Below, piece after piece: positions 1 through 64,000 of a stretch of 64,000 nt of DNA (position 1 is the first letter of the stretch; each line of letters opens with the position of its first letter). Source of the stretch: Physcia stellaris (taxonomy: Eukaryota > Ascomycota > Lecanoromycetes > Caliciales > Physciaceae); assembly GCA_018902385.1 (NCBI GenBank), contig JABSSW010000059.1:186001-250000 (forward strand), written 5' to 3'. The position numbers and the translations under genes were made by a program. Below the pieces are notes generated by a model. It searched no databases. It was not told the DNA's origin and was given only the letters and a program-made list of their open reading frames with translations.

Positions 1-2508
1 TGATAGGGGACGTGAAATGATAGTTAGCGCAGGCTGTCATAAGCGCAGAGCATATTTTATCGCTGTGAGTTGCCCACGTTAGAGGGACCAGTATCAAAGC
101 TGCGGGTAGGCGCTTAAAAAGACGCCATACGAGGAGCATCGATTTTTCCGTCTTCCTATCCCCTTGTTCGTCAGCTCCTGATTTGATGAACGACAGTAGG
201 CTATGGCAAATCCTCCTGTGTCGTAGAGCTAGTTAATTAGCGATTCACTTGGCGTTGGTATACCTAGAGAAAGTAAGACATATCAGCCGGTAGGATAGAC
301 TACAATGGTGTTGGTTGTTTCCTCTATAACAAGACCAAATCGCGCATGTTATCAGGAACGAAGGATTCGAGAGATCCTCCTACATGCGAGCAGGGATGCT
401 TACTGGGGAACAAATAAACAACCTCACGTTCGAAAGGACTAATTTTAGGTACAACAATTCTTAGCTCGGTTTAGGAGCCATAAAGAACTTCGAGAGACAG
501 GGACGTTCGATGAGAGTCCTACCTTTTCATCTAGGTCTGCGGACAATTTGATGGCAGAACGATAACAAACAACTCACACCGAGAAGCTAGTTTCAATATC
601 TAAGCGACATTGAGCAGACCAGCTACACCAACTCTTCCCTTCTTATACCAGGACTGGCTGAGCCGGTTTTGCGCCTAACATCTTAGGTCAAGAGCGTACC
701 ATTGAGCTCTACTGGGCTCTGGAATATATCGCATGTGGTATACTTGTTCTGTTTGTACCCAATTATCTTGATGGACCTTTGTTGTAGCTTGAAGAGTCGC
801 AGCACTTCCTGATCGGCGATGGAAGGCAACCGGTAAGGCCTGAATCGGAAGCTGGGGGCTTGGAGTGGAACTAGCATCTAAGAATGGGTGTCTTTGATAT
901 AGGCGCCGTACCTGTACCACATTGCAGCTCTTGATATGATTACCGTCACCAAATAACGTCGTAGAATTTGCCAACGCCGGCCTGTATGATGGAGCAAGCT
1001 CGTGCAATGGATTCGTTGGATCAAGGATGACGGCCGATGGCGTCGCTATAGATGAGCCGTTACCAGGCCCAGTAGCTTTTGAGGTGTGGGATTCGTCGCT
1101 TCTCCCTTGCGATGTCGTCTAAGTAGTCCAGATGGCAGGCCATGGCAATAAACTCGAGCCTTCTTACTTTGCCGTTTGTGTGGGCCGTCTGGATGACAAT
1201 GCCTTGTCGTTTCGAGAAGGTTCCAAGGTAACTCGTAGGCTGGGAGTTAGCCAGAAGAAAGTGTTCTTCGAATGGATGTACTACAGAATAATGCTGTTAA
1301 GTGACTGTTGGAGACCGAGAAGGCTCGGAGCACAGGACGGGCCGACTGTCGGAGCTCAGCGGCTTGGCAGCTTGGCAGGGCTTGTGCCTTGATTCTGGCT
1401 TGGCACAGTTAAGCCAGCATTCCGTATGTAGGTGAGTTCTGTTGTTCGAAACACTTTCGATTCTTCAAGGGTATCGGGTAGAACAGTCACGACCAGTCTG
1501 TGTTGCGTGTGGCTTTGGTGGGTGAGGGGGAACCCCCGCGGCTTGGCCCTGACTGACGTGTACGCACATACTGTACGGCGACGTGTGGAATTCTGATCGA
1601 CGACGCATAAATGATAGAGTCGTCATCTTGCAGGTTCATCTCTATTTACAATTGACCATCATCTTCATGCAGCTACGGTAGTTCGATCTCTAGCTGCTTG
1701 TCTCCTCTCTCTCAGAAATCCGCCTATTGGCCGAATGTCCTTGCTCAACGGCAATGTGCATCCCTACATGCTGCTCTTCGTGGGGTGGCAGGGTATTTTT
1801 TTTGTTGCGCATTTGATCGGGATCGTATCAGAGAGTGGGGTCAAGTCTTTGGTATGCTGTGCTACTCATCAATCCCCGATATCATCGATGCTCTGCTTGT
1901 TGCAGTCAACAATTCCCTTCATTTGGGACTACCCGACTTCTCTTTCATATGCCACCTCTTCTCTCGAATCAGCGAATTGATCACCCGAGAATAAAGTTTG
2001 AGACGTGGTCCAAAAAGACATTGACCACCTACTCCTCGAGCGGGCATACTCTATTGAGGCTGACATGAGTATTGAAGTACGGTGTATGATTTGGAATTCC
2101 ATTGCCTGATACTAGGTGGTGCAGATTTCTAGATATACCTTGGCAGACCTGCGACCAGAATGAAATCAGAAGACGATGTAAGAACGGACACGTGGCTCGT
2201 CCTAGTGGGTGTTTTAGTAGCGATGTATTGGAGACAAAATTGCATCACACTAGACTATGGGATATGCAGGTGTATCTCAGCGAAAGTAGTGTCTTCCCCT
2301 CATTCTTTCCCTTATCGGGCTGTGGAGGACAGTGCATTCTGATTAGCCAACGGATGCTCGAAGCGCGCCGCCAGGCCATCGGCCGATAAAAGAGAGTTGG
2401 GTCTAACCCAACATTAATCCGCTGTCTCGTCTACTACAATCTCGACTTCAATGAACGCAACTTTCAACATTGGTCGTCGCTGGGAAATTTTAACACGGAA
2501 ACACCAAA
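1..2508. other. No supported gene
   Basis: Open frames here are short (110 codons at most), overlap on both strands and match no family I recognise. Composition is ordinary for this genome and not like the AT-rich islands. The last 100 bases before 2509 presumably hold the promoter and leader of the decarboxylase gene. I see no tRNA, rRNA or clear repeat. Confidence 0.5.
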
Positions 2509-5500
2509 ATGGCGGTCTACCACTCGAAGCCAGCAGAGGAGGAAGTCTCACACCAGAAAATATCTTCCTTCTTTCTAGGTCCACAAGCCGAAAATCATGA
2601 CTTCTTCAAATCGAACATCAATGCCATCATTGAAGAGCATCAAAACTCGCGTCTTAATTATTTTCCCAAGGATGGGGTAAGCCACATGAAGAACATGTTG
2701 TTGAACGTCTCTCAGTAGGAAGCGATCCAGATGGCTGATAGGAATGTATGAGTGTAGAAATTTATTACCGAAGGAGTCCAAAGCTCTCATGCCTTTCAGA
2801 GCTCCTCGAAGAATATATCGCAGGCTGTCCGAAAAGCAGCCAACTTGCTTGGCAAGCATTCCGTACCCTTTTGGTCCCCTCGTTATCAAGGACATATGTA
2901 GATCCAGCTACCTCTTCTGAAAAATTGCCACACTAACCGGGGTCAAGGTGTATGGATATGGCTATGCCGGCTCTTCTAGGTTATTTCATGACCATGCTTT
3001 GTGAGATAATCCCAGCCTGTTTCCAGGACGGTGGACAGCATCTTCTGTAAAGGTTTTTGGAAGCGGACCCATCTAGTTTGGGCATGACACTGGAGAACTT
3101 CGTCCTACTGATCTGATATTGGGCTAACCGGAGACTCCTACTCTCACAGATAATCCAAACAATGTCACGATTGAAGTTAGCCCCATAACCACCATCGCTG
3201 AGATGGAAGTCGGCAAGGATCTCTGCGAACTCTTTGGGTACAATACCGATTCAACTCGAACAGAACATCCCTTAGCTTGGGGCCACATAACCTGTGGCGG
3301 GACGGTTGCGAATCTCGAGTCCATGTGGTAAGTCTCGATGCATCTAGGCTATTCTCATAATTCTGCGAGATCAAGTCACTGGATAGATCGACGTATACAA
3401 GCGCAGTACGGGCTAACATGCTAATCCTCCCAGGGTTGGTGCGTAAATCGGATTTGAATTATGCATATGAAACGGTCCTTACTGTTTTCTAGCTCGTAAT
3501 CTGAAATTCTACCCACTTTCGATTCGATCGGCCATGAAGGATGGGAAACCTTTGGCTTTCATTGCCGACACATTCAAGATGAGGCCCTGCGTTGGAGATG
3601 CGAAGCTCTTCAAAGATTTCACCACATGGGAACTTCTCAACATCAGGCCTACAGAAGTTCTCGACATCCCTGAGAAGCTGCATAGCCAGTATCGGGTCTC
3701 TGCAACTTTTCTTCAATCGGTGATGGAAAACTTTGGTATTCAATCTATTGGAAAGGATGTTCTCGAAAAGGAGTTCGATCTTTCACCAATGTGTTATTAC
3801 CTTTCTAATTCTAGACATTATTCGTGGCCCAAGTCAGGTGGTGAGTTATACTCCACAGTGCTGGCTGTACTCTTCTCAAGATGATTTCTAGCAATCACTG
3901 GAATCGGTGCCAACAATATCATCGGCGTGGCGCTCGACCATGGTGCACGCATCGATATCGGCGATCTCAGAAACCGTCTCCAAAAATCGCTCGACGAACA
4001 AAGAGCGGTGTATGCAGTAGTAGCCATCATGGGTTCGACAGAAGAAGGGTGCGTCGATCCGCTTGCGAAGATTATTCAGCTTCGGGATGAATTCCAGAAG
4101 AAAGGTCTCTCCTTCCTGGTGCATGCTGACGGTGCTTGGGGTGGCTACTTTTGCACGATGCTTCCTAAAGGGTTCAAACCGGGTGATGATACACAGCTGC
4201 CGAGTGATATCGGATCAGGCGCAGGTTTCGTACCGGACGCATCCCTCCGTGCGGTATTGACCATCCTGTTCTTGGAATGATTCGATCTTACTAATCTCGC
4301 TTGCAGCAAACAACAGAAGATTTATTCATGATTCGACAAGCAGACTCTGTGATGGTAGATCCTCACAAAGCAGCGTACATACCCTATCCCGCAGGAGCTT
4401 TGTGCTACAAGGACGGTCGGCTACGCTACCTTGTTACTTGGACTGCTCCAGTCCTCTCTCGCGGGCAGACGTCGGACACGTCTATTGGGGTTTACGGCAT
4501 CGAAGGGAGGTAAGCTTATCAGACCTTCGAACGCTCATTTATGATGAACAGCTTACCTAACGTTTTCTTCAACCGACAGCAAGCCCGGTGCCTCCGTTAT
4601 GGCTGCATGGTTTGCGCACGCCGCAATAGGCCTACACGCAGATGGCTACGGCAAATTACTTGGAGAAGTCACGTGGACCTGTAGCAGAGTACGTTCAGCA
4701 ATCACCATAAGCGGTATAACATACTAACATATCTCTTAACTTATCGGCAGAGTGGGCGGCAATGTCGACCAAGGAGGATAGCTTCGCCGTGGTCCCACTA
4801 AACATGCTTCCATCCGAATTGCGAGAAGGCTCCACCGCTGATGACGTTGAAAAAGAAAAACAGAAGATACGAGACTTAGTCCTTACCAAGTCAAATGAAG
4901 AGATCGTCAAAGCAGATGTCGACAGACCAGATGATGAGAAGATCATGGCACTTCTTCAGGCTTTGGGCTCCGATCTGAACATCAATGCCTTCTCCATCAA
5001 TTGGAGATATGCTGACGGCACACTGAATGAGGAAGTTGAAGAAGCGAACTACTTCCTTCAGCGTTGCATTGAACGTATCTCTGTTGATTCTCCAGAGGAC
5101 GATCCAACCTCCATACCTTTCTTCCTGACCTCGACATCATTCGCGCTAAAAGAGTACGGAGAGTGCGTCCAGAATTTCAAGAGGCGACTCGGTCTCATCG
5201 CAGACAATATGGACTTGATGGTCTTACGTAACGTGGTTATGTCTCCATGGTAAGATGTCACAGACTAAGCCACGATGATCCATGCTGACGTTGTCCATAC
5301 AGGCCTACGGATGGCAAGTTCTTGTCAATCATGGAAGAAGAAGTTCAAGTAGGCACCCCACCCAGATGCTCATCAGCAACTGCCAGTCATGATCACTTCA
5401 CAATTGCAGCTCCCTGTGTTCTTGTCAAAGTGGAAGGTTAATCGGTGATAGTTTTGCCGCGAACGCAACGATACATCCAGTGATCATTTGAGCTTTCTGA

Positions 5501-6388
5501 TGCATGGAACCGACCAAATCTTTCTGCTGCACTTTCCCATGTTCCATTTTGCCAGACAACGACACCAATTCATCGCATCCGTGAAGCTTTCCTCGGAGGC
5601 AATGGAGACATACAAGAACACCAAGCAGAAGAGCTCTAATGCGACTTTTGTACTTAAAACGCAGCACAAGGAAGACCTTGCTGACCTAGTTTCAAACAAG
5701 ACAACCTTCAAAGCTAGCATTCAAATACAGGTCTCCAGAGATCCCCCAGAGGTATGCAATACTGATGTACCTTCCAGGCCCTACAAGTTCTAATTCAGCC
5801 AATAGTATCGACGTCGTCAAGGATACAGAAGTCACGATTACTAGCGTTCTCAAAGATCGTTCCCTCAAAGGCCGTTTCAGAGACGCCAAGTACCCAACTG
5901 GCCACATGCCCTTCTACCTCTACGGGACTAAGCACGAGGTCAACATCGACCACGTCCTTGTGCAAAGCCCTAACATCCAGCTCTCGGCCGACAATATCAA
6001 GCTCGACTTCGACGTTCCCGAAGAATTGCTTACAAAAGGCGCACTTCTGTTAGCAAGCGGCATCGAAGAAGCTTCTATGCAGCCCTTCGAGTCGACGGAG
6101 GGTGCCAGTAGAAAGGATTTTGGAAGAGACTCTGACTTCTTCTTCCGCCCCGCCCAGATGTACGCTGTCAAGGTTTATGAGGATCCGAACAAGGTTGACG
6201 CGACTGGCCCGGGATTGGTGGACTGTGACGATGCGAAGGTGGTCGCAGAGGGTAACATGACGCTGGGGGAGGGGCTTTATGTGGACAGTCATTGGCTGAA
6301 CAAGGATCCCTTCGAGAGAATCGAGGGGGATGAGAAATTCAAGCAATGGAAGAAGGTGTTTGAGGGGATTGAGCAGGAGATGCAGTAA
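2509..6388 (+). CDS. Group II PLP-dependent decarboxylase (tyrosine/glutamate decarboxylase-like)
   Basis: Predicted cytosolic pyridoxal-phosphate enzyme that decarboxylates an aromatic or acidic amino acid; the substrate cannot be told. About 991 aa in some 13 exons: 2509-2676, 2758-2897, 2948-3000, 3150-3327, 3434-3438, 3493-3840, 3892-4253, 4307-4509, 4580-4688, 4753-5249, 5303-5348, 5452-5751 and about 5822-6388. Splicing gives SVPFWSPRYQGHM and then YNPNNVTIEVSP near the N-terminus, HADGAWGG near residue 377, and DPHK with the PLP lysine near residue 439. The last ~450 residues form the long C-terminal region typical of the large fungal members. All joins keep phase with GT-AG introns. 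Two are uncertain: the exon-10 acceptor (4752) gives a slightly short joint, and the last acceptor (5821) was chosen only because it keeps frame. The 5-nt exon 5 is unusual. No frame break is needed, so the gene looks intact. Confidence 0.88.
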
Positions 6389-7234
6389 GCTTCGAAACTA
6401 GGTCAGGACCGTCAGGTCTACGTGTTGAGTAGCCGAGGAGACAGATTGCTTCAGAAGAACTGTATAGCCAATCCATTGATCATACATTATGATATGTAAG
6501 CTACCTAGAGTATTACTCTAGTAAGCGTAACCCTGCCGTCCAGATGGCAGAAGCGCTCCCATCGTCACACGTGACACATTGTCCTGGACCTTGGCATCTT
6601 CGGCCCGAGAATGCTGCCGAACCAAGTCTTGGCGAGAAAGCCTTAGCATCGACTTTTCTAGCCCCCTCGAATTTCTCTTTTTCTTTCCACCCACCCCTTT
6701 CGTGTATGGACTCGGGATAATGGTCGACGTTCCCTGCTATTGCTTTTAGTCTCTGTGGTTACCCCCAAACAAGAATATGACGGCGATGACGAAGAGTTGT
6801 CACGCCCGTTCCTGCCCGATGCAACTGGAAGCAGCCATCAGCAAAATGCGGCTCCTAGGATAGATCAGAACTATGTCCCCCGAAATCTTGGAGTCATTGA
6901 CTGTAGCCACCATGAAGACGAATAACTATCTACCGCTTGTATCGCAGAACTGTCGATTGCTTGGACTTTCGACGAGAGAAAAGTGCCCTGCCCCAACGCC
7001 AAGCTTGAAGCGGTTGCCTACTCTCGAAGGGTATAAGTACCCGATGCCCCATCCTGTCTCCAAGTTCCCTTTCTTTTCCTCCAACACTCTTGCGCTTCAT
7101 CCCATTTCAATTATTGAGCTTTGCCATCACTCATCCCCTAGTGTGATTGCTTTTACATGCTGACTGTCCCAAACACTACACAATTTATTTCTTTTGTTTA
7201 ATTTCCATTCAGTCGTAGATCAAATAACCTTCCA
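6389..7234. other. Intergenic, promoter side of the DUF4139 gene
   Basis: Short overlapping frames only. The part after about 7060 is pyrimidine-rich, as is common upstream of fungal start codons, and probably holds the leader of the gene starting at 7235. No repeat or RNA gene seen. Confidence 0.4.
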
Positions 7235-9624
7235 ATGATGGCCAGTGAGGTTGTATACAAGCAAGAGTTCAATATCCGCAATGTCGCCACACGAAGCGTT
7301 ACCCTTTATCCTGCTAGAGCCCAGGTGGTGAGGGACATCAGGGACATATCACTGAAGGTACACCATGCCCTACCGCATTCAACCAAAACACAAATTAACA
7401 GTCCTAGCCTGGTGCTAATGAGATCACGATAATTGGCCTGACCCCTACCGTCGACGAGAACTCTATCAAGGTCGATGGCAAAGGCTCAGCTACCATCACT
7501 GATATGACCGTTGAGCTCATCTCGAATACGGAAAGATTCGAAGATATCCACCCCTCTGACTCAGACGATGACGGTACTGACGATGCTGACGACGATCCGT
7601 CCGACCCCGAGAATGATCAGCTAAGAGCTCTCACGGAAAAGGCCATAGAGCTGGATAAAGCTCTGGCAAGGGCCCGTGAAGAGCAGCATGCGGGTGCTGC
7701 GCAAATGCTAATAGTCCAGCATTATGCCGATAGCATGGCAAGAGCGCGTCCGGATGACTTGGGTCAGTTCATGTCCTCTCATCGTATCGAGCGCAAGAAA
7801 GCGTACGATATCGTTTTCGAGAGCGATAACCGGATCAAAGCGTTGGAAAGGCAACAGCACAGGAATCAAAGAGAACTCGCTAAGCTAAAGAAATGTCTCA
7901 AAAAGGCCGGGCTCAAGGCGTTGAAGGAGCGGGCTAAAGAGCTGAAGAAGAAGCAAAGAGCCCGAGAAGAGAAAAAAGCAGCTAAGCGCCGACTCAAAGT
8001 GGAACGCTCTCAATTCTGGCCACGGAAGGTATACCGTGTCATCGTGAGTTTGGATACTCATTCATCACCCACTCCTGCTTCGTCTCGTAGAGGATCGATT
8101 GACACTATTGGGAAGCCGGTCTCAGAGGATTTATTATCTGAGGATTGCAACATCGCACTATCTATCTCCTACATCACATCTTCGGCATGCTGGTCTCCGC
8201 GCTACGACGTTGCTCTTGACACCACCAAGTCCACCGGTCTCATCACTTACCGCGCCGAGTTTTGCAACACTACCTCTGAGACCTGGCAAGATGCGAAGGT
8301 AGTACTTTCTACTTCGCAGACCGCATTCCAAGGTCTTGGAGAACCCATACCGATCCTTTCCCCATGGCACGTCCGACTAAGGAAGAAGACTGCAGGGAAC
8401 AACGACAGCACCAGTGGTGCTCTTCTCAGTTCCCATGAGAGCACCTACAAACACCAAATCGATTCGAACCCCAAGCAGACAAGCGTGATGCGATCGACAT
8501 TGTTTGGAACTGGATCGGAGCATGCTCCAGTACGGAAAGCTATGTTTCCAGATTACAATGCGTATCAACCGCAAGCCCTGTCTCAACCGTCCATGGCATA
8601 CCAGCATGCGCAGCAACGACATATACAGCAACAACAGATGCTAGCGCAGATGCAGCAACAACAGATAGCAGCTGCTCAACAGCAACAGCAAATGCAAGCT
8701 CAACAGCAGCAGGTGCAACAACGAGCGATGGCAGCTAGTCAGGCTCCGCAAGCATCTAGACAGCGCGCTCAACCATATACAGGATACCATAATGATGACG
8801 CTGAGGGCGAGGTTGACGACGTTGACAACGAAGACGACGAGCTTGAAGTTGGCGGTTCAGAATATGAGACTCTGATTCCCGAGCTGCCTGCGTTGGCAAC
8901 GCAAGAGTCGACTTGGTCCGAGTCAGGTCTTACTGCCACATACGACATCCCTGGGCTGCGCACCATCAGCCCAAGCAACACTACGCGACGCCAGAAGATT
9001 GCATCTATTCACCTCAAAGACATCAACCTCTCCTACCTAATGGTACCCAAGCTCCGAGCTGCGGCCTTCCTGAAAGCCCGTCTCCACAATACATCCTCGA
9101 TAACGCTACTACGTGGTCCATGTGGGCTCACGCTCGATGGTTCGTTTCTCGGCAATACCACCCTTCCTCGCTGTAGCGCGGGCGATATCTTCCGTCTCAG
9201 CCTTGGTGTCGACCCCAGCGTCAGCGTAGTCTATTCAAAGCCTGTGGTCAGGAGAAGCCAAAGTGGGATGTTTGGAAAAGAAGGCAGTGGTATCTACACA
9301 CGTACATGCACCGTCACTAACACCAAAGCGAACCGTGTTCTAGAAGGCACATTCATGGACCAGATCCCCGTCAGTGAGGATGAGCGCTTGCGCGTAGAAA
9401 TTCTACAGCCAGCGGGACTCCGCAGTGAAGGCGCCACAGCGGCCAGCGGTGTCGGGCTTCCGGCCGCAGGTAAAGTTACAGAGCAATGGGGTAAGGCGAA
9501 TGCGACGTTGAAGAAGGATGGTGAGGTGTGGTGGGATCTCAAAATTGAGCCTGGACGTGGCGTAAAGCTGGTGCTTGAGTACGAGGCTCGATTTCCGACT
9601 ACGGACATCGTTGTTGGGGTTTAA
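7235..9624 (+). CDS. DUF4140/DUF4139 domain protein (MuiA-like)
   Basis: Two exons, 7235-7357 and 7408-9624, with a 50-nt GT-AG intron, give 779 aa. The join restores the DUF4140 sequence SLKPGANEITIIGL, which supports it. DUF4140 covers roughly residues 10-75. Then come an acidic run (about 90-110), a Lys/Arg/Glu-rich likely coiled coil (about 175-240) and DUF4139 from about residue 290 to the end, beginning near SSACWSPRYDVALD and ending EYEARFPTTDIVVGV. DUF4139 is interrupted by a glutamine-rich tract (about 445-490) and a second acidic stretch (about 505-530), both probably disordered. No signal peptide or membrane segment is seen. The family is widespread in fungi and bacteria, where it resembles mucoidy inhibitor A; its biochemical role is unknown. 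Two ATGs, 7235 and 7238, lie in tandem; I took the first. Confidence 0.88.
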
Positions 9625-9929
9625 CTTGGGGGTGCATACACGCGTTACAGGTTCAAACATGATATTGCCATGTGCTGGCAAAGTAGTCGTCGACACACAA
9701 GTCCGGTCATTGAGGTCTCTTCATGCAGGGATGAGCCTCCCTGCTAGGGTTTTCTCAGACATACCTATGGTCTTCCAGGAAGTTTTGTTGGAGGTTCTGC
9801 AATCTATGAATCAGGAAGTGAAAGGATCCAAATCTGTATCCAGTCTCTGGACCCATCACGTCAGCGCGCGTTGAACGTGCATATGTTCTCACGTTACACA
9901 GCAGCTCTCGTCGTGGTTTAGCGACTTCT

Positions 9930-10949
9930 GTGAGAACACGACCATCTCTGCGACGTCGCGTCGCACGTCGCACTAACAACAAGCCACAAGCAAATGCACA
10001 TAACAAGGTTCCATCCGCCAACCTCGAAGAACTCTTGAGGCCACGAATCTCTAGAGAAACCATCAGACCGATGCTCGATTCAGTAAAAGCCTTTCGCCTG
10101 ACTCATTTTGTGCGTATCCCTTTGAGCACTGCGGGCTCCAGGCCTCAGCTAGACCAAGCATACAAGCGAGTTATGCACGACGTGGTAGCAACAGAGGCAG
10201 GATTTGAAAGTGAGATGCTCGTGCCTACTGCACTCCTCCATGTGCAGCTAGGCTCACTCAGCTTGGACACGCCTGCACGAGTTAATGCTGCCATCGAACA
10301 TCTTCGTCAGCTTGATGTTCAAAGTATCTACACACAATGTCTACAGCGGCGCGAAAAGCAAGGCCCAGAGTTCGGGTTAGCGGAAGGACGATCAGAAGTT
10401 CGTGTCAAAATCCAAGGTCTCAAAAACTACAGTCGCCACACCGATTTAACCCGTTGCATGTGGTTGTGGGCTCCAGTGATCGATGAGGCCAAAGTCCTGC
10501 CTACACTGTGTCATGAGGTGCGATTGAGCCTCGAGCGCGCTGGACTGTGGCAATGTCTCCCTTATCAATCGTTTCGTGGGATGAGGGATACATATACCCG
10601 TATCTTTGATTCATCACGAATTTATACCAACGAAGACAACCACAAGCCGGGCTTGCGCCCATTGCTTCGAGAAAAAAAACTAGTCAAAAGATTCGACGCG
10701 ACGGAATTGTACCCAAAGTATCGCGATTTCTTATGGGCGCAGGATGTTCAGCTTGAGAAGATCAGTCTCTGCAAGATGGGGCGGAAGCAAATTGAGAGGC
10801 AGGGCGAGATCATTGGACAGGGCTATGAAGAAGTAGCGAGCATTCCACTTCCGGGCGCACCCAGTATCAGTACGGGACCAGATATGGAGGGTGATATCTA
10901 CCTCGACCGGCCGAAGAGAAGGAGTGAAAAGAAGGGCCACATCCATTGA
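9930..10949 (+). CDS. AKAP7/ASCC1-like 2H-phosphoesterase fold protein, catalytic motifs diverged
   Basis: Open frame of 340 codons. Family landmarks are LTHFVRIPLS near the start of the domain, LLHVQLGSLSL, LEKISLCKMG and the C-terminal GYEEVASIPLPG, so it belongs with fungal AKAP7/ASCC1 proteins (2H phosphoesterase superfamily, RNA ligase/cyclic phosphodiesterase fold). The two usual H-x-T/S motifs are not kept: the first reads HVQL and the second lies in YQSFRGMRDTY with no histidine, so catalysis is doubtful. The start is unresolved. The frame is open from 9822 but its first ATG is near 10070, inside the conserved part. Either an upstream exon supplies the start or translation begins at a non-ATG codon (9930 is GTG). 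The N-terminus is arginine-rich and could be a mitochondrial presequence, which is a guess. The basic tail ends KRRSEKKGHIH. Confidence 0.7.
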   Translation: MRTRPSLRRRVARRTNNKPQANAHNKVPSANLEELLRPRISRETIRPMLDSVKAFRLTHFVRIPLSTAGSRPQLDQAYKRVMHDVVATEAGFESEMLVPTALLHVQLGSLSLDTPARVNAAIEHLRQLDVQSIYTQCLQRREKQGPEFGLAEGRSEVRVKIQGLKNYSRHTDLTRCMWLWAPVIDEAKVLPTLCHEVRLSLERAGLWQCLPYQSFRGMRDTYTRIFDSSRIYTNEDNHKPGLRPLLREKKLVKRFDATELYPKYRDFLWAQDVQLEKISLCKMGRKQIERQGEIIGQGYEEVASIPLPGAPSISTGPDMEGDIYLDRPKRRSEKKGHIH

Positions 10950-11838
10950 CGGGGATTGCCCAACGTTGTATATTCGCCGGAATTTATTTACATTATACTC
11001 ATAGCTGGAGGACGCCGGTACTGCAGTCATCCAAGTCTGCTTCAAAACTCATCTACAAAGCTTGGCCTTCAACACTTGTCAAGCTCACAATTTCGGTTTT
11101 TACTATCTATGTGGAGCTTTTGGTGTACTGGCGCTAGAAATTACGAGTCTCTCGTGAACTTCCCTCCTGTGGAGTCCGTTCACGCACCAGATAGTATTCT
11201 AGGATGGATCAATATCAATTTATGTCCCAATCCGTTATGCTCCGGATGCATACTTACACTAAGATTGCTGGACTTATATCTCATTCCCCGGCTTCCTAGG
11301 ATACTCCTTGGTGCTGGGAATAGAAAGATGAGGATTTGAATTAGGTCCTAATGCCTTTCGTCGGATCTTGCACACTAGCAGGATAGTACGGAGCTAGACC
11401 AGCTCTTGCATTGCCACTGAAAGGACCCATGATGATGTCAGTAAGCAAATGCTCGATATTAGAGGATGATGCTGATCTCGAATTATGTAATGATGCGTCT
11501 CATGTTACACAATACTTTGCAGAATTACTTTCCCACCTAGCAATTACCAAAATCACCCGTACCTCGCTCTCGATCACGGCAACTCGAATTATCCCAATGC
11601 TGTTGCCGCGGCGGATTCAAGCAATCGACTGAGATTGAAAAGTGGGCTTTACGCATCAATGTCACGCATTGTCTTCGTATTCACTCATTACATGTAGCGA
11701 GCCCAGATCTTCGATGCCTACCTATCACCAGATCATGAGTGATCCCATGTCATCGGAGATCCCCAAGCCTGCGCTTCCCAATGCTCAGGGTCGATGCGCC
11801 ATATCGCTTTGATCCTCAGGAAAGACTACTGTCAAGCA
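10950..11838. other. Intergenic between convergent genes
   Basis: Lies between the 3' ends of the AKAP7-like gene and the minus-strand membrane protein gene. The only frames are short and overlapping. No repeat, RNA gene or clear terminator structure seen. Confidence 0.4.
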
Positions 11839-12474
11839 TTAGCTTAATGAAATCGTCCATCTCGGACGTTGAATCACCTCCTCCCAAGTAATCGTCGCCT
11901 CTTCGACCCCGTCAGGGATGGTTTGCGCGTCTTTGATGCCGGCGGCATTGCGTCTACCGCTTACCCGGATTGAGAGAGGTTGGTATACAGGCGATGGAGG
12001 GCGAAGCGAGTCAGGCTGCTTCCCAACACCAAGAATAGGTCCCAGCGCCATCGAGATCAAGGCAACCTCGATTGAGCCTTCAGCTTCTCCAACTATGTCG
12101 TCCCCCGTGATTAAGCCATCAATAGGCACGGTTACTGTTCACGAAGTATGAGCCTCTTGCTTGATTCATGCCAAGCTTTGGCTTTACTCACAATCTGTAC
12201 CCTCGGCCTGAGCTCTGGTTGGCTGCTTCCCACCCCGGCATCGTCGATAGACGAAATGCACCAGTACGGCAAGGAAAATGAAGAGGACAACCCGGGTGAG
12301 TTGCAGAACGTATATGTTCTTCTGCCACCCTCCTACCTCATCATCAAAGGACGAAGGAGGAGAAAGAGTGGTGTTGGTGCTACGATGAAAGAGAGGAGCA
12401 CATTGCGGAGCAGCATCGACCCTGGCAATGGCGATACTCCCAAGGAGTTGGACTAGAAGGACACTTGAAGACAT
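11839..12474 (-). CDS. Small secretory-pathway membrane protein, unknown function
   Basis: Two exons on the minus strand, 12474-12192 and 12134-11839, with a 57-nt intron (GTGAGT donor, CAG acceptor), give 192 aa. The N-terminus MSSSVLLVQLLGSIAIARVD looks like a signal peptide with a cut near DAAPQ. A short lumenal stretch with a possible N-glycosylation site (NTT) follows, then one strong membrane segment around VVLFIFLAVLVHFVY followed by RRCRGG, as in a type I protein. The remaining ~95 residues, partly from exon 2, would face the cytosol. I recognise no domain. This signal peptide, short ectodomain, single helix and cytosolic tail resemble many uncharacterised fungal plasma-membrane proteins. 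The intron joins two frames in phase, which argues that the gene is real. Confidence 0.55.
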
Positions 12475-12985
12475 GCTCGACTTTAGTGGTGGGAAGGATC
12501 AAGTGTACGGCTGGGTGCTTATGATGTAAGAAGAATGAGAAGCAGAGGAAGGAGAGGAAGAAGTGGGTGCCTCGGCGTATTTGACGAAAGAAATGACCCA
12601 GTGGGAGTGGCCTCGTCATTCAACCTCGTTCCACCCTGGACAGGCAAGGATCGAAACAGGTTTCTTGATTGTGGGATCACACTGCATGGGCTAATAGAAG
12701 ATACGATCGCCTCGGCGTCGTCAGTAGTGGAGCAAACAGTGAGCGACAGGTTGGACAGCCTAGGGATCGAGGAGATTGCCTTGAGCTTGACCAATCATGG
12801 CTACGGAGAGCTCTCTTTGGGGTTTCACGGAGGGATTAGAATCCTGGCTGAAGCCCCAATGGAAGGGCGGATTGAAAGGTTGCTTCCGCCTTGGTTCAAT
12901 GCCTCGTCATCAGCAAGAATGTTCAGCTAGACAAGGATCACAGGATCAGACCACCAAAAGAAAGTGTGTGGTTCTGATTGGCTGC

Positions 12986-13678
12986 TCAAGACAAAATGAA
13001 GCGTGCATCAGCGGCAAGCGCAGTGCTGTGATTGATCCTCTTGAATCGACCGGCTTTTCTTTCGGCTTCTATGCAGCTCTTGGCATGCCCTTCCGCCTCG
13101 GCGATACTTGGGCGGGTTTTTGCGCATTTTCCTATGTCGGGAAAGCATGTCGACGCTGTAAATCGGCAAAGGGATCTCCACTTAATTCTTGCAGTGGGGA
13201 AAGAGCAAAATGTATGGATGTGATTATCTTCGCACCTTTTCAGGATGGTCTTGCGAGACTGCGATGCTGACACATGCAATGCCCGTATGCCCGAGTGTGG
13301 AACAGGATGGAAAAACGCGTATGCAAGGCACCCCACCAGCACATGTGGCTTACTAAAGCCGACAGGATGCGCTAGCGGGGAAGATGGCTGAGGAGATGGA
13401 CAACTTGCCTTGAGTGGCCTCGCCCCTTCCATTTCCATCCCATCTTTCAGCGCCTTGCCTTCCCACACTTTTACAATCATCCCATTCTCTTGAACGTGCT
13501 TCCATTGTCTACTCAAATATACTCCAACTATATCTTCTCGCTCGGTTCTCTGTATACCGAATATGCCTCGGGTGGCGCGTCCAAGTCTCTCCAGCCACCG
13601 ATGTTGGGCACTTTCGCGGTAGGCCATTAGAGCCGTCGCCATCTCACCCGCGTCAAATTTCATTACTACATACCTCAT
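12986..13678 (-). CDS. Unsupported 230-codon open frame
   Basis: A long uninterrupted frame between two genes, divergent from the zinc-finger gene and ending 64 bases from its start. No domain, signal peptide or membrane helix is evident, and the composition (Cys, Ser, Arg, His mixed) resembles a translated non-coding strand. It may be chance. I list it because its length is above the local background. Confidence 0.15.
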   Translation of the reverse strand: MRYVVMKFDAGEMATALMAYRESAQHRWLERLGRATRGIFGIQRTEREDIVGVYLSRQWKHVQENGMIVKVWEGKALKDGMEMEGARPLKASCPSPQPSSPLAHPVGFSKPHVLVGCLAYAFFHPVPHSGIRALHVSASQSRKTILKRCEDNHIHTFCSFPTARIKWRSLCRFTASTCFPDIGKCAKTRPSIAEAEGHAKSCIEAERKAGRFKRINHSTALAADARFILS

Positions 13679-13741
13679 ATTAGAAATCTTTATTGAAAGG
13701 TTTGATGTATTGATTAATTAACATACTCCGAGGCTTAAGCA

Positions 13742-16700
13742 ATGGCGGAGGATGTCATAATCCATGGAGATTTCGTCCAATTTCACGGTGCCGCTCGGTG
13801 CCAGGCATGTCAAGGTAATAACTTGAGATGCGCCTTGCACCAGAATGACGAGGGATGCATCGGCTGCGCTTCAGTCAGCCGGGAGTGCCTCTTTACTCGG
13901 TCGGTAACCATTTCAGGTCCGAAATCCAAATTCGACTGGAACACTCTCTTGAACAGGAATCAAGTCCAAATTGGGGTCGCCGCGCGAACCCCCGCATCTT
14001 CCGTTGCCTTTACCCCAAGAGTACCCATGCTCGACTATCTCCCTAGCGAGCAACCGATAGATCAGCAAGCGAAACATGATGTTCCTGTTGAAAGGTTCTT
14101 ACCGCAGAAGAGACCAACGGAAAGTCTGCTCAATACGCCCTACAGAGCGATGTCTCACAGCACCACTTCGCACAAAATCGAGGAATCTCGGCCACGGAGC
14201 GGTGTGAATCCTGCGCAAAGACCGCCCTTGGGAGAGATCATGAGTTTGACCCAACAGACTCAAGAGCAAGAACTTGTCAAGACTAATGCGCGCGTGGGAC
14301 AATGGCTTGAACAATGCGTCCCTGGGTCTTCACTTATCAACGAGCCCGATGAATTGGAGGAGGTACATCGTAATGATGTCTCTCCAATTATCGATTCCAA
14401 GCTGCTTAGAGAAGAGAACGAGAGGGCAAACCCCTCGTCAGAAGTTAGTAGCGCTTCTGAAGTCGATCGTGTACAACATTTCTCAGCTACATCACCCATG
14501 TCAGGTAGAGTGAGGCCACGACATTCTCCAACTTTTGAGGCTCATCCGTGGACTGGTACGTATCTACGCGTGCAAATCGCTTATTTCTTACAGTTTCCAT
14601 GCATGCGAGACCGCTTCGAAAGGTCCCTAATACTCTAGACATGCCGGAACATGGCAAGCTAACTCAAGATTATTATAGACATACCTCGTATCCCTCTTTA
14701 CGGAAAAGACAACGCCCAGCCTTTTACGTCTAATGATGCTATCGTACAGTTCAGTCAATCCGCCAAAGCCATCGACGAAGCCTCCCATTGCGCTTCTCAC
14801 GGTAGTCATTCCGGTATCAAAGTGGACCGCCCGTCGAATGTTGCTCCTAGATACTCCCAGTCGTCCCCAACATTTGGCAGCTTGATAGACCATTCTGACA
14901 GATCTACCACGTCGAGAGCGTCATTCGTAGATGATCCTCCATTCATGTCGACAACATCTGTGTTACAAGATCCAACACATTCGCAGGTACCTGGATACAC
15001 ACCCTATCGTCAAGCACCGCCCCGGCTTCTGCCACGAGAGCATCCAAAATTCAAATCTTCTCAGTCATCAAATCCTACAAATCCTCTACCTATATCTAGA
15101 CCTGCCACAGTGGATGACTATCTAGAAAATCAGCGACAACCAGTGCCACTTAGTCCTAAATCAAGTATCACTCGGCCGATCATTAAACCATCCACTACAG
15201 AAACGAAACCCCGAAGCACCACACAAATAGTGAAACTAGAAACCACTGATCCTTGTGATACCTTCGAGGACGAGATTCGCGCTACCAACCCAGACATACC
15301 CGAGTAAGTCATTCGCTTAACGTACTCTGAATAGATATTGCTAACTTCACTTCCTTGCTAGATTCCTGCTCAAGAGACTCACACAAGAGCAGTCGCGTCG
15401 TTATAAAAGGATGGTTGGCTTAAAAGCCGAACATTTCGAATTAGCTCGTCAGGACCTATGCCTATCAGGAAGTCTTTGTGTTGAGGGTAAATACTCCAAT
15501 GGCTCGGGAGCGGGGATTTTCTCAGGCATGGACGTAGTGAAATCTCTCAAACAGGTCCAATACACCATCGGGGACAGGGAGGGCTCAGTTGACCTGACCT
15601 CACTTTCCCCAAGCTATCCCCTGCCTCCAACTCAAGGCTTGCCGTCAGAGTTTGAATGCCCGTTCTGTTTCAAGGTCAAAAATGTCTCAAACCATCGGAC
15701 TGGGCGAAGCATTTCTGTGAAGATCTCCAACCTTTTGTCTGCACGTTCGAGTCATGTACGGACCCCAAATCATTCAAAAGGAAAGCCGATTGGATTCGGC
15801 ATGAAAACGAGCGACATCGACAGCTGGAACGATGGGTCTGTAATATTATCGACTGCACCCATATCTGCTACCGCAAGGATAATTTCGTTCAGCATCTGGT
15901 TCGCGAGCATAAAATGCCAGAGCCAAAACCTCGGGCTGATTCCAGATCCACTCGGGTCCCATACTACCGACCATCAGACCTCGAAAGCCTCAACAGGGAA
16001 GACTCGGTATGGACGCTCGTCGAGGAATGTCGGGAAGAGGAACCAAAAAGCCCGAAAGACGAGCCATGTAAATTCTGCAACACAGTCTGCAATTCGTGGA
16101 AAAAGCTCAGTAATCATCTCGCCAAGCACATGGAGGATATCGCATTTCCGGTGTGGAAGGTAGTGCTGCAGACCGATGTATCCGGAGCTGCCCCAAGGAG
16201 TCCGTCAGACTCGGTGGTACCGCCGCAGCCGGTCTATACACCTTTCAAAGATCCACCCATCAGGGAACCGCCGGCGGTCAGGCGTGTATCGTCCAAGAGC
16301 GAACATGGCTCGGTCGGCACTGGTGGCTATGAGGCGAACGTGGACCCGGAGCCTGAGATGCGCCCTTTACCGATCCCGCAACTGACCTCGCACTTTGGTA
16401 CGTCTCCAGCATTTCCAGTCTTTTCTTTCAAGTTCTGGGGTGTAGATTGTACCGTTTGATATGTTGCACAGGAATGGCAGCCTGACGCTCCTGGTACTGT
16501 AATGCTGACTTTGACTTACCAACAGCGACAGTAAACAAGCCATACCGATGCGAAGAAGCCGGCTGTACCCATGATCGCGGCTTCGCCACCCAGACAGATC
16601 TGAAGCGCCACCGAAAGGGCGTTCATGGTATCTACGACGACGGACACAACGACCAGACCTTCTACCGCTGTCAGGGGAAGGACTGTAAAGGTACGTAACA

Positions 16701-17150
16701 TCGGCTAATTCCTTGCCCCGTCGTTATCCAACCCTCCCAAGCAGCCAAAAACTAACCCAGCAACAACCAAAAGACGCAGACAAAATGTGGCCCCGCAGAG
16801 ATAATTTCCGCGGCCACCTCTCGCGCAAACACGCAGACGAAGACATCGACGATCTCACAGAGCGGTACGTCCATCCCTTCCCATCATCACCATCCTTAAC
16901 CCATACAACACTAACACCATCCAGATCAACAGTCCGACCACCAAACCTCCTCTCCCCAATCCTCTCCACAAGCAGCGCCCCCGAGCCCTCCCGCGGTCTG
17001 GACTCGCCGCCTGATATCCGGGGCGAGGTCGCTCCCATGCAAGGGCAGAGTGAAGGAGCGAGGGATGGAGATGCTGGGGTGGGGAGTCCTCCTGCTCCTC
17101 CTCACCCACGAGCGCATTCAGAGGAGTTGGCGCAAGAGGGGGATAAATAG
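13742..17150 (+). CDS. Multi C2H2 zinc-finger protein with N-terminal cysteine cluster
   Basis: Probable nuclear DNA-binding protein of about 985 aa. Exons: 13742-14555, 14679-15303, 15362-16397, 16526-16690, 16774-16864 and 16925-17150. An N-terminal cluster (CQACQ...CALH...CIGC...C, residues ~20-55) resembles a Zn2Cys6-type motif. A long Ser/Pro-rich middle follows, then fingers: CPFC...(DWAKHFCEDLQ), VCTFESC...HENERH, VCNIIDCTHIC...HLVREH, CKFCNTVC...HLAKH, YRCEEAGC...HRKGVH and YRCQGKDC...HLSRKH. This is the arrangement seen in fungal proteins of the 'C2H2 with KPSDWAKH' kind. Oddity: inside the first finger the frame shifts. CPFCFKV and KCLKPSDWAKH lie in different frames, and the A5 run at 15678-15682 would fit with one more A; downstream exon phases also need that extra base. 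This may be a sequencing slip or a real lesion. The last intron (16865-16924) is 60 nt without a stop, so both splice forms stay in frame. Confidence 0.75.
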
Positions 17151-19021
17151 CTTGTACTTGCGCAAGAGGGTGGGAGGGAGATGGGGGTCGGGGTGGAGTG
17201 AGTGGGGCTTTTTATGTTATTAGACATGGAATCAAATCTCGCGTATCTAGGGTGAATTTGAAGCTAGCGATCGTAGATGTGTTCTTGGATCTCTCTCGAT
17301 CTTAGGGGCTTTCTTCGATAAGAACCTCAATTTTTCTCTATATCCATCGACCGGGTCAATCATCAAACTATGAGTATCGAGTAGGTTGGCAGCGGCCGGC
17401 ATCAGTGATTTTAGAAAATAATCCATCATTGCTCACACCCAGTGCTGAGCGGTCTGAAAGGCATGATGCATCGTCTCTTGCTCCCTAACCCTCTCTCGGT
17501 CTTTGGATTTGAATTTCATCGCTGCCCTCCGAATCCCATCACATCAATTTCCTCTAGTTCTCTTCCCGCCCCTCGCGTTCCCAGATACATCACATCAACA
17601 TCAACATCAGCTATTCCATCCCCCCCCAATCGAATCCAATCTAAGACCCGCCAACTGCAACCCCAAACACCTCAAAACCCCCTCCTCAACAACCCCAAAA
17701 ACGATCTCAAGAAGCGCATTCGTGAACTGGCTGATACGAAGCCAGGAACAAATTGAGAGTGTTCTCTTTTTGTTGAGCGGATATATAGGAAGCTGATTGG
17801 CGACTCTAGAGGTGAGGGGAGGGGAGGTGGAAGAGAAGGGAAGATTAGAGAAAGACGGAAAAGACGAAGAAAAGCTACAAACTAAAGAATAGGATTCGCG
17901 CATCTCGATTTTTCGATAAATCTAAAGTCCACCACCTTCAGCGAACCACGGCGCTGGGACAGATACAATCACAGCGAATGACCAGTTGATGCTAGCTTTA
18001 AGAATATCCGTACTTCGAAGCAAGAGTGTCAGTGGGCTTGATGGTCTTCAATCTTGGGGGCATGTGTGCGAAAATTTGAAGATGAAAATATTAGTATAAT
18101 TTATTGTTTGAAGGGAGATATATATAATAAACACAATTTATTGAATGTGCTTTGGAGTTTCGGTTTCGGTCTTGGACTTTGGATTTAGACTTTTTAATTT
18201 GGGGGGAGGGGGGTAATTTGGGAGCGTGTGGTGGATGGTAAGAAGGGGGAAGGGGATGGGTTGTTTTGAGATGGGTATGCCATGGGTTGGCGGGGCGCAC
18301 TTTTCGGAGATGTTGGAGATGCCAGAGATGCATTCAGGATGTTACAAGAAAGAGGGAACGACTTGCATTTCGCGATAGGATATAGTACGGAGACTTTCAT
18401 ATATGGTTCATATGCGAACTTTTATGATGTCTTGATATACATTTTGGACGTCTGTTGTACAACGTTAGGATGTATAGAGGTGTCAAGCACAAATGAACCA
18501 CGTCTTGCCAGCCCATGGGATATAGTCGCAGGGAGCTGGCTAGCTACTCGAGGATATAGAATATTCGATCTTGGATATGAGGCCGGAAACAGGTGTTGGA
18601 CTCGCGGGGAGTGGAAAGAGGTGGGAAAAGGTCTTGCGAACAGGCGAAGAAAAGATAAGAAGTAGAGGATAGTCCAATGTTCTGACCCCTTGATGAATCC
18701 AAAGTACGCTATCCGAACTAAGTCTCTGAGCCACGGCGCTAGAACCGGTAGAGGCCCTTATCGTAGCGAGAGTGGTAAGTGTAGACTAGTTTTCTTCGTC
18801 TTTTCCAAGAAGCTAGGAGTGTCTGATGCCTAGTATGATGACGAGATCGATAGCCTATTCGGGGGTATACAAGGTGCCTGCTATTCACCTAAGCTCTTGC
18901 TGAACAGGGGGCTATCTATCAGTCCCTCTTTCCTGGCTAGCGAGCACATACCCATTTCCCTCGCTAGCTCTTCCTCGCTTCAACTCCCAGCACTCGAAAT
19001 ATGCGCCTCAGACCACTTCCT
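17151..19021. other. Long intergenic region, no supported gene
   Basis: Holds the 3' flanks of the zinc-finger and protease genes. There are pyrimidine-rich and purine-rich stretches (around 17500-17700 and 17800-17900) and several chance frames, the largest plus-strand one being 18282-18665 with no recognisable domain. Nothing else identified. Confidence 0.4.
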
Positions 19022-20664
19022 CTACGACGCAAATGGCGCCCACAAGATCGACGGCTCGGTATACTCGAAAACCACATAATGCCTCTGAAAAAACGCCGCT
19101 CCCACATTCCCAAACGGTTCGCCGGTCGTCCCGATGAGGGTGCCGTTACAATAGCTTCCTGCACCAATAATCAGCGAAATGCACAAGCAAGGGCGGTCGA
19201 CAAGCTCACCGTCAGGTGCAACGCTGCCATTCAGCATTTTTCCTGGATAGGTGGCCGTTCCGTTACCGAAGGATAGGGTGAGATCTGGGAGCGGGGCGGT
19301 GCAGGGGTAGGAGAATGTGCCGTCGGAATGCTATGTTGAAGGGGTCAGCATGGAGGTAGCTAGGGATTTACTTTATAGATGGTGACGCACCTCCTTGTGG
19401 TTGGCGATGTGAGCGTAGTATCCTCTAGCGACTGCCAGATCCACAGTAACGATCCCTGAACCTCCCGTATCTGTAGGGGCTGGTCAGCATTAGAAGCACG
19501 TTTTATAGCTCTTACGCACCAAAGAGCATCGATTGGGTATAATTGGTCGCATGGCCGTTAACTGCGGTGGTGATGGCCTGCCCATTAACCGACCATGAGA
19601 TATCATCTACCGTCCACTTCGCCGTCGTCCTGTTGCTCACAGGCGCATGTCCCAGCTCGCCCGCCGCCTTGGTACGATCAATCTTCCCGATTTCGACCGT
19701 CTGTGATCGGGGACCTTTCGCGGGATTGAAGTCGACTGTGAAAACCGGCAGAGTCGGTGTATCATCGCCGGTGGGATGGGCTTTGGGAGCATCAGCCACC
19801 CCATCAGGGAGTCCATCTGGGAGGGCACGACTGTTGGAGGATTTATGGTTAGTTGCGGCATAGTTGAGGCGTACTGGCGCGCAATTTACCATGATTGTGA
19901 CTCCGGAACCCCAGCCCGAGGATTCCATCGATGCCTTCCCAGGATTTGAACCCGCCGCCGACGACTTGCGCCACGCCTACAGGCATCGGGGTAATCGCGG
20001 CGCCTACGTTGATGCTCTACCGGTTCACTCAGCAAATAATCCCTGTGGACCAGTCGCATAACTACGCCTGGGGCAGCAACTCACAGGCTCTTCAACGATA
20101 TACCCCGAAACCGTCGAATCACTGAAGGCGTAAGAGATGTTGAAGGTTTCGAGCACTGGAACGGCTGTTGGACTGCTGTAATGGTACAATTTCTCCGCGC
20201 CGGGGCTTTTGGTCCAATCGTAAAGGGAATGGTTCTTTCCAGGGTCTCGGACCTCGGGGCTGAACACCCATCTAAAGTAGGTGAGTCAGCTTGGTGTGCC
20301 CCAGGAATGTGATATAGTGCGAAAGAAATCGGAAGCAAAGCGAAGTTGCTCTTTTGCCCAACTTCAACACGGGAAGCCCCCGCTCTGCTCCCCTCCCCAC
20401 TTTGTATAGGCTTGATGAGGCGACTTACAGATCGGATGACCCAGTATCTACGAGAAGATTCATCTTCTGGCCGCCAATGATGACTTCCGTCGTCCAGGCA
20501 TCGTTGAGAACGTTCACGATCTCCTCTCTTGTGTATCGCTTATCTAAGGCACCCGAGTTGGGCTGAGATGCTGGCCTTGAGGTATCTTGGGAGGATGGTA
20601 GAGCCAAAACGCCTTGAACTATCAGAAGTGCTAGAAGCCCCGAGAGATTGGAGGTAAGATGCAT
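19022..20664 (-). CDS. Secreted A1-family aspartic protease (pepsin-like)
   Basis: Predicted extracellular acid endopeptidase of 411 aa. Six minus-strand exons: 20664-20429, 20271-20085, 20016-19890, 19816-19520, 19470-19391 and 19330-19022. All introns are GT-AG (49-157 nt) and keep phase. A signal peptide (about residues 1-21) is followed by a short propeptide with a Kex2-type KR at 42-43. The first catalytic motif is DTGSSDLWVF (Asp near 73), created by splicing. GILGLGF marks the body. The second is DTGGSGIVTVDL (Asp near 283), again made across an intron. A Cys pair flanks the C-terminal lobe, which ends EPSILWAPFAS as in the family. NGTA, NGS and NGT are possible N-glycosylation sites. 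There is no serine-rich tail or GPI signal, so it is probably soluble. The intron-3 acceptor at 19817 was chosen because the next AG upstream breaks the frame. Confidence 0.88.
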
Positions 20665-20728
20665 GACGCACAGATTTCAAGTTTAGAGATCGAAATCAAG
20701 CACGACATTGGGAAAAGGCTGGTCGGAA

Positions 20729-20738
20729 TATATATATC
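20729..20738 (-). promoter_or_regulatory. Possible TATA box of the A1 protease
   Basis: An alternating TA run sits about 65-75 bases upstream of the protease ATG on the minus strand, a usual place for a fungal TATA element. The position is the only support. Confidence 0.35.
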
Positions 20739-22135
20739 TAGCCTGAAAGATCTGAGCGTGACGAAAGCGGGTGGATTCGCACGCCTGGTATCAAGCTAGT
20801 GCTCGACCGCACAGCCTTAGAATAGTAGTATTAGCGTATTCAAGTAACCTGCCAATCCTTGACAACAAAATCTTCCACCGGATTGATGCAGTCTCTGATC
20901 TCCTCATGAAAATCATCATAAATTTTCATCAAGCATAACCATTGAAGCTTTAATATGGTTTTCTTTGCTAATTCTTGACATTTTCGCTTAAAAGTAAGAG
21001 CAAAAAGCCGTTGTTAGATCTTGCCACGTGAGTATCCGTAGAGACGGAAGCGTCGGACTAAGATGCGCTGATAATAATAGTGGCGGGTCGCAAAATCTGG
21101 TGGTCGCGATAAGCGCTCCGAAGCTGGCCCGAGCATGAAATAAGCCTGGGATGAGTTGGAACGATTAAGGCCCTTCGGCGGTTTTGTGAATAGGCTATCG
21201 GAGCGAATGCTTTGCATTAACGAGACGGGTACCTGCATGGTGTAGACGGTGCGACTGTCATGACATCAATCCACACCTCAAAAATCCCGACAAAAAGATG
21301 CGCCGGTAGAAGTGGCAAACAGATATCTTGATGCTAGCAAGGCACAATCCCTACAGCAGATCTTCGATCCAGAGACACTGGAAGCGCTGTTGACCAGAAA
21401 GCTTAGGGGATGGCTCGAGAGAAGCCTTCAAGTCCGACGGGAGTTTACTGACGCGGAAACAGACCTCTGCCGCCTTTGGTGGGTTCAAAGTAGTGGTGTT
21501 AACGCGGCCAATATCAGCTGCAACCCATGTTTTGATCGAATAAGCCAGGCCCAAGAGCTTGTTATATTAGCCAGGTGCCCTAGACCCTTAGTGGTCAGGA
21601 AAAGCTGAAAGAGTTATAGTCCAAACATCCCATTTCAACGGCAAAGACTTTGTCTTGTAGGCACTCGTAACGCAACGGCGAGCGTGGCAAGAATGAAAAA
21701 GATAATGGAATTGACGGGTGGGGAAGTTGTAATGAGAGGGTCAGATAAGACAATTGGTTGCGTATCCGCCATGATGGATGCAAATATCTATTGTGTGAGG
21801 CCGAGGGTGAACGGGTGAGATAGCGGCTTTGAAGCGAACCTAGAGAGGAGAAAAGGCAAATTCCAATATAATACAGCTCAGGCTGGCCGATACCTTTTTT
21901 TGGCAATTTATGATCTGATCTTGTCAGCGGTTGCTTCACACACCGAGGTGCAGGGTGCTGAGAATATTCTCCTGGCACAGCTCCCCGGCATATCTAACTT
22001 CATTAGCGAATCCGATGCAAGAAAAGGCGAGTTATGCCGTAGAGTAAGAGATATTAGCACGTCACGGTACGGAGCTGTCGAGCTTACAACAACTCAAGCG
22101 GCAATTCAATGAAATCTACTATGGTCTCAGGCGGA
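20739..22135. other. Intergenic / unrecognised sequence before the P450 remnant
   Basis: Contains the upstream region of the protease and several frames of up to about 127 codons without recognisable motifs. The 5' part of the P450 remnant may have lain here, but I cannot see its N-terminal helix or proline-rich hinge. Confidence 0.35.
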
Positions 22136-23195
22136 TGGGTAATAATTCAGCCTTCACATTTCGATCCCAAACTTGTTGCACGCATAATTGCGCGGATATT
22201 CCCGGGCTATCTTTGCGTCAGGATGAGAGATAGTTGAGGATATCGACAAATTTGGGGAGAATAGTGAGTGATGTACCTCAAGGCGTGGGGACTTGTTGGA
22301 TACGTCTGTAACATATTAGCATGTGTTCTTTTGGGTATCTTGAGGTTCTGTCCTCCTTGGACTCATCGGCTCTCGGCTGGTTTCTCCCTAATACATACCG
22401 AGGTCACCGTTACATCAGGAAAGCCAAAGAACTCCTAGTGCCTGAAATAGAGCATCGTCGCAACCTTGCAGCAGCTAAGCAGACTCCCTCTGATGACAAC
22501 AATCTTCTGTCTTGGATGATTGATATTGCGACTGACGAAAAAGGTGACGCGACTTCTCTTGCTCACCTCAAGGTGGTAATGTCACTCGCTTCAATCCACA
22601 CATCACAGATGAACGCAGTCCACGTACTGTACGACATTGTAAGCCGGCCATGGTATCTCGACTGATCAGGGAGGAGATAAGGGCAGGTTGCTGAAGAGGA
22701 AGGGTCCTGGATGCAATGGCAGATGCCTTCATTTACCAAACTGCGAACACTGAATTTGTTCATGCGCGAATGGCAACGATTCAACTCCCCGACTCCGCTC
22801 TCGGTGCATAGGGTCATGCTGCAGAATCACAAGCTGTCAGATGGGATAGAGTTACTGTGCGGTTCTCACGTCAGTATGCCTGTCAATGCTATTGAACATG
22901 ACCCAGACGTTACGCTAATTCCGGAAGTGTTCGATGGTCTGCGAAATTTCAAGCTACGGCAGTAAAATGGAGAGACTCACTTGCACCAATTCTCCACAAC
23001 TCAGGATAAGATACTAAATTTCGGCCACGGCAAAGCTTTCTGTCCAGGACGCTTCTTTGCCAGTCTAGAGATCAAGATGATTCTCGTCAAACTCATAAAA
23101 AATTACGACTACAGAGTTCCGAATGATCAAAATCGATCAGATTTTTTCTAATTCGGATGCGAAAATTCTCATGCGATCAAGAAAAGAGACAGAAC
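22136..23195 (+). pseudogene. Cytochrome P450 pseudogene at the island edge
   Basis: Recognisable P450 pieces lie in order but in different frames with stops between them. They are: KLVARIIARIF (about 22165), WFLPNTYRGHRYIRKAKELL with PEIEHRR (about 22380-22465), an I-helix-like MSLASIHTSQMNAV (about 22580), an ExxR-like MREWQRFNSP (about 22765), LSDGIEL with the DPDV segment (about 22835-22910), and the haem loop FGHGKAFCPGRFF (about 23021). This order and the IHTS I-helix fit the family of fungal ent-kaurene-oxidase-like P450s. The N-terminal third is missing or unrecognisable, and at least four frame changes or stops are needed to connect the rest. The 3' end runs into AT-rich DNA, with an in-frame stop near 23148 and a family-like FGCENS just beyond it. 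The haem cysteine and ExxR are still present, so the decay is fairly recent. It is unlike the intact P450 at 41.1 kb, which is of another family. Confidence 0.75.
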
Positions 23196-23358
23196 GCTTA
23201 ATGCTGTGATCAGATATTTGATATTTCTCGATTGTAAATCAAGAAAACTATTTTGATCATTTGTTGAGCGATGAATTTGATACAAATCAGAATACGAGCA
23301 CTTGCTGAACATTTGAAAATTCGAGATTGATGTTCATCTAAGTGTGAAATTGACCCTA

Positions 23359-23474
23359 TGTGCCCGTTGATTGGCCAATGACGAGCATTGGCCAATCAAC
23401 GTCGTTCGTTTACCAATCAACGTTTGTTGGTCAATAAACGCGTTCATTGATCAATATTCAAATCATTGACAAAT
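23359..23474. repeat. Left terminal inverted repeat of the large element
   Basis: About 116 bp, ending in the stretch shared with the right repeat. It contains about five copies of a motif close to TTGGTCAATAAACG in both orientations, some forming small palindromes such as ATTGGCCAAT. Confidence 0.65.
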
Positions 23475-23610
23475 CGTCTCGTTTATTGCCAAATCAACGT
23501 GTTTATTATTGCTGTTTTTATTCTGCAGAAATCTCGCATACGAACTAAAACAAAAAAACACATGAAAATTTTGCAATTTGCAATGAAAATCGTTGATGTC
23601 GTTTCGAATA

Positions 23611-23702
23611 TTGCAATCATGACGTTTGAAATCGTTTCGAATTTTCGACAAATTACAATTTGCAATCATGACGTTTAAAATCGTTTCGAGTTTTCAACAA
23701 AT
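23611..23702. repeat. Two-copy tandem repeat, period about 49 bp
   Basis: Both units begin TTGCAATCATGACGTTT and continue AAATCGTTTCGA; they differ mainly by single transitions. It lies just inside the left terminal repeat of the large element. Confidence 0.6.
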
Positions 23703-25212
23703 CAAAATATTTCGTGATTTTCGCGATTTTTTACAAATAACAAACAAAATTCTGAAACAACAACAAACAAAAATGACGCAAACAGCAATAATTGAAAAAT
23801 GATCGAATTTTTTTATATATGCGTTTTGTTTCGAGTTTTTCGAATGTTCGATCATTTTTGATTATTTGATTTTCGACAATTTGATTGATAATTGTCAAAT
23901 TCACGTTTACACGTTATTATTTTTTTGTTTAATTTAAGATGTTCGAACAAACTTTCAATATCATTCAGTTTTTCGAACAAATTTCAAAAATTATTCAATT
24001 TTTCGATCGTCGAAACAGTTATTACATTTTTGATTCGAATGAAATTGTTCACAATCGCACAAAATTTGAAATCACGACGTGATTACGCGAACATGACAAC
24101 AAAATCAAATTGAATTTTCAAATTTTTTCTATTTTTTGTTATTATTTGAAAAATTTTTTAATTACAATTTTCAATCAAACGAAATGCAATTTCAAAAATC
24201 GCGTCAAACGAAATTTCGTTTTGATAAAAAATGTATTGCATTATCGCGAATTTCAATGAAACAATCGACAAAAAATAGCAAAATTGAATTTCAAATGAAT
24301 CGTCGAAATTCAATGAATTTATCAATTCGTCATGAATGAACACAAATATCAAAATCACGACGATCGAAATCGAATTTGATCGATCATACGCGACAAATAT
24401 TACGACATTTTTCAAACGAAAATCAATCATATTTTTATTATTTGCACGATTTGTTAAAAAAGTAATTTTGTCATCGTCAAAAATTTTTTGAAACAAATCA
24501 AAATCAATTTTGTCATGAAACGAATTTAAATAAATTTGATAAATTTTCGTAATCAATCGAATGAATTAAATAATTGATTTTTGTACATCAAAATAAATTG
24601 TTTTTTCATTGTTTTAATTGACGATGTTCGAATTTTTTGTTAACGTTTGTCAATAAAATTATTTTTTCAAATTTATTTATTTACGAACATTTATCAACAA
24701 AAAATCGACAATCGTTGCGAAAACGATAATTTTTTTCATCATAATAATCGAATTTTCGAAAATCGTACAATTCGACAATGAAATTGAATTCAAAAAAATT
24801 TTGCGTATTTTTTTGAAACGATACGATGTACGCATTATTAACGATAAATTCAAACATTTTCAATTTCAAAATTTCATTGAAAACGTCAACAAAATTGTCA
24901 AAAAAACGTTGAATAAATGAACGAAAAATCATAACATCGATCATTGATCGCAAAATTTCTTCGAAATAAATTTATCAAAAATAGAATGTTTTTGAATTTA
25001 TTGATTAATTATTTTATAAATTGTTTTCGATTTTAACGTCGCAAAACATAATACGATAAAAATGTCGTTTTACGAAATTTTTACACACGATCGAAAAATG
25101 TACATAACAAATTGATTCACGAAAACACAAAATTTCAACAAACATAATGCGATCATTGAAAATGAATTTGTCGTCGAAAAAAACGTCGCAAATTTTAATA
25201 TTATTGATTTCA

Positions 25213-25512
25213 TGTAAAGCATTCAGAATTCAGATCGACATAAAATATGATCGAATTTCGATAAAATCGAAATATGCATCATGATCATTTGCAGAGCAAA
25301 CATCGAATTCGAAAAAATGCTGTTTGCATTTTTTTGTACAACAACAAGCAGCAAGTCGAGTGACTTGCAATTGAAATTTTTTATTCTTTTTATTCGTACA
25401 GTTGTATATAGCGAGCAAATAGTGATTAGAATTTTTGATTTTTTAAAAATTAATTTAATTATCAATCAGAAATTATACATTTTTGATGTTACATTTCGTA
25501 TTTTACATTTTA
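25213..25512 (+). repeat. 5' LTR of Ty3/gypsy element in island 1
   Basis: Begins TGTAAAGCATTCAGAATTC and matches the copy at 31379-31679 along its whole length, mostly with transition differences. Confidence 0.85.
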
Positions 25513-28500
25513 ATTTCTATCATAATCATCAAATTAACATCATTCGTGTATACAGCACATCAAGTCAACAACATGTTTGTTTTTTTTTTCTCACGAACAT
25601 CAATGAGTCGATTTTTGATTTTTCAAAATCAAACGTCATTTCGCAAAAATATCGAGCATACATTCAACAACAAATTGTTCGATATGAAACATTACGCAAT
25701 CGAATCATTTCATCAATCTTCAAAAAAAAGTCATTCTACATCAAAGTAATGAACGACAAGTCAGATCTATTCGCAGAAAACAATTACAAAGAATGAACTC
25801 AATACGTTTGAAAAATGAAAAATCAATTCGACATGAATCAAGCAAACGAATATGTCGATAATTCGAACAAGATCAAGCTTTTCTTTGTCGTCATTTTTTT
25901 GAAGAGAAGATTTAGTGTTCAACTGTTGTGAAATGCTAAAGTCAAGAACAACTCAAATAAAGAATATACATGAAAGAAATATGTTGACTTTTTTAAAAAA
26001 ACATTCAAAAAATTTTCACTAGAAAAGAGAACAACTTTCAGAAATATAAAGATTATACACAACGAATCAATCAATCAGTAAGAAATTACGATGCTCATCG
26101 TTTTGTTCTCGTTGCGAATTTGCATTCGATCATGAAGTTTTCATTTGCAATAGAATTACAGAATTTCATCTTGAATCTCATTCAAAATAATCAGAATTTT
26201 CTCGCAGAACAAGATATCGAGAACAACAAGAAAGAGATTTTGAAACGTCTCAAATGTCGAGAAAATAACGAACGCAAAAAGCAGCGCAATGCAAACAAAA
26301 ATAAATTTAAAAACAATTATAACAAACGCAAGAAAGACGAGAAAAATTTCGATGAAAAAAAAACAACAATCAGTTTCGATTCAACAAAAATCGAAAAAAA
26401 AAAAACGATAAGAAATTCAAAATTGATAATTTTAATCAAAAATCAGTCAAATTCAAAAAATTATGACGTTGAATCAAAAACGAATTCAAAAATATAATCG
26501 ACAACAACAAATGCAAAAATTGCGATAAGTCAAACTGTATTTTCAAGAATTGTAAAAATAAAAAGTCGAAAAAACATACATGAAAAATAGCATTCGATTC
26601 GAAATCAAAAAAGTAATCGATTTGATGATTTTCAATCAAATTGACACAATGAAAAATTCTATATTGAATGACGAAATTGATTTTAATTTTGATGAATCGT
26701 TCACGATCGATATCGAAATCAAAAACGTCAAACGTTGTCGAAAAAAATTTCGCATGATTAAATGCAAGAAAACAATAATCAAGATAAATAAGAGATCAGA
26801 CGAAAAAAGCAAATTAAAATTCGAAACAGTCATGAATTCAAAAGCAAAAATCAATTTGATAAATAATATTTTTGTTAAACAATTTGAATTAGAATCATTC
26901 AACGTGTTTAGTTGCGAAACAATGATTATCGATAATCATTTTTCAAAATTTATGACGTTTATTTCGTGCAATTCGAAATGCAAAACGAAAACGATGTGAA
27001 TCGTTTTTTCAATGATAACTTTTTAAAAACGAATCTGACATGAAACATGACATTAAATTTGTCATGAATGCAATTATCAAACGCAAAAATAAATTGAAAA
27101 ATCGACAAAATCGAATCGTGATTATTGATTGTAAAATCAATTTTTTCATCGTAAATCGTATCGAGAAAATCGAATCAAAAAAATTAATTAACGTTGTCGT
27201 CGATGACAAGAAACAGATTTTCGTCATGTTCGTACGAGTTTTTCATGACGAAAAAAAGAACATGAATAACGTACACATCGAACGACGAACACAAATTGAT
27301 TTGACTTTTGCGAAAATGAAAAATAAATCAAATATCAAAATCATTATATTCGAAATCTTGAAAAAATTCGCTGATTTGACAGATGAGAACAAGACATACG
27401 AATTATTTGATCACGAATCAAACGATTATGTTATTGATTTGAAATCAAACAAAAAATTTTTTTACGATTTCATTTACTCATTGTCAAAAGACGAGCTCAA
27501 GATATTGCGAATTTATTTAGATAAACATTTCAAAAACGATTTCATCAAATTTTTCATTTTCTCAGTCGAAGCATCAATTCTGTTCGTCAAGAAAAAAAAC
27601 GACATCTTGAAATTGTGTGTAAATTACAAAGACTTGAATTTCTTGACGATTAAAAATAGATATTTTTTGTCGTTAATCGATGAAAATCTAAATCGTCTGA
27701 GCAAAACTCGCATCTATACAAATCTTGATATGATAACAACATACAATAAATTACGTATCAAAGAAAATGATGAGTGAAAAACGACGTTCAAAACACGATA
27801 TGAGCATTTTGAATATATCGTTTTGTTTTTCGATTTAATTAATGCATTTGCGACGTTTCAAAATTTCGTCAATAAGATTCTGATCGAGCGACTCGATTTC
27901 ATTGTCATAATTTATTTGAATGATATAATCATATATTTCATGAACGAAAAGCAGCACATCGAAAACGTCAAATGAATTTTAAATCGTTTGCGAAAACACA
28001 AGCTCTTCATCAATATGAAAAAATGTAAATTTTTCAAAAACAACATTGACTTTCTAAATTTCGTTGTATTTTCAAAGAAAATACAAATGCAAAAGAATAA
28101 AATCGATGTCATACAAAAATGATCGACGTTCAAAAACGTGTCAGAAATTCTGAAATTTCTCGAATTATGCAATTTTTATAAACGATTCATCAAGCATTTC
28201 AATAAATTGACATTATTTTTAATTTCAATGCTAAAAAAATCAGCAAAATTTCATAAAAAAAAAATCAAACGAAAACGTAATTCGAGCAAAAATCGAAACA
28301 AAAATCACAACAAAAAACGATTGTCGAATGATTTTTTGATTTTCGAAATTTACGAAGCTTTCAAAAATTTACGAGATGCATTTTTGAAAACATTTATTTT
28401 GCAACATTTCGATTCGACTAAATTCATACGTGTGAAGATCGACGTCTCGAACAAAGCAATAAATGAGATTTTTTGTCAATCAAACGATCAAAGTCATTGA

Positions 28501-31378
28501 CATTCGATAGTTTATCTTTTCAGAAAATTGATTTCAGCGAAATGTAACTATGAAATTCACGACAAGAAGTTTTTGATCATAATTTTCGCATTCAAGCAAT
28601 GACGTCACTATCTCGAAAAAGCGAGAAAGCAAATATTCGTTTTGATGAATCATCGAAATTTCAATCGCTTCATGATCACAACGAAGTTATCATTTCGACA
28701 AGTACGATGAACGCAAAAGTTGTTTCGTTACAATTTCGTCATCGATTATCGTTTTGACAGCAAAAATTCAACGAACGACTTATTTCGACGATCTGATCAT
28801 ATGATCACAATTGAGAAAGAAATTGAAAACAATCGTCAAATTCTGACGCGTTTGCGACAATTTCTGCAATCGTTTTCGAACGAGTTTCAGATTTGCGTGA
28901 ACGAAATGAAAGCAACGATGTTCAAGTTCGATGATAATGAAAAAAACAGACTTGCGAATGATTTTTTTGATTTTCAAGAATGTGCATCAGACGTGATCAT
29001 CGATGAATGAAAAATTTTAATATTGAATAATGCAACGATTTCTCAATCGATCAACGAAATGTTTGCAAAAAAACATATTCACGAACACGATGCAACATAC
29101 GACGATAAAATCATTGACAATTTCGTCGAATTGATACGTTCATTGTTAAATCAAAATTCATGCGCGATTCAAATGAAACAAAAATTAATTATTTTTGATA
29201 TGTCACATTCGCATTGACAAAACGAAAAAAAAATATTGTGACACGATGATTGTTTATACGTTTCGTCAAATTTGAAAAAAAATGTCATAAAAACGAATCA
29301 TGACAACTTTTTCGCTGATTATTTCGAGATAAAGCGTATTCTTGAATTGATACGAAAGAAATATTATTGATTTAATCAAAAGCGAAACAATTTCGAAGAA
29401 AACGTCGAACACGATTCGAACATGCGTGCACAAATAAAAAAACATTGCGAAACATGTGCTATTTGCAAAAGAAACAAGACATTTCGTCACAAGTCATATG
29501 AAAAACTTTCGTTTTTTTTTATATCGAAATTCAAATGAGCTGATTTTACAATGAATTTCGTAACGAACTTTTCAGAAAGCAGAACATGAAATGAAACGAC
29601 GTATGATGCAATATTCGTTGTAATAAATCGTTTGATCAAAATGACAAATTATATTTCAATCACGAAAACGATAATCGCAAAAAATTTCGTCGAGATTTTA
29701 ATTCGAAAAATCATTAAATTTTATGATTTTTTATCGTCAATAACAACAAACAGAAATTCGATTTTTATCGCTAAATATCATGACGCATTATGTTATGTTT
29801 TGAAAATAAAATTGAAATTATTCACGATTTATTATTCGCAAACAAATGATCAGACGAAACGACAAAATTCAATCATAAAACAATATTTCAAATTTTTTGT
29901 CAATTTTGAACAAAATGATTGAATGAAACTATTGTCGATGATTGAATTTGCTTATAACAATAATAAGCATGCGTTTACGCAAATGTCATCGTTCGAAACG
30001 ATGCAAAAATACACGTTCAGAATGTTCTTCGAAAATTTTGCAAATTTTAAAATTAAATTCAAATCTGTTAAAAGCATGTCGAAAAGCTGATCGAATTGAT
30101 GAAAATACTGAAAATCAATTTAATTTACGCTCAGAAACAGCAAATCAAATACAAGAATGCAAAAATCAAATTAATGAAATTCGACGTAAATAATTACGTC
30201 AACGTCAACGTCAAAAATATTCGTATCAAACGCAACAAAAAATTGAAATGAAAATTTTTCGAATCATTCAAAATATTGAATACAATAAAAAATCAAGCAT
30301 ATCGCATAGATATATTCAAGCGTTGACGAATTCACAATGTTTTTCACGTTTTTTTGTTCGAGAAAATTATATTTAAAAAAAGAAAAAAAGTTTCGCTAAA
30401 ATTCACGTATCAATCAGATGACATCGACATCGAAAAAGACGAAAAATTCATCAATGAAAAGTATTGAATCGAAATCATTCTAAACAACAAAATTTACAAA
30501 GAAAAACAGATTTCAGACAAGTCATATAGCGAATCAAAACTCTATTATTTCGTTCAATGAAAGAATTACGAAAAACGTATTTGAAAGTTCGTGTCAATGA
30601 TCAAGCATTTTAAAAATATGCTCAAAAAATTTCATATGAAAAATTCGAAAAAAAACGATGTCAATAAGTTTACGAATCGTCGACGCGTTCGACGTCAAAT
30701 AAATGTAATTTTCACGATAAAATCGTTGACAAGAAAGTCAACATTTCACATTTGATTCGATGTTATTTATTGTTTAGAATTTACGACGCATGAAAAACTG
30801 AATCGTGTCAAAAACATTTTCAGAAATTGTTGTCCGATTTGATTGAGCGTTGAGTATAAATGTGAAATATGTTGTTGAATGTAACGATGAGAATTTCGAA
30901 ATTTGATATATCAATTGCGATCACGATTATTCGACGCGCATTTCGCTTAACAGTTTGCAATAACATATCAATTTTGATATACGGAAGCAGAAAAATGAGA
31001 TATGCAAAAAAATTCGAATTCGATTTCGCTGTCAACAAGTCAACTGTCAATCATCATATCGAAAATTGTGAATTGTACGAAATCAAATCATCGATATTGA
31101 AAACAACAGACAATAAAGTTATCAAATCATGCTTTTTTTGAGTCATTCAAAAAAATGTTCTTTCAGATTTTTAACGCAAACTGACTATGAGTTGCGAAGA
31201 ATATTCGATGCGAAAGTCACGATCACAGTGATTTTTCAAATCACGATTTTCGATGCGAAAATCACGACAACAGTGATTTTTCAAATCATAAAATATACAG
31301 ATTTAAAAATTTTTGCTACAAAACAAATGAAAAAATTTTGATCATTTCAAGAAATTTCGATGCTAAAAAGAAAACGCA

Positions 31379-31679
31379 TGTAAAACATTCAAAATTCAAA
31401 TCGACATAAAATATGATCGAATTTCGATAAAGTCGAAATATGCAACATGATCATTTGCAAAGCAAACATCGAATTCGAAAAAATGCTGTTTGCATTTTTT
31501 TGTACAACAATAAGCAGCAAGTCGAGTGATTTGCAATTGAAATTTTTTATTCTCTTTATTCGTACAGTTGTATATAGAAAGCAGATAGTGATTAAAATTT
31601 CTGATTTCTTAAAAATTAGTCTAATTATCAATCAGAAAACTATACATTTCTGATGCTACATTTCGTATCTTACATTTCA
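31379..31679 (+). repeat. 3' LTR of Ty3/gypsy element in island 1
   Basis: Begins TGTAAAACATTCAAAATTC after a purine-rich tract and ends TTACATTTCA; direct repeat of 25213-25512. Confidence 0.85.
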
Positions 31680-31741
31680 TTATCGTTGATTTTTTTGTTG
31701 TTGATTTTTTTATCGTTGATTTTTTTATTTTTGTCGTTGAT

Positions 31742-31975
31742 TTTTTTGTCACAAATTTTTGAAAAATTATTTTTGCGATATCGCAATTTGATTATATTTT
31801 CGATCGCAACAAGTTTTTTGAATCAATTTCATCAATTTCAAATTTTTTTGTCATTGATTTTTTTGTCACAAATTTTTGAAAAATTATTTTTGCGATGTCG
31901 CAATTTGATTATATTTTCGATCGCAACGAATTTTTTGAATCAATTTTATCAATTTCAAATTTTTTTCGTGTCGAA
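31742..31975. repeat. Two-copy tandem repeat, period 117 bp
   Basis: The unit starting TCACAAATTTTTGAAAAATT at 31749 recurs at 31866, with only a few changes across the full period. It directly follows the 3' LTR, inside interior sequence of the large TIR element. Confidence 0.75.
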
Positions 31976-34900
31976 TTTTTTGTTGATTTATTCACATTTG
32001 ACGCACGAATAACAAATTTTGTGAAATTTTTTGTTGAATTTTTCTTGATTTTTTCAGAAATTTTTGATTTTTCGATCGTTGAATTTCGTTTTTTTGATTT
32101 TGAGTCGCGCACAAATATCGTCGAACGTCGTGATGATTCGAAATTCAATGATAATGACAATGATAATAAACACGATTCGAATCAAGAATTCGTGCATTCA
32201 GACGATTTCGAAATCGAAATTCATTCAATATTCGCGCATTTGCGTCATGATTTTGTTATTGTCAAAAAAACAAATCAAAAAGTTCAACAAAAACATCAAA
32301 ATTCATGAGTTCAAGATAAAAAATATTGTCAAAATCATTATTTTTGATCGTTATCGCGTCGTCAAAACAAATCGATTCAATTTTTTGAACGAATAACGCG
32401 CATTATCAAAATCACACGTCAACATACGATTCAAACGAAATTTAATGTATTGAATCGACGATTTTTGATCAAAAAATTTGACGTTTTCGTTTCGAAACTG
32501 AACAAGTTCATGAAAGACAATTTTTTTGACAAATCACAAAAAATTATCATAAAACAATTGACGAAATATCAATTCAAATCGAAACAAAAACAGATTTTTT
32601 GTAATTGCAATTTTTTTTTTGTTTTTTTCGTTGCATTTGTCAAAAACATAACAAATGATGTTTTATTTATTGTCATGACGTCGATCAGAAATGCGACAAT
32701 GTCGTTGAAAAATTCGAGTTTCAACAATATGTTTTGATGAATCGAGCTGAAAAAATGATCAGGACGTTCGAAAAGTAATCGTTTAGCAAAAGAAATTGTA
32801 TGATTGAAGTTTCGCTCTTTCTGTAACGTTAACGTTAATATCTCGATAATCAATAGAAAAGTTTTGTTTTAAATGTCTCAATTGACGCAATGTTGTCATG
32901 TAATGATTATCGTTTACGCAATGTGTATGTTCTTGAATGATTATGTTTTGCTTGAATGAATTCAAGTTTCAGAATTGCGACACATTTTTATCGTAATTAG
33001 ACATGATAGTTTTATATTTATATCATTTGATTTCGAATTAACATTCGTACGAAAATGTACAATGATTGATGTGAATTTCATGAAACAAATTGCAATCATT
33101 GTTAACTTGTCAAATGAAAAAAACAAAATTTCAAAAAATATACAGAAAACGAAAAAATATGAAATAATGAAATTGTCATCGAAATTTATCGTTTCAAAAT
33201 TTTCAATTTTAAAATGTTTCAATATTATTTTTTTATTTTCTCAATGTGATTATTATTCATTTACATTTTTTAAAATTAATTCGTTCGAAAATCGAATGTT
33301 TATTTTTTGATTTTTGAATCGAAATTTGCAATGTAAAATGTGAATCAATGATGATCAAACTGATTGATAATTGAAATGTTATATCGAAATTTGTCGCATC
33401 AAAATTTTGAGTTTTTTTTTTCAAACATTTTGTCATACGAGACATAATATTTTCATTTGTTAAATAAAATCATTATTTATTCATCGTTCAGACATATGTT
33501 ATGACGATTTTAATTCGAAAACGTACGATATTGACAAAATTATCGTTAAAGAAATTAATCGTTGTTATTAATAATTCGATATGAACAATACTCGTCAAAT
33601 TGTTCATTTTTTGTTTAGTTTCACGAAAAAAATCGAGCAAATTTTTGATCAGAAAAAATTTTTTCAAATCGATTATCATAATTGAACAACATGATAAAAT
33701 TTCATTGTTTTTATTATTTTTTTTTCTGATTAATTCGTACGAATAAATGAAAAATAATATCAACGAAAAATTAATTTATATTGAATATGCAAAATGCACG
33801 CATGTAATTCAAAATGATTTTTTTCAAAATTTCATATTGTTAAAAAATCGAAATTCAATAATGTGTTGTTGTTGTTGATAAAATCGAAATCGAAATCGAA
33901 ATTCATTAACGTTTTTTTTGAAATCATTTTCTTATATTTTATTTTTTTTTTTTGATTTCAAGCATCAAAATGTCGCGCAATGTTCGATTTTTGATCATTT
34001 GTGAACGCATTACAATGAATTGCGATATTCGTACGAATATTAACGAATTGTAATAATCAACGAGAATTATGTTTTTTCAATCAACGTTGTCGTCGTGAAT
34101 TTTGAAATGAGAAAAAACGAATTAAAATTGACAAAAAGATGATTCAATTTCGCATTGTTTTTCGACTGAAAAACGTTCGTAATTCGTCAATTTATACGAC
34201 GATTATGCAGTGTTTTTGATTATTTTCAATCGAATCATTGCAAATATAACGCATTCGCAAAAATTGAAAACGTTTATCATTCAAATAAATTTATTTATAG
34301 TTTTGTAATTCAAAATTTAATGACATATCAGATTGTTGATCGATCAGCGAACGAACGTTGCATTCGTTGTTTTCAAATTGAAAAAATAAATCGAATTTTA
34401 TTTTTTCGTTTGTCGTCGCGTCAAAAACGAACTTGAAACGTGCGACGAATATTGATTTCGACACAAAACGTCGAAATGTTTTTTAAATATGTTTTTTTTT
34501 GATTCAATATAAATCGATAATTGATTTATGATGTAAATTCGATGCGAATGAAATTCGCGATCGCAAAAATAATATTTTCGATTTTCGTTAATATTATCGT
34601 TTTTTTTTCTGCATCAAAAAAACACGAAAATTTACATTAAAAACGTGAAAACGTTTTTAATGTTTACAAGTTAATATTTTTCGCAACGATTATTCAACAA
34701 AAAAAGTCGATTGACGTTTTTTGTGAATCGCGAACGATCAAAAAACGACGAAATCGACGAAACAATCAATAATCGTGTTGAAATCGTCGTCGATTTTTCA
34801 TTATTTTTGTTTTAAAACGAAAAATTATTTCAATTTGAACAACATAACAATTACGACGATTTCGATTCTGATATCGAAATCGAACGACTCGTTTTTGAAT

Positions 34901-37006
34901 TTTCGAATGTTGTTTTTATCACAGAAAAAACAAAAATTTCAAAAAGTCAATTTTCGAAAATTGATAAAAATCGAATTTCAACATCACGATCTCGTGTCGT
35001 AAAAAAATTTTTATCGTTTTTTTGATATTATTTTCGAAAAAAAAAATCAACGTACGTATGAAACGAAAAAACGAATTCATTTGAAAATGTAAATAAACGT
35101 GTGCGACGCATGAAAATGAAATTCGACGTTTAAACGTTTGAACGTTTTTTCAATAATCATGTATAAAAAAATTTTGTTATGAAAAACGATTTTATTGCAT
35201 ATTTCGTTATACACGAAATTGTAAAAAAATTGTTTCTAATCAAACGTCAAAAATATCAAAAATTCGAAAAATTGAAAAAAATATACAAACAATTTCATTG
35301 TTTAGATATGAAACGATTTAAATTGTACACAAACAATGATGTATGCATTAAATCGTCGTTTTATTGATTTCGTTGATCGTAATATGATATATAAAATCAA
35401 AACGATTTTTTTCGCAATCATATCAAGTTTTGAATGATATAACAAAAACACATTATCGTTGTTTCATTGTTGTTGAATATAAAATGTATGCAATATTGTC
35501 GAATTGATCGATCATTCACGATTTTTATTTCTACGAATGTCGCATATTTTATTCGCAAATTTCATTCAAATAATCGTTTAAACAAATGAATGATTTAATG
35601 ATTCAAACAAATGTTTTCATCATATGAAAAAATGTTTCACGATCGTGAAATCGTGATATTGAAATTAAAAATATAACGAAATTTGATTTCGCATCGTCGA
35701 TCAATTTTTCGTTTTTTTTTTTTTTTTAATTTTTTTTCATCATTTTCATTTTTTTTTACACGATGTTTTTTTCATCATCACGACGATAAATTGTAATACG
35801 AAATTTTGAATTTCAAAAACGTGTTTTTGACACGATTCAACGCGTTTTTGAAATTTTTATCACGTCGTAAATTTCACATACGTCGAAAAATGATCAAAAT
35901 TTTTCGTCACGATAAAACGAGTTTTTTTTTTCAACACGACGAAATGAATGATATCAAATTTCAATTATCGAAAAATCGATTAACAATTGTACAAAATTTT
36001 TTTTTTTGCGAAGTTTATTCAATTTTTTCAATTTTTTTTTCAATTTTTTTTTCAAAATTTTTTTTTTTCAATTTTTTCGTTCATACGATCATTTCGTTTT
36101 TATTTTGTCACAATTTTTTTCGACATTAATTCATACGATCACATCGTTCGTATTTTGTTATGATTTTTCATTTTCAATTACGTTTTCGCAATTATCATTG
36201 TTCAATCAAACATTTCGATCATTTTTTTTTCAATTTCGTGTTTTGTGTATCGAAATTCTGATTTTCAGCACGAAATTTTGATTTTCAATTCGAAATTCTG
36301 CTTTTCAGCACGAATTTTGATTTTCAACATTGTCAAATCAAAAAAGTAATGTTTATTGTCTGTTATACATCACATATTAACGAAAATTTTCAATTAATCA
36401 AACAAATGTTTCAAATCGAAATTCATCGTCAAATTTTGTTTTACGATTACGTTTTGACTTTTAATTTCATGAATGAAATTTCAATTGCATTTTGTTCAAT
36501 TGTTCATCATACGATTCGAATCAGCGATTTTATGAATGAAAAATGTTTATTTACAGTTCGTATCGCTAAACTAATCAGTCGATTTTGTTTCAATGATTAT
36601 TGATTTTTTATTCTGATATATAAATTCGATGCGACATTCAATAATTTTTACATTGTGTCAATCATCATGCGACGAAAATCAACATTTCACATTCAATGTA
36701 TTCATTAATTTTATTTAATCATTCTATTTTACAGTCATTTTTTTGTAAATATAATGTTCATTTTTCAAATATTACGACAATTCGTTGTTCAATCATTGCG
36801 ACACATGTTCATTCAAATTCATTGAAATTTGTTCATTTCAAAATATCAAAAATTTTATCACAATTTTCAAATTTAGTTTCATCATCATTCATTTTCTTTA
36901 TAAAATTGAAATAGAATTTTCGATTTTTTGTCAAATTCATTCAAAGTTAAACAATCGAATGTAAAGTTTATTTTCGATCGTCGTATTTTTTCGATTATTG
37001 ATTTTA
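31976..37006. other. AT-rich interior of the large element, no recognisable gene
   Basis: Frames of up to about 140 codons on both strands are rich in Phe, Ile, Asn and Lys and match nothing I know. Around 36078-36170 a unit beginning TTCATACGATCA occurs twice, and at 36248-36328 a ~26-bp unit containing TTTTCAGCACGAA occurs about three times. A 20-base word at 35822-35841 also occurs in the minus-strand Ty3/gypsy element at 53301, so part of this stretch may be an older Ty3 remnant. Confidence 0.4.
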
Positions 37007-37219
37007 TGTTTTTGTTGAAATACAGTCTTCGCAAGTGTGCTGTGCAGATGCTGCAGTCAGAATTCAATTGATATAATTTGACGAAAGAAGAACTAGTGCG
37101 TTCTTGTTGAGATTAGTGTTTTGATACTCGCACATTTCTTGTGTTTTCATCTGCATGTAACTTACTAAAAACGAGATTCAGAGCAATAGAATGGTAGTCA
37201 TTCATGATTCTTTCAATAG
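37007..37219 (+). repeat. Left LTR of the copia-like element
   Basis: Direct repeat of 40139-40355. The first ~150 bases are mutated relative to the right copy, nearly all C-to-T or G-to-A. From about 37160 onward the copies are almost identical. Confidence 0.75.
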
Positions 37220-37543
37220 GTTATGAGAATCGGGTTAGCAGTTTTCGCTACATCTAGTATCAGTTACAGCAGCATGAGCGCATGTCAGAGCAAGTAGTAA
37301 CTAGTCGTCGGGCAGTACAGCAATCGGTTTGCAGTACTTCAGCAGTAATCAACTTCATTGGGAGTATTCAGTCTTGTCAGACCAGAAATCGACCTAGTTG
37401 CATTGGCAGCACTCAGTACTATTCAGTATACTCTCAGTTACAGCAGTAACATTTATCTATCGAACCTTTGCGAATTCACAGCTTTCGACCTATCTATTTA
37501 TCTTACGAATTCTTCGCGAATTCGCCTATCTATTTACCTTACG

Positions 37544-38764
37544 ATGTCGAAATATTTACGCGAATTCTATCACTCAGTCAGAATGACGACTTCTATTTCT
37601 TTTACGATTCGTATCTCAATTTCTGCGAGTTTCGCATCGTTCACCTCCGAATTCGCCCTCGATATTCTTTCTTGGTCATTTTTTTTATGCATTTGTCTCG
37701 ACGCAAATGATTCGAGAACGCAAGACCTTCGAACTCTATATCACGAGCACACGAACTCAAGTTTTACTAGTGTTTCGCGATGCAGTTGGTTCGTTCAAGC
37801 GAAAAGAGTACAAGAAGGATATCTTGTGCGAAAGCACGAGTTGGAAATCAAGGGCAAGACAAAGCAGAAAGCGAAGGAGTCGTTGAGAGAACAGGAGGAA
37901 GTCCGACTAGCCAAGAAGCGAGCTGAAGGATATACGTGCAGGCGTTGCAAGAGCAAATTCGACGGCAACACCAAGCTTCACGAGCATATTCGTACTCGTC
38001 ATGTCAAGAAGTCGAAATCGAAGCCTGCTCAGCAGTTTGTTGAGTCTGTTGCCTCATCTCCTATTTCGCCTGTCTCGTCATCTCGATCGGTAATCTTTTC
38101 ATTTTCAACGTCATCGAAACTCCTACCTCTCTCGATGCCCACACCAGAAATTGTACGCGAGCGTTCAGAGAGCACATCTTCTCCCGAAACCCCGTCAGAT
38201 TCCTCGTCGGTTGCAACACCAAGAAAACCGATATCGTGGGCAGAAATCGCCTCACGGCCTGTTGCGCCGAAACCCTCACGTCTCCCGATTGCGACACCCA
38301 AATCGGTGTGCAAACCGTTGGAGAATGCAAGCATTGCTTGCCCGCCGACTCCGCCTCGTACCCCTTCACCGAAACCATCGAGGCCCTATCTCACCGTGGA
38401 CGACCTGTTCCGCATGTTCGCTGGGAAGCCGAGTCCATTTGGCCTGCAGCCACGTCAGAACAAGCCGTTGTCTCCGCGCAGCTTCGGCAAATGCAGTCCC
38501 AAAAGCAAATGTGGCCCCATACAAACCCGCATTACGTCATACTTCCATGCGGCGGCCTCACCTGCTTCCAAATCGGCCAAATCCGAAGCATCTGGGCCAA
38601 CACATGCCCGCGGAAGCCCTCCGCGCCAATTTTCGGTCTCCCCACGATCGGCCTCACCTACCTCTTTTCCTTCTCGATTTGCTTCGGTGCGCCCCTCTTT
38701 CTCGGCATTCTCGCGTCCACCTCCTGTTTGCAGGCATTGTCAAGGGCGTTCCGCCACCTATTGA
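37544..38764 (+). CDS. C2H2 zinc-finger, Ser/Pro-rich cargo protein of the copia-like element
   Basis: About 406 aa from the first in-frame ATG; the frame itself is open further upstream from 37358. A basic, Glu-rich helical stretch (KAKESLREQEEVRLAKKRAE) precedes one C2H2 finger of the form C-X2-C-X12-H-X4-H, starting CRRCKSKF and ending HIRTRH. Then follow a Ser/Pro/Thr-rich linker, the segments KPISWAEIASRP and YLTVDDLFRMFAGKPSPFGL, and a C-terminal PPPVCRHC. Similar finger-plus-YLTxxDLxRMFAGKP proteins recur, as far as I recall, in leotiomycete genomes as repeated 'C2H2 domain' genes; that is memory, not a search. Its place between two LTRs suggests a transposon-borne gene. A DNA- or RNA-binding role is inferred from the finger only. 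Codon use is normal, unlike the surrounding AT-rich DNA. Confidence 0.6.
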   Translation: MSKYLREFYHSVRMTTSISFTIRISISASFASFTSEFALDILSWSFFLCICLDANDSRTQDLRTLYHEHTNSSFTSVSRCSWFVQAKRVQEGYLVRKHELEIKGKTKQKAKESLREQEEVRLAKKRAEGYTCRRCKSKFDGNTKLHEHIRTRHVKKSKSKPAQQFVESVASSPISPVSSSRSVIFSFSTSSKLLPLSMPTPEIVRERSESTSSPETPSDSSSVATPRKPISWAEIASRPVAPKPSRLPIATPKSVCKPLENASIACPPTPPRTPSPKPSRPYLTVDDLFRMFAGKPSPFGLQPRQNKPLSPRSFGKCSPKSKCGPIQTRITSYFHAAASPASKSAKSEASGPTHARGSPPRQFSVSPRSASPTSFPSRFASVRPSFSAFSRPPPVCRHCQGRSATY

Positions 38765-39215
38765 CCTACCGGTTGGGCCAAACCAAATGCCTCAAGAGTT
38801 GAGAACAATGAGATACCCATGGGGCAACGCTATTGGAGTTTCGCTCCTCCCCGCCCTACTTTGGGGAAGTATTGACCCCTCGTCGGGGAGTCACTACTCT
38901 GGGGAAGTTAGAGCATGTTGTTTGCTTGTTTGTTTTGCCCGCCCCTCCTCCCTATTAACCGTTGATCGGCCGTGACCTGAGAAAGCATAAAAGTTGTTGT
39001 TTTAATGAATTCGATGTCCCGCCCCTCCCGCCCCATCAAAGCCTGGAGGAGCTTCAAAAGTTGTTGTATGCTTTGTTGTTTTGTTTATTGTTTAACGAAT
39101 ATGATAGAGACTTACCTTTGTTGATTCGTCTTGATCTAACACGACTAATTAATCGCCTCTTTTCTCTATTACTCTTGAGGCTTAGTCGCCCGATAAATAC
39201 GAGGGGAAGAGAGTG

Positions 39216-39403
39216 ACAGTACAGCTCAGGGAAGCGTACTGTACGTACAACTGTTAGAAGAGGAGGAGCAGTCTACTAGACAGTACAACTTCGAGGGAGT
39301 GTACTGGTCAAGATGCTCACGTTCACATAGTATCGCTTTGGAGGAGCATACTATACAGATTCGACTAGAAGTCACATAGTACCGCTTCGGGGAGCGTACT
39401 ATG
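39216..39403 (+). repeat. Four hairpin-forming repeat units
   Basis: Units at 39216-39242, 39280-39307, 39326-39354 and 39375-39403 each have a perfect or near-perfect stem around a G-rich loop. Stems are ACAGTAC/GTACTGT, ACAGTAC/GTACTG, ATAGTAT/ATACTAT and CATAGTA/TACTATG, and an inner GCT/AGC pair recurs. Stem sequences change together on both sides. Confidence 0.65.
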
Positions 39404-39991
39404 CAATCATATTACATCTCGGCCTTGCAAAACAGAAACTCGATCAAGAAGAACAAATAGTGCTGGAGATATCTGATCTTTTCGCATACTAATCGATCTG
39501 GTTCTCTGGCAGGTCTTAGTCAGGTCAGAAAAGCTCGAATCTGCACTCTTTGCACCGGTACATGCCTTTCATATCGATTTCTCGACCATTTTCAGCTTTG
39601 CGCATCTCGTCGACACATCTTATGAACTTTCTACAGTCAAATTGCATAGACATCGATTCATTGATGTCGCAAAAAATATCTGAGAATTCTGAGATTTACA
39701 ATGATGCTACATGATGTGATCTGCATTCTCGTTCGTCATCGCAGAACTCAGGCATAGAATATTTGCTTAATGATGTATTTTTTAGTCAATTCTAGATATC
39801 AGATTTCACATCGATGCTTCACGTCATGGAGATGCACATTCAGAACGACGCATCTCTTCAGATAATCGATCAATTGCTCGATCGCACGTTTTATCAATCG
39901 ACCCTACGTCATATCTGAAGTCAATAGGTCATCGGACCTCGATTCGTTCGTTTCTGCAGTCTTCGCATCGGTGCATGAACCAGGATATATC

Positions 39992-40093
39992 ACGCTGGGG
40001 GAGCTTGCTCGGAAGCTCCAGGCAATACATCGCTGGGGGAGCTTCGCTGGGGGAGCTACATCGCTGAGGGAGCTTGCACGGAAGCTCCAGCCC
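39992..40093 (+). repeat. CGCTGGGGGAGCT repeat cluster
   Basis: The word CGCTGGGGGAGCT (once CGCTGAGGGAGCT) occurs four times at 39994, 40031, 40046 and 40062. The first and last are followed by an inverted GGAAGCTCC, giving GGGAGCTT...AAGCTCC hairpins. Confidence 0.65.
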
Positions 40094-40138
40094 AGGCTGG
40101 GCTCGTTAGGATACAGGGCAGGAGGCACAAGCGGTTGC

Positions 40139-40355
40139 TGTGGGGGAGTGTTGAACTACAGCCTCCGCAGGTGTGCTTCGCAGGTTTTGCAGTCAGGGTC
40201 CAGTTAGTATAACCTGACGAAAGCAGGACTGGTGCGTCCTTGTTGGGACTAGTGCCTTGGCACCCGCACACTTCTTGTGCTTCCACCTGCATGTAACTTA
40301 CTAAAAACGAGATTCAGAGCAATAGAATGGTAGTCACCCATGATTCTTTCAATAG
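40139..40355 (+). repeat. Right LTR of the copia-like element
   Basis: Starts TGTGGGGGAGTGTTGAAC; its GC-normal sequence serves as the unmutated reference for the left copy. Confidence 0.75.
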
Positions 40356-40426
40356 TTTCGACGATCACTTGCGATAAAACATGCGTTGTACAACTGTATA
40401 GACATGACAGAAATTTCGTTGCAGAA

Positions 40427-40510
40427 AAAGAAATTTCGCTGCACGATATCGACGAGAAATTTGCGAAAAGAATTTCGTTGCACAATATCGACGAAAGATT
40501 TGCGAGAAAT
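40427..40510. repeat. Two-copy tandem repeat, period about 42 bp
   Basis: Units contain AATTTCGCTGCACGATATCG and a close variant (TTGCACAATATCGACGAA), followed by ATTTGCGA. Located next to the right terminal repeat of the large element. Confidence 0.6.
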
Positions 40511-40607
40511 TTGCAAAATAATCGATTTTCAATTAATACGTCAAATCACAAAAGCAGCATGCGTTGAAATATCAACAATATTCGTGCGTTAAACAATACA
40601 TTAAATC

Positions 40608-40743
40608 ATTTGTCAATGATTTGAATATTGATCAATCAACGCGTTTATTTGTCAATATTTGTTTATTGATCAATGAACGCGTTGATTGACGAATGAACGT
40701 ACGTTGATTGAGCAATAAACTTATTGATGTATGAACGGGCACA
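40608..40743. repeat. Right terminal inverted repeat of the large element
   Basis: Reverse complement of the left repeat at its outer ~10 bases, at several internal CGTTGATTG / TTGATCAATAAACG motifs and at its inner end. About 136 bp. Confidence 0.65.
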
Positions 40744-41105
40744 TTCTGCATAACGCTGAAACGACTGAAGTTTGCATTAGAACTAGCGTGCACTCTCGGT
40801 AAATCTTTCCCGGGGATAAAGTAGAGATTTGAAATCAATGCTGAGTCAGCATTGCGGGTTTCCACTTCCTACATGTAAAGGTACGAAGGCGTTCACGTGT
40901 TTACTTCAAACAGGGACGGGAATCAACGCGGATTGGGTTTCTAGATGAAGTCACAAACTACTACATATACTCGTTCTGTGTTCCCACCACTCGTCCATCC
41001 ATCTGCACGTCCAGCTCCGCTAAAAGCCAGGTACAGCTTCGCCGATTTATTGCCCAATAAATTTGAATTATCGAACTCGCTGTTCGTGAACCCAACTATC
41101 TGATT

Positions 41106-42663
41106 ATGTTTGCTACCTTCTCTCCCTTTGTGTCGACCTTCGTGCTCACATTGTTCTCGGTGAGTGTTATTTTTGTGTTTTTCACTCTAGTACAAGATTG
41201 AAGACTGACCATCTTAGTATGCAATCGCTCGTGCCATCTATAACATCTTCTTTCACCCACTCGCAAAGTATCATGGACTCAAGCTCCGGACTGCTTTTCG
41301 CTTTCCTTTCATCAAGGCATTGGTCGGTGGTGTCCTGCCACATCAAGTCAAGAGCTTGCATGAAAGATACGGTGAGGTGGTTCGCGTAGCGCCAGATGAA
41401 CTCTCCTTCACCAACCCCGCAGCATGGCGAGATATCTATCCCCCGAACTTTCTACGTCCTCATGAGTACAAAGACAAGCCTCCGGGGAAGGCAGCCGAGA
41501 ATCTGATCTCTGCCAGTGAGGCAGACCACACTCGCTTTCGCAAGATCCTAGCGCCAGCCTTCTCGGAAAAATCTGTCTACGAACAGGAGGCAATGATCAA
41601 AGGACACGTCGATCTACTAGTTCGCAAGCTGAAAGGGCTCATCCAGGATGATCCATCGCGAAACACAGCGGTAGTCGATGTTCTGAAATGGTTCAATTAC
41701 ACCACCTTCGATATCATAGGCGACTTCATCTGGGGCTCCGCTTTTGGATGCCTTGACCAAGGTGTTTCTCACCCCTGGATTGAGGTTATTGCGCAATTCA
41801 AAGTGGCACTGATCGCTGGCGCGTTCAAATTCTATCCACCCCTCGACAGTATTTTAACAGCCATTACACCCAAGTCTGCCATGGCTGATCTGTGGATGAT
41901 TTGGAAAACAACCGAAGATAAAATATCGCAACGGCTTGCGGTAAGCAAAGAGAGAAAGGACGTCTTGTCATACATTGTCGCTAGCGGTGAAGCAGACCCC
42001 ACTCACTCAATGTCGCGTGCAGAGCTTGAGATCAATTCCATGCTGCTTGTCGTTGCGGGAAGCGAGTCGGTCACCACTACATTGGTTGGAGCTATCCATT
42101 GGCTTGTACGTACACCAGCCGCCCTGCAGAGTCTCGTTCAAGAAGTCCGTACAGCATACCCAAGGGAAGAAGAGATCACCGGAACGTCTCTAAGCAAACT
42201 GTCATATTTAAACGCAGTGATTCAAGAAACATTGCGCTTGTGCCCCACCATTCCAGATGGCATGAGAAGGCAGATTCCGACCGGTGGTGCCTCTGTGGCA
42301 GGTCACTTTTTACCTGAAGGAACGGTGGTCTCCATCCCACAATGGGCTGCCTATCAGTCGTCGAGTAATTTCTACAAGCCTCAGGATTTCCGTCCCGATC
42401 GCTGGCTAGGAGGTAATTCGGAAGCATCTTCGCCATATCGCAATGACAGAAAGGACGCCTTCAACCCTTTCTCACTCGGGCCCCACAACTGTCCGGGAAG
42501 AACGCTGGCATACCTTGAAATCCGCCTCATTCTTGCCAAATTAGTCTGGCACTTTGACATTGAGAAGTCCCAAGAGAAGGATCTCGGGAAGTGGGAGCAA
42601 CAGTCGATTTTCTGGTTTTGGGAGAAGCAGCCAATGAACGTGCGTATTTCTTCGCCGCGATAA
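41106..42663 (+). CDS. Cytochrome P450 monooxygenase (isotrichodermin C-15 hydroxylase-like)
   Basis: Exons 41106-41159 and 41218-42663 (58-nt intron) give 499 aa. An N-terminal hydrophobic stretch anchors the enzyme in the ER membrane and is followed by YNIFFHPLAKYHG, the usual fungal N-terminal block. The I-helix reads LLVVAGSESVTTT (about 293-305). The K-helix ExxR is ETLR near 354. The haem loop is FSLGPHNCPGR with the cysteine ligand near residue 443. Family-typical FSxGPRNCxG has Arg where this protein has His, a mild oddity. Length is normal and the frame intact. The whole fits the group of fungal P450s around isotrichodermin C-15 hydroxylase (CYP65-like); its substrate is unknown. It lies 360 bases outside the right end of island 1 and next to a GST gene on the same strand, which hints at detoxification or secondary metabolism. 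Confidence 0.88.
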
Positions 42664-43109
42664 GCTGCAGGCAATGGCATAGAAATCAAAGGGGTGGGCA
42701 TAACAGCGAGTACAGCGGTTCGAACTCGCTTTTGCATTGAATGCAAGTTGATGCGTCTAGGATGTACGGATCGGAAGTTTTGAAGCGATCATCATCACGC
42801 AGTGACATAAGTCTAGCGTTCCGAAATTCCGAAATTCACAAACAACACAGTGAGTTGTGAAATTTGGAGGCCATGCAGTCATTCGTTCGCACCCACTGCA
42901 ATGCTGGGGCGTCATTTTGTTTCGGTAGAAGCATGTGCCAAGCGAAACACTGCTGCCTAGTCGTACGATGCCTGACCAAGGCATTAACAGAGAGACCGGG
43001 ATTTATTACACCGACCTAGCTCCTACAAAGTCTCCATGTGTCCTACGCACGATAATCATCCAATTCATCTGAACTCGAATAGCAAAGCCTAGCAATAACA
43101 GTCTCTAAA
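42664..43109. other. Intergenic between P450 and GST genes
   Basis: 446 bases with short chance frames only; holds the P450 3' end and the GST promoter. No motif recognised. Confidence 0.4.
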
Positions 43110-44011
43110 ATGAAGCCCATCACACTTCACTGGTGCAGTGAGAACTCGTCACCCCACACAGAGGCTCTCCATCAGTAACGATGAACATCCGTCAGACCGG
43201 GTTCCCAACCCCTCAAAGGTCCTGGTGATTCTCGAAGAACTCGACCTGCCCTACGAAACCAGCTGGGTCGAGGCCGAAGACCTCAAGAAAGAGCCATACG
43301 AAAGCGTGAATCCCAATGGCCGCGTACCCGGTAAGCCAGCAGCGCCTCCCCAACGCCCCTCTGTCGCTTGCACTCCTCCATCCCCACCCTTCCTCACGTA
43401 AAGCTGACAGAACCTCCTCAACCCAGCGATCAAAGACCCAAACACAAGCATCACGCTCTGGGAATCGGGCGCCATAATCTCCTACCTCATCGACACCTAC
43501 GATAAAGAGCATAAACTGAGCTACACCACCACGCCCGAGAAATACCTCCTGCAGCGGTGGTCTTATTTCCAGGCTTCGGGACAAGGACTTTATTTCGGGC
43601 AATGTGCCTGGTATGCCACCCAACTGGACCAATTACCCCCACCCTCCTTCTACTATTCCCTCCCATCCCATCCTCTCCCCTCCCCTCCCATCAACCAACC
43701 TAACAACCTCCCCCACCAGCTTCACCCTCTTCCACCCCGAAAAGCTGCCCTCAGCCCAATCCCGCTACGCGACGGAAATCAAACGCATCGCCAGCGTGCT
43801 GGAGCGCGACTGGCTGGTAGGCGACAAGTGCACCTACGCGGACCTGGCCTTTGTGATGTGGAACACGCAGATCGAATTCATCATGCAGGGCCACGGCTGG
43901 GATGCGGGGGTGTATCCGAATTTCCGGAGGTGGCTGGGGAGGGAGAGCTGCAAGAGGGTTATGGGGGTGATTATGGAGAGGGAGGTTAGGAGTGAGGGGC
44001 TTTGGGGTTAG
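43110..44011 (+). CDS. Glutathione S-transferase, Ure2-like
   Basis: Predicted cytosolic enzyme that conjugates glutathione to electrophiles. Four exons (43110-43137, 43196-43330, 43427-43610, 43720-44011) give 212 aa in phase. The thioredoxin-fold half begins MKPITLHWC and continues NPSKVLVILEELDLPYE, then NPNGRVPAIKDPNT and LWESGAIISYLIDTYD, the glutathione-binding ES pair included. The helical C-terminal half contains GQGLYFGQCA, FHPEKLPSAQSRYATEI and DKCTYADLAFVMW, as in Ure2-like GSTs. The second splice makes the characteristic N-P-S-K segment. At the last junction the family-typical Ala-Trp-Phe becomes Ala-Cys-Phe if the 43611/43719 sites are right, so that junction is a little uncertain. 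Introns are C-rich, with repeated TCCC words. It follows the P450 on the same strand, 446 bases downstream. Confidence 0.85.
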
Positions 44012-44586
44012 AGGGGGTGTGTGCGAGGCAAGAAGGCTAGGTGGTGGGTCGTGTTCACAAAAGAAATCTTTCAGGATGAGCGCAAGACAGGAGAAAGATG
44101 TTTGGTAACGTGGAATCCTCCTATTCGTCAGGCAGTCAGCTATGGGCCTGTGCCTCTCGTATCAAAGTACATTCTCAAAGAAAGGAGATAGTACACAATG
44201 TCAGCAACTATCATCCTAGCCACACTCCCCCAAAACCACCACCACCACACTCATTGGCTTTTTCGAGAATTCGTGCTTCAAGGAGCAGGATATCGGCCGG
44301 GGATACTCCACTCTCTCGTATTCTCGTCGCCAAGTTCTCAGGTCAGCAAATCACGCACCCCAACGGCTCACTCTGCCCTGGCAAAACCGAGTGCGGGTCT
44401 CATCTCAGATGATCACAATCATTCAACCAAACGGCATGAACCAACGATAGCCCGAATTCGGAAACACGGCCAATCTAGATATTGATTTATATCAGCTTAC
44501 ATTCTGAATTCCAAAGACGGGCAAGCGTGATATAACAAGTGATCCGTATCTTCTATGCACACTCAATTCTTTCCGAAGCGAGTGAC
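44012..44586. other. Intergenic between convergent genes
   Basis: Only short frames; holds the 3' flanks of the GST and of the minus-strand trypsin-like gene. No repeat seen. Confidence 0.4.
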
Positions 44587-46509
44587 TCAAGAGGCCGGAA
44601 GCCGCGCCTCGAAAACCCCCCCCTCAAGGCTATTCACCCAATCCAGCACGTCTCCACCATCAACGACATAGCCCAGCAGAGGCTTGGTCTGGGATTTGGT
44701 CACGCCGCCCCAGTTGAGTCCTGTCCATCTGCCCGTGTCAGTGAAAGTCCACGAGCCTGCATCCCCTCTGCTAAGAAACGTCGTACTATGATGCGTAGCA
44801 TCAGCCAAGAAGCAGTACTCGGAGGTCGGCGGCAATCCCACATCGACTTGAACAGTGTGCATCATGGAGTTCCAGCGCCCCGACGTCCCAGCCGAGGACG
44901 CACCGACTTTGTAAACCCGGGCGCCACCATCACAGGATCCCATGCCACTCAAGGACTCCCCGCACACGATAGGAGTTAGACTAGACCGGGGCCATGCTGA
45001 TGCATTCGGGATTGTGTTGTCGCCCAGCTTGTCGGGCTTGACTTCGAGGATCGCAATGTCCATCCGATGATTGCGCCCGGCCTTCTGGAACCGTTCCGAG
45101 GAGCCGGAGCAGAGATATAGCGCCCCAAAGGCCTGTTTGCCGTCGTCGAAGTACTGCATCTTCCGTGCCTTGCTCGCGCGTTGTTCGACGAGTAGGTTCG
45201 TGGCTCGGAGGTCTCCTGGTCGCTGCCTCAGGAATTCCTCGGATCGTGCAATTGCTGCCTCGGCCTGGAGTAGTGAGAAGTTGTGCTTGCGGCGGGTTGG
45301 AGACTCATAGACTATTTTTTCTCGATTCTTGTCTCCAGGGTTCATGGGCTTTTGGTCGAGTATGTGAACTTCGGATTTCGGCGGTCCCCACGGCTCAATA
45401 GGATTGCCATTCTTATCCAGCGCGTAAGAGGGTCCTGCCATAGCGGATCTGACGGCCTGGTAGCTAGTCACCGCATATCTCTTCCATGGACCCTTCTGGG
45501 CGCGGTGGCGTATCTCAAGGTACCCTCCGATGGTGCCCCACGGTCCAGGAACGGGCTTCCCATCCACCGTGAAGGAAACTTGGGGCCCGAAGTCTGCGCC
45601 CATGGGAACACGTTCCGGGTAGTCTTCTTCAGTGGAGTAGAACTCATGTAATCTAGCCTCTCTGGCGGGCGGGAGATTTGCAAGAGGTTCGACGTCACCA
45701 CGCTCAAACTCGACATCGACATCGTCCAGGCCTCCGGCGCTGAGTAGCGCATCCTTGATCTCTTTCTCGGCCTCGATCCAATCGGGGGGATCCAGGGTCC
45801 AATCCACGGTGATGGAGATCGTAACGGATGTCCGCTCGATCTGGTCATCTTCGTATCCCATCCGGACAGGGTCAATGCTCCTCCAGCCGGTTGCAAGCTT
45901 CGGAGTACTGTTCAGTATCCTCAGGATCCGTGAATTCATTTCTGGCCATATTGGTACGAGAGGGTGGTGTGGTTCAACGACTCTGATTATCTTTGGCGCG
46001 GTGAGCTGCCAGCTGAGCAGCTCCACTGTGATGGGTCTTGTCAAAGAGCTTGTGAGGAACACGCTTCGAATGTCTGCAGCGGCGTCGTACCACGCTTGCC
46101 CATCTTCGTTACTGGTCCATCGGGCTGTAATTAGAAATGTGAGGTCATCCTTTGATCTGGATGCCTCAGGATCCGTCCTAAACACAAGGTCCGAGTCGTT
46201 CTCATCGAAATCTATCGCATGCTTTCTCAGAGCTTGGTAGATTTGTGGCTGAAACTCGTGGATCTGAGCAGCGATGGCCGCACAATCTGGATCTTCTTCC
46301 CAGGGTGTCGCCAAAAGCGGAAGAGGCCTCAGTCCAGGGATCCCGACACGATAGCGCTCACCAGTGAAAGATCCTGGGAGCCGAGCTTGAATGGCAAGCT
46401 CAGAACCGGTCGAAGCGCTATCATGAATACGGCGACGTTTTTCGGCCCGTGATTGGGATGAGTTGCTTCTTGTTGTTGTTGTTGGTGGAGATGGGTAAGA
46501 TGAAGCCAT
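44587..46509 (-). CDS. Large protein with degenerate trypsin-like (S1-type) C-terminal domain
   Basis: Single exon, 640 aa. The N-terminus is low-complexity with a basic patch (AEKRRRIHD) that could be a nuclear signal. The central ~350 residues are unrecognised. The last ~170 residues resemble a trypsin-like fold: LYLCSGSSERF, MDIAILEV (position of the catalytic Asp), ARVYKVGASSAGTSGRWNSM, and the block FLSRGDAGSWTF followed by GRWTGLNWGG. In active relatives this block reads G-D-S-G; here the nucleophile serine (residue about 584) is alanine, so the domain is probably not a protease and may bind a partner instead. Similar inactive or orphan trypsin-like proteins are common in leotiomycetes and other plant-associated fungi. 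There is no signal peptide. The frame is intact over 1.9 kb, which argues for a functional gene. Confidence 0.75.
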   Translation of the reverse strand: MASSYPSPPTTTTRSNSSQSRAEKRRRIHDSASTGSELAIQARLPGSFTGERYRVGIPGLRPLPLLATPWEEDPDCAAIAAQIHEFQPQIYQALRKHAIDFDENDSDLVFRTDPEASRSKDDLTFLITARWTSNEDGQAWYDAAADIRSVFLTSSLTRPITVELLSWQLTAPKIIRVVEPHHPLVPIWPEMNSRILRILNSTPKLATGWRSIDPVRMGYEDDQIERTSVTISITVDWTLDPPDWIEAEKEIKDALLSAGGLDDVDVEFERGDVEPLANLPPAREARLHEFYSTEEDYPERVPMGADFGPQVSFTVDGKPVPGPWGTIGGYLEIRHRAQKGPWKRYAVTSYQAVRSAMAGPSYALDKNGNPIEPWGPPKSEVHILDQKPMNPGDKNREKIVYESPTRRKHNFSLLQAEAAIARSEEFLRQRPGDLRATNLLVEQRASKARKMQYFDDGKQAFGALYLCSGSSERFQKAGRNHRMDIAILEVKPDKLGDNTIPNASAWPRSSLTPIVCGESLSGMGSCDGGARVYKVGASSAGTSGRWNSMMHTVQVDVGLPPTSEYCFLADATHHSTTFLSRGDAGSWTFTDTGRWTGLNWGGVTKSQTKPLLGYVVDGGDVLDWVNSLEGGVFEARLPAS

Positions 46510-47480
46510 GACCTAAGGGTGTGCGTGTAGTGCGTTCAGTGGCAGAGCAGCGAAAGCGGAAATAGAACTGTACGGTAATGAGAATGGGTGCACCTATGGA
46601 AGAAGGTCTGGTGTCTCTATCTTGTTGTAACAGTGATAGAGGGAAAGGAGAGAATGTAGTGGGAGAGGAGCTTTGGGTGATTGCAGGATATTGGTAAAGT
46701 ATGTTGACCTCTATGTACATTAGGAGTGTTGACCTCTGACGTGTATTTCGGTTGCTTGTTTTCCAAATATTACCGGATGCCCCTTCCGTTTTAAGTAAAA
46801 TACCATGAAGGCACTAAAATTGCAGTATGAAGTCTCATGCAGTGATTCACAAGAAGTGTAATGGCAATTCTCGCGGACCGCGTTCCTTTTCCTATTTGTG
46901 GGAAGCCCATCACGCAATTGATGAAATTCGCAAACCATCTCCAGCGGCGGCTGCCCCATCAAATGTGGCTTCTGCCCTTTCCCATTAGAACTCCGATTCT
47001 CTCGGTAAGTAGAAAGAATACTGCAAGAGACACTATCGCTATCCCTCCCCAAGCATCGCCACCAATACATCTAATATGACAAGACGCGTACGCGTGTTTG
47101 GCACAAAGCAAATGAAGACGGCATGAAGACGATATGAAAATGGTATGAAAATAACATCATCTTCTGATTCCGCTCTAAGTCGGGTAATGGTAGATCTGTG
47201 GATGTAGAGGTTAGCACCACTTATTATCATTACCGGACCATGGGATATCCGAAGGTGAGATTATGAGTCATGATATCGAAATATCATGCTAGTAGATTCA
47301 ACAAGAAGACTCATCCAGAATTCAAAGGCGCTAAAACAGAGTTGTGATTATCAAATATCACACTTCGCATCAAATTTGTACCGTATGGAATCAAGGATCC
47401 GGACCAAAAGGACATACGGGCCGAATCCCGACAAGGGTCAAGGGTCCAAGCCAAGCAGGTTCGAAACACTAAGTAAGCTA
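46510..47480. other. Intergenic, no gene supported
   Basis: Upstream region of the trypsin-like gene and left flank of the foldback element. Frames up to about 116 codons on the minus strand lack family features. Confidence 0.4.
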
Positions 47481-47946
47481 TTAGCGTGGAAAGGTTGCTT
47501 GCAAATCCTTGGCATCCTCCTCCCAGGAACCCCCTCTCAAATTTGTATGGTAGGTAGTAACCTGAGAAAAATTTTCAATTGATGTTTCATCCACCTTTTC
47601 AAAGCATATAAATCATTGAAGTCTTAAATTCTTCTGTATAGCCGTTTCTTGATGTTGTTTTATCGATTCTTCATCCAATGCCTTCAAAACAAGACGAAAC
47701 TCTAACCCTAAGCCACAATGATCTCGCTGAAGGAGCGCGAGTCTGAGTTTTGATGACGTTATCGATTTTGCGAAAAGACATGCCTGCAACACCAAGAAAC
47801 GGCTATACAGAAGTATTCATGTCTTCAACGAAAAAGTGGTTGAAACATCAATTGAATATTCCTCTCAGATTACTACCATACAAATTTGAGAGGGGGGGTC
47901 CTGGGAGGAGGATGCCAAGGATTCGCAAGCAACCTTTCCACGCTAA
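47481..47946. mobile_element. Foldback MITE, Tc1/mariner-type ends
   Basis: A 466-bp unit whose two arms (about 47481-47655 and 47785-47946) are near-perfect inverted repeats. Ends read TTAGCGTGGAAAGGTTGC on both strands and are flanked by TA on each side, the target used by Tc1/mariner elements. The loop of about 130 bp has no coding sequence. No RIP-like mutation is evident. The long arms make it a foldback type. Confidence 0.75.
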
Positions 47947-48477
47947 TAGTTGATGAGAGCTTTGCGGCTGAGAGATAACACACTGCAGCAAAGCCCATGG
48001 ACTCAAACCCAGGAGGCCGGACGCTCTTGCGGCTCTGGCAGGTAGAAGACGTAGAAAACATCACGTAGCTTGCAGTCTTGTGTGTTTGAAAGCGCTAGGA
48101 ACCAAGGCAGCCAATGTTTTTGTTCGCTTGAGTAGCTTTGCCATCTCATCTGGGGCCATCCAGAGCCAAAGGGGATTGCGATAGGTGCCCCTTCGCTTAA
48201 CCGGTCTCTTCATTCGTCAAATCATCCCACTTGTCACGAGAACATACATGCTCATCCTCACAGCCCATGCCACCTATCTCATTTCCCATTCGTCAACAAC
48301 ACATTTGTATCGACCGATATCACTCCATATCAGCCGGCTCGTGCAACGTTGATGCGACTCTCAGTCAGTACATCCTGGTGTTTGAGCTCTGGGCAGGTCT
48401 CTCTGTCCCCTTGGCCAGAAAGATAGGTGGTGAACTGGAAGTTTTTATTATGCACGAGGCTAGGCTAAGTACAATGG
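47947..48477. other. Intergenic between MITE and island 2
   Basis: Ordinary composition; one chance plus-strand frame (48231-48581) runs into the LTR that begins at 48478, so I do not call it a gene. Confidence 0.4.
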
Positions 48478-48700
48478 TGTTGGAGGGGAGTAACAGGAAA
48501 CTGGCTATTGGCTCATTAAGCGAGTTGCACGTGACTAGCCTTATATGCTTGGCATTCGGTCTTCTACAAAACCGCCTGTAGCACTCTTCTAGATAGTCAT
48601 AATCCACACACTTTACAACAGAAACATTACGTTCGATAATTGATTTTATTGAGTTTCGATTTTTTGATCTTCTGTCACTGTGTTAATTATTTTCTTTATT
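48478..48700. repeat. Left LTR of the non-autonomous element
   Basis: First ~130 bases have normal composition, the rest is AT-rich. The match to 52031-52259 includes the identical stretch TACGTTCGATAATTGATTTT. Confidence 0.7.
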
Positions 48701-51700
48701 GATGTTCATTTTCGAAAAACGATTGACAATAAAATCGTCGTTGATCGTTCACTGTTTACATTTTTTGAAAACAGCAAAATCGAATTTTTTATTACACGAC
48801 AACAATTTTATCGATTGTTTATTTTTTCGAACGACGAAATTCTTTATATTATTATTATTGAACGGCGAAATTTCAATTTCATACGATTTATAATTGACGA
48901 ATAGTTTTAATCAACACGTTGTATTTTTTGCTTTCGATTTCGAACATATTCGATTTGTTAATTTCGCAATATTTTTCGCAGCAACATTTCTGTCTTTTCA
49001 GAAACAAAACATCAGACACGTTGCTTGAATTCTCGCTACGAATAATGAAAAAAAAGCGATTACGAACAATTGTTATTGTCGTTACGAACGATTGCCGTTA
49101 TTGAATTGATTAGATTTCTGAAACGATTCAATCAAAACGTACATTTATTAGCGATTTCGACATTCGTGCGAACGTTATTATCATTTCTGAATCACGTCAA
49201 TATTCGATGCTTGATTTGAATACATCGTTCATGATACAATTTTAGCGAACAAAACGTGTATTTTCGTCAGAAAATCAATCGATTTGTTTCAGCATTCGCA
49301 GCAATAATTTCGACGTTTTGTTTCAATATTCGTTGTTGAAATGATTTCGACATTCTGTTTCAAAATTCGATTTCGATAATTTGTTCATTCATTTGACTGA
49401 AATCGTTTCGTTTCGACGATAATTCGAATCAACGTCATGATTTATTTCGAAAGTTTTACTCGTTGAGACAGAAATTTTCTGAACGCATGTTGTCATGTAT
49501 TGTCTTCGAATCTGATTTGCAGCGAGTGAATGTTGAAGATTATTCGTCATTATAATGTTCGAACATTCGATTGAAGTCGTCAACAACGTTAAAATGAATC
49601 GTTTTCGTCATGTTGCAGAGTTTGAATATGTTACATCTGAACATGAAATTCAATTAATCAATGTCATCATGAAATTTCGTGATTCACGACAAGAAATCAA
49701 TGTTTATTTCAACAATTTACATCAAGCGTTCGACGAATTCATTGAACAATATCATGCGCGAATTATTCATTTTTTTTGATTTTATTGATGACGTGAATCG
49801 ACAATTTGACATTATTTTGAACGAATTTGACGAGAAATATCATTTTCAGAAAATGATTGAAATCTTTTGTGAATTTGAAAAACAAGCAGTTTAACGAGCA
49901 ATTGTTGTCAATATATCAAGAAAAAAATCACACATTTTCAGTTTGACAAAATTTTGTATAATTGCATCAATAAAATACGCAAAGATACAACACGATCGAA
50001 AACGTCAAAAAAAAAAAATCAACTGATTTTACAACAACAAATTCAAAAGATCGTTGATCGTGATAGCGTTCGAATTTTAAATCGTTACGAATTTCAAATT
50101 GTTTCTAAAAACTTGTCATGCAATTTGATGAAAATCTGTACAACTGTGAATATCACGAATATTTTGTTTTTTTCGAAGTTTATTGTTTCAGAATTTACGA
50201 GTTTTCAGAAGTCATCACACGAAATCAGATTTGTTGACGAGTTTTCGTTTGTTCTGAAACAAATAATGTTTGAAATGTCGAAAATCAATGCAGATATCGT
50301 GAATTCTGATGATATCGAATCAATCGATGAAATTCTTGTTTCTGAATTTGACAAATGAATTGTCGTCGCAACAAAAAGAAAATTGTTGATTACATTAATA
50401 CATTTAACGAAACTTTGAAAAATTCGTTCGTATTCGATATCGAATCAATTTCGAATATCTCATTTGATTGAAATCGTTGTTACATTGTTGATATGAAAAT
50501 TTTGAATCAGAAAATTTTTGCTTTGATTGTCATGTATGACGCATTTTCGAAAAATTCGTTCGCATTATTCATCGAGAATATGAAAATTTCGATCGCAATG
50601 AATATGTCGTCTTTCAAACATCTCATGAACATGAATGATTCGACTATTGAAATTTTTGATTTTGATATTACAATAGACGCACATTCGAAAAATTCGTTAA
50701 TACAACATATCGAAAATTCAGAAATCACGAAAAGATTTCTGTTTCGATTTTCATTGATTTCATTTTTGATTCGATTTTCATTTACGAATTATTTGCATTT
50801 TTTGTTTTCGATTTTGATTTTGATATCGATTTCGAAATTTATACAATCGATATCGAAACATTTTCATTTGATTGAAGTCGTTGTTGTATTAATTTTATTG
50901 ATTTTCGCATTTCGATTTTTATTTGTATTTTTGTTTTGATTGTCATTGTCATCATTTCGAATGTCATTTTTGAAATTACAACTATCGACTTCTATGTGAA
51001 AAAGCAATTTTTGTTATTTTGTTTCGTTGATTTTTCTGTTTCGTTCGTTGATGATGTCATTTCTATTAATCAGAATATCGATTTTTATGAGAAAAAACAA
51101 TTGTTTTGCTCGACGAAATATTTTTTTGTCTCGATTATCACTGAATGCATCACTGTTTCGAATACGAATTTTATGAAAAAAAACAATTTTTCTGTTTCAA
51201 TGTTGATTTTGTTGTTGTTGTTGAAAATATCGATGCGTTCATTCTGATCGCTGATTTGATCAATATTACGATGAATTTTGTCTAAATATCATTTCTAAAT
51301 TTTATTGAGAACGCGATCTCGAAATCGAAACATAAAAATTTTCGAAGATGAAAATCAAGCGATGTTAAAATCGAAACATATCGAATCAAAAAATAAAATC
51401 GTTGTTGAAATATTCATCAAATTCGCATACAAAATCGTCTTGTTTTTCGACATTTGACAACGATTAAAATCTTTGAAATAATTGCAAAATACGCGTGCAA
51501 AATGATCACATTTTCGAACACATCAATAAAATTCAATATATTTGAGATATTTGCAAGATTTGCATACAAATTCGTTTTGTTTTTAACATTCAACAATCGC
51601 AAAATCTTGAGATAATTGCAAAATTTGCAAACAAAATAATCATTTTTTCGAACATGTCAACAATCGTCAATACATTTGAAATATTTGCAATTTTCGTATA

Positions 51701-52030
51701 CAAAGTGATTTCGTTTTTCGATAATGCGCAAGATTTCAAAACGTGCAAATTCAAAATTTTCGAATTAGCATACGATTTCGACATTTCGAATTTGCAAACA
51801 GTCATATTTGATATCATGCGATTGCGACGAAAATAAAGTTTTATTTTTATGAATTTTCGGCATTTTCCGATATCTGTTTTACGAATTTTCTTTTTTTCGA
51901 CGTACAACGTGATTTATTTGATCTGATTTTCGATGTCAATATTGTCATGCGTTAAAAAATCTATGTTGTCTGATTGAAAATGATTTAATGAAATGATGTT
52001 GAAAACAACATCTTGCTTATGAAAAAAAAC

Positions 52031-52259
52031 TGTTGAAAAAAAAAAAATAACAAAAAATTGATAATTGATTCATAAACGAATTGCACGTGATTAATTTTAT
52101 ATGTTTGACATTCGACTTTTTACAAAATTATCTATAGCATTTTTTTAAATACATAGTTATAATTCACATATTTTATATCAGAAGCAATACGTTCGATAAT
52201 TGATTTTATTGAATTTCGATATTTTGATTTTTTGTCACGTGTTAATTATTCTCTTTATT
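52031..52259. repeat. Right LTR of the non-autonomous element
   Basis: Direct repeat of 48478-48700, transition-mutated along its whole length; followed after about 50 bases by the next LTR element. Confidence 0.7.
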
Positions 52260-52312
52260 AATGATTGAAATGCTTAATAAACATCAATTTCGTTCGAAGA
52301 AGTTGCACATCA

Positions 52313-52529
52313 TGTGAGATGTCATGCATTGATATGATACTAATACATAACTACACGAAAATTTTTAAGTAAAAAGCAAATACATGAAAATCTGCAAAAA
52401 CATATGTAGAAAATTTGATTCTTTGAATGCGTCAAGACGAATTTCGATTCTAACATTCGATAATAAAATAACGATGTTAACACGATGTTAATTCTGTTCA
52501 GATGTTGAATTCGATGCACGTTCGTCACA
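52313..52529 (-). repeat. 3' LTR of the minus-strand Ty3/gypsy element
   Basis: 217 bp; direct repeat of 59589-59803; preceded by CATCA. Confidence 0.85.
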
Positions 52530-55500
52530 TTATTTTTCGTTTTTCGTCAATTTCGCTTCGAAGCGATTAATCGATTTTTTTCTTTTTAACGATGAGCGAT
52601 CTGTGCGCGATCCTGATGCGTCGTTAAATAATCGTTCGATGAAATGATTGTAAAAACGAAAAAATGAATTCGAAGTTTTGTGAAATAAATTTCGTTCGCG
52701 AAATCGATTCGTCAAAAATTCTGAAAACATCAAATCGAAATTCACGATTAAAACAGCAATTTGATCATGTTAATAAAATTATCGCAATAGCGCTTAACTC
52801 ATTGATATTCGTGTTTATGCGAAAATGATGTGTACATTGTATTCAACAAAGCATGAAAATAATGAATTTTCTGAAAAATGATTAATTCATACAATTTTTT
52901 GCGAACAATTTTGATTATCATTAATAAACAAACAATTGAAAATCTTGTTTTGCGCGTCAACATTTTTCAAGTTTCAAATCGATTATATCATGAAACAAGC
53001 AGTTTGATTTCATTGATAAAATCAACGTAACAACGATTAACGCATCGATATTCAAACGTTTGCGATAATCGATGTGTACGATTCGTTCAATAAAACGAAT
53101 AAATAAAAAATCTTCTAAAAGATAGATAGTTTTTTGCGAATCTGATGAATAGTTTCGTCGATCATTAGTAAACAATTGAAAATCTTGTTGAAAATCTTGT
53201 CGATTTATTTGTATGCAACATTTCGAACAACATGTTGTTTATTTGCATTCAGCATTTATTTTTTTATTGTTCAATAAGATCGAGCAACAGTTTCTGAAAA
53301 TGTTTTTGACACGATTCAACTTTTCATGCGTCGTAAATTCTGACTGTAAACAACACAAAATCGAAACAAAAAACTGAATGTGAAGTTATTGAAAATCAAC
53401 ACGAAAATGAATGTACATTGAATCGAAAATTGACGAAATAAATGCTGATCGATTACAAACATTTAATCGTTTCGCAGAACAGATTTTGCTGTTTTTGAAT
53501 TAATTTCGTGAAAAACATTCACGATATTTTGAACATTTTGAAATTCGTCGTCGTCGACATAATATCAAATGCGATCGTGAAAATTTCAATTCGATCATTT
53601 ACAGCAATATTGTAAACGATAATAATGATATCGAAATTGCAATATGTCGTTCAATTTTCATTCGAACGTTTCATTTGCAATAACGAATTTCGAAAAATCG
53701 TTGTGTTGTTTTTTCAACGAGTCATTGAAATCTTTTCTCAACAATCAAAAAAAAAAAATTGAATGAATGTGCATGTCATCGAACAATTTCAGTTCGTAAA
53801 CAATATTTCGTTTCTTGACAACGAAATATGAATTTAATTTCTTGTCATTCAGTTTGTCAAATGAACGAACTGTTTTGATGTGACGACGATTTAATCATAC
53901 ATAATTTTTTATTTCAAAGTTGATCGAAAAACGAAACTTGTTGATTCGAACAGTCATTTTTTGTTTAACATCAGCAACATTGATTTTGATTCATTCGATG
54001 ATGCGATTCATTTTTTCGACGATAAATTCGTTTTGTTTGACTAATAAACGCTTTTTAGTGATTTCGTAATCGTTCAAATTCGAATCAAAAATCATTCGAA
54101 AATGATAATCTTTATTGATGAAAAACGAAATGAAATTCGTGATTGCGAAAACGTTATTGTTGTCAACGAATTTCATGATGTCGATTCAATCAATTCAATC
54201 GTTTTGACGATAATTGCAATACAAACGTAAACGAATTTCAATGTTTTGATTAATTCGTTCGATTTGATCATCGATTTGAAATTGAAACGTCGTGAACAAT
54301 TTACATTTGATTTTCAAACGTTTGCAAAAAATTTTTCAAACGCGATTTACAAATTGATCATTTCGATTCGAAACGATAAAAAAAAAATCATGCGTGCGAA
54401 ATACGTAATGAAACAATATTTTGACGTAAATTTCGATTGTCAAATCGTCATCATCAATCACGCAAAAAACATAATGTCGTTTTTTGATTAATCGATCGAT
54501 AATAATGCAAATAACGTTGTTTTTTTTGAATTCAAATAATTCGATTATGAAATTTATCGAAATATTCATTCATCGTTGACTAAAAATCGACAATGATGTT
54601 AATAATTCATGACGATCATCGTGTGAAAATTTAAATCGTTGACATTTGTAACAGTTACGAATGTAACGCCGATCGATAGTCGCATACTAAATCAATAATA
54701 ATAACGTTTAATGAATTTCTCAATGCGATTCATGTTTGAATGAACACAGAAAAATTGATCGTGAACATCGCGAATTATTTCAATCATGAAATTTAATCGA
54801 TTTGATATTCATAAATTTTCGTTTTTGAAAAAACGTCGTCTCGATTTGAACATTTTTGTAAATTTATTTTCTCGTTGATGTTCTGCTCATCGATCAGAAT
54901 TTGACGATAATTAATGCAATTTTCATTTTTCGATTGATTTGCATGATTCGTTCGTACAAATCGTTTTGAACGTCAATCGAACATAATTGCAATCGAAAAA
55001 CGACAACAAAATTTGTTTTTTATAGAATTTTCGTTCGTCGTCATCGACAGAACGAAATTCAAACATTCGAGTCAAAACGTTCGTTTTAACATTTTTGACT
55101 TCGAATTGATATTGAATTTTGATGTTGTAATCGATCAAAATTTCGATTCAACGTATTTGACGAAAATGAACTTTTTGCTTGTCATGAAAATTTTCAGATT
55201 TTTATGATCGATGTAAATTTCGACGAATTCGTTGATTTTTTCGAATTCGAATTTTCAATGTTTTAGACATCGAATAATGACTAAAAGTTTTTGTCGTATA
55301 TTTCGTAATTGCATTCGACAAAAATCATCTTTTTGTGAAAAAATCATCGAATGAAAAATTTCGTCGTCGTCGTATTGAGATAGAATTTCATTCAGACATC
55401 AATTTGAAAAATCGATTTTCAAAATAGTTTTACGATTGCGATCGTAATGTCGAAAAATTGAAATTTCAATTATTTGTTTTTTAAAAATTTCGAAAATTTC

Positions 55501-58500
55501 GTTGACGAAATCGATTCATTCGAATTCATTTTTTTTTTGATTATTCGAATTAAAAACTTGACGAATTTCGAAAACGTTTTAATGAATCGTCGATAAAAAT
55601 TGCAAAAATTTACAAACGTTTGCATTTTTTTGATGCACGTTGAACGAATTCAATTGACAATGTTTTGCATTTTTTTAAAATTCATTCGTAAATTTTCTGT
55701 CGATAATATGATTTCTAAAAACGAAATTTCTGTTTTGAAAAATTCGCATTTTTTGATATCGATTTGAAGATCGACTTTTTCAATTTTTGAAATATTTGAA
55801 TAAGATGTCGTTCGTGCTTTTTTTCGAGTTTTATTATAAATAAGAATATCATTCAAATACATTTGACAAAAATGATTGATGTATTCGAACAACAAATCGT
55901 TCATGTAATGTTGTCAATTGATCGAATCATTGATTAATTCGAAAAATAATACATGATATTTGTAAATGTTTAACGAACATATAAAAATGATGAAATTTTC
56001 GCTTTGTGAATTCATTCGAAATTTATTGAAAATCGATATGATATTCAATTTGAACAAGAATTTGCAATCGATAATTTTAGCGAAAATTTTCTCAATTAAT
56101 GAAATAAAATAACTATTGCGTTTGATTATGACGTTCAGTTTTCGATAATTCACACACAAACGAAATTGATCGTTTGACTTGACAGCGAATAAAATGAACG
56201 AAACGTAAAATGTTTTGCTTGAATTGATAAATTTTTTTCTGAAAATTTTCATGAAAATATTTCTGTAAAATTTCGAATTTCTTAGACGATAAAGAATAAA
56301 CTCGATTTCGAAACAATTGAATCGATTTTTCAATCAATTCGATTTTGTGATCGTAAAATTTGTGAAAAAATAATTTATCGATTTTCTTGAAATTCAATAC
56401 GTTTTCGAATCGTTTAAGAAAGTCAAAACTTTACGTTTCAATTTTTCAATGATTGCTTTCATAATTTTAAACGTTTTTTTGAATTCATATCGAAGTCGAA
56501 TTTCGCTTGAACTAAATTTTTTTAACGTTGTCAATAATTTCATTTAGTTTTTTCATGATTAACGAAAACGTTTTCATTTTTTTTTTTTTTTAGATTCGAT
56601 CAGAAATTGAAAAACGATCGCGTCAATAAAAAAAAACATTTAAGAATGTATTGAAATTTAAATCGTTTTCATATTTTTCGTTGTCGAAAATCGTGATTTT
56701 AAATCGTCGATTAAATCGTCGAATGAATTTTTGATTAAATTCGATTTTCGAATAGAAAATTTCATGAATGTAAATTGTTGAAATTCTCGTATGATTTTAA
56801 TACGTCGTTTCTTCTTAAAAAACTTGACGAGAGAATATTTTTATCAATTTTTTCAATGACATATCGAGAATTGAAATTTAACACGATTTTCGAAAAAAAT
56901 TCATTTTTTTCATCGTAATTTTCGATTGTAAAACGAAATGATTGAATTTTGATCGTTTTCGACGATGAACGTTTTTGCAAAATCGTATATTTTTGCGAAT
57001 TTATCGATACTGAAAAATTTTCGAACGATGTGAAAAATGATAAATAAATATTTTTGATGAATGTCGATACTCAAAAAACGTTTTTAGATTTTTAAACGTT
57101 TCGAAATGAATACAGCGATCTGATTTAAAAATAATTTTATCGATTTGCATGTTTAATATCACGTCGTGCGTGTTCATTCAAGATTTATTCAAAATCAAAA
57201 AATGAACGTTTATTTTCGTAATGAACATGAAAATAAATAATTCAAAATGATTTTGCATTGTGAATGTGAAATAAATGACATGAATAATAGATTTAATCAA
57301 ACGATCGTCAAGTTCGTTGACGTGTTTGAATCAAGAAAAAATTACAAAATTTATTTGAAGTTTTTCACAAATCAATTGCGCAATCTTTTCATCAATGAAA
57401 ACAAATTCAATAACATTTGTGTTCATTAATGTTTGCACGTTGTGTTCGTGTTTATCGAAAATTAATGTACATTGAATGACTAATGAATTGTTTGTGAATC
57501 TATTGAACGTGTTGAATGTTTTAAACATTGTTAAAATTGACAACATTTTTTTCGCGATTTTGAAAAGATTTAGACTTTTTTTCGACTCATGTTCGAATGA
57601 GAATTTCTCGCTAATCTCGTTGATTTCATCGTTCGTGATAAATTGACTTAATTGAGTCGAATTCTTGAACAAAAAGTCGATTATGTTGTGAATTTTCAAA
57701 GCGTTTTTTTTTTTACGTAATATTTTCTGAATGTAAAAAACAATCGATTTTGATTTTAAACAATTTTTTAATCAATGATTCGACGTTTCGCATTTGTAAC
57801 AATTTGACGACATTTTTTTTTAATTTGAAAACTTTTAAGCGCGATCAGTTTCGAAACGAAAAATCTTTTTAAAAGTTGACGAATGAAAACACGAATAAAA
57901 AATTTGACGTTAATTTTTTTATTAATTGATTGATCAATTCGAATGAATGTTTCAAATTTAACGATTTGATAATTTTTCAAATTGTGAAATTTTTGATTTA
58001 TCGTTTCGATCAATTTTTTCAACGAATTGACATCGTTGAACTTCTCATTGCTGACGATAATTCGTTGAAAAACAAACGTTAATTTCTCGCGAAATTCATC
58101 AATCAAAATCTGTTGAAAATAATTGAATAATTGATTAGATAAAAGTACGAATTTCGAAAAAAACTTCGAAAAGCGTTGATTGATGTTCATTTTGAAATTT
58201 TTGAATTTATTTCGCACGATACGATCGATGTTTTTTTCGACAAAAATTGTAATCAATAAAATAAACATTTCGTCGATCGTTTTGAAAAACAAAAAATCAT
58301 GTTTGCGTCGAACAAAAACATGATCGCGAACGATTTCATTCAATCATAATGACACGATCAAAATTTTCATTTGATTCGTTGAATAATGATTATTGTTGAT
58401 AATGAATTTGTCACGAATCAATTGTTTTCAAATTTCATATGATAATTTCGAAATGTTTTGTGAAAATTTGAAAAAATTCGAAATTTTAACATTACGTTTT

Positions 58501-59588
58501 TTATTTTTTGTAACGTTTGTATTTGAAAATGAAACGAAAACGATGATATCGATTTTTTTCAAATTGATTTGAAAAATGACGTTTTCGATCGTGAATTGAA
58601 AATTTTGATGAAAAAATCGTTGTTTTTAGACTTAAAATCGATTTGTCGATTTCGAACGATTTGAATCGTATTGACAAATTTATTGTAATTATCGACATGT
58701 TCGTTTCATCAACAATGCAAATTACGTCGATATTTTTATCGACACGTAATTTTTCGAAAATTTTAAAAATTGATGTCGAATCATGACAAATTCAATTGAT
58801 TAACTGTGTTTCAATACAAATGTTGAAAAGATTTTCACAATCGTTTTTTTTTTATCGAAAATTGATAACGTTTTCGAAATAACAGCAAAAATGTTCGAAT
58901 TCAAAAACAAAACAATGAAATCAAATAATTTTTGTTTTGTTTTAAAAATGACAATACGATCGATTTGAATAATGCGTTTGCGTTTCATGAATGCGAATAT
59001 GTTGAATGACATGATTGTTTGTACAGAAAAAATTTGATTTACAAAAAAATGAATCGAAATCGAAAAACGTCTGCAATAAAAAATAAAAAAATCATTATTT
59101 GATCACTATCAATTGCGAAAAACAACGAATGATATGTAACGTGTTGTTTAAAAATGCGATAAACAAAATGAATAATTGATGTTTGATTCGTGATGTTTCG
59201 TTATTGATATTGATTTTTGATGAAATCGAACGTCGTTTACACAATTTGTCGTTTTCGTTCAATGATCGAAAATAATGCCAATTCGTCGTTTCGATTTGTA
59301 ACGTACGATTTCGTCGTCGTTTTGCTAAAATATCGAAATAACTTTTTCGTGAAAATTCACACTCGAAATCGCTGTTTTTTAAAAATGATTTGCGTAAAAT
59401 AAAGTTTCGATATTTTCATTCGAATCGTTTGAACTTTTGATTTCACGTGAGCAAAACTTTTCGTTTTCGTTGCACGTTTAGAATTTGATTGTTGACGTTT
59501 TAAATTTTCGCGTTTGATTGAAATCTTGTTTATTGAATAAATTGTCGTATTTCGAACAACTTGAAAAATTAAAATGATTTAGAAATAA

Positions 59589-59803
59589 TGTGAAATGTCA
59601 TGCATTGATATAATACTAATACATAATTACACGAGAATTTCTAAGTAAAAAGCAAATACATGAAAATTTGCAAAAACATATGTAAAAATTTGATTTTTGA
59701 ATGCGTCAAAACGAATTTCGATTTTAACATTCGATAATAAAATAACGATGTTAACACGATGTTAATTTTGTTCAAATGTTCAATTCGATGCACGTTCGTC
59801 ACA
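59589..59803 (-). repeat. 5' LTR of the minus-strand Ty3/gypsy element
   Basis: 215 bp; starts TGTGAAATGTCATGCATTG on the plus strand and ends TTCGTCACA; followed by CATCA. Confidence 0.85.
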
Positions 59804-59808
59804 CATCA

Positions 59809-61142
59809 ATCAGCTTACAAAAATCGAATTCATAACAATTTTTTTCGATTTCAAATTATTGAAAATTTAATGTTTCGAATGCAATGTCATATGAAAACGA
59901 TGAAACATTTCAAAAAAAGTTTCATAACATTTTTTGTCGATTTGTTAATTCATTTTGTTTTCACTTTTCATATTGTAACATTCATAAATTCTTGTATTAT
60001 CAAAAATTCATGTACTTTTGCGTTAACACACATTTTTCGACGAGAATATTCAAAAACGAAACAAAAAATATCGATATCGAAACAATTTTGTAAAACAAGA
60101 TAGTCGAAACGTTGTTGCTCGATGAAAACTTTAACGCGAATTCGTTCGTTATTGTATTCGTAATGCTGTATTCGTAACTTCGTAACTCGTTCGTGATTCG
60201 AATAAGAAATGAAAAATCGCGTGACTGAATTGCTATTTCGACTCGATATGTTGAATATTCGAAAAAAATTTGAGGAAAAAAAATATTTTGATTTCATCAA
60301 TAATACGAATATGTTGAATAAACGTATTATCACGAATTCGTAATCGACATCACGTACAGACGTATTTCATTGTCAATCAAAAAGATAAAAAATCAATTAA
60401 AACAACACATGATTTGATTTTGAATCAATCACAATTTCGAAAATCACAAATTGACGAATAATTACATAATAAATGTTTGACGTTTCATTCATTTCGTTTC
60501 GCTGTTTGAAAAAAAAATCAATCTTTTTCGCATTCAATTAGTGAAATTTAACGTGTTTATTTCGTGATTTTTTTTTCTTATTTGCAATCATCATTATTTC
60601 ATCAATAATACATTTATTTTGATTATTGCGACGTCGTTTCAATCGTTTGAATCAAATTTATTACATCATAAAATCATTATGTCATTTGTGAATCAACATT
60701 TAAATTAATCATCGTTCAAAAAAATAAAACACGTGTCGATGCAAACGTTTTCATTTCGAAATCGAAAAAACGATTTTTTATTGCATTAAAAACAAAAAAA
60801 AATCATTCAAACGTTTGAATTCGATTATACATTTTTTATTATATTTATTCATCGATTATTTGAATTGCATCACGTTTATATAACGTTTTGAAAATTCGTT
60901 CAATTGTTTTTGTTTTTTTTGTAATCGATATTCGATTTATTGTTTCATCACATCAATCAAACAATTTATATTTTAAAAATTAATGAAATGTATTCATTAT
61001 GATGAAATTATGTCAATGAATTATTATACGCATTCAATTGATTTAACATTTTGAAAAAAAACGCAACAATTCAATTATTTTGATTTCAAAAAAATTTTCA
61101 CAAATTATTATTCAATCGCGATCGATATTAAATCATTAAACG
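59809..61142. other. AT-rich sequence without recognisable gene
   Basis: Mutated DNA into which the Ty3/gypsy and TRIM elements inserted. Frames are short and anonymous. It is probably an older repeat, but I see no ends. Confidence 0.4.
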
Positions 61143-61319
61143 TGTTACGAACATGTCTGAAAATCTCGATTGAAATCTTATCTTATCAGCGAAAATTCAT
61201 ATCGAAACTAGCAAAATGACACACATTTCTATTTTTGACATACGATTTTAATGTAGATATTTGCTTTTTAAATCAAATATTCTCGTTATGTTATTTGTTT
61301 TCTAAATATGCGTTTTACA
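61143..61319. repeat. First LTR of the TRIM element
   Basis: Direct repeat of 62711-62888, about 85-90% alike by eye. Confidence 0.8.
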
Positions 61320-61628
61320 TTATATTTGATTTTCATCGTGACGAACGATGTAAATTTCATTCGTTATCAACGATCAGCGAATAAAAAGAAACAAAATCGA
61401 CTAATTCAAATTGACGCATTTTCAACACGAAATATTCTTATCAATTAACAATGAAACGAAAATTGTTTTTAACACGCGATTTTTCGCTTTGACGAAATTA
61501 ATTGACACGTTCAAATTTTCTGTTTCGAATGAATTGCTGATCGAAATACGCGAATAAACAAAATAAAATTGTCAATTTGAAATTCTTTCTTTGAAAACGA
61601 TGATTGCATTTCATTTTCATTATGCGCA

Positions 61629-61752
61629 TCGTGAAATTTGCGAAAATGATCGTGAATCAACGAAAATGATCGTGAAATCTGCGAAAACGATCGTGAATTA
61701 ACGAAAATGATCGTGAAATCTGCGAAAATGACGTGAATTTGCGAAAATGACG
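61629..61752. repeat. Short tandem repeat, unit about 20 bp and doubled unit about 41 bp
   Basis: About six copies of CGAAAATGATCGTGAA-like units alternate between a ...TCTG and a ...TCAA ending, inside the TRIM element. They degrade to shorter CGAAAATGACGTGAA copies at the right end. Confidence 0.75.
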
Positions 61753-62710
61753 ATTTTTCAATAGTCGATTTTCTTGTTCGTCGAAATCAATCGACATTCA
61801 GTCAATAAACGATTTTTTTGTTTCGAATCAATCAGTTCACTTATCAAACGATTTTTACAATATTCATTTTCTCTAAACGTCAAAACATCGCTTGATAAAA
61901 AAGAAATAAAATTACACACACATATCAAAATCAAATCAACAAACAATCACTCAAAATTTCAAACAAAATTTTCGATTTTTAAATTTGTTACATTCTCAAA
62001 TGACGAGAAATTTTCGTTTCGTTTCGTTTCGTCTGCGTTTCAACGATCTGCTCGCTTTCCAAATGACATTCAATGAACTCGTTACAATAATCATTTTCGA
62101 TTCTTTACATTTTTGCAGTCAATACATCAATGAAAATGAATCTATTACAGCAACGATACGAAAACAAATGACATGAAAAAAAAATGAAAAACAATAATCA
62201 ATGAGTTTGTTATACGATCAAATCAATTCGTCTTTTTCGCGAATTTTTGTCAATCGTCGATGCGTCAACATTTTGTTTTGTTTCAAAATTTGCAGTCAAT
62301 CAGAACGCGTCGATTAATAAAAATTCGAAAAATTCAAATTCGAAAAGTTTGAAACAACATACGTTCGCGAAATCGATATCGTTTTGTTGTTTTTGTTTTT
62401 GTTTTGTTCGAAAAATCGATCGATTCATCATATTAATTTGCAAATATTTTTCGCATCAATTCGACAAAATTTTCAACAAAATTCTCATCAAGATTTTCAT
62501 TTTCGTGATTTTATATTTTTTGTTTTCGTTTTTTTTTTTTTGTTTTCGCATTTATTTTTTCACGTTTATCGCATTTGTTTTGAAATTTTCAACGTCAATC
62601 ATGTTCAAACAGATATTTGAATTACAATCAATGAATTTTTTTGCAATGTCGATCGATAAAAAAAATGAATATTCGTTTCGAAACGAAATTTGAAAAAAAC
62701 GAGAAAATAA

Positions 62711-62888
62711 TGTTACGAACATGTTTGAAATTTCGATTGAAAATTTATCTTATCAACGAGAATTCATATGAGAACTAATGTGACTTGACGCACATTTCTA
62801 CTTTTGACATTCGATTTTCATGTAAATATTTGTTCTTTAAATCAAATATTTTCGTTATGTTATTTGTTTTCTAGACATGCGTTTTACA
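62711..62888. repeat. Second LTR of the TRIM element
   Basis: Starts TGTTACGAACATGTTTGAA, ends TTTTACA, then the target duplication AAACG. Confidence 0.8.
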
Positions 62889-62893
62889 AAACG

Positions 62894-64000
62894 TTATTTG
62901 AACGTTAAATTTAATCAACAAATGTCATACAACAATACATCATGATTTTGAAAAATCGAAATCGTTTTGAATGTTTTCAAAATCGATTATTTTCGTTTAT
63001 TATTTTTGAAAATCATTTTGCAATCGACGAGTCAGCAATCGAATTTCACGATCGTATGAAAAATAAATTTCGTTTGTCACACAAATCAACGAAAAAAATT
63101 TCGTTTTATATGTTTTGATCAATGATAAAAACATTTTATTGTAAAAATTCAAAACTAATAGAATTAATGTGAAAAATCGTTTGATTTTATATAATAAACT
63201 AATCGCAAAAACGCATAATTAATTTTAACAAAATTCAAAATCAAAATTAAATTTTGAATTTTAAACGAATATATCGTTTCAATTGTCGAAAAATTTTTGT
63301 CAAACAATCTGATCATTATATTTTTTTCTAAACAACAAACAAATAAACAATCATATTGCGTGCATTATCAAGAAAATTTTCGCAAATATCGTAAATTGAT
63401 TTCAAATCGTGTACGAAATGAATATTTGAAACAAAAATGTTAAATTTTTTTAATGTCAACAAAACATATTTGTTTTTATTTTTCGACGACAACAAATACG
63501 ATCGAAAAAATTCTGAATCATTTGTAAAATAATTTCGTTTTCAGTCAATTTGTATACGCAATTGATTGGAATTAACGATAATTTATAACATCGATCGCGT
63601 TCGAATTGTCAATCAAACGACGATAAATGAAAATTCAATTTTGTAATAATCGTGATTCATAATTTAACAATTTTTAAATTGCTCGACGACTAAATTCTCG
63701 TAAAAAATATTCGAATTTGTGTTTGAACAACAAAAATTGAACATCGAATATTTCGAAAATGAAAACAATTTTCAAATTACGCATTTTCAAAATTTGACAA
63801 TTATTCTAATTCAAATAAAAAGTTTTTCAAATTTTCAATATTTTTCGCCGAACGCGTACGATAAACATTCATGTTAACAATTGATTTAATGTAACGATCG
63901 AAAAATTAAATTTTTATGCAATCAATGTTCGAACATTCGATCGTTTATTGTTGTGTATGATTTTCACAAACGTCAATCAAAAACATACGACAATTGCATT
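62894..64000. other. AT-rich sequence to window end
   Basis: Same mutated composition; no frame, LTR or repeat end recognised. The island continues beyond the window. Confidence 0.4.

Follow-up and report, generated by a model that had tools for sequence, protein, structure and literature searches.

In the repeated DNA of the ascomycete Physcia stellaris that we read, cytosines have been replaced by thymines according to the base that follows them, most often before C and next before T, and CpA and CpG are nearly exempt. This pattern was found in LTRs, in a decayed rDNA unit, and in AT-rich islands, and it is probably the product of a RIP-type genome defence with specificity for a pyrimidine at position +1 (CpC first, then CpT, on both strands). 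The preliminary description of this DNA had proposed, from a single LTR pair, a RIP-like process with a specificity other than CpA, and in this the wider analysis agrees with it. The window, i.e., the whole stretch of 64,000 nucleotides that was analyzed, corresponds to G000:C59:186001-250000, in a genome of 43.97 Mb and 147 contigs.

Mutation of the left LTR

The element that carries the pattern (37013-40354) is embedded in island DNA. Its left LTR (37013-37218) and its right LTR (40149-40354), both on the forward strand, are 206 bp long and not 139 bp (37022-37160 and 40158-40296), as first proposed. They are flanked by GTTTT (37008-37012) and GTTTC (40355-40359), likely a target-site duplication, of which the left copy shows one CpT-type C>T change relative to the right one. 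Its assignment to copia is weak: the internal ORF of 468 amino acids (37358-38764) had no Pfam match at E 0.001. The sequence GGTTATGAG at 37219-37227, directly after the left LTR, may be a primer site of the half-tRNA type seen in copia elements, which it resembles. The ORF has a C2H2-like motif by eye. As we noticed no pol, this short element is probably nonautonomous. Its internal part (37219-40148, forward strand), counted as CC per 100 bp, is CpC-poor near the left end and at 39601-39900.

Alignment of the left LTR with the spared right LTR (37018-37219 versus the positions at +3136) revealed 34 differences, 28 of which were C>T or G>A and 6 of other kinds. CpC was changed at 17 of 22 sites, CpT at 8 of 31, CpA at 2 of 33, and CpG at 1 of 12 (Fisher test, CpC versus CpA; P = 5e−8), the same ranking of CpC, CpT, and CpA as in the by-eye count of the preliminary description, and a stronger one. 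As a proxy for the ancestor we used a copy on contig C56 (L003), which among 43 copies had the fewest non-RIP differences to the left LTR. Against this copy, all 25 substitutions in the left LTR were C>T (18 C>T and 7 G>A by strand), with one 2-base indel, and 24 of the 25 were at CpY. By context, the changes affected 17/20 CpC, 7/31 CpT, 1/37 CpA, and 0/10 CpG (Fisher test; P = 1.4e−10 for CpC versus CpA, 1.4e−5 for CpC versus CpT, 0.019 for CpT versus CpA, and 1e−5 for CpC versus CpG). Since this comparison shows C>T substitutions only, the 6 other changes between the two LTRs are presumably peculiar to the right one. The same pattern was obtained with 13 further copies (CpC, 12 to 19 of 16 to 22; CpT, 6 to 8; CpA, 1 to 2; CpG, 0 to 1).

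The following base sets the target

The base after the cytosine, not the base before it, sets the target. Where a CC of the left LTR had no C before it, its first C was mutated in 14 of 17 cases; the second C of CC, when it stood before A or G, was mutated in 0 of 8 (P = 1.5e−4). The following base thus decides, as is described for RIP and for C5-methyltransferases, and the finding fits an enzyme of the latter kind. APOBEC enzymes, on the other hand, recognize the base 5′ of the C. A single-strand cytidine deaminase of the APOBEC/AID type that edits repeats would account for the C>T changes on both strands of the left LTR (18 C>T and 7 G>A), but the contrast between 14/17 and 0/8 disfavours APOBEC-like editing of 5′-CC, and we regard such an enzyme as a very improbable source of these mutations.

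CpC is almost absent from AT islands

In two blocks of the window, at ~23.5 to 37 kb and ~48.6 to 64 kb, the GC content falls from ~50% to ~27%. The gene part (1-23000), which has normal CpC (2724 CC/GG), was used as a yardstick for these islands. At its rate, ~1540 CC/GG would be expected in 13 kb of the first island (23501-37012) and ~1658 in 14 kb of the second (48601-64000); there were 3 in 24000-37000 and 9 in 50000-64000. Island CpC is depleted ~100-fold, to 0.00 to 0.01 of the gene level, as are all four NCC trinucleotides (0.00 to 0.01). CpT is at 0.21 to 0.24 of the gene level, CpA at 0.91 to 0.94, and CpG at 0.97 to 1.06, so that CpA is not as low as CpC, as the specificity first proposed implied. 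A small patch beyond the far side of the element (40401-40700) also has 0 CC/GG and is repeated elsewhere in the genome. Of the canonical RIP indices, TpA/ApT is not raised in the islands (0.42), (CpA+TpG)/(ApC+GpT) is not lowered (1.40 to 1.49), and the composite is −0.97 to −1.07; the islands consequently score as not mutated by RIP under thresholds taken from excerpts of two published studies (PMC7882544 and PMC3897900).

Islands of this kind occur elsewhere in the genome. They were found in three of eight 10-kb stretches sampled on contigs C1, C2, and C3. In 74 AT-rich 500-bp windows (GC < 34%) from the sampled, rDNA, and methyltransferase stretches, the observed/expected ratios were 0.03 for CpC, 0.44 for CpT, 1.19 for CpA, and 2.89 for CpG; over all readings at this GC level, they ranged from 0.01 to 0.03 for CpC and from 1.2 to 1.3 for CpA, with CpG at ~3. 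Sixteen windows at 34 to 42% GC were intermediate (CpC, 0.26; CpA, 1.08). A further count covered 129 windows below 32% GC from 32 loci, some of them overlapping, and refers to sampled stretches rather than to the whole genome: the median of CC+GG was 0 and that of CA+TG was 61, and in none of the 129 did CC+GG exceed CA+TG. CC+GG reached at least 5 in five windows. Four of these coincide with a less mutated LTR, and two of the four represent a single place. TpA/ApT exceeded 0.89 in none of the 129, which lends no support to the alternative in the preliminary description, a second process acting beside canonical CpA RIP.

The three CpC-free stretches that we tested are all repeated. The one at 56001-57500 has at least 41 matches, mostly 72 to 98% alike, that at 40360-40720 has 85, and that at 48650-50000 has 37, each including itself.

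The apparent loss of CpC could be a sequencing artefact in which methylated C in CpC and CpT is called T, with no true mutation. This would need near-total miscalling, with 12 CC/GG left in 27 kb and CpA and CpG intact, and it fits poorly with the difference between the left and right LTRs of one element, 3 kb apart, and with the large insertions that the rDNA unit also has. We find it scarcely credible.

A decayed rDNA unit shows the same specificity

The search for 5.8S rRNA, in which the best 39 of 2644 candidates were scored, pointed to one place, C41:45899-46052. This place is surrounded by a complete but heavily damaged rDNA unit with Rfam matches to SSU, 5.8S, and LSU rRNA. At strongly conserved consensus positions of 15 aligned blocks, 52/59 CpC, 27/49 CpT, 3/57 CpA, and 0/28 CpG were changed, compared with 3/220 A/U positions. 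As expected of RIP, changes are therefore almost only C>T/G>A, here as in the left LTR (25/25 against the C56 copy). When every aligned position of the 15 blocks was counted, including weakly conserved ones at which the consensus reflects the ancestor less reliably, the changes were 126/157 for CpC, 74/127 for CpT, 19/109 for CpG, and 14/117 for CpA. For the DNA that we read, canonical CpA RIP was rejected on the CpA counts of the LTR (1/37) and of the rDNA (3/57), the near-normal CpA of the islands, and the canonical indices, including the absence of any window with raised TpA/ApT among the 129.

When aligned with SSU and LSU rRNA, the unit (L039-L041; ~41.1 to 51.0 kb) shows several large insertions, the longest of 417 positions, which are perhaps old group I introns. 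For 5S rRNA, eight copies were found, all with flanks of 40 to 49% GC, too few to serve as a mutation test. One of them, in gene-like DNA (L070, G000:C2:1277878-1277996), has CC>TT and GG>AG relative to the others; three more (L071, L072, and L073) have differences of another kind.

A probable order of changes, CpC before CpT

The right LTR has at least 40 matches in the genome, and 11 LTR pairs among them were compared together with the window's own pair. When the latter was left out, CpC was changed at 37/232.5 sites (16%), CpG at 6/122.5 (5%), CpA at 10/387.5 (3%), and CpT at 7/318.5 (2%), a clear excess of CpC over CpA (P = 2.6e−9) and none of CpT. The highest CpG signal came from the pair L029/L050 (4/14.5), and the 12 pairs together had 30 transversions. 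Relative to the right LTR, 39 copies, picked by their likeness to this spared copy, are lightly mutated, with 0 to 8 of ~21 CpC changed in each. Their summed changes, which say little about contexts other than CpC because the right LTR has itself changed and served as the standard by which the matches were selected, are 124/835 for CpC, 49/1341 for CpA (39 of the 49 in CCA context), 15/427 for CpG, and 26/1144 for CpT, along with 99 reverse changes (CpA, 38; CpC, 28; CpT, 24; CpG, 9) and 239 others.

CpC is thus raised in lightly mutated copies and CpT is not, while CpT follows in the heavily mutated left LTR and rDNA. From this difference we infer an order in time, CpC first and CpT later. 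Several observations count against a RIP-type defence aimed at a +1 pyrimidine: CpT is not above CpA in the lightly mutated copies (26/1144 versus 49/1341 in the 39 copies; 7/318.5 versus 10/387.5 in the 11 pairs), the 39 copies are so lightly mutated, and a stretch of the window has a near-identical, hardly mutated second copy on another contig, beside a gene that differs without CpC bias.

A parallel contig and the rate of mutation

This copy is on the 20.6-kb contig C127, which holds the one other match (88%) of the gene at 44587-46509. The contig (L074, G000:C127:1-5100) is parallel to the window from ~44.9 to 50.0 kb, with a likeness, over 44587-50010, of 88% in the gene, ~99% between gene and island, and 97% in the island. 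Between gene and island (46510-48600; 2067 aligned bases), the C/T differences in both directions were 7 at CpC, 5 at CpT, 1 at CpA, and 0 at CpG, with 7 transversions and no RIP burst, so a stretch with normal CpC also has a near-identical second copy. The gene part (44800-46509) differed at 38 CpG, 32 CpT, 23 CpC, and 13 CpA, with 65 transversions and no CpC bias. In the island, the C/T differences were mostly CpT (22, in both directions, for 57 sites per copy), with 5 at CpG, 2 at CpA, and 2 at CpC, which suggests that mutation of CpT is still going on. Contig C127 may be a second haplotype or a duplication with an unusually diverged gene. In the first case, the island differences would represent the process segregating; in the second, with both copies in one nucleus, an almost intact 2-kb duplicate would count against efficient RIP.

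The CpT differences of the island would also suit a slow decay, in which repeats are heavily methylated at CpC and CpT (silencing of the MIP type) and then lose cytosines by spontaneous deamination. The restriction to C>T changes, in repeats, and the presence of C5-methyltransferase genes agree with this as well. Its difficulty is the rate. With 17/20 CpC changed and no non-RIP substitution in 206 bp, CpC in the left LTR mutated at an estimated rate at least ~98 times the background, the C56 copy (the best of 43) standing in for the ancestor. Methylated CpG has a roughly tenfold raised mutation. The CpC rate exceeds what is expected of 5mC deamination and so favours active mutation; slow decay is, in our view, unlikely, and the RIP-type defence remains the reading that we prefer.

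Candidate enzymes and a possible mechanism

A search of the genome with the PF00145 profile led to four places, which represent three C5-methyltransferase genes with long frames. The RID/Dim-2 genes to which the preliminary description had pointed have putative counterparts here, two RID-like (RID/Masc1) and one DIM-2-like, in our judgement from their size and form. The first RID-like gene (L035, C6; 2407-4062) has three exons with GT-AG introns and encodes 508 amino acids. The second (L037, C5; 2817-5704) has one intron and encodes ~935 amino acids when its frame is taken from the preceding stop. In the methyltransferase domain, 40% of 305 aligned positions are identical between the two proteins, as are 34% of 149 positions upstream of it, and both keep PPCQ and GNAVPP. 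The DIM-2-like gene (L036, C3) is a frame of 1118 amino acids with PF00145 and DUF7893. The presence in one genome of two RID-like C5-methyltransferases of such unlike length (508 and ~935 amino acids) is an observation in its own right. The genome also has a MAT alpha-box match, which fits a sexual ascomycete, and we take the gene set to be compatible with an ascomycete of the Pezizomycotina. A search for a deaminase of the APOBEC/AID type (PF08210) gave no match in the genome, but the controls also gave none, so that this result is no sign of absence.

In the mechanism that we propose, homology between copies would trigger the process, which would run before meiosis, and a C5-methyltransferase of the RID type (either of the RID-like enzymes, or the DIM-2-like one) would set the target. 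C would then be turned to T first before C and later before T, on both strands, and the process would continue until hardly any CpC is left in the repeats that it affects. By codon logic, changes of CpC to TpC and of GpG to GpA create stops from TGG only, while CpA RIP creates them from CAA, CAG, and TGG. For a more specific proposal we see even chances: that CpC is the primary target, with CpA and CpG exempt, owing to a re-aimed recognition of a RID-type methyltransferase, perhaps in one RID-like paralogue. Such an enzyme would leave CAA and CAG codons alone, make stops from TGG only, and strip repeats almost entirely of CpC, with results that CpA-based surveys miss.

What makes RIP choose one dinucleotide over another has not, to our knowledge, been settled. 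With the least-used target turned first, and with two RID-like paralogues, this genome is a natural swap in which target choice could be tested. Surveys based on TpA/ApT and CpA would score such islands as RIP-free, and the reach of RIP-like defence may accordingly be underestimated; depletion of CpC (GpG) would be worth adding to RIP scans.

Comparison with known systems

The comparisons below draw on excerpts of the cited papers. The order of RIP targets is CpA>CpT>CpG>CpC in Neurospora crassa, and in Trichoderma reesei CpA is similar to CpG, with CpT>CpC (PMC5496416). The process described here resembles N. crassa RIP in its C>T/G>A changes in repeats, its AT islands, and its RID-like and DIM-2-like genes. 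It differs in that CpC, the least used target in N. crassa, comes first and CpT second, with CpA and CpG almost exempt. Amselem 2015 (PMC4352252) gives, in the excerpt, signatures at CpA, CpT, and CpG, with no CpC, and ties CpT to RID in three species. As in Botrytis, Sclerotinia, and Magnaporthe, CpT is affected here, and the RID/Masc1-class gene, present in one or two copies, has two candidates in P. stellaris; CpT is mutated alongside CpA in those fungi, whereas in P. stellaris CpC is the main target and CpA is left alone (PMC4352252). CpT is the dominant form in some RIP-capable control species (PMC7882544), and Anisogramma shows CpA and CpT (PMC10998396).

Our literature search, of partial coverage and without the 2025 fungal-kingdom survey, retrieved no description of a RIP that puts CpC first while sparing CpA. 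Three fungi, known to us from excerpts, are partial precedents for CpC. In Monilinia, RIP regions have CpC→TpT double mutations beside the classical CpA→TpA, and canonical indices are positive; the loss of CpC is shared, but here it comes without CpA→TpA and without positive canonical indices (PMC8959702). Repeats of Stagonospora nodorum are depleted in CpC/GpG, as here, but also in CpA and CpG, with a rise of TpA only and with CpA dominant (RIPCAL paper, PMC2621366). Lastly, the basidiomycete Rhizoctonia solani AG8 shows RIP-like hypermutation, in the form of heterozygous SNPs both in genes and in repeats, which its authors describe as CpG-biased, and CpC has the shortest spacing of the four C/T classes in their Table 2 (PMC4014442). 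The C/T bias outside CpA is common to R. solani AG8 and P. stellaris, but in the latter CpG is spared.
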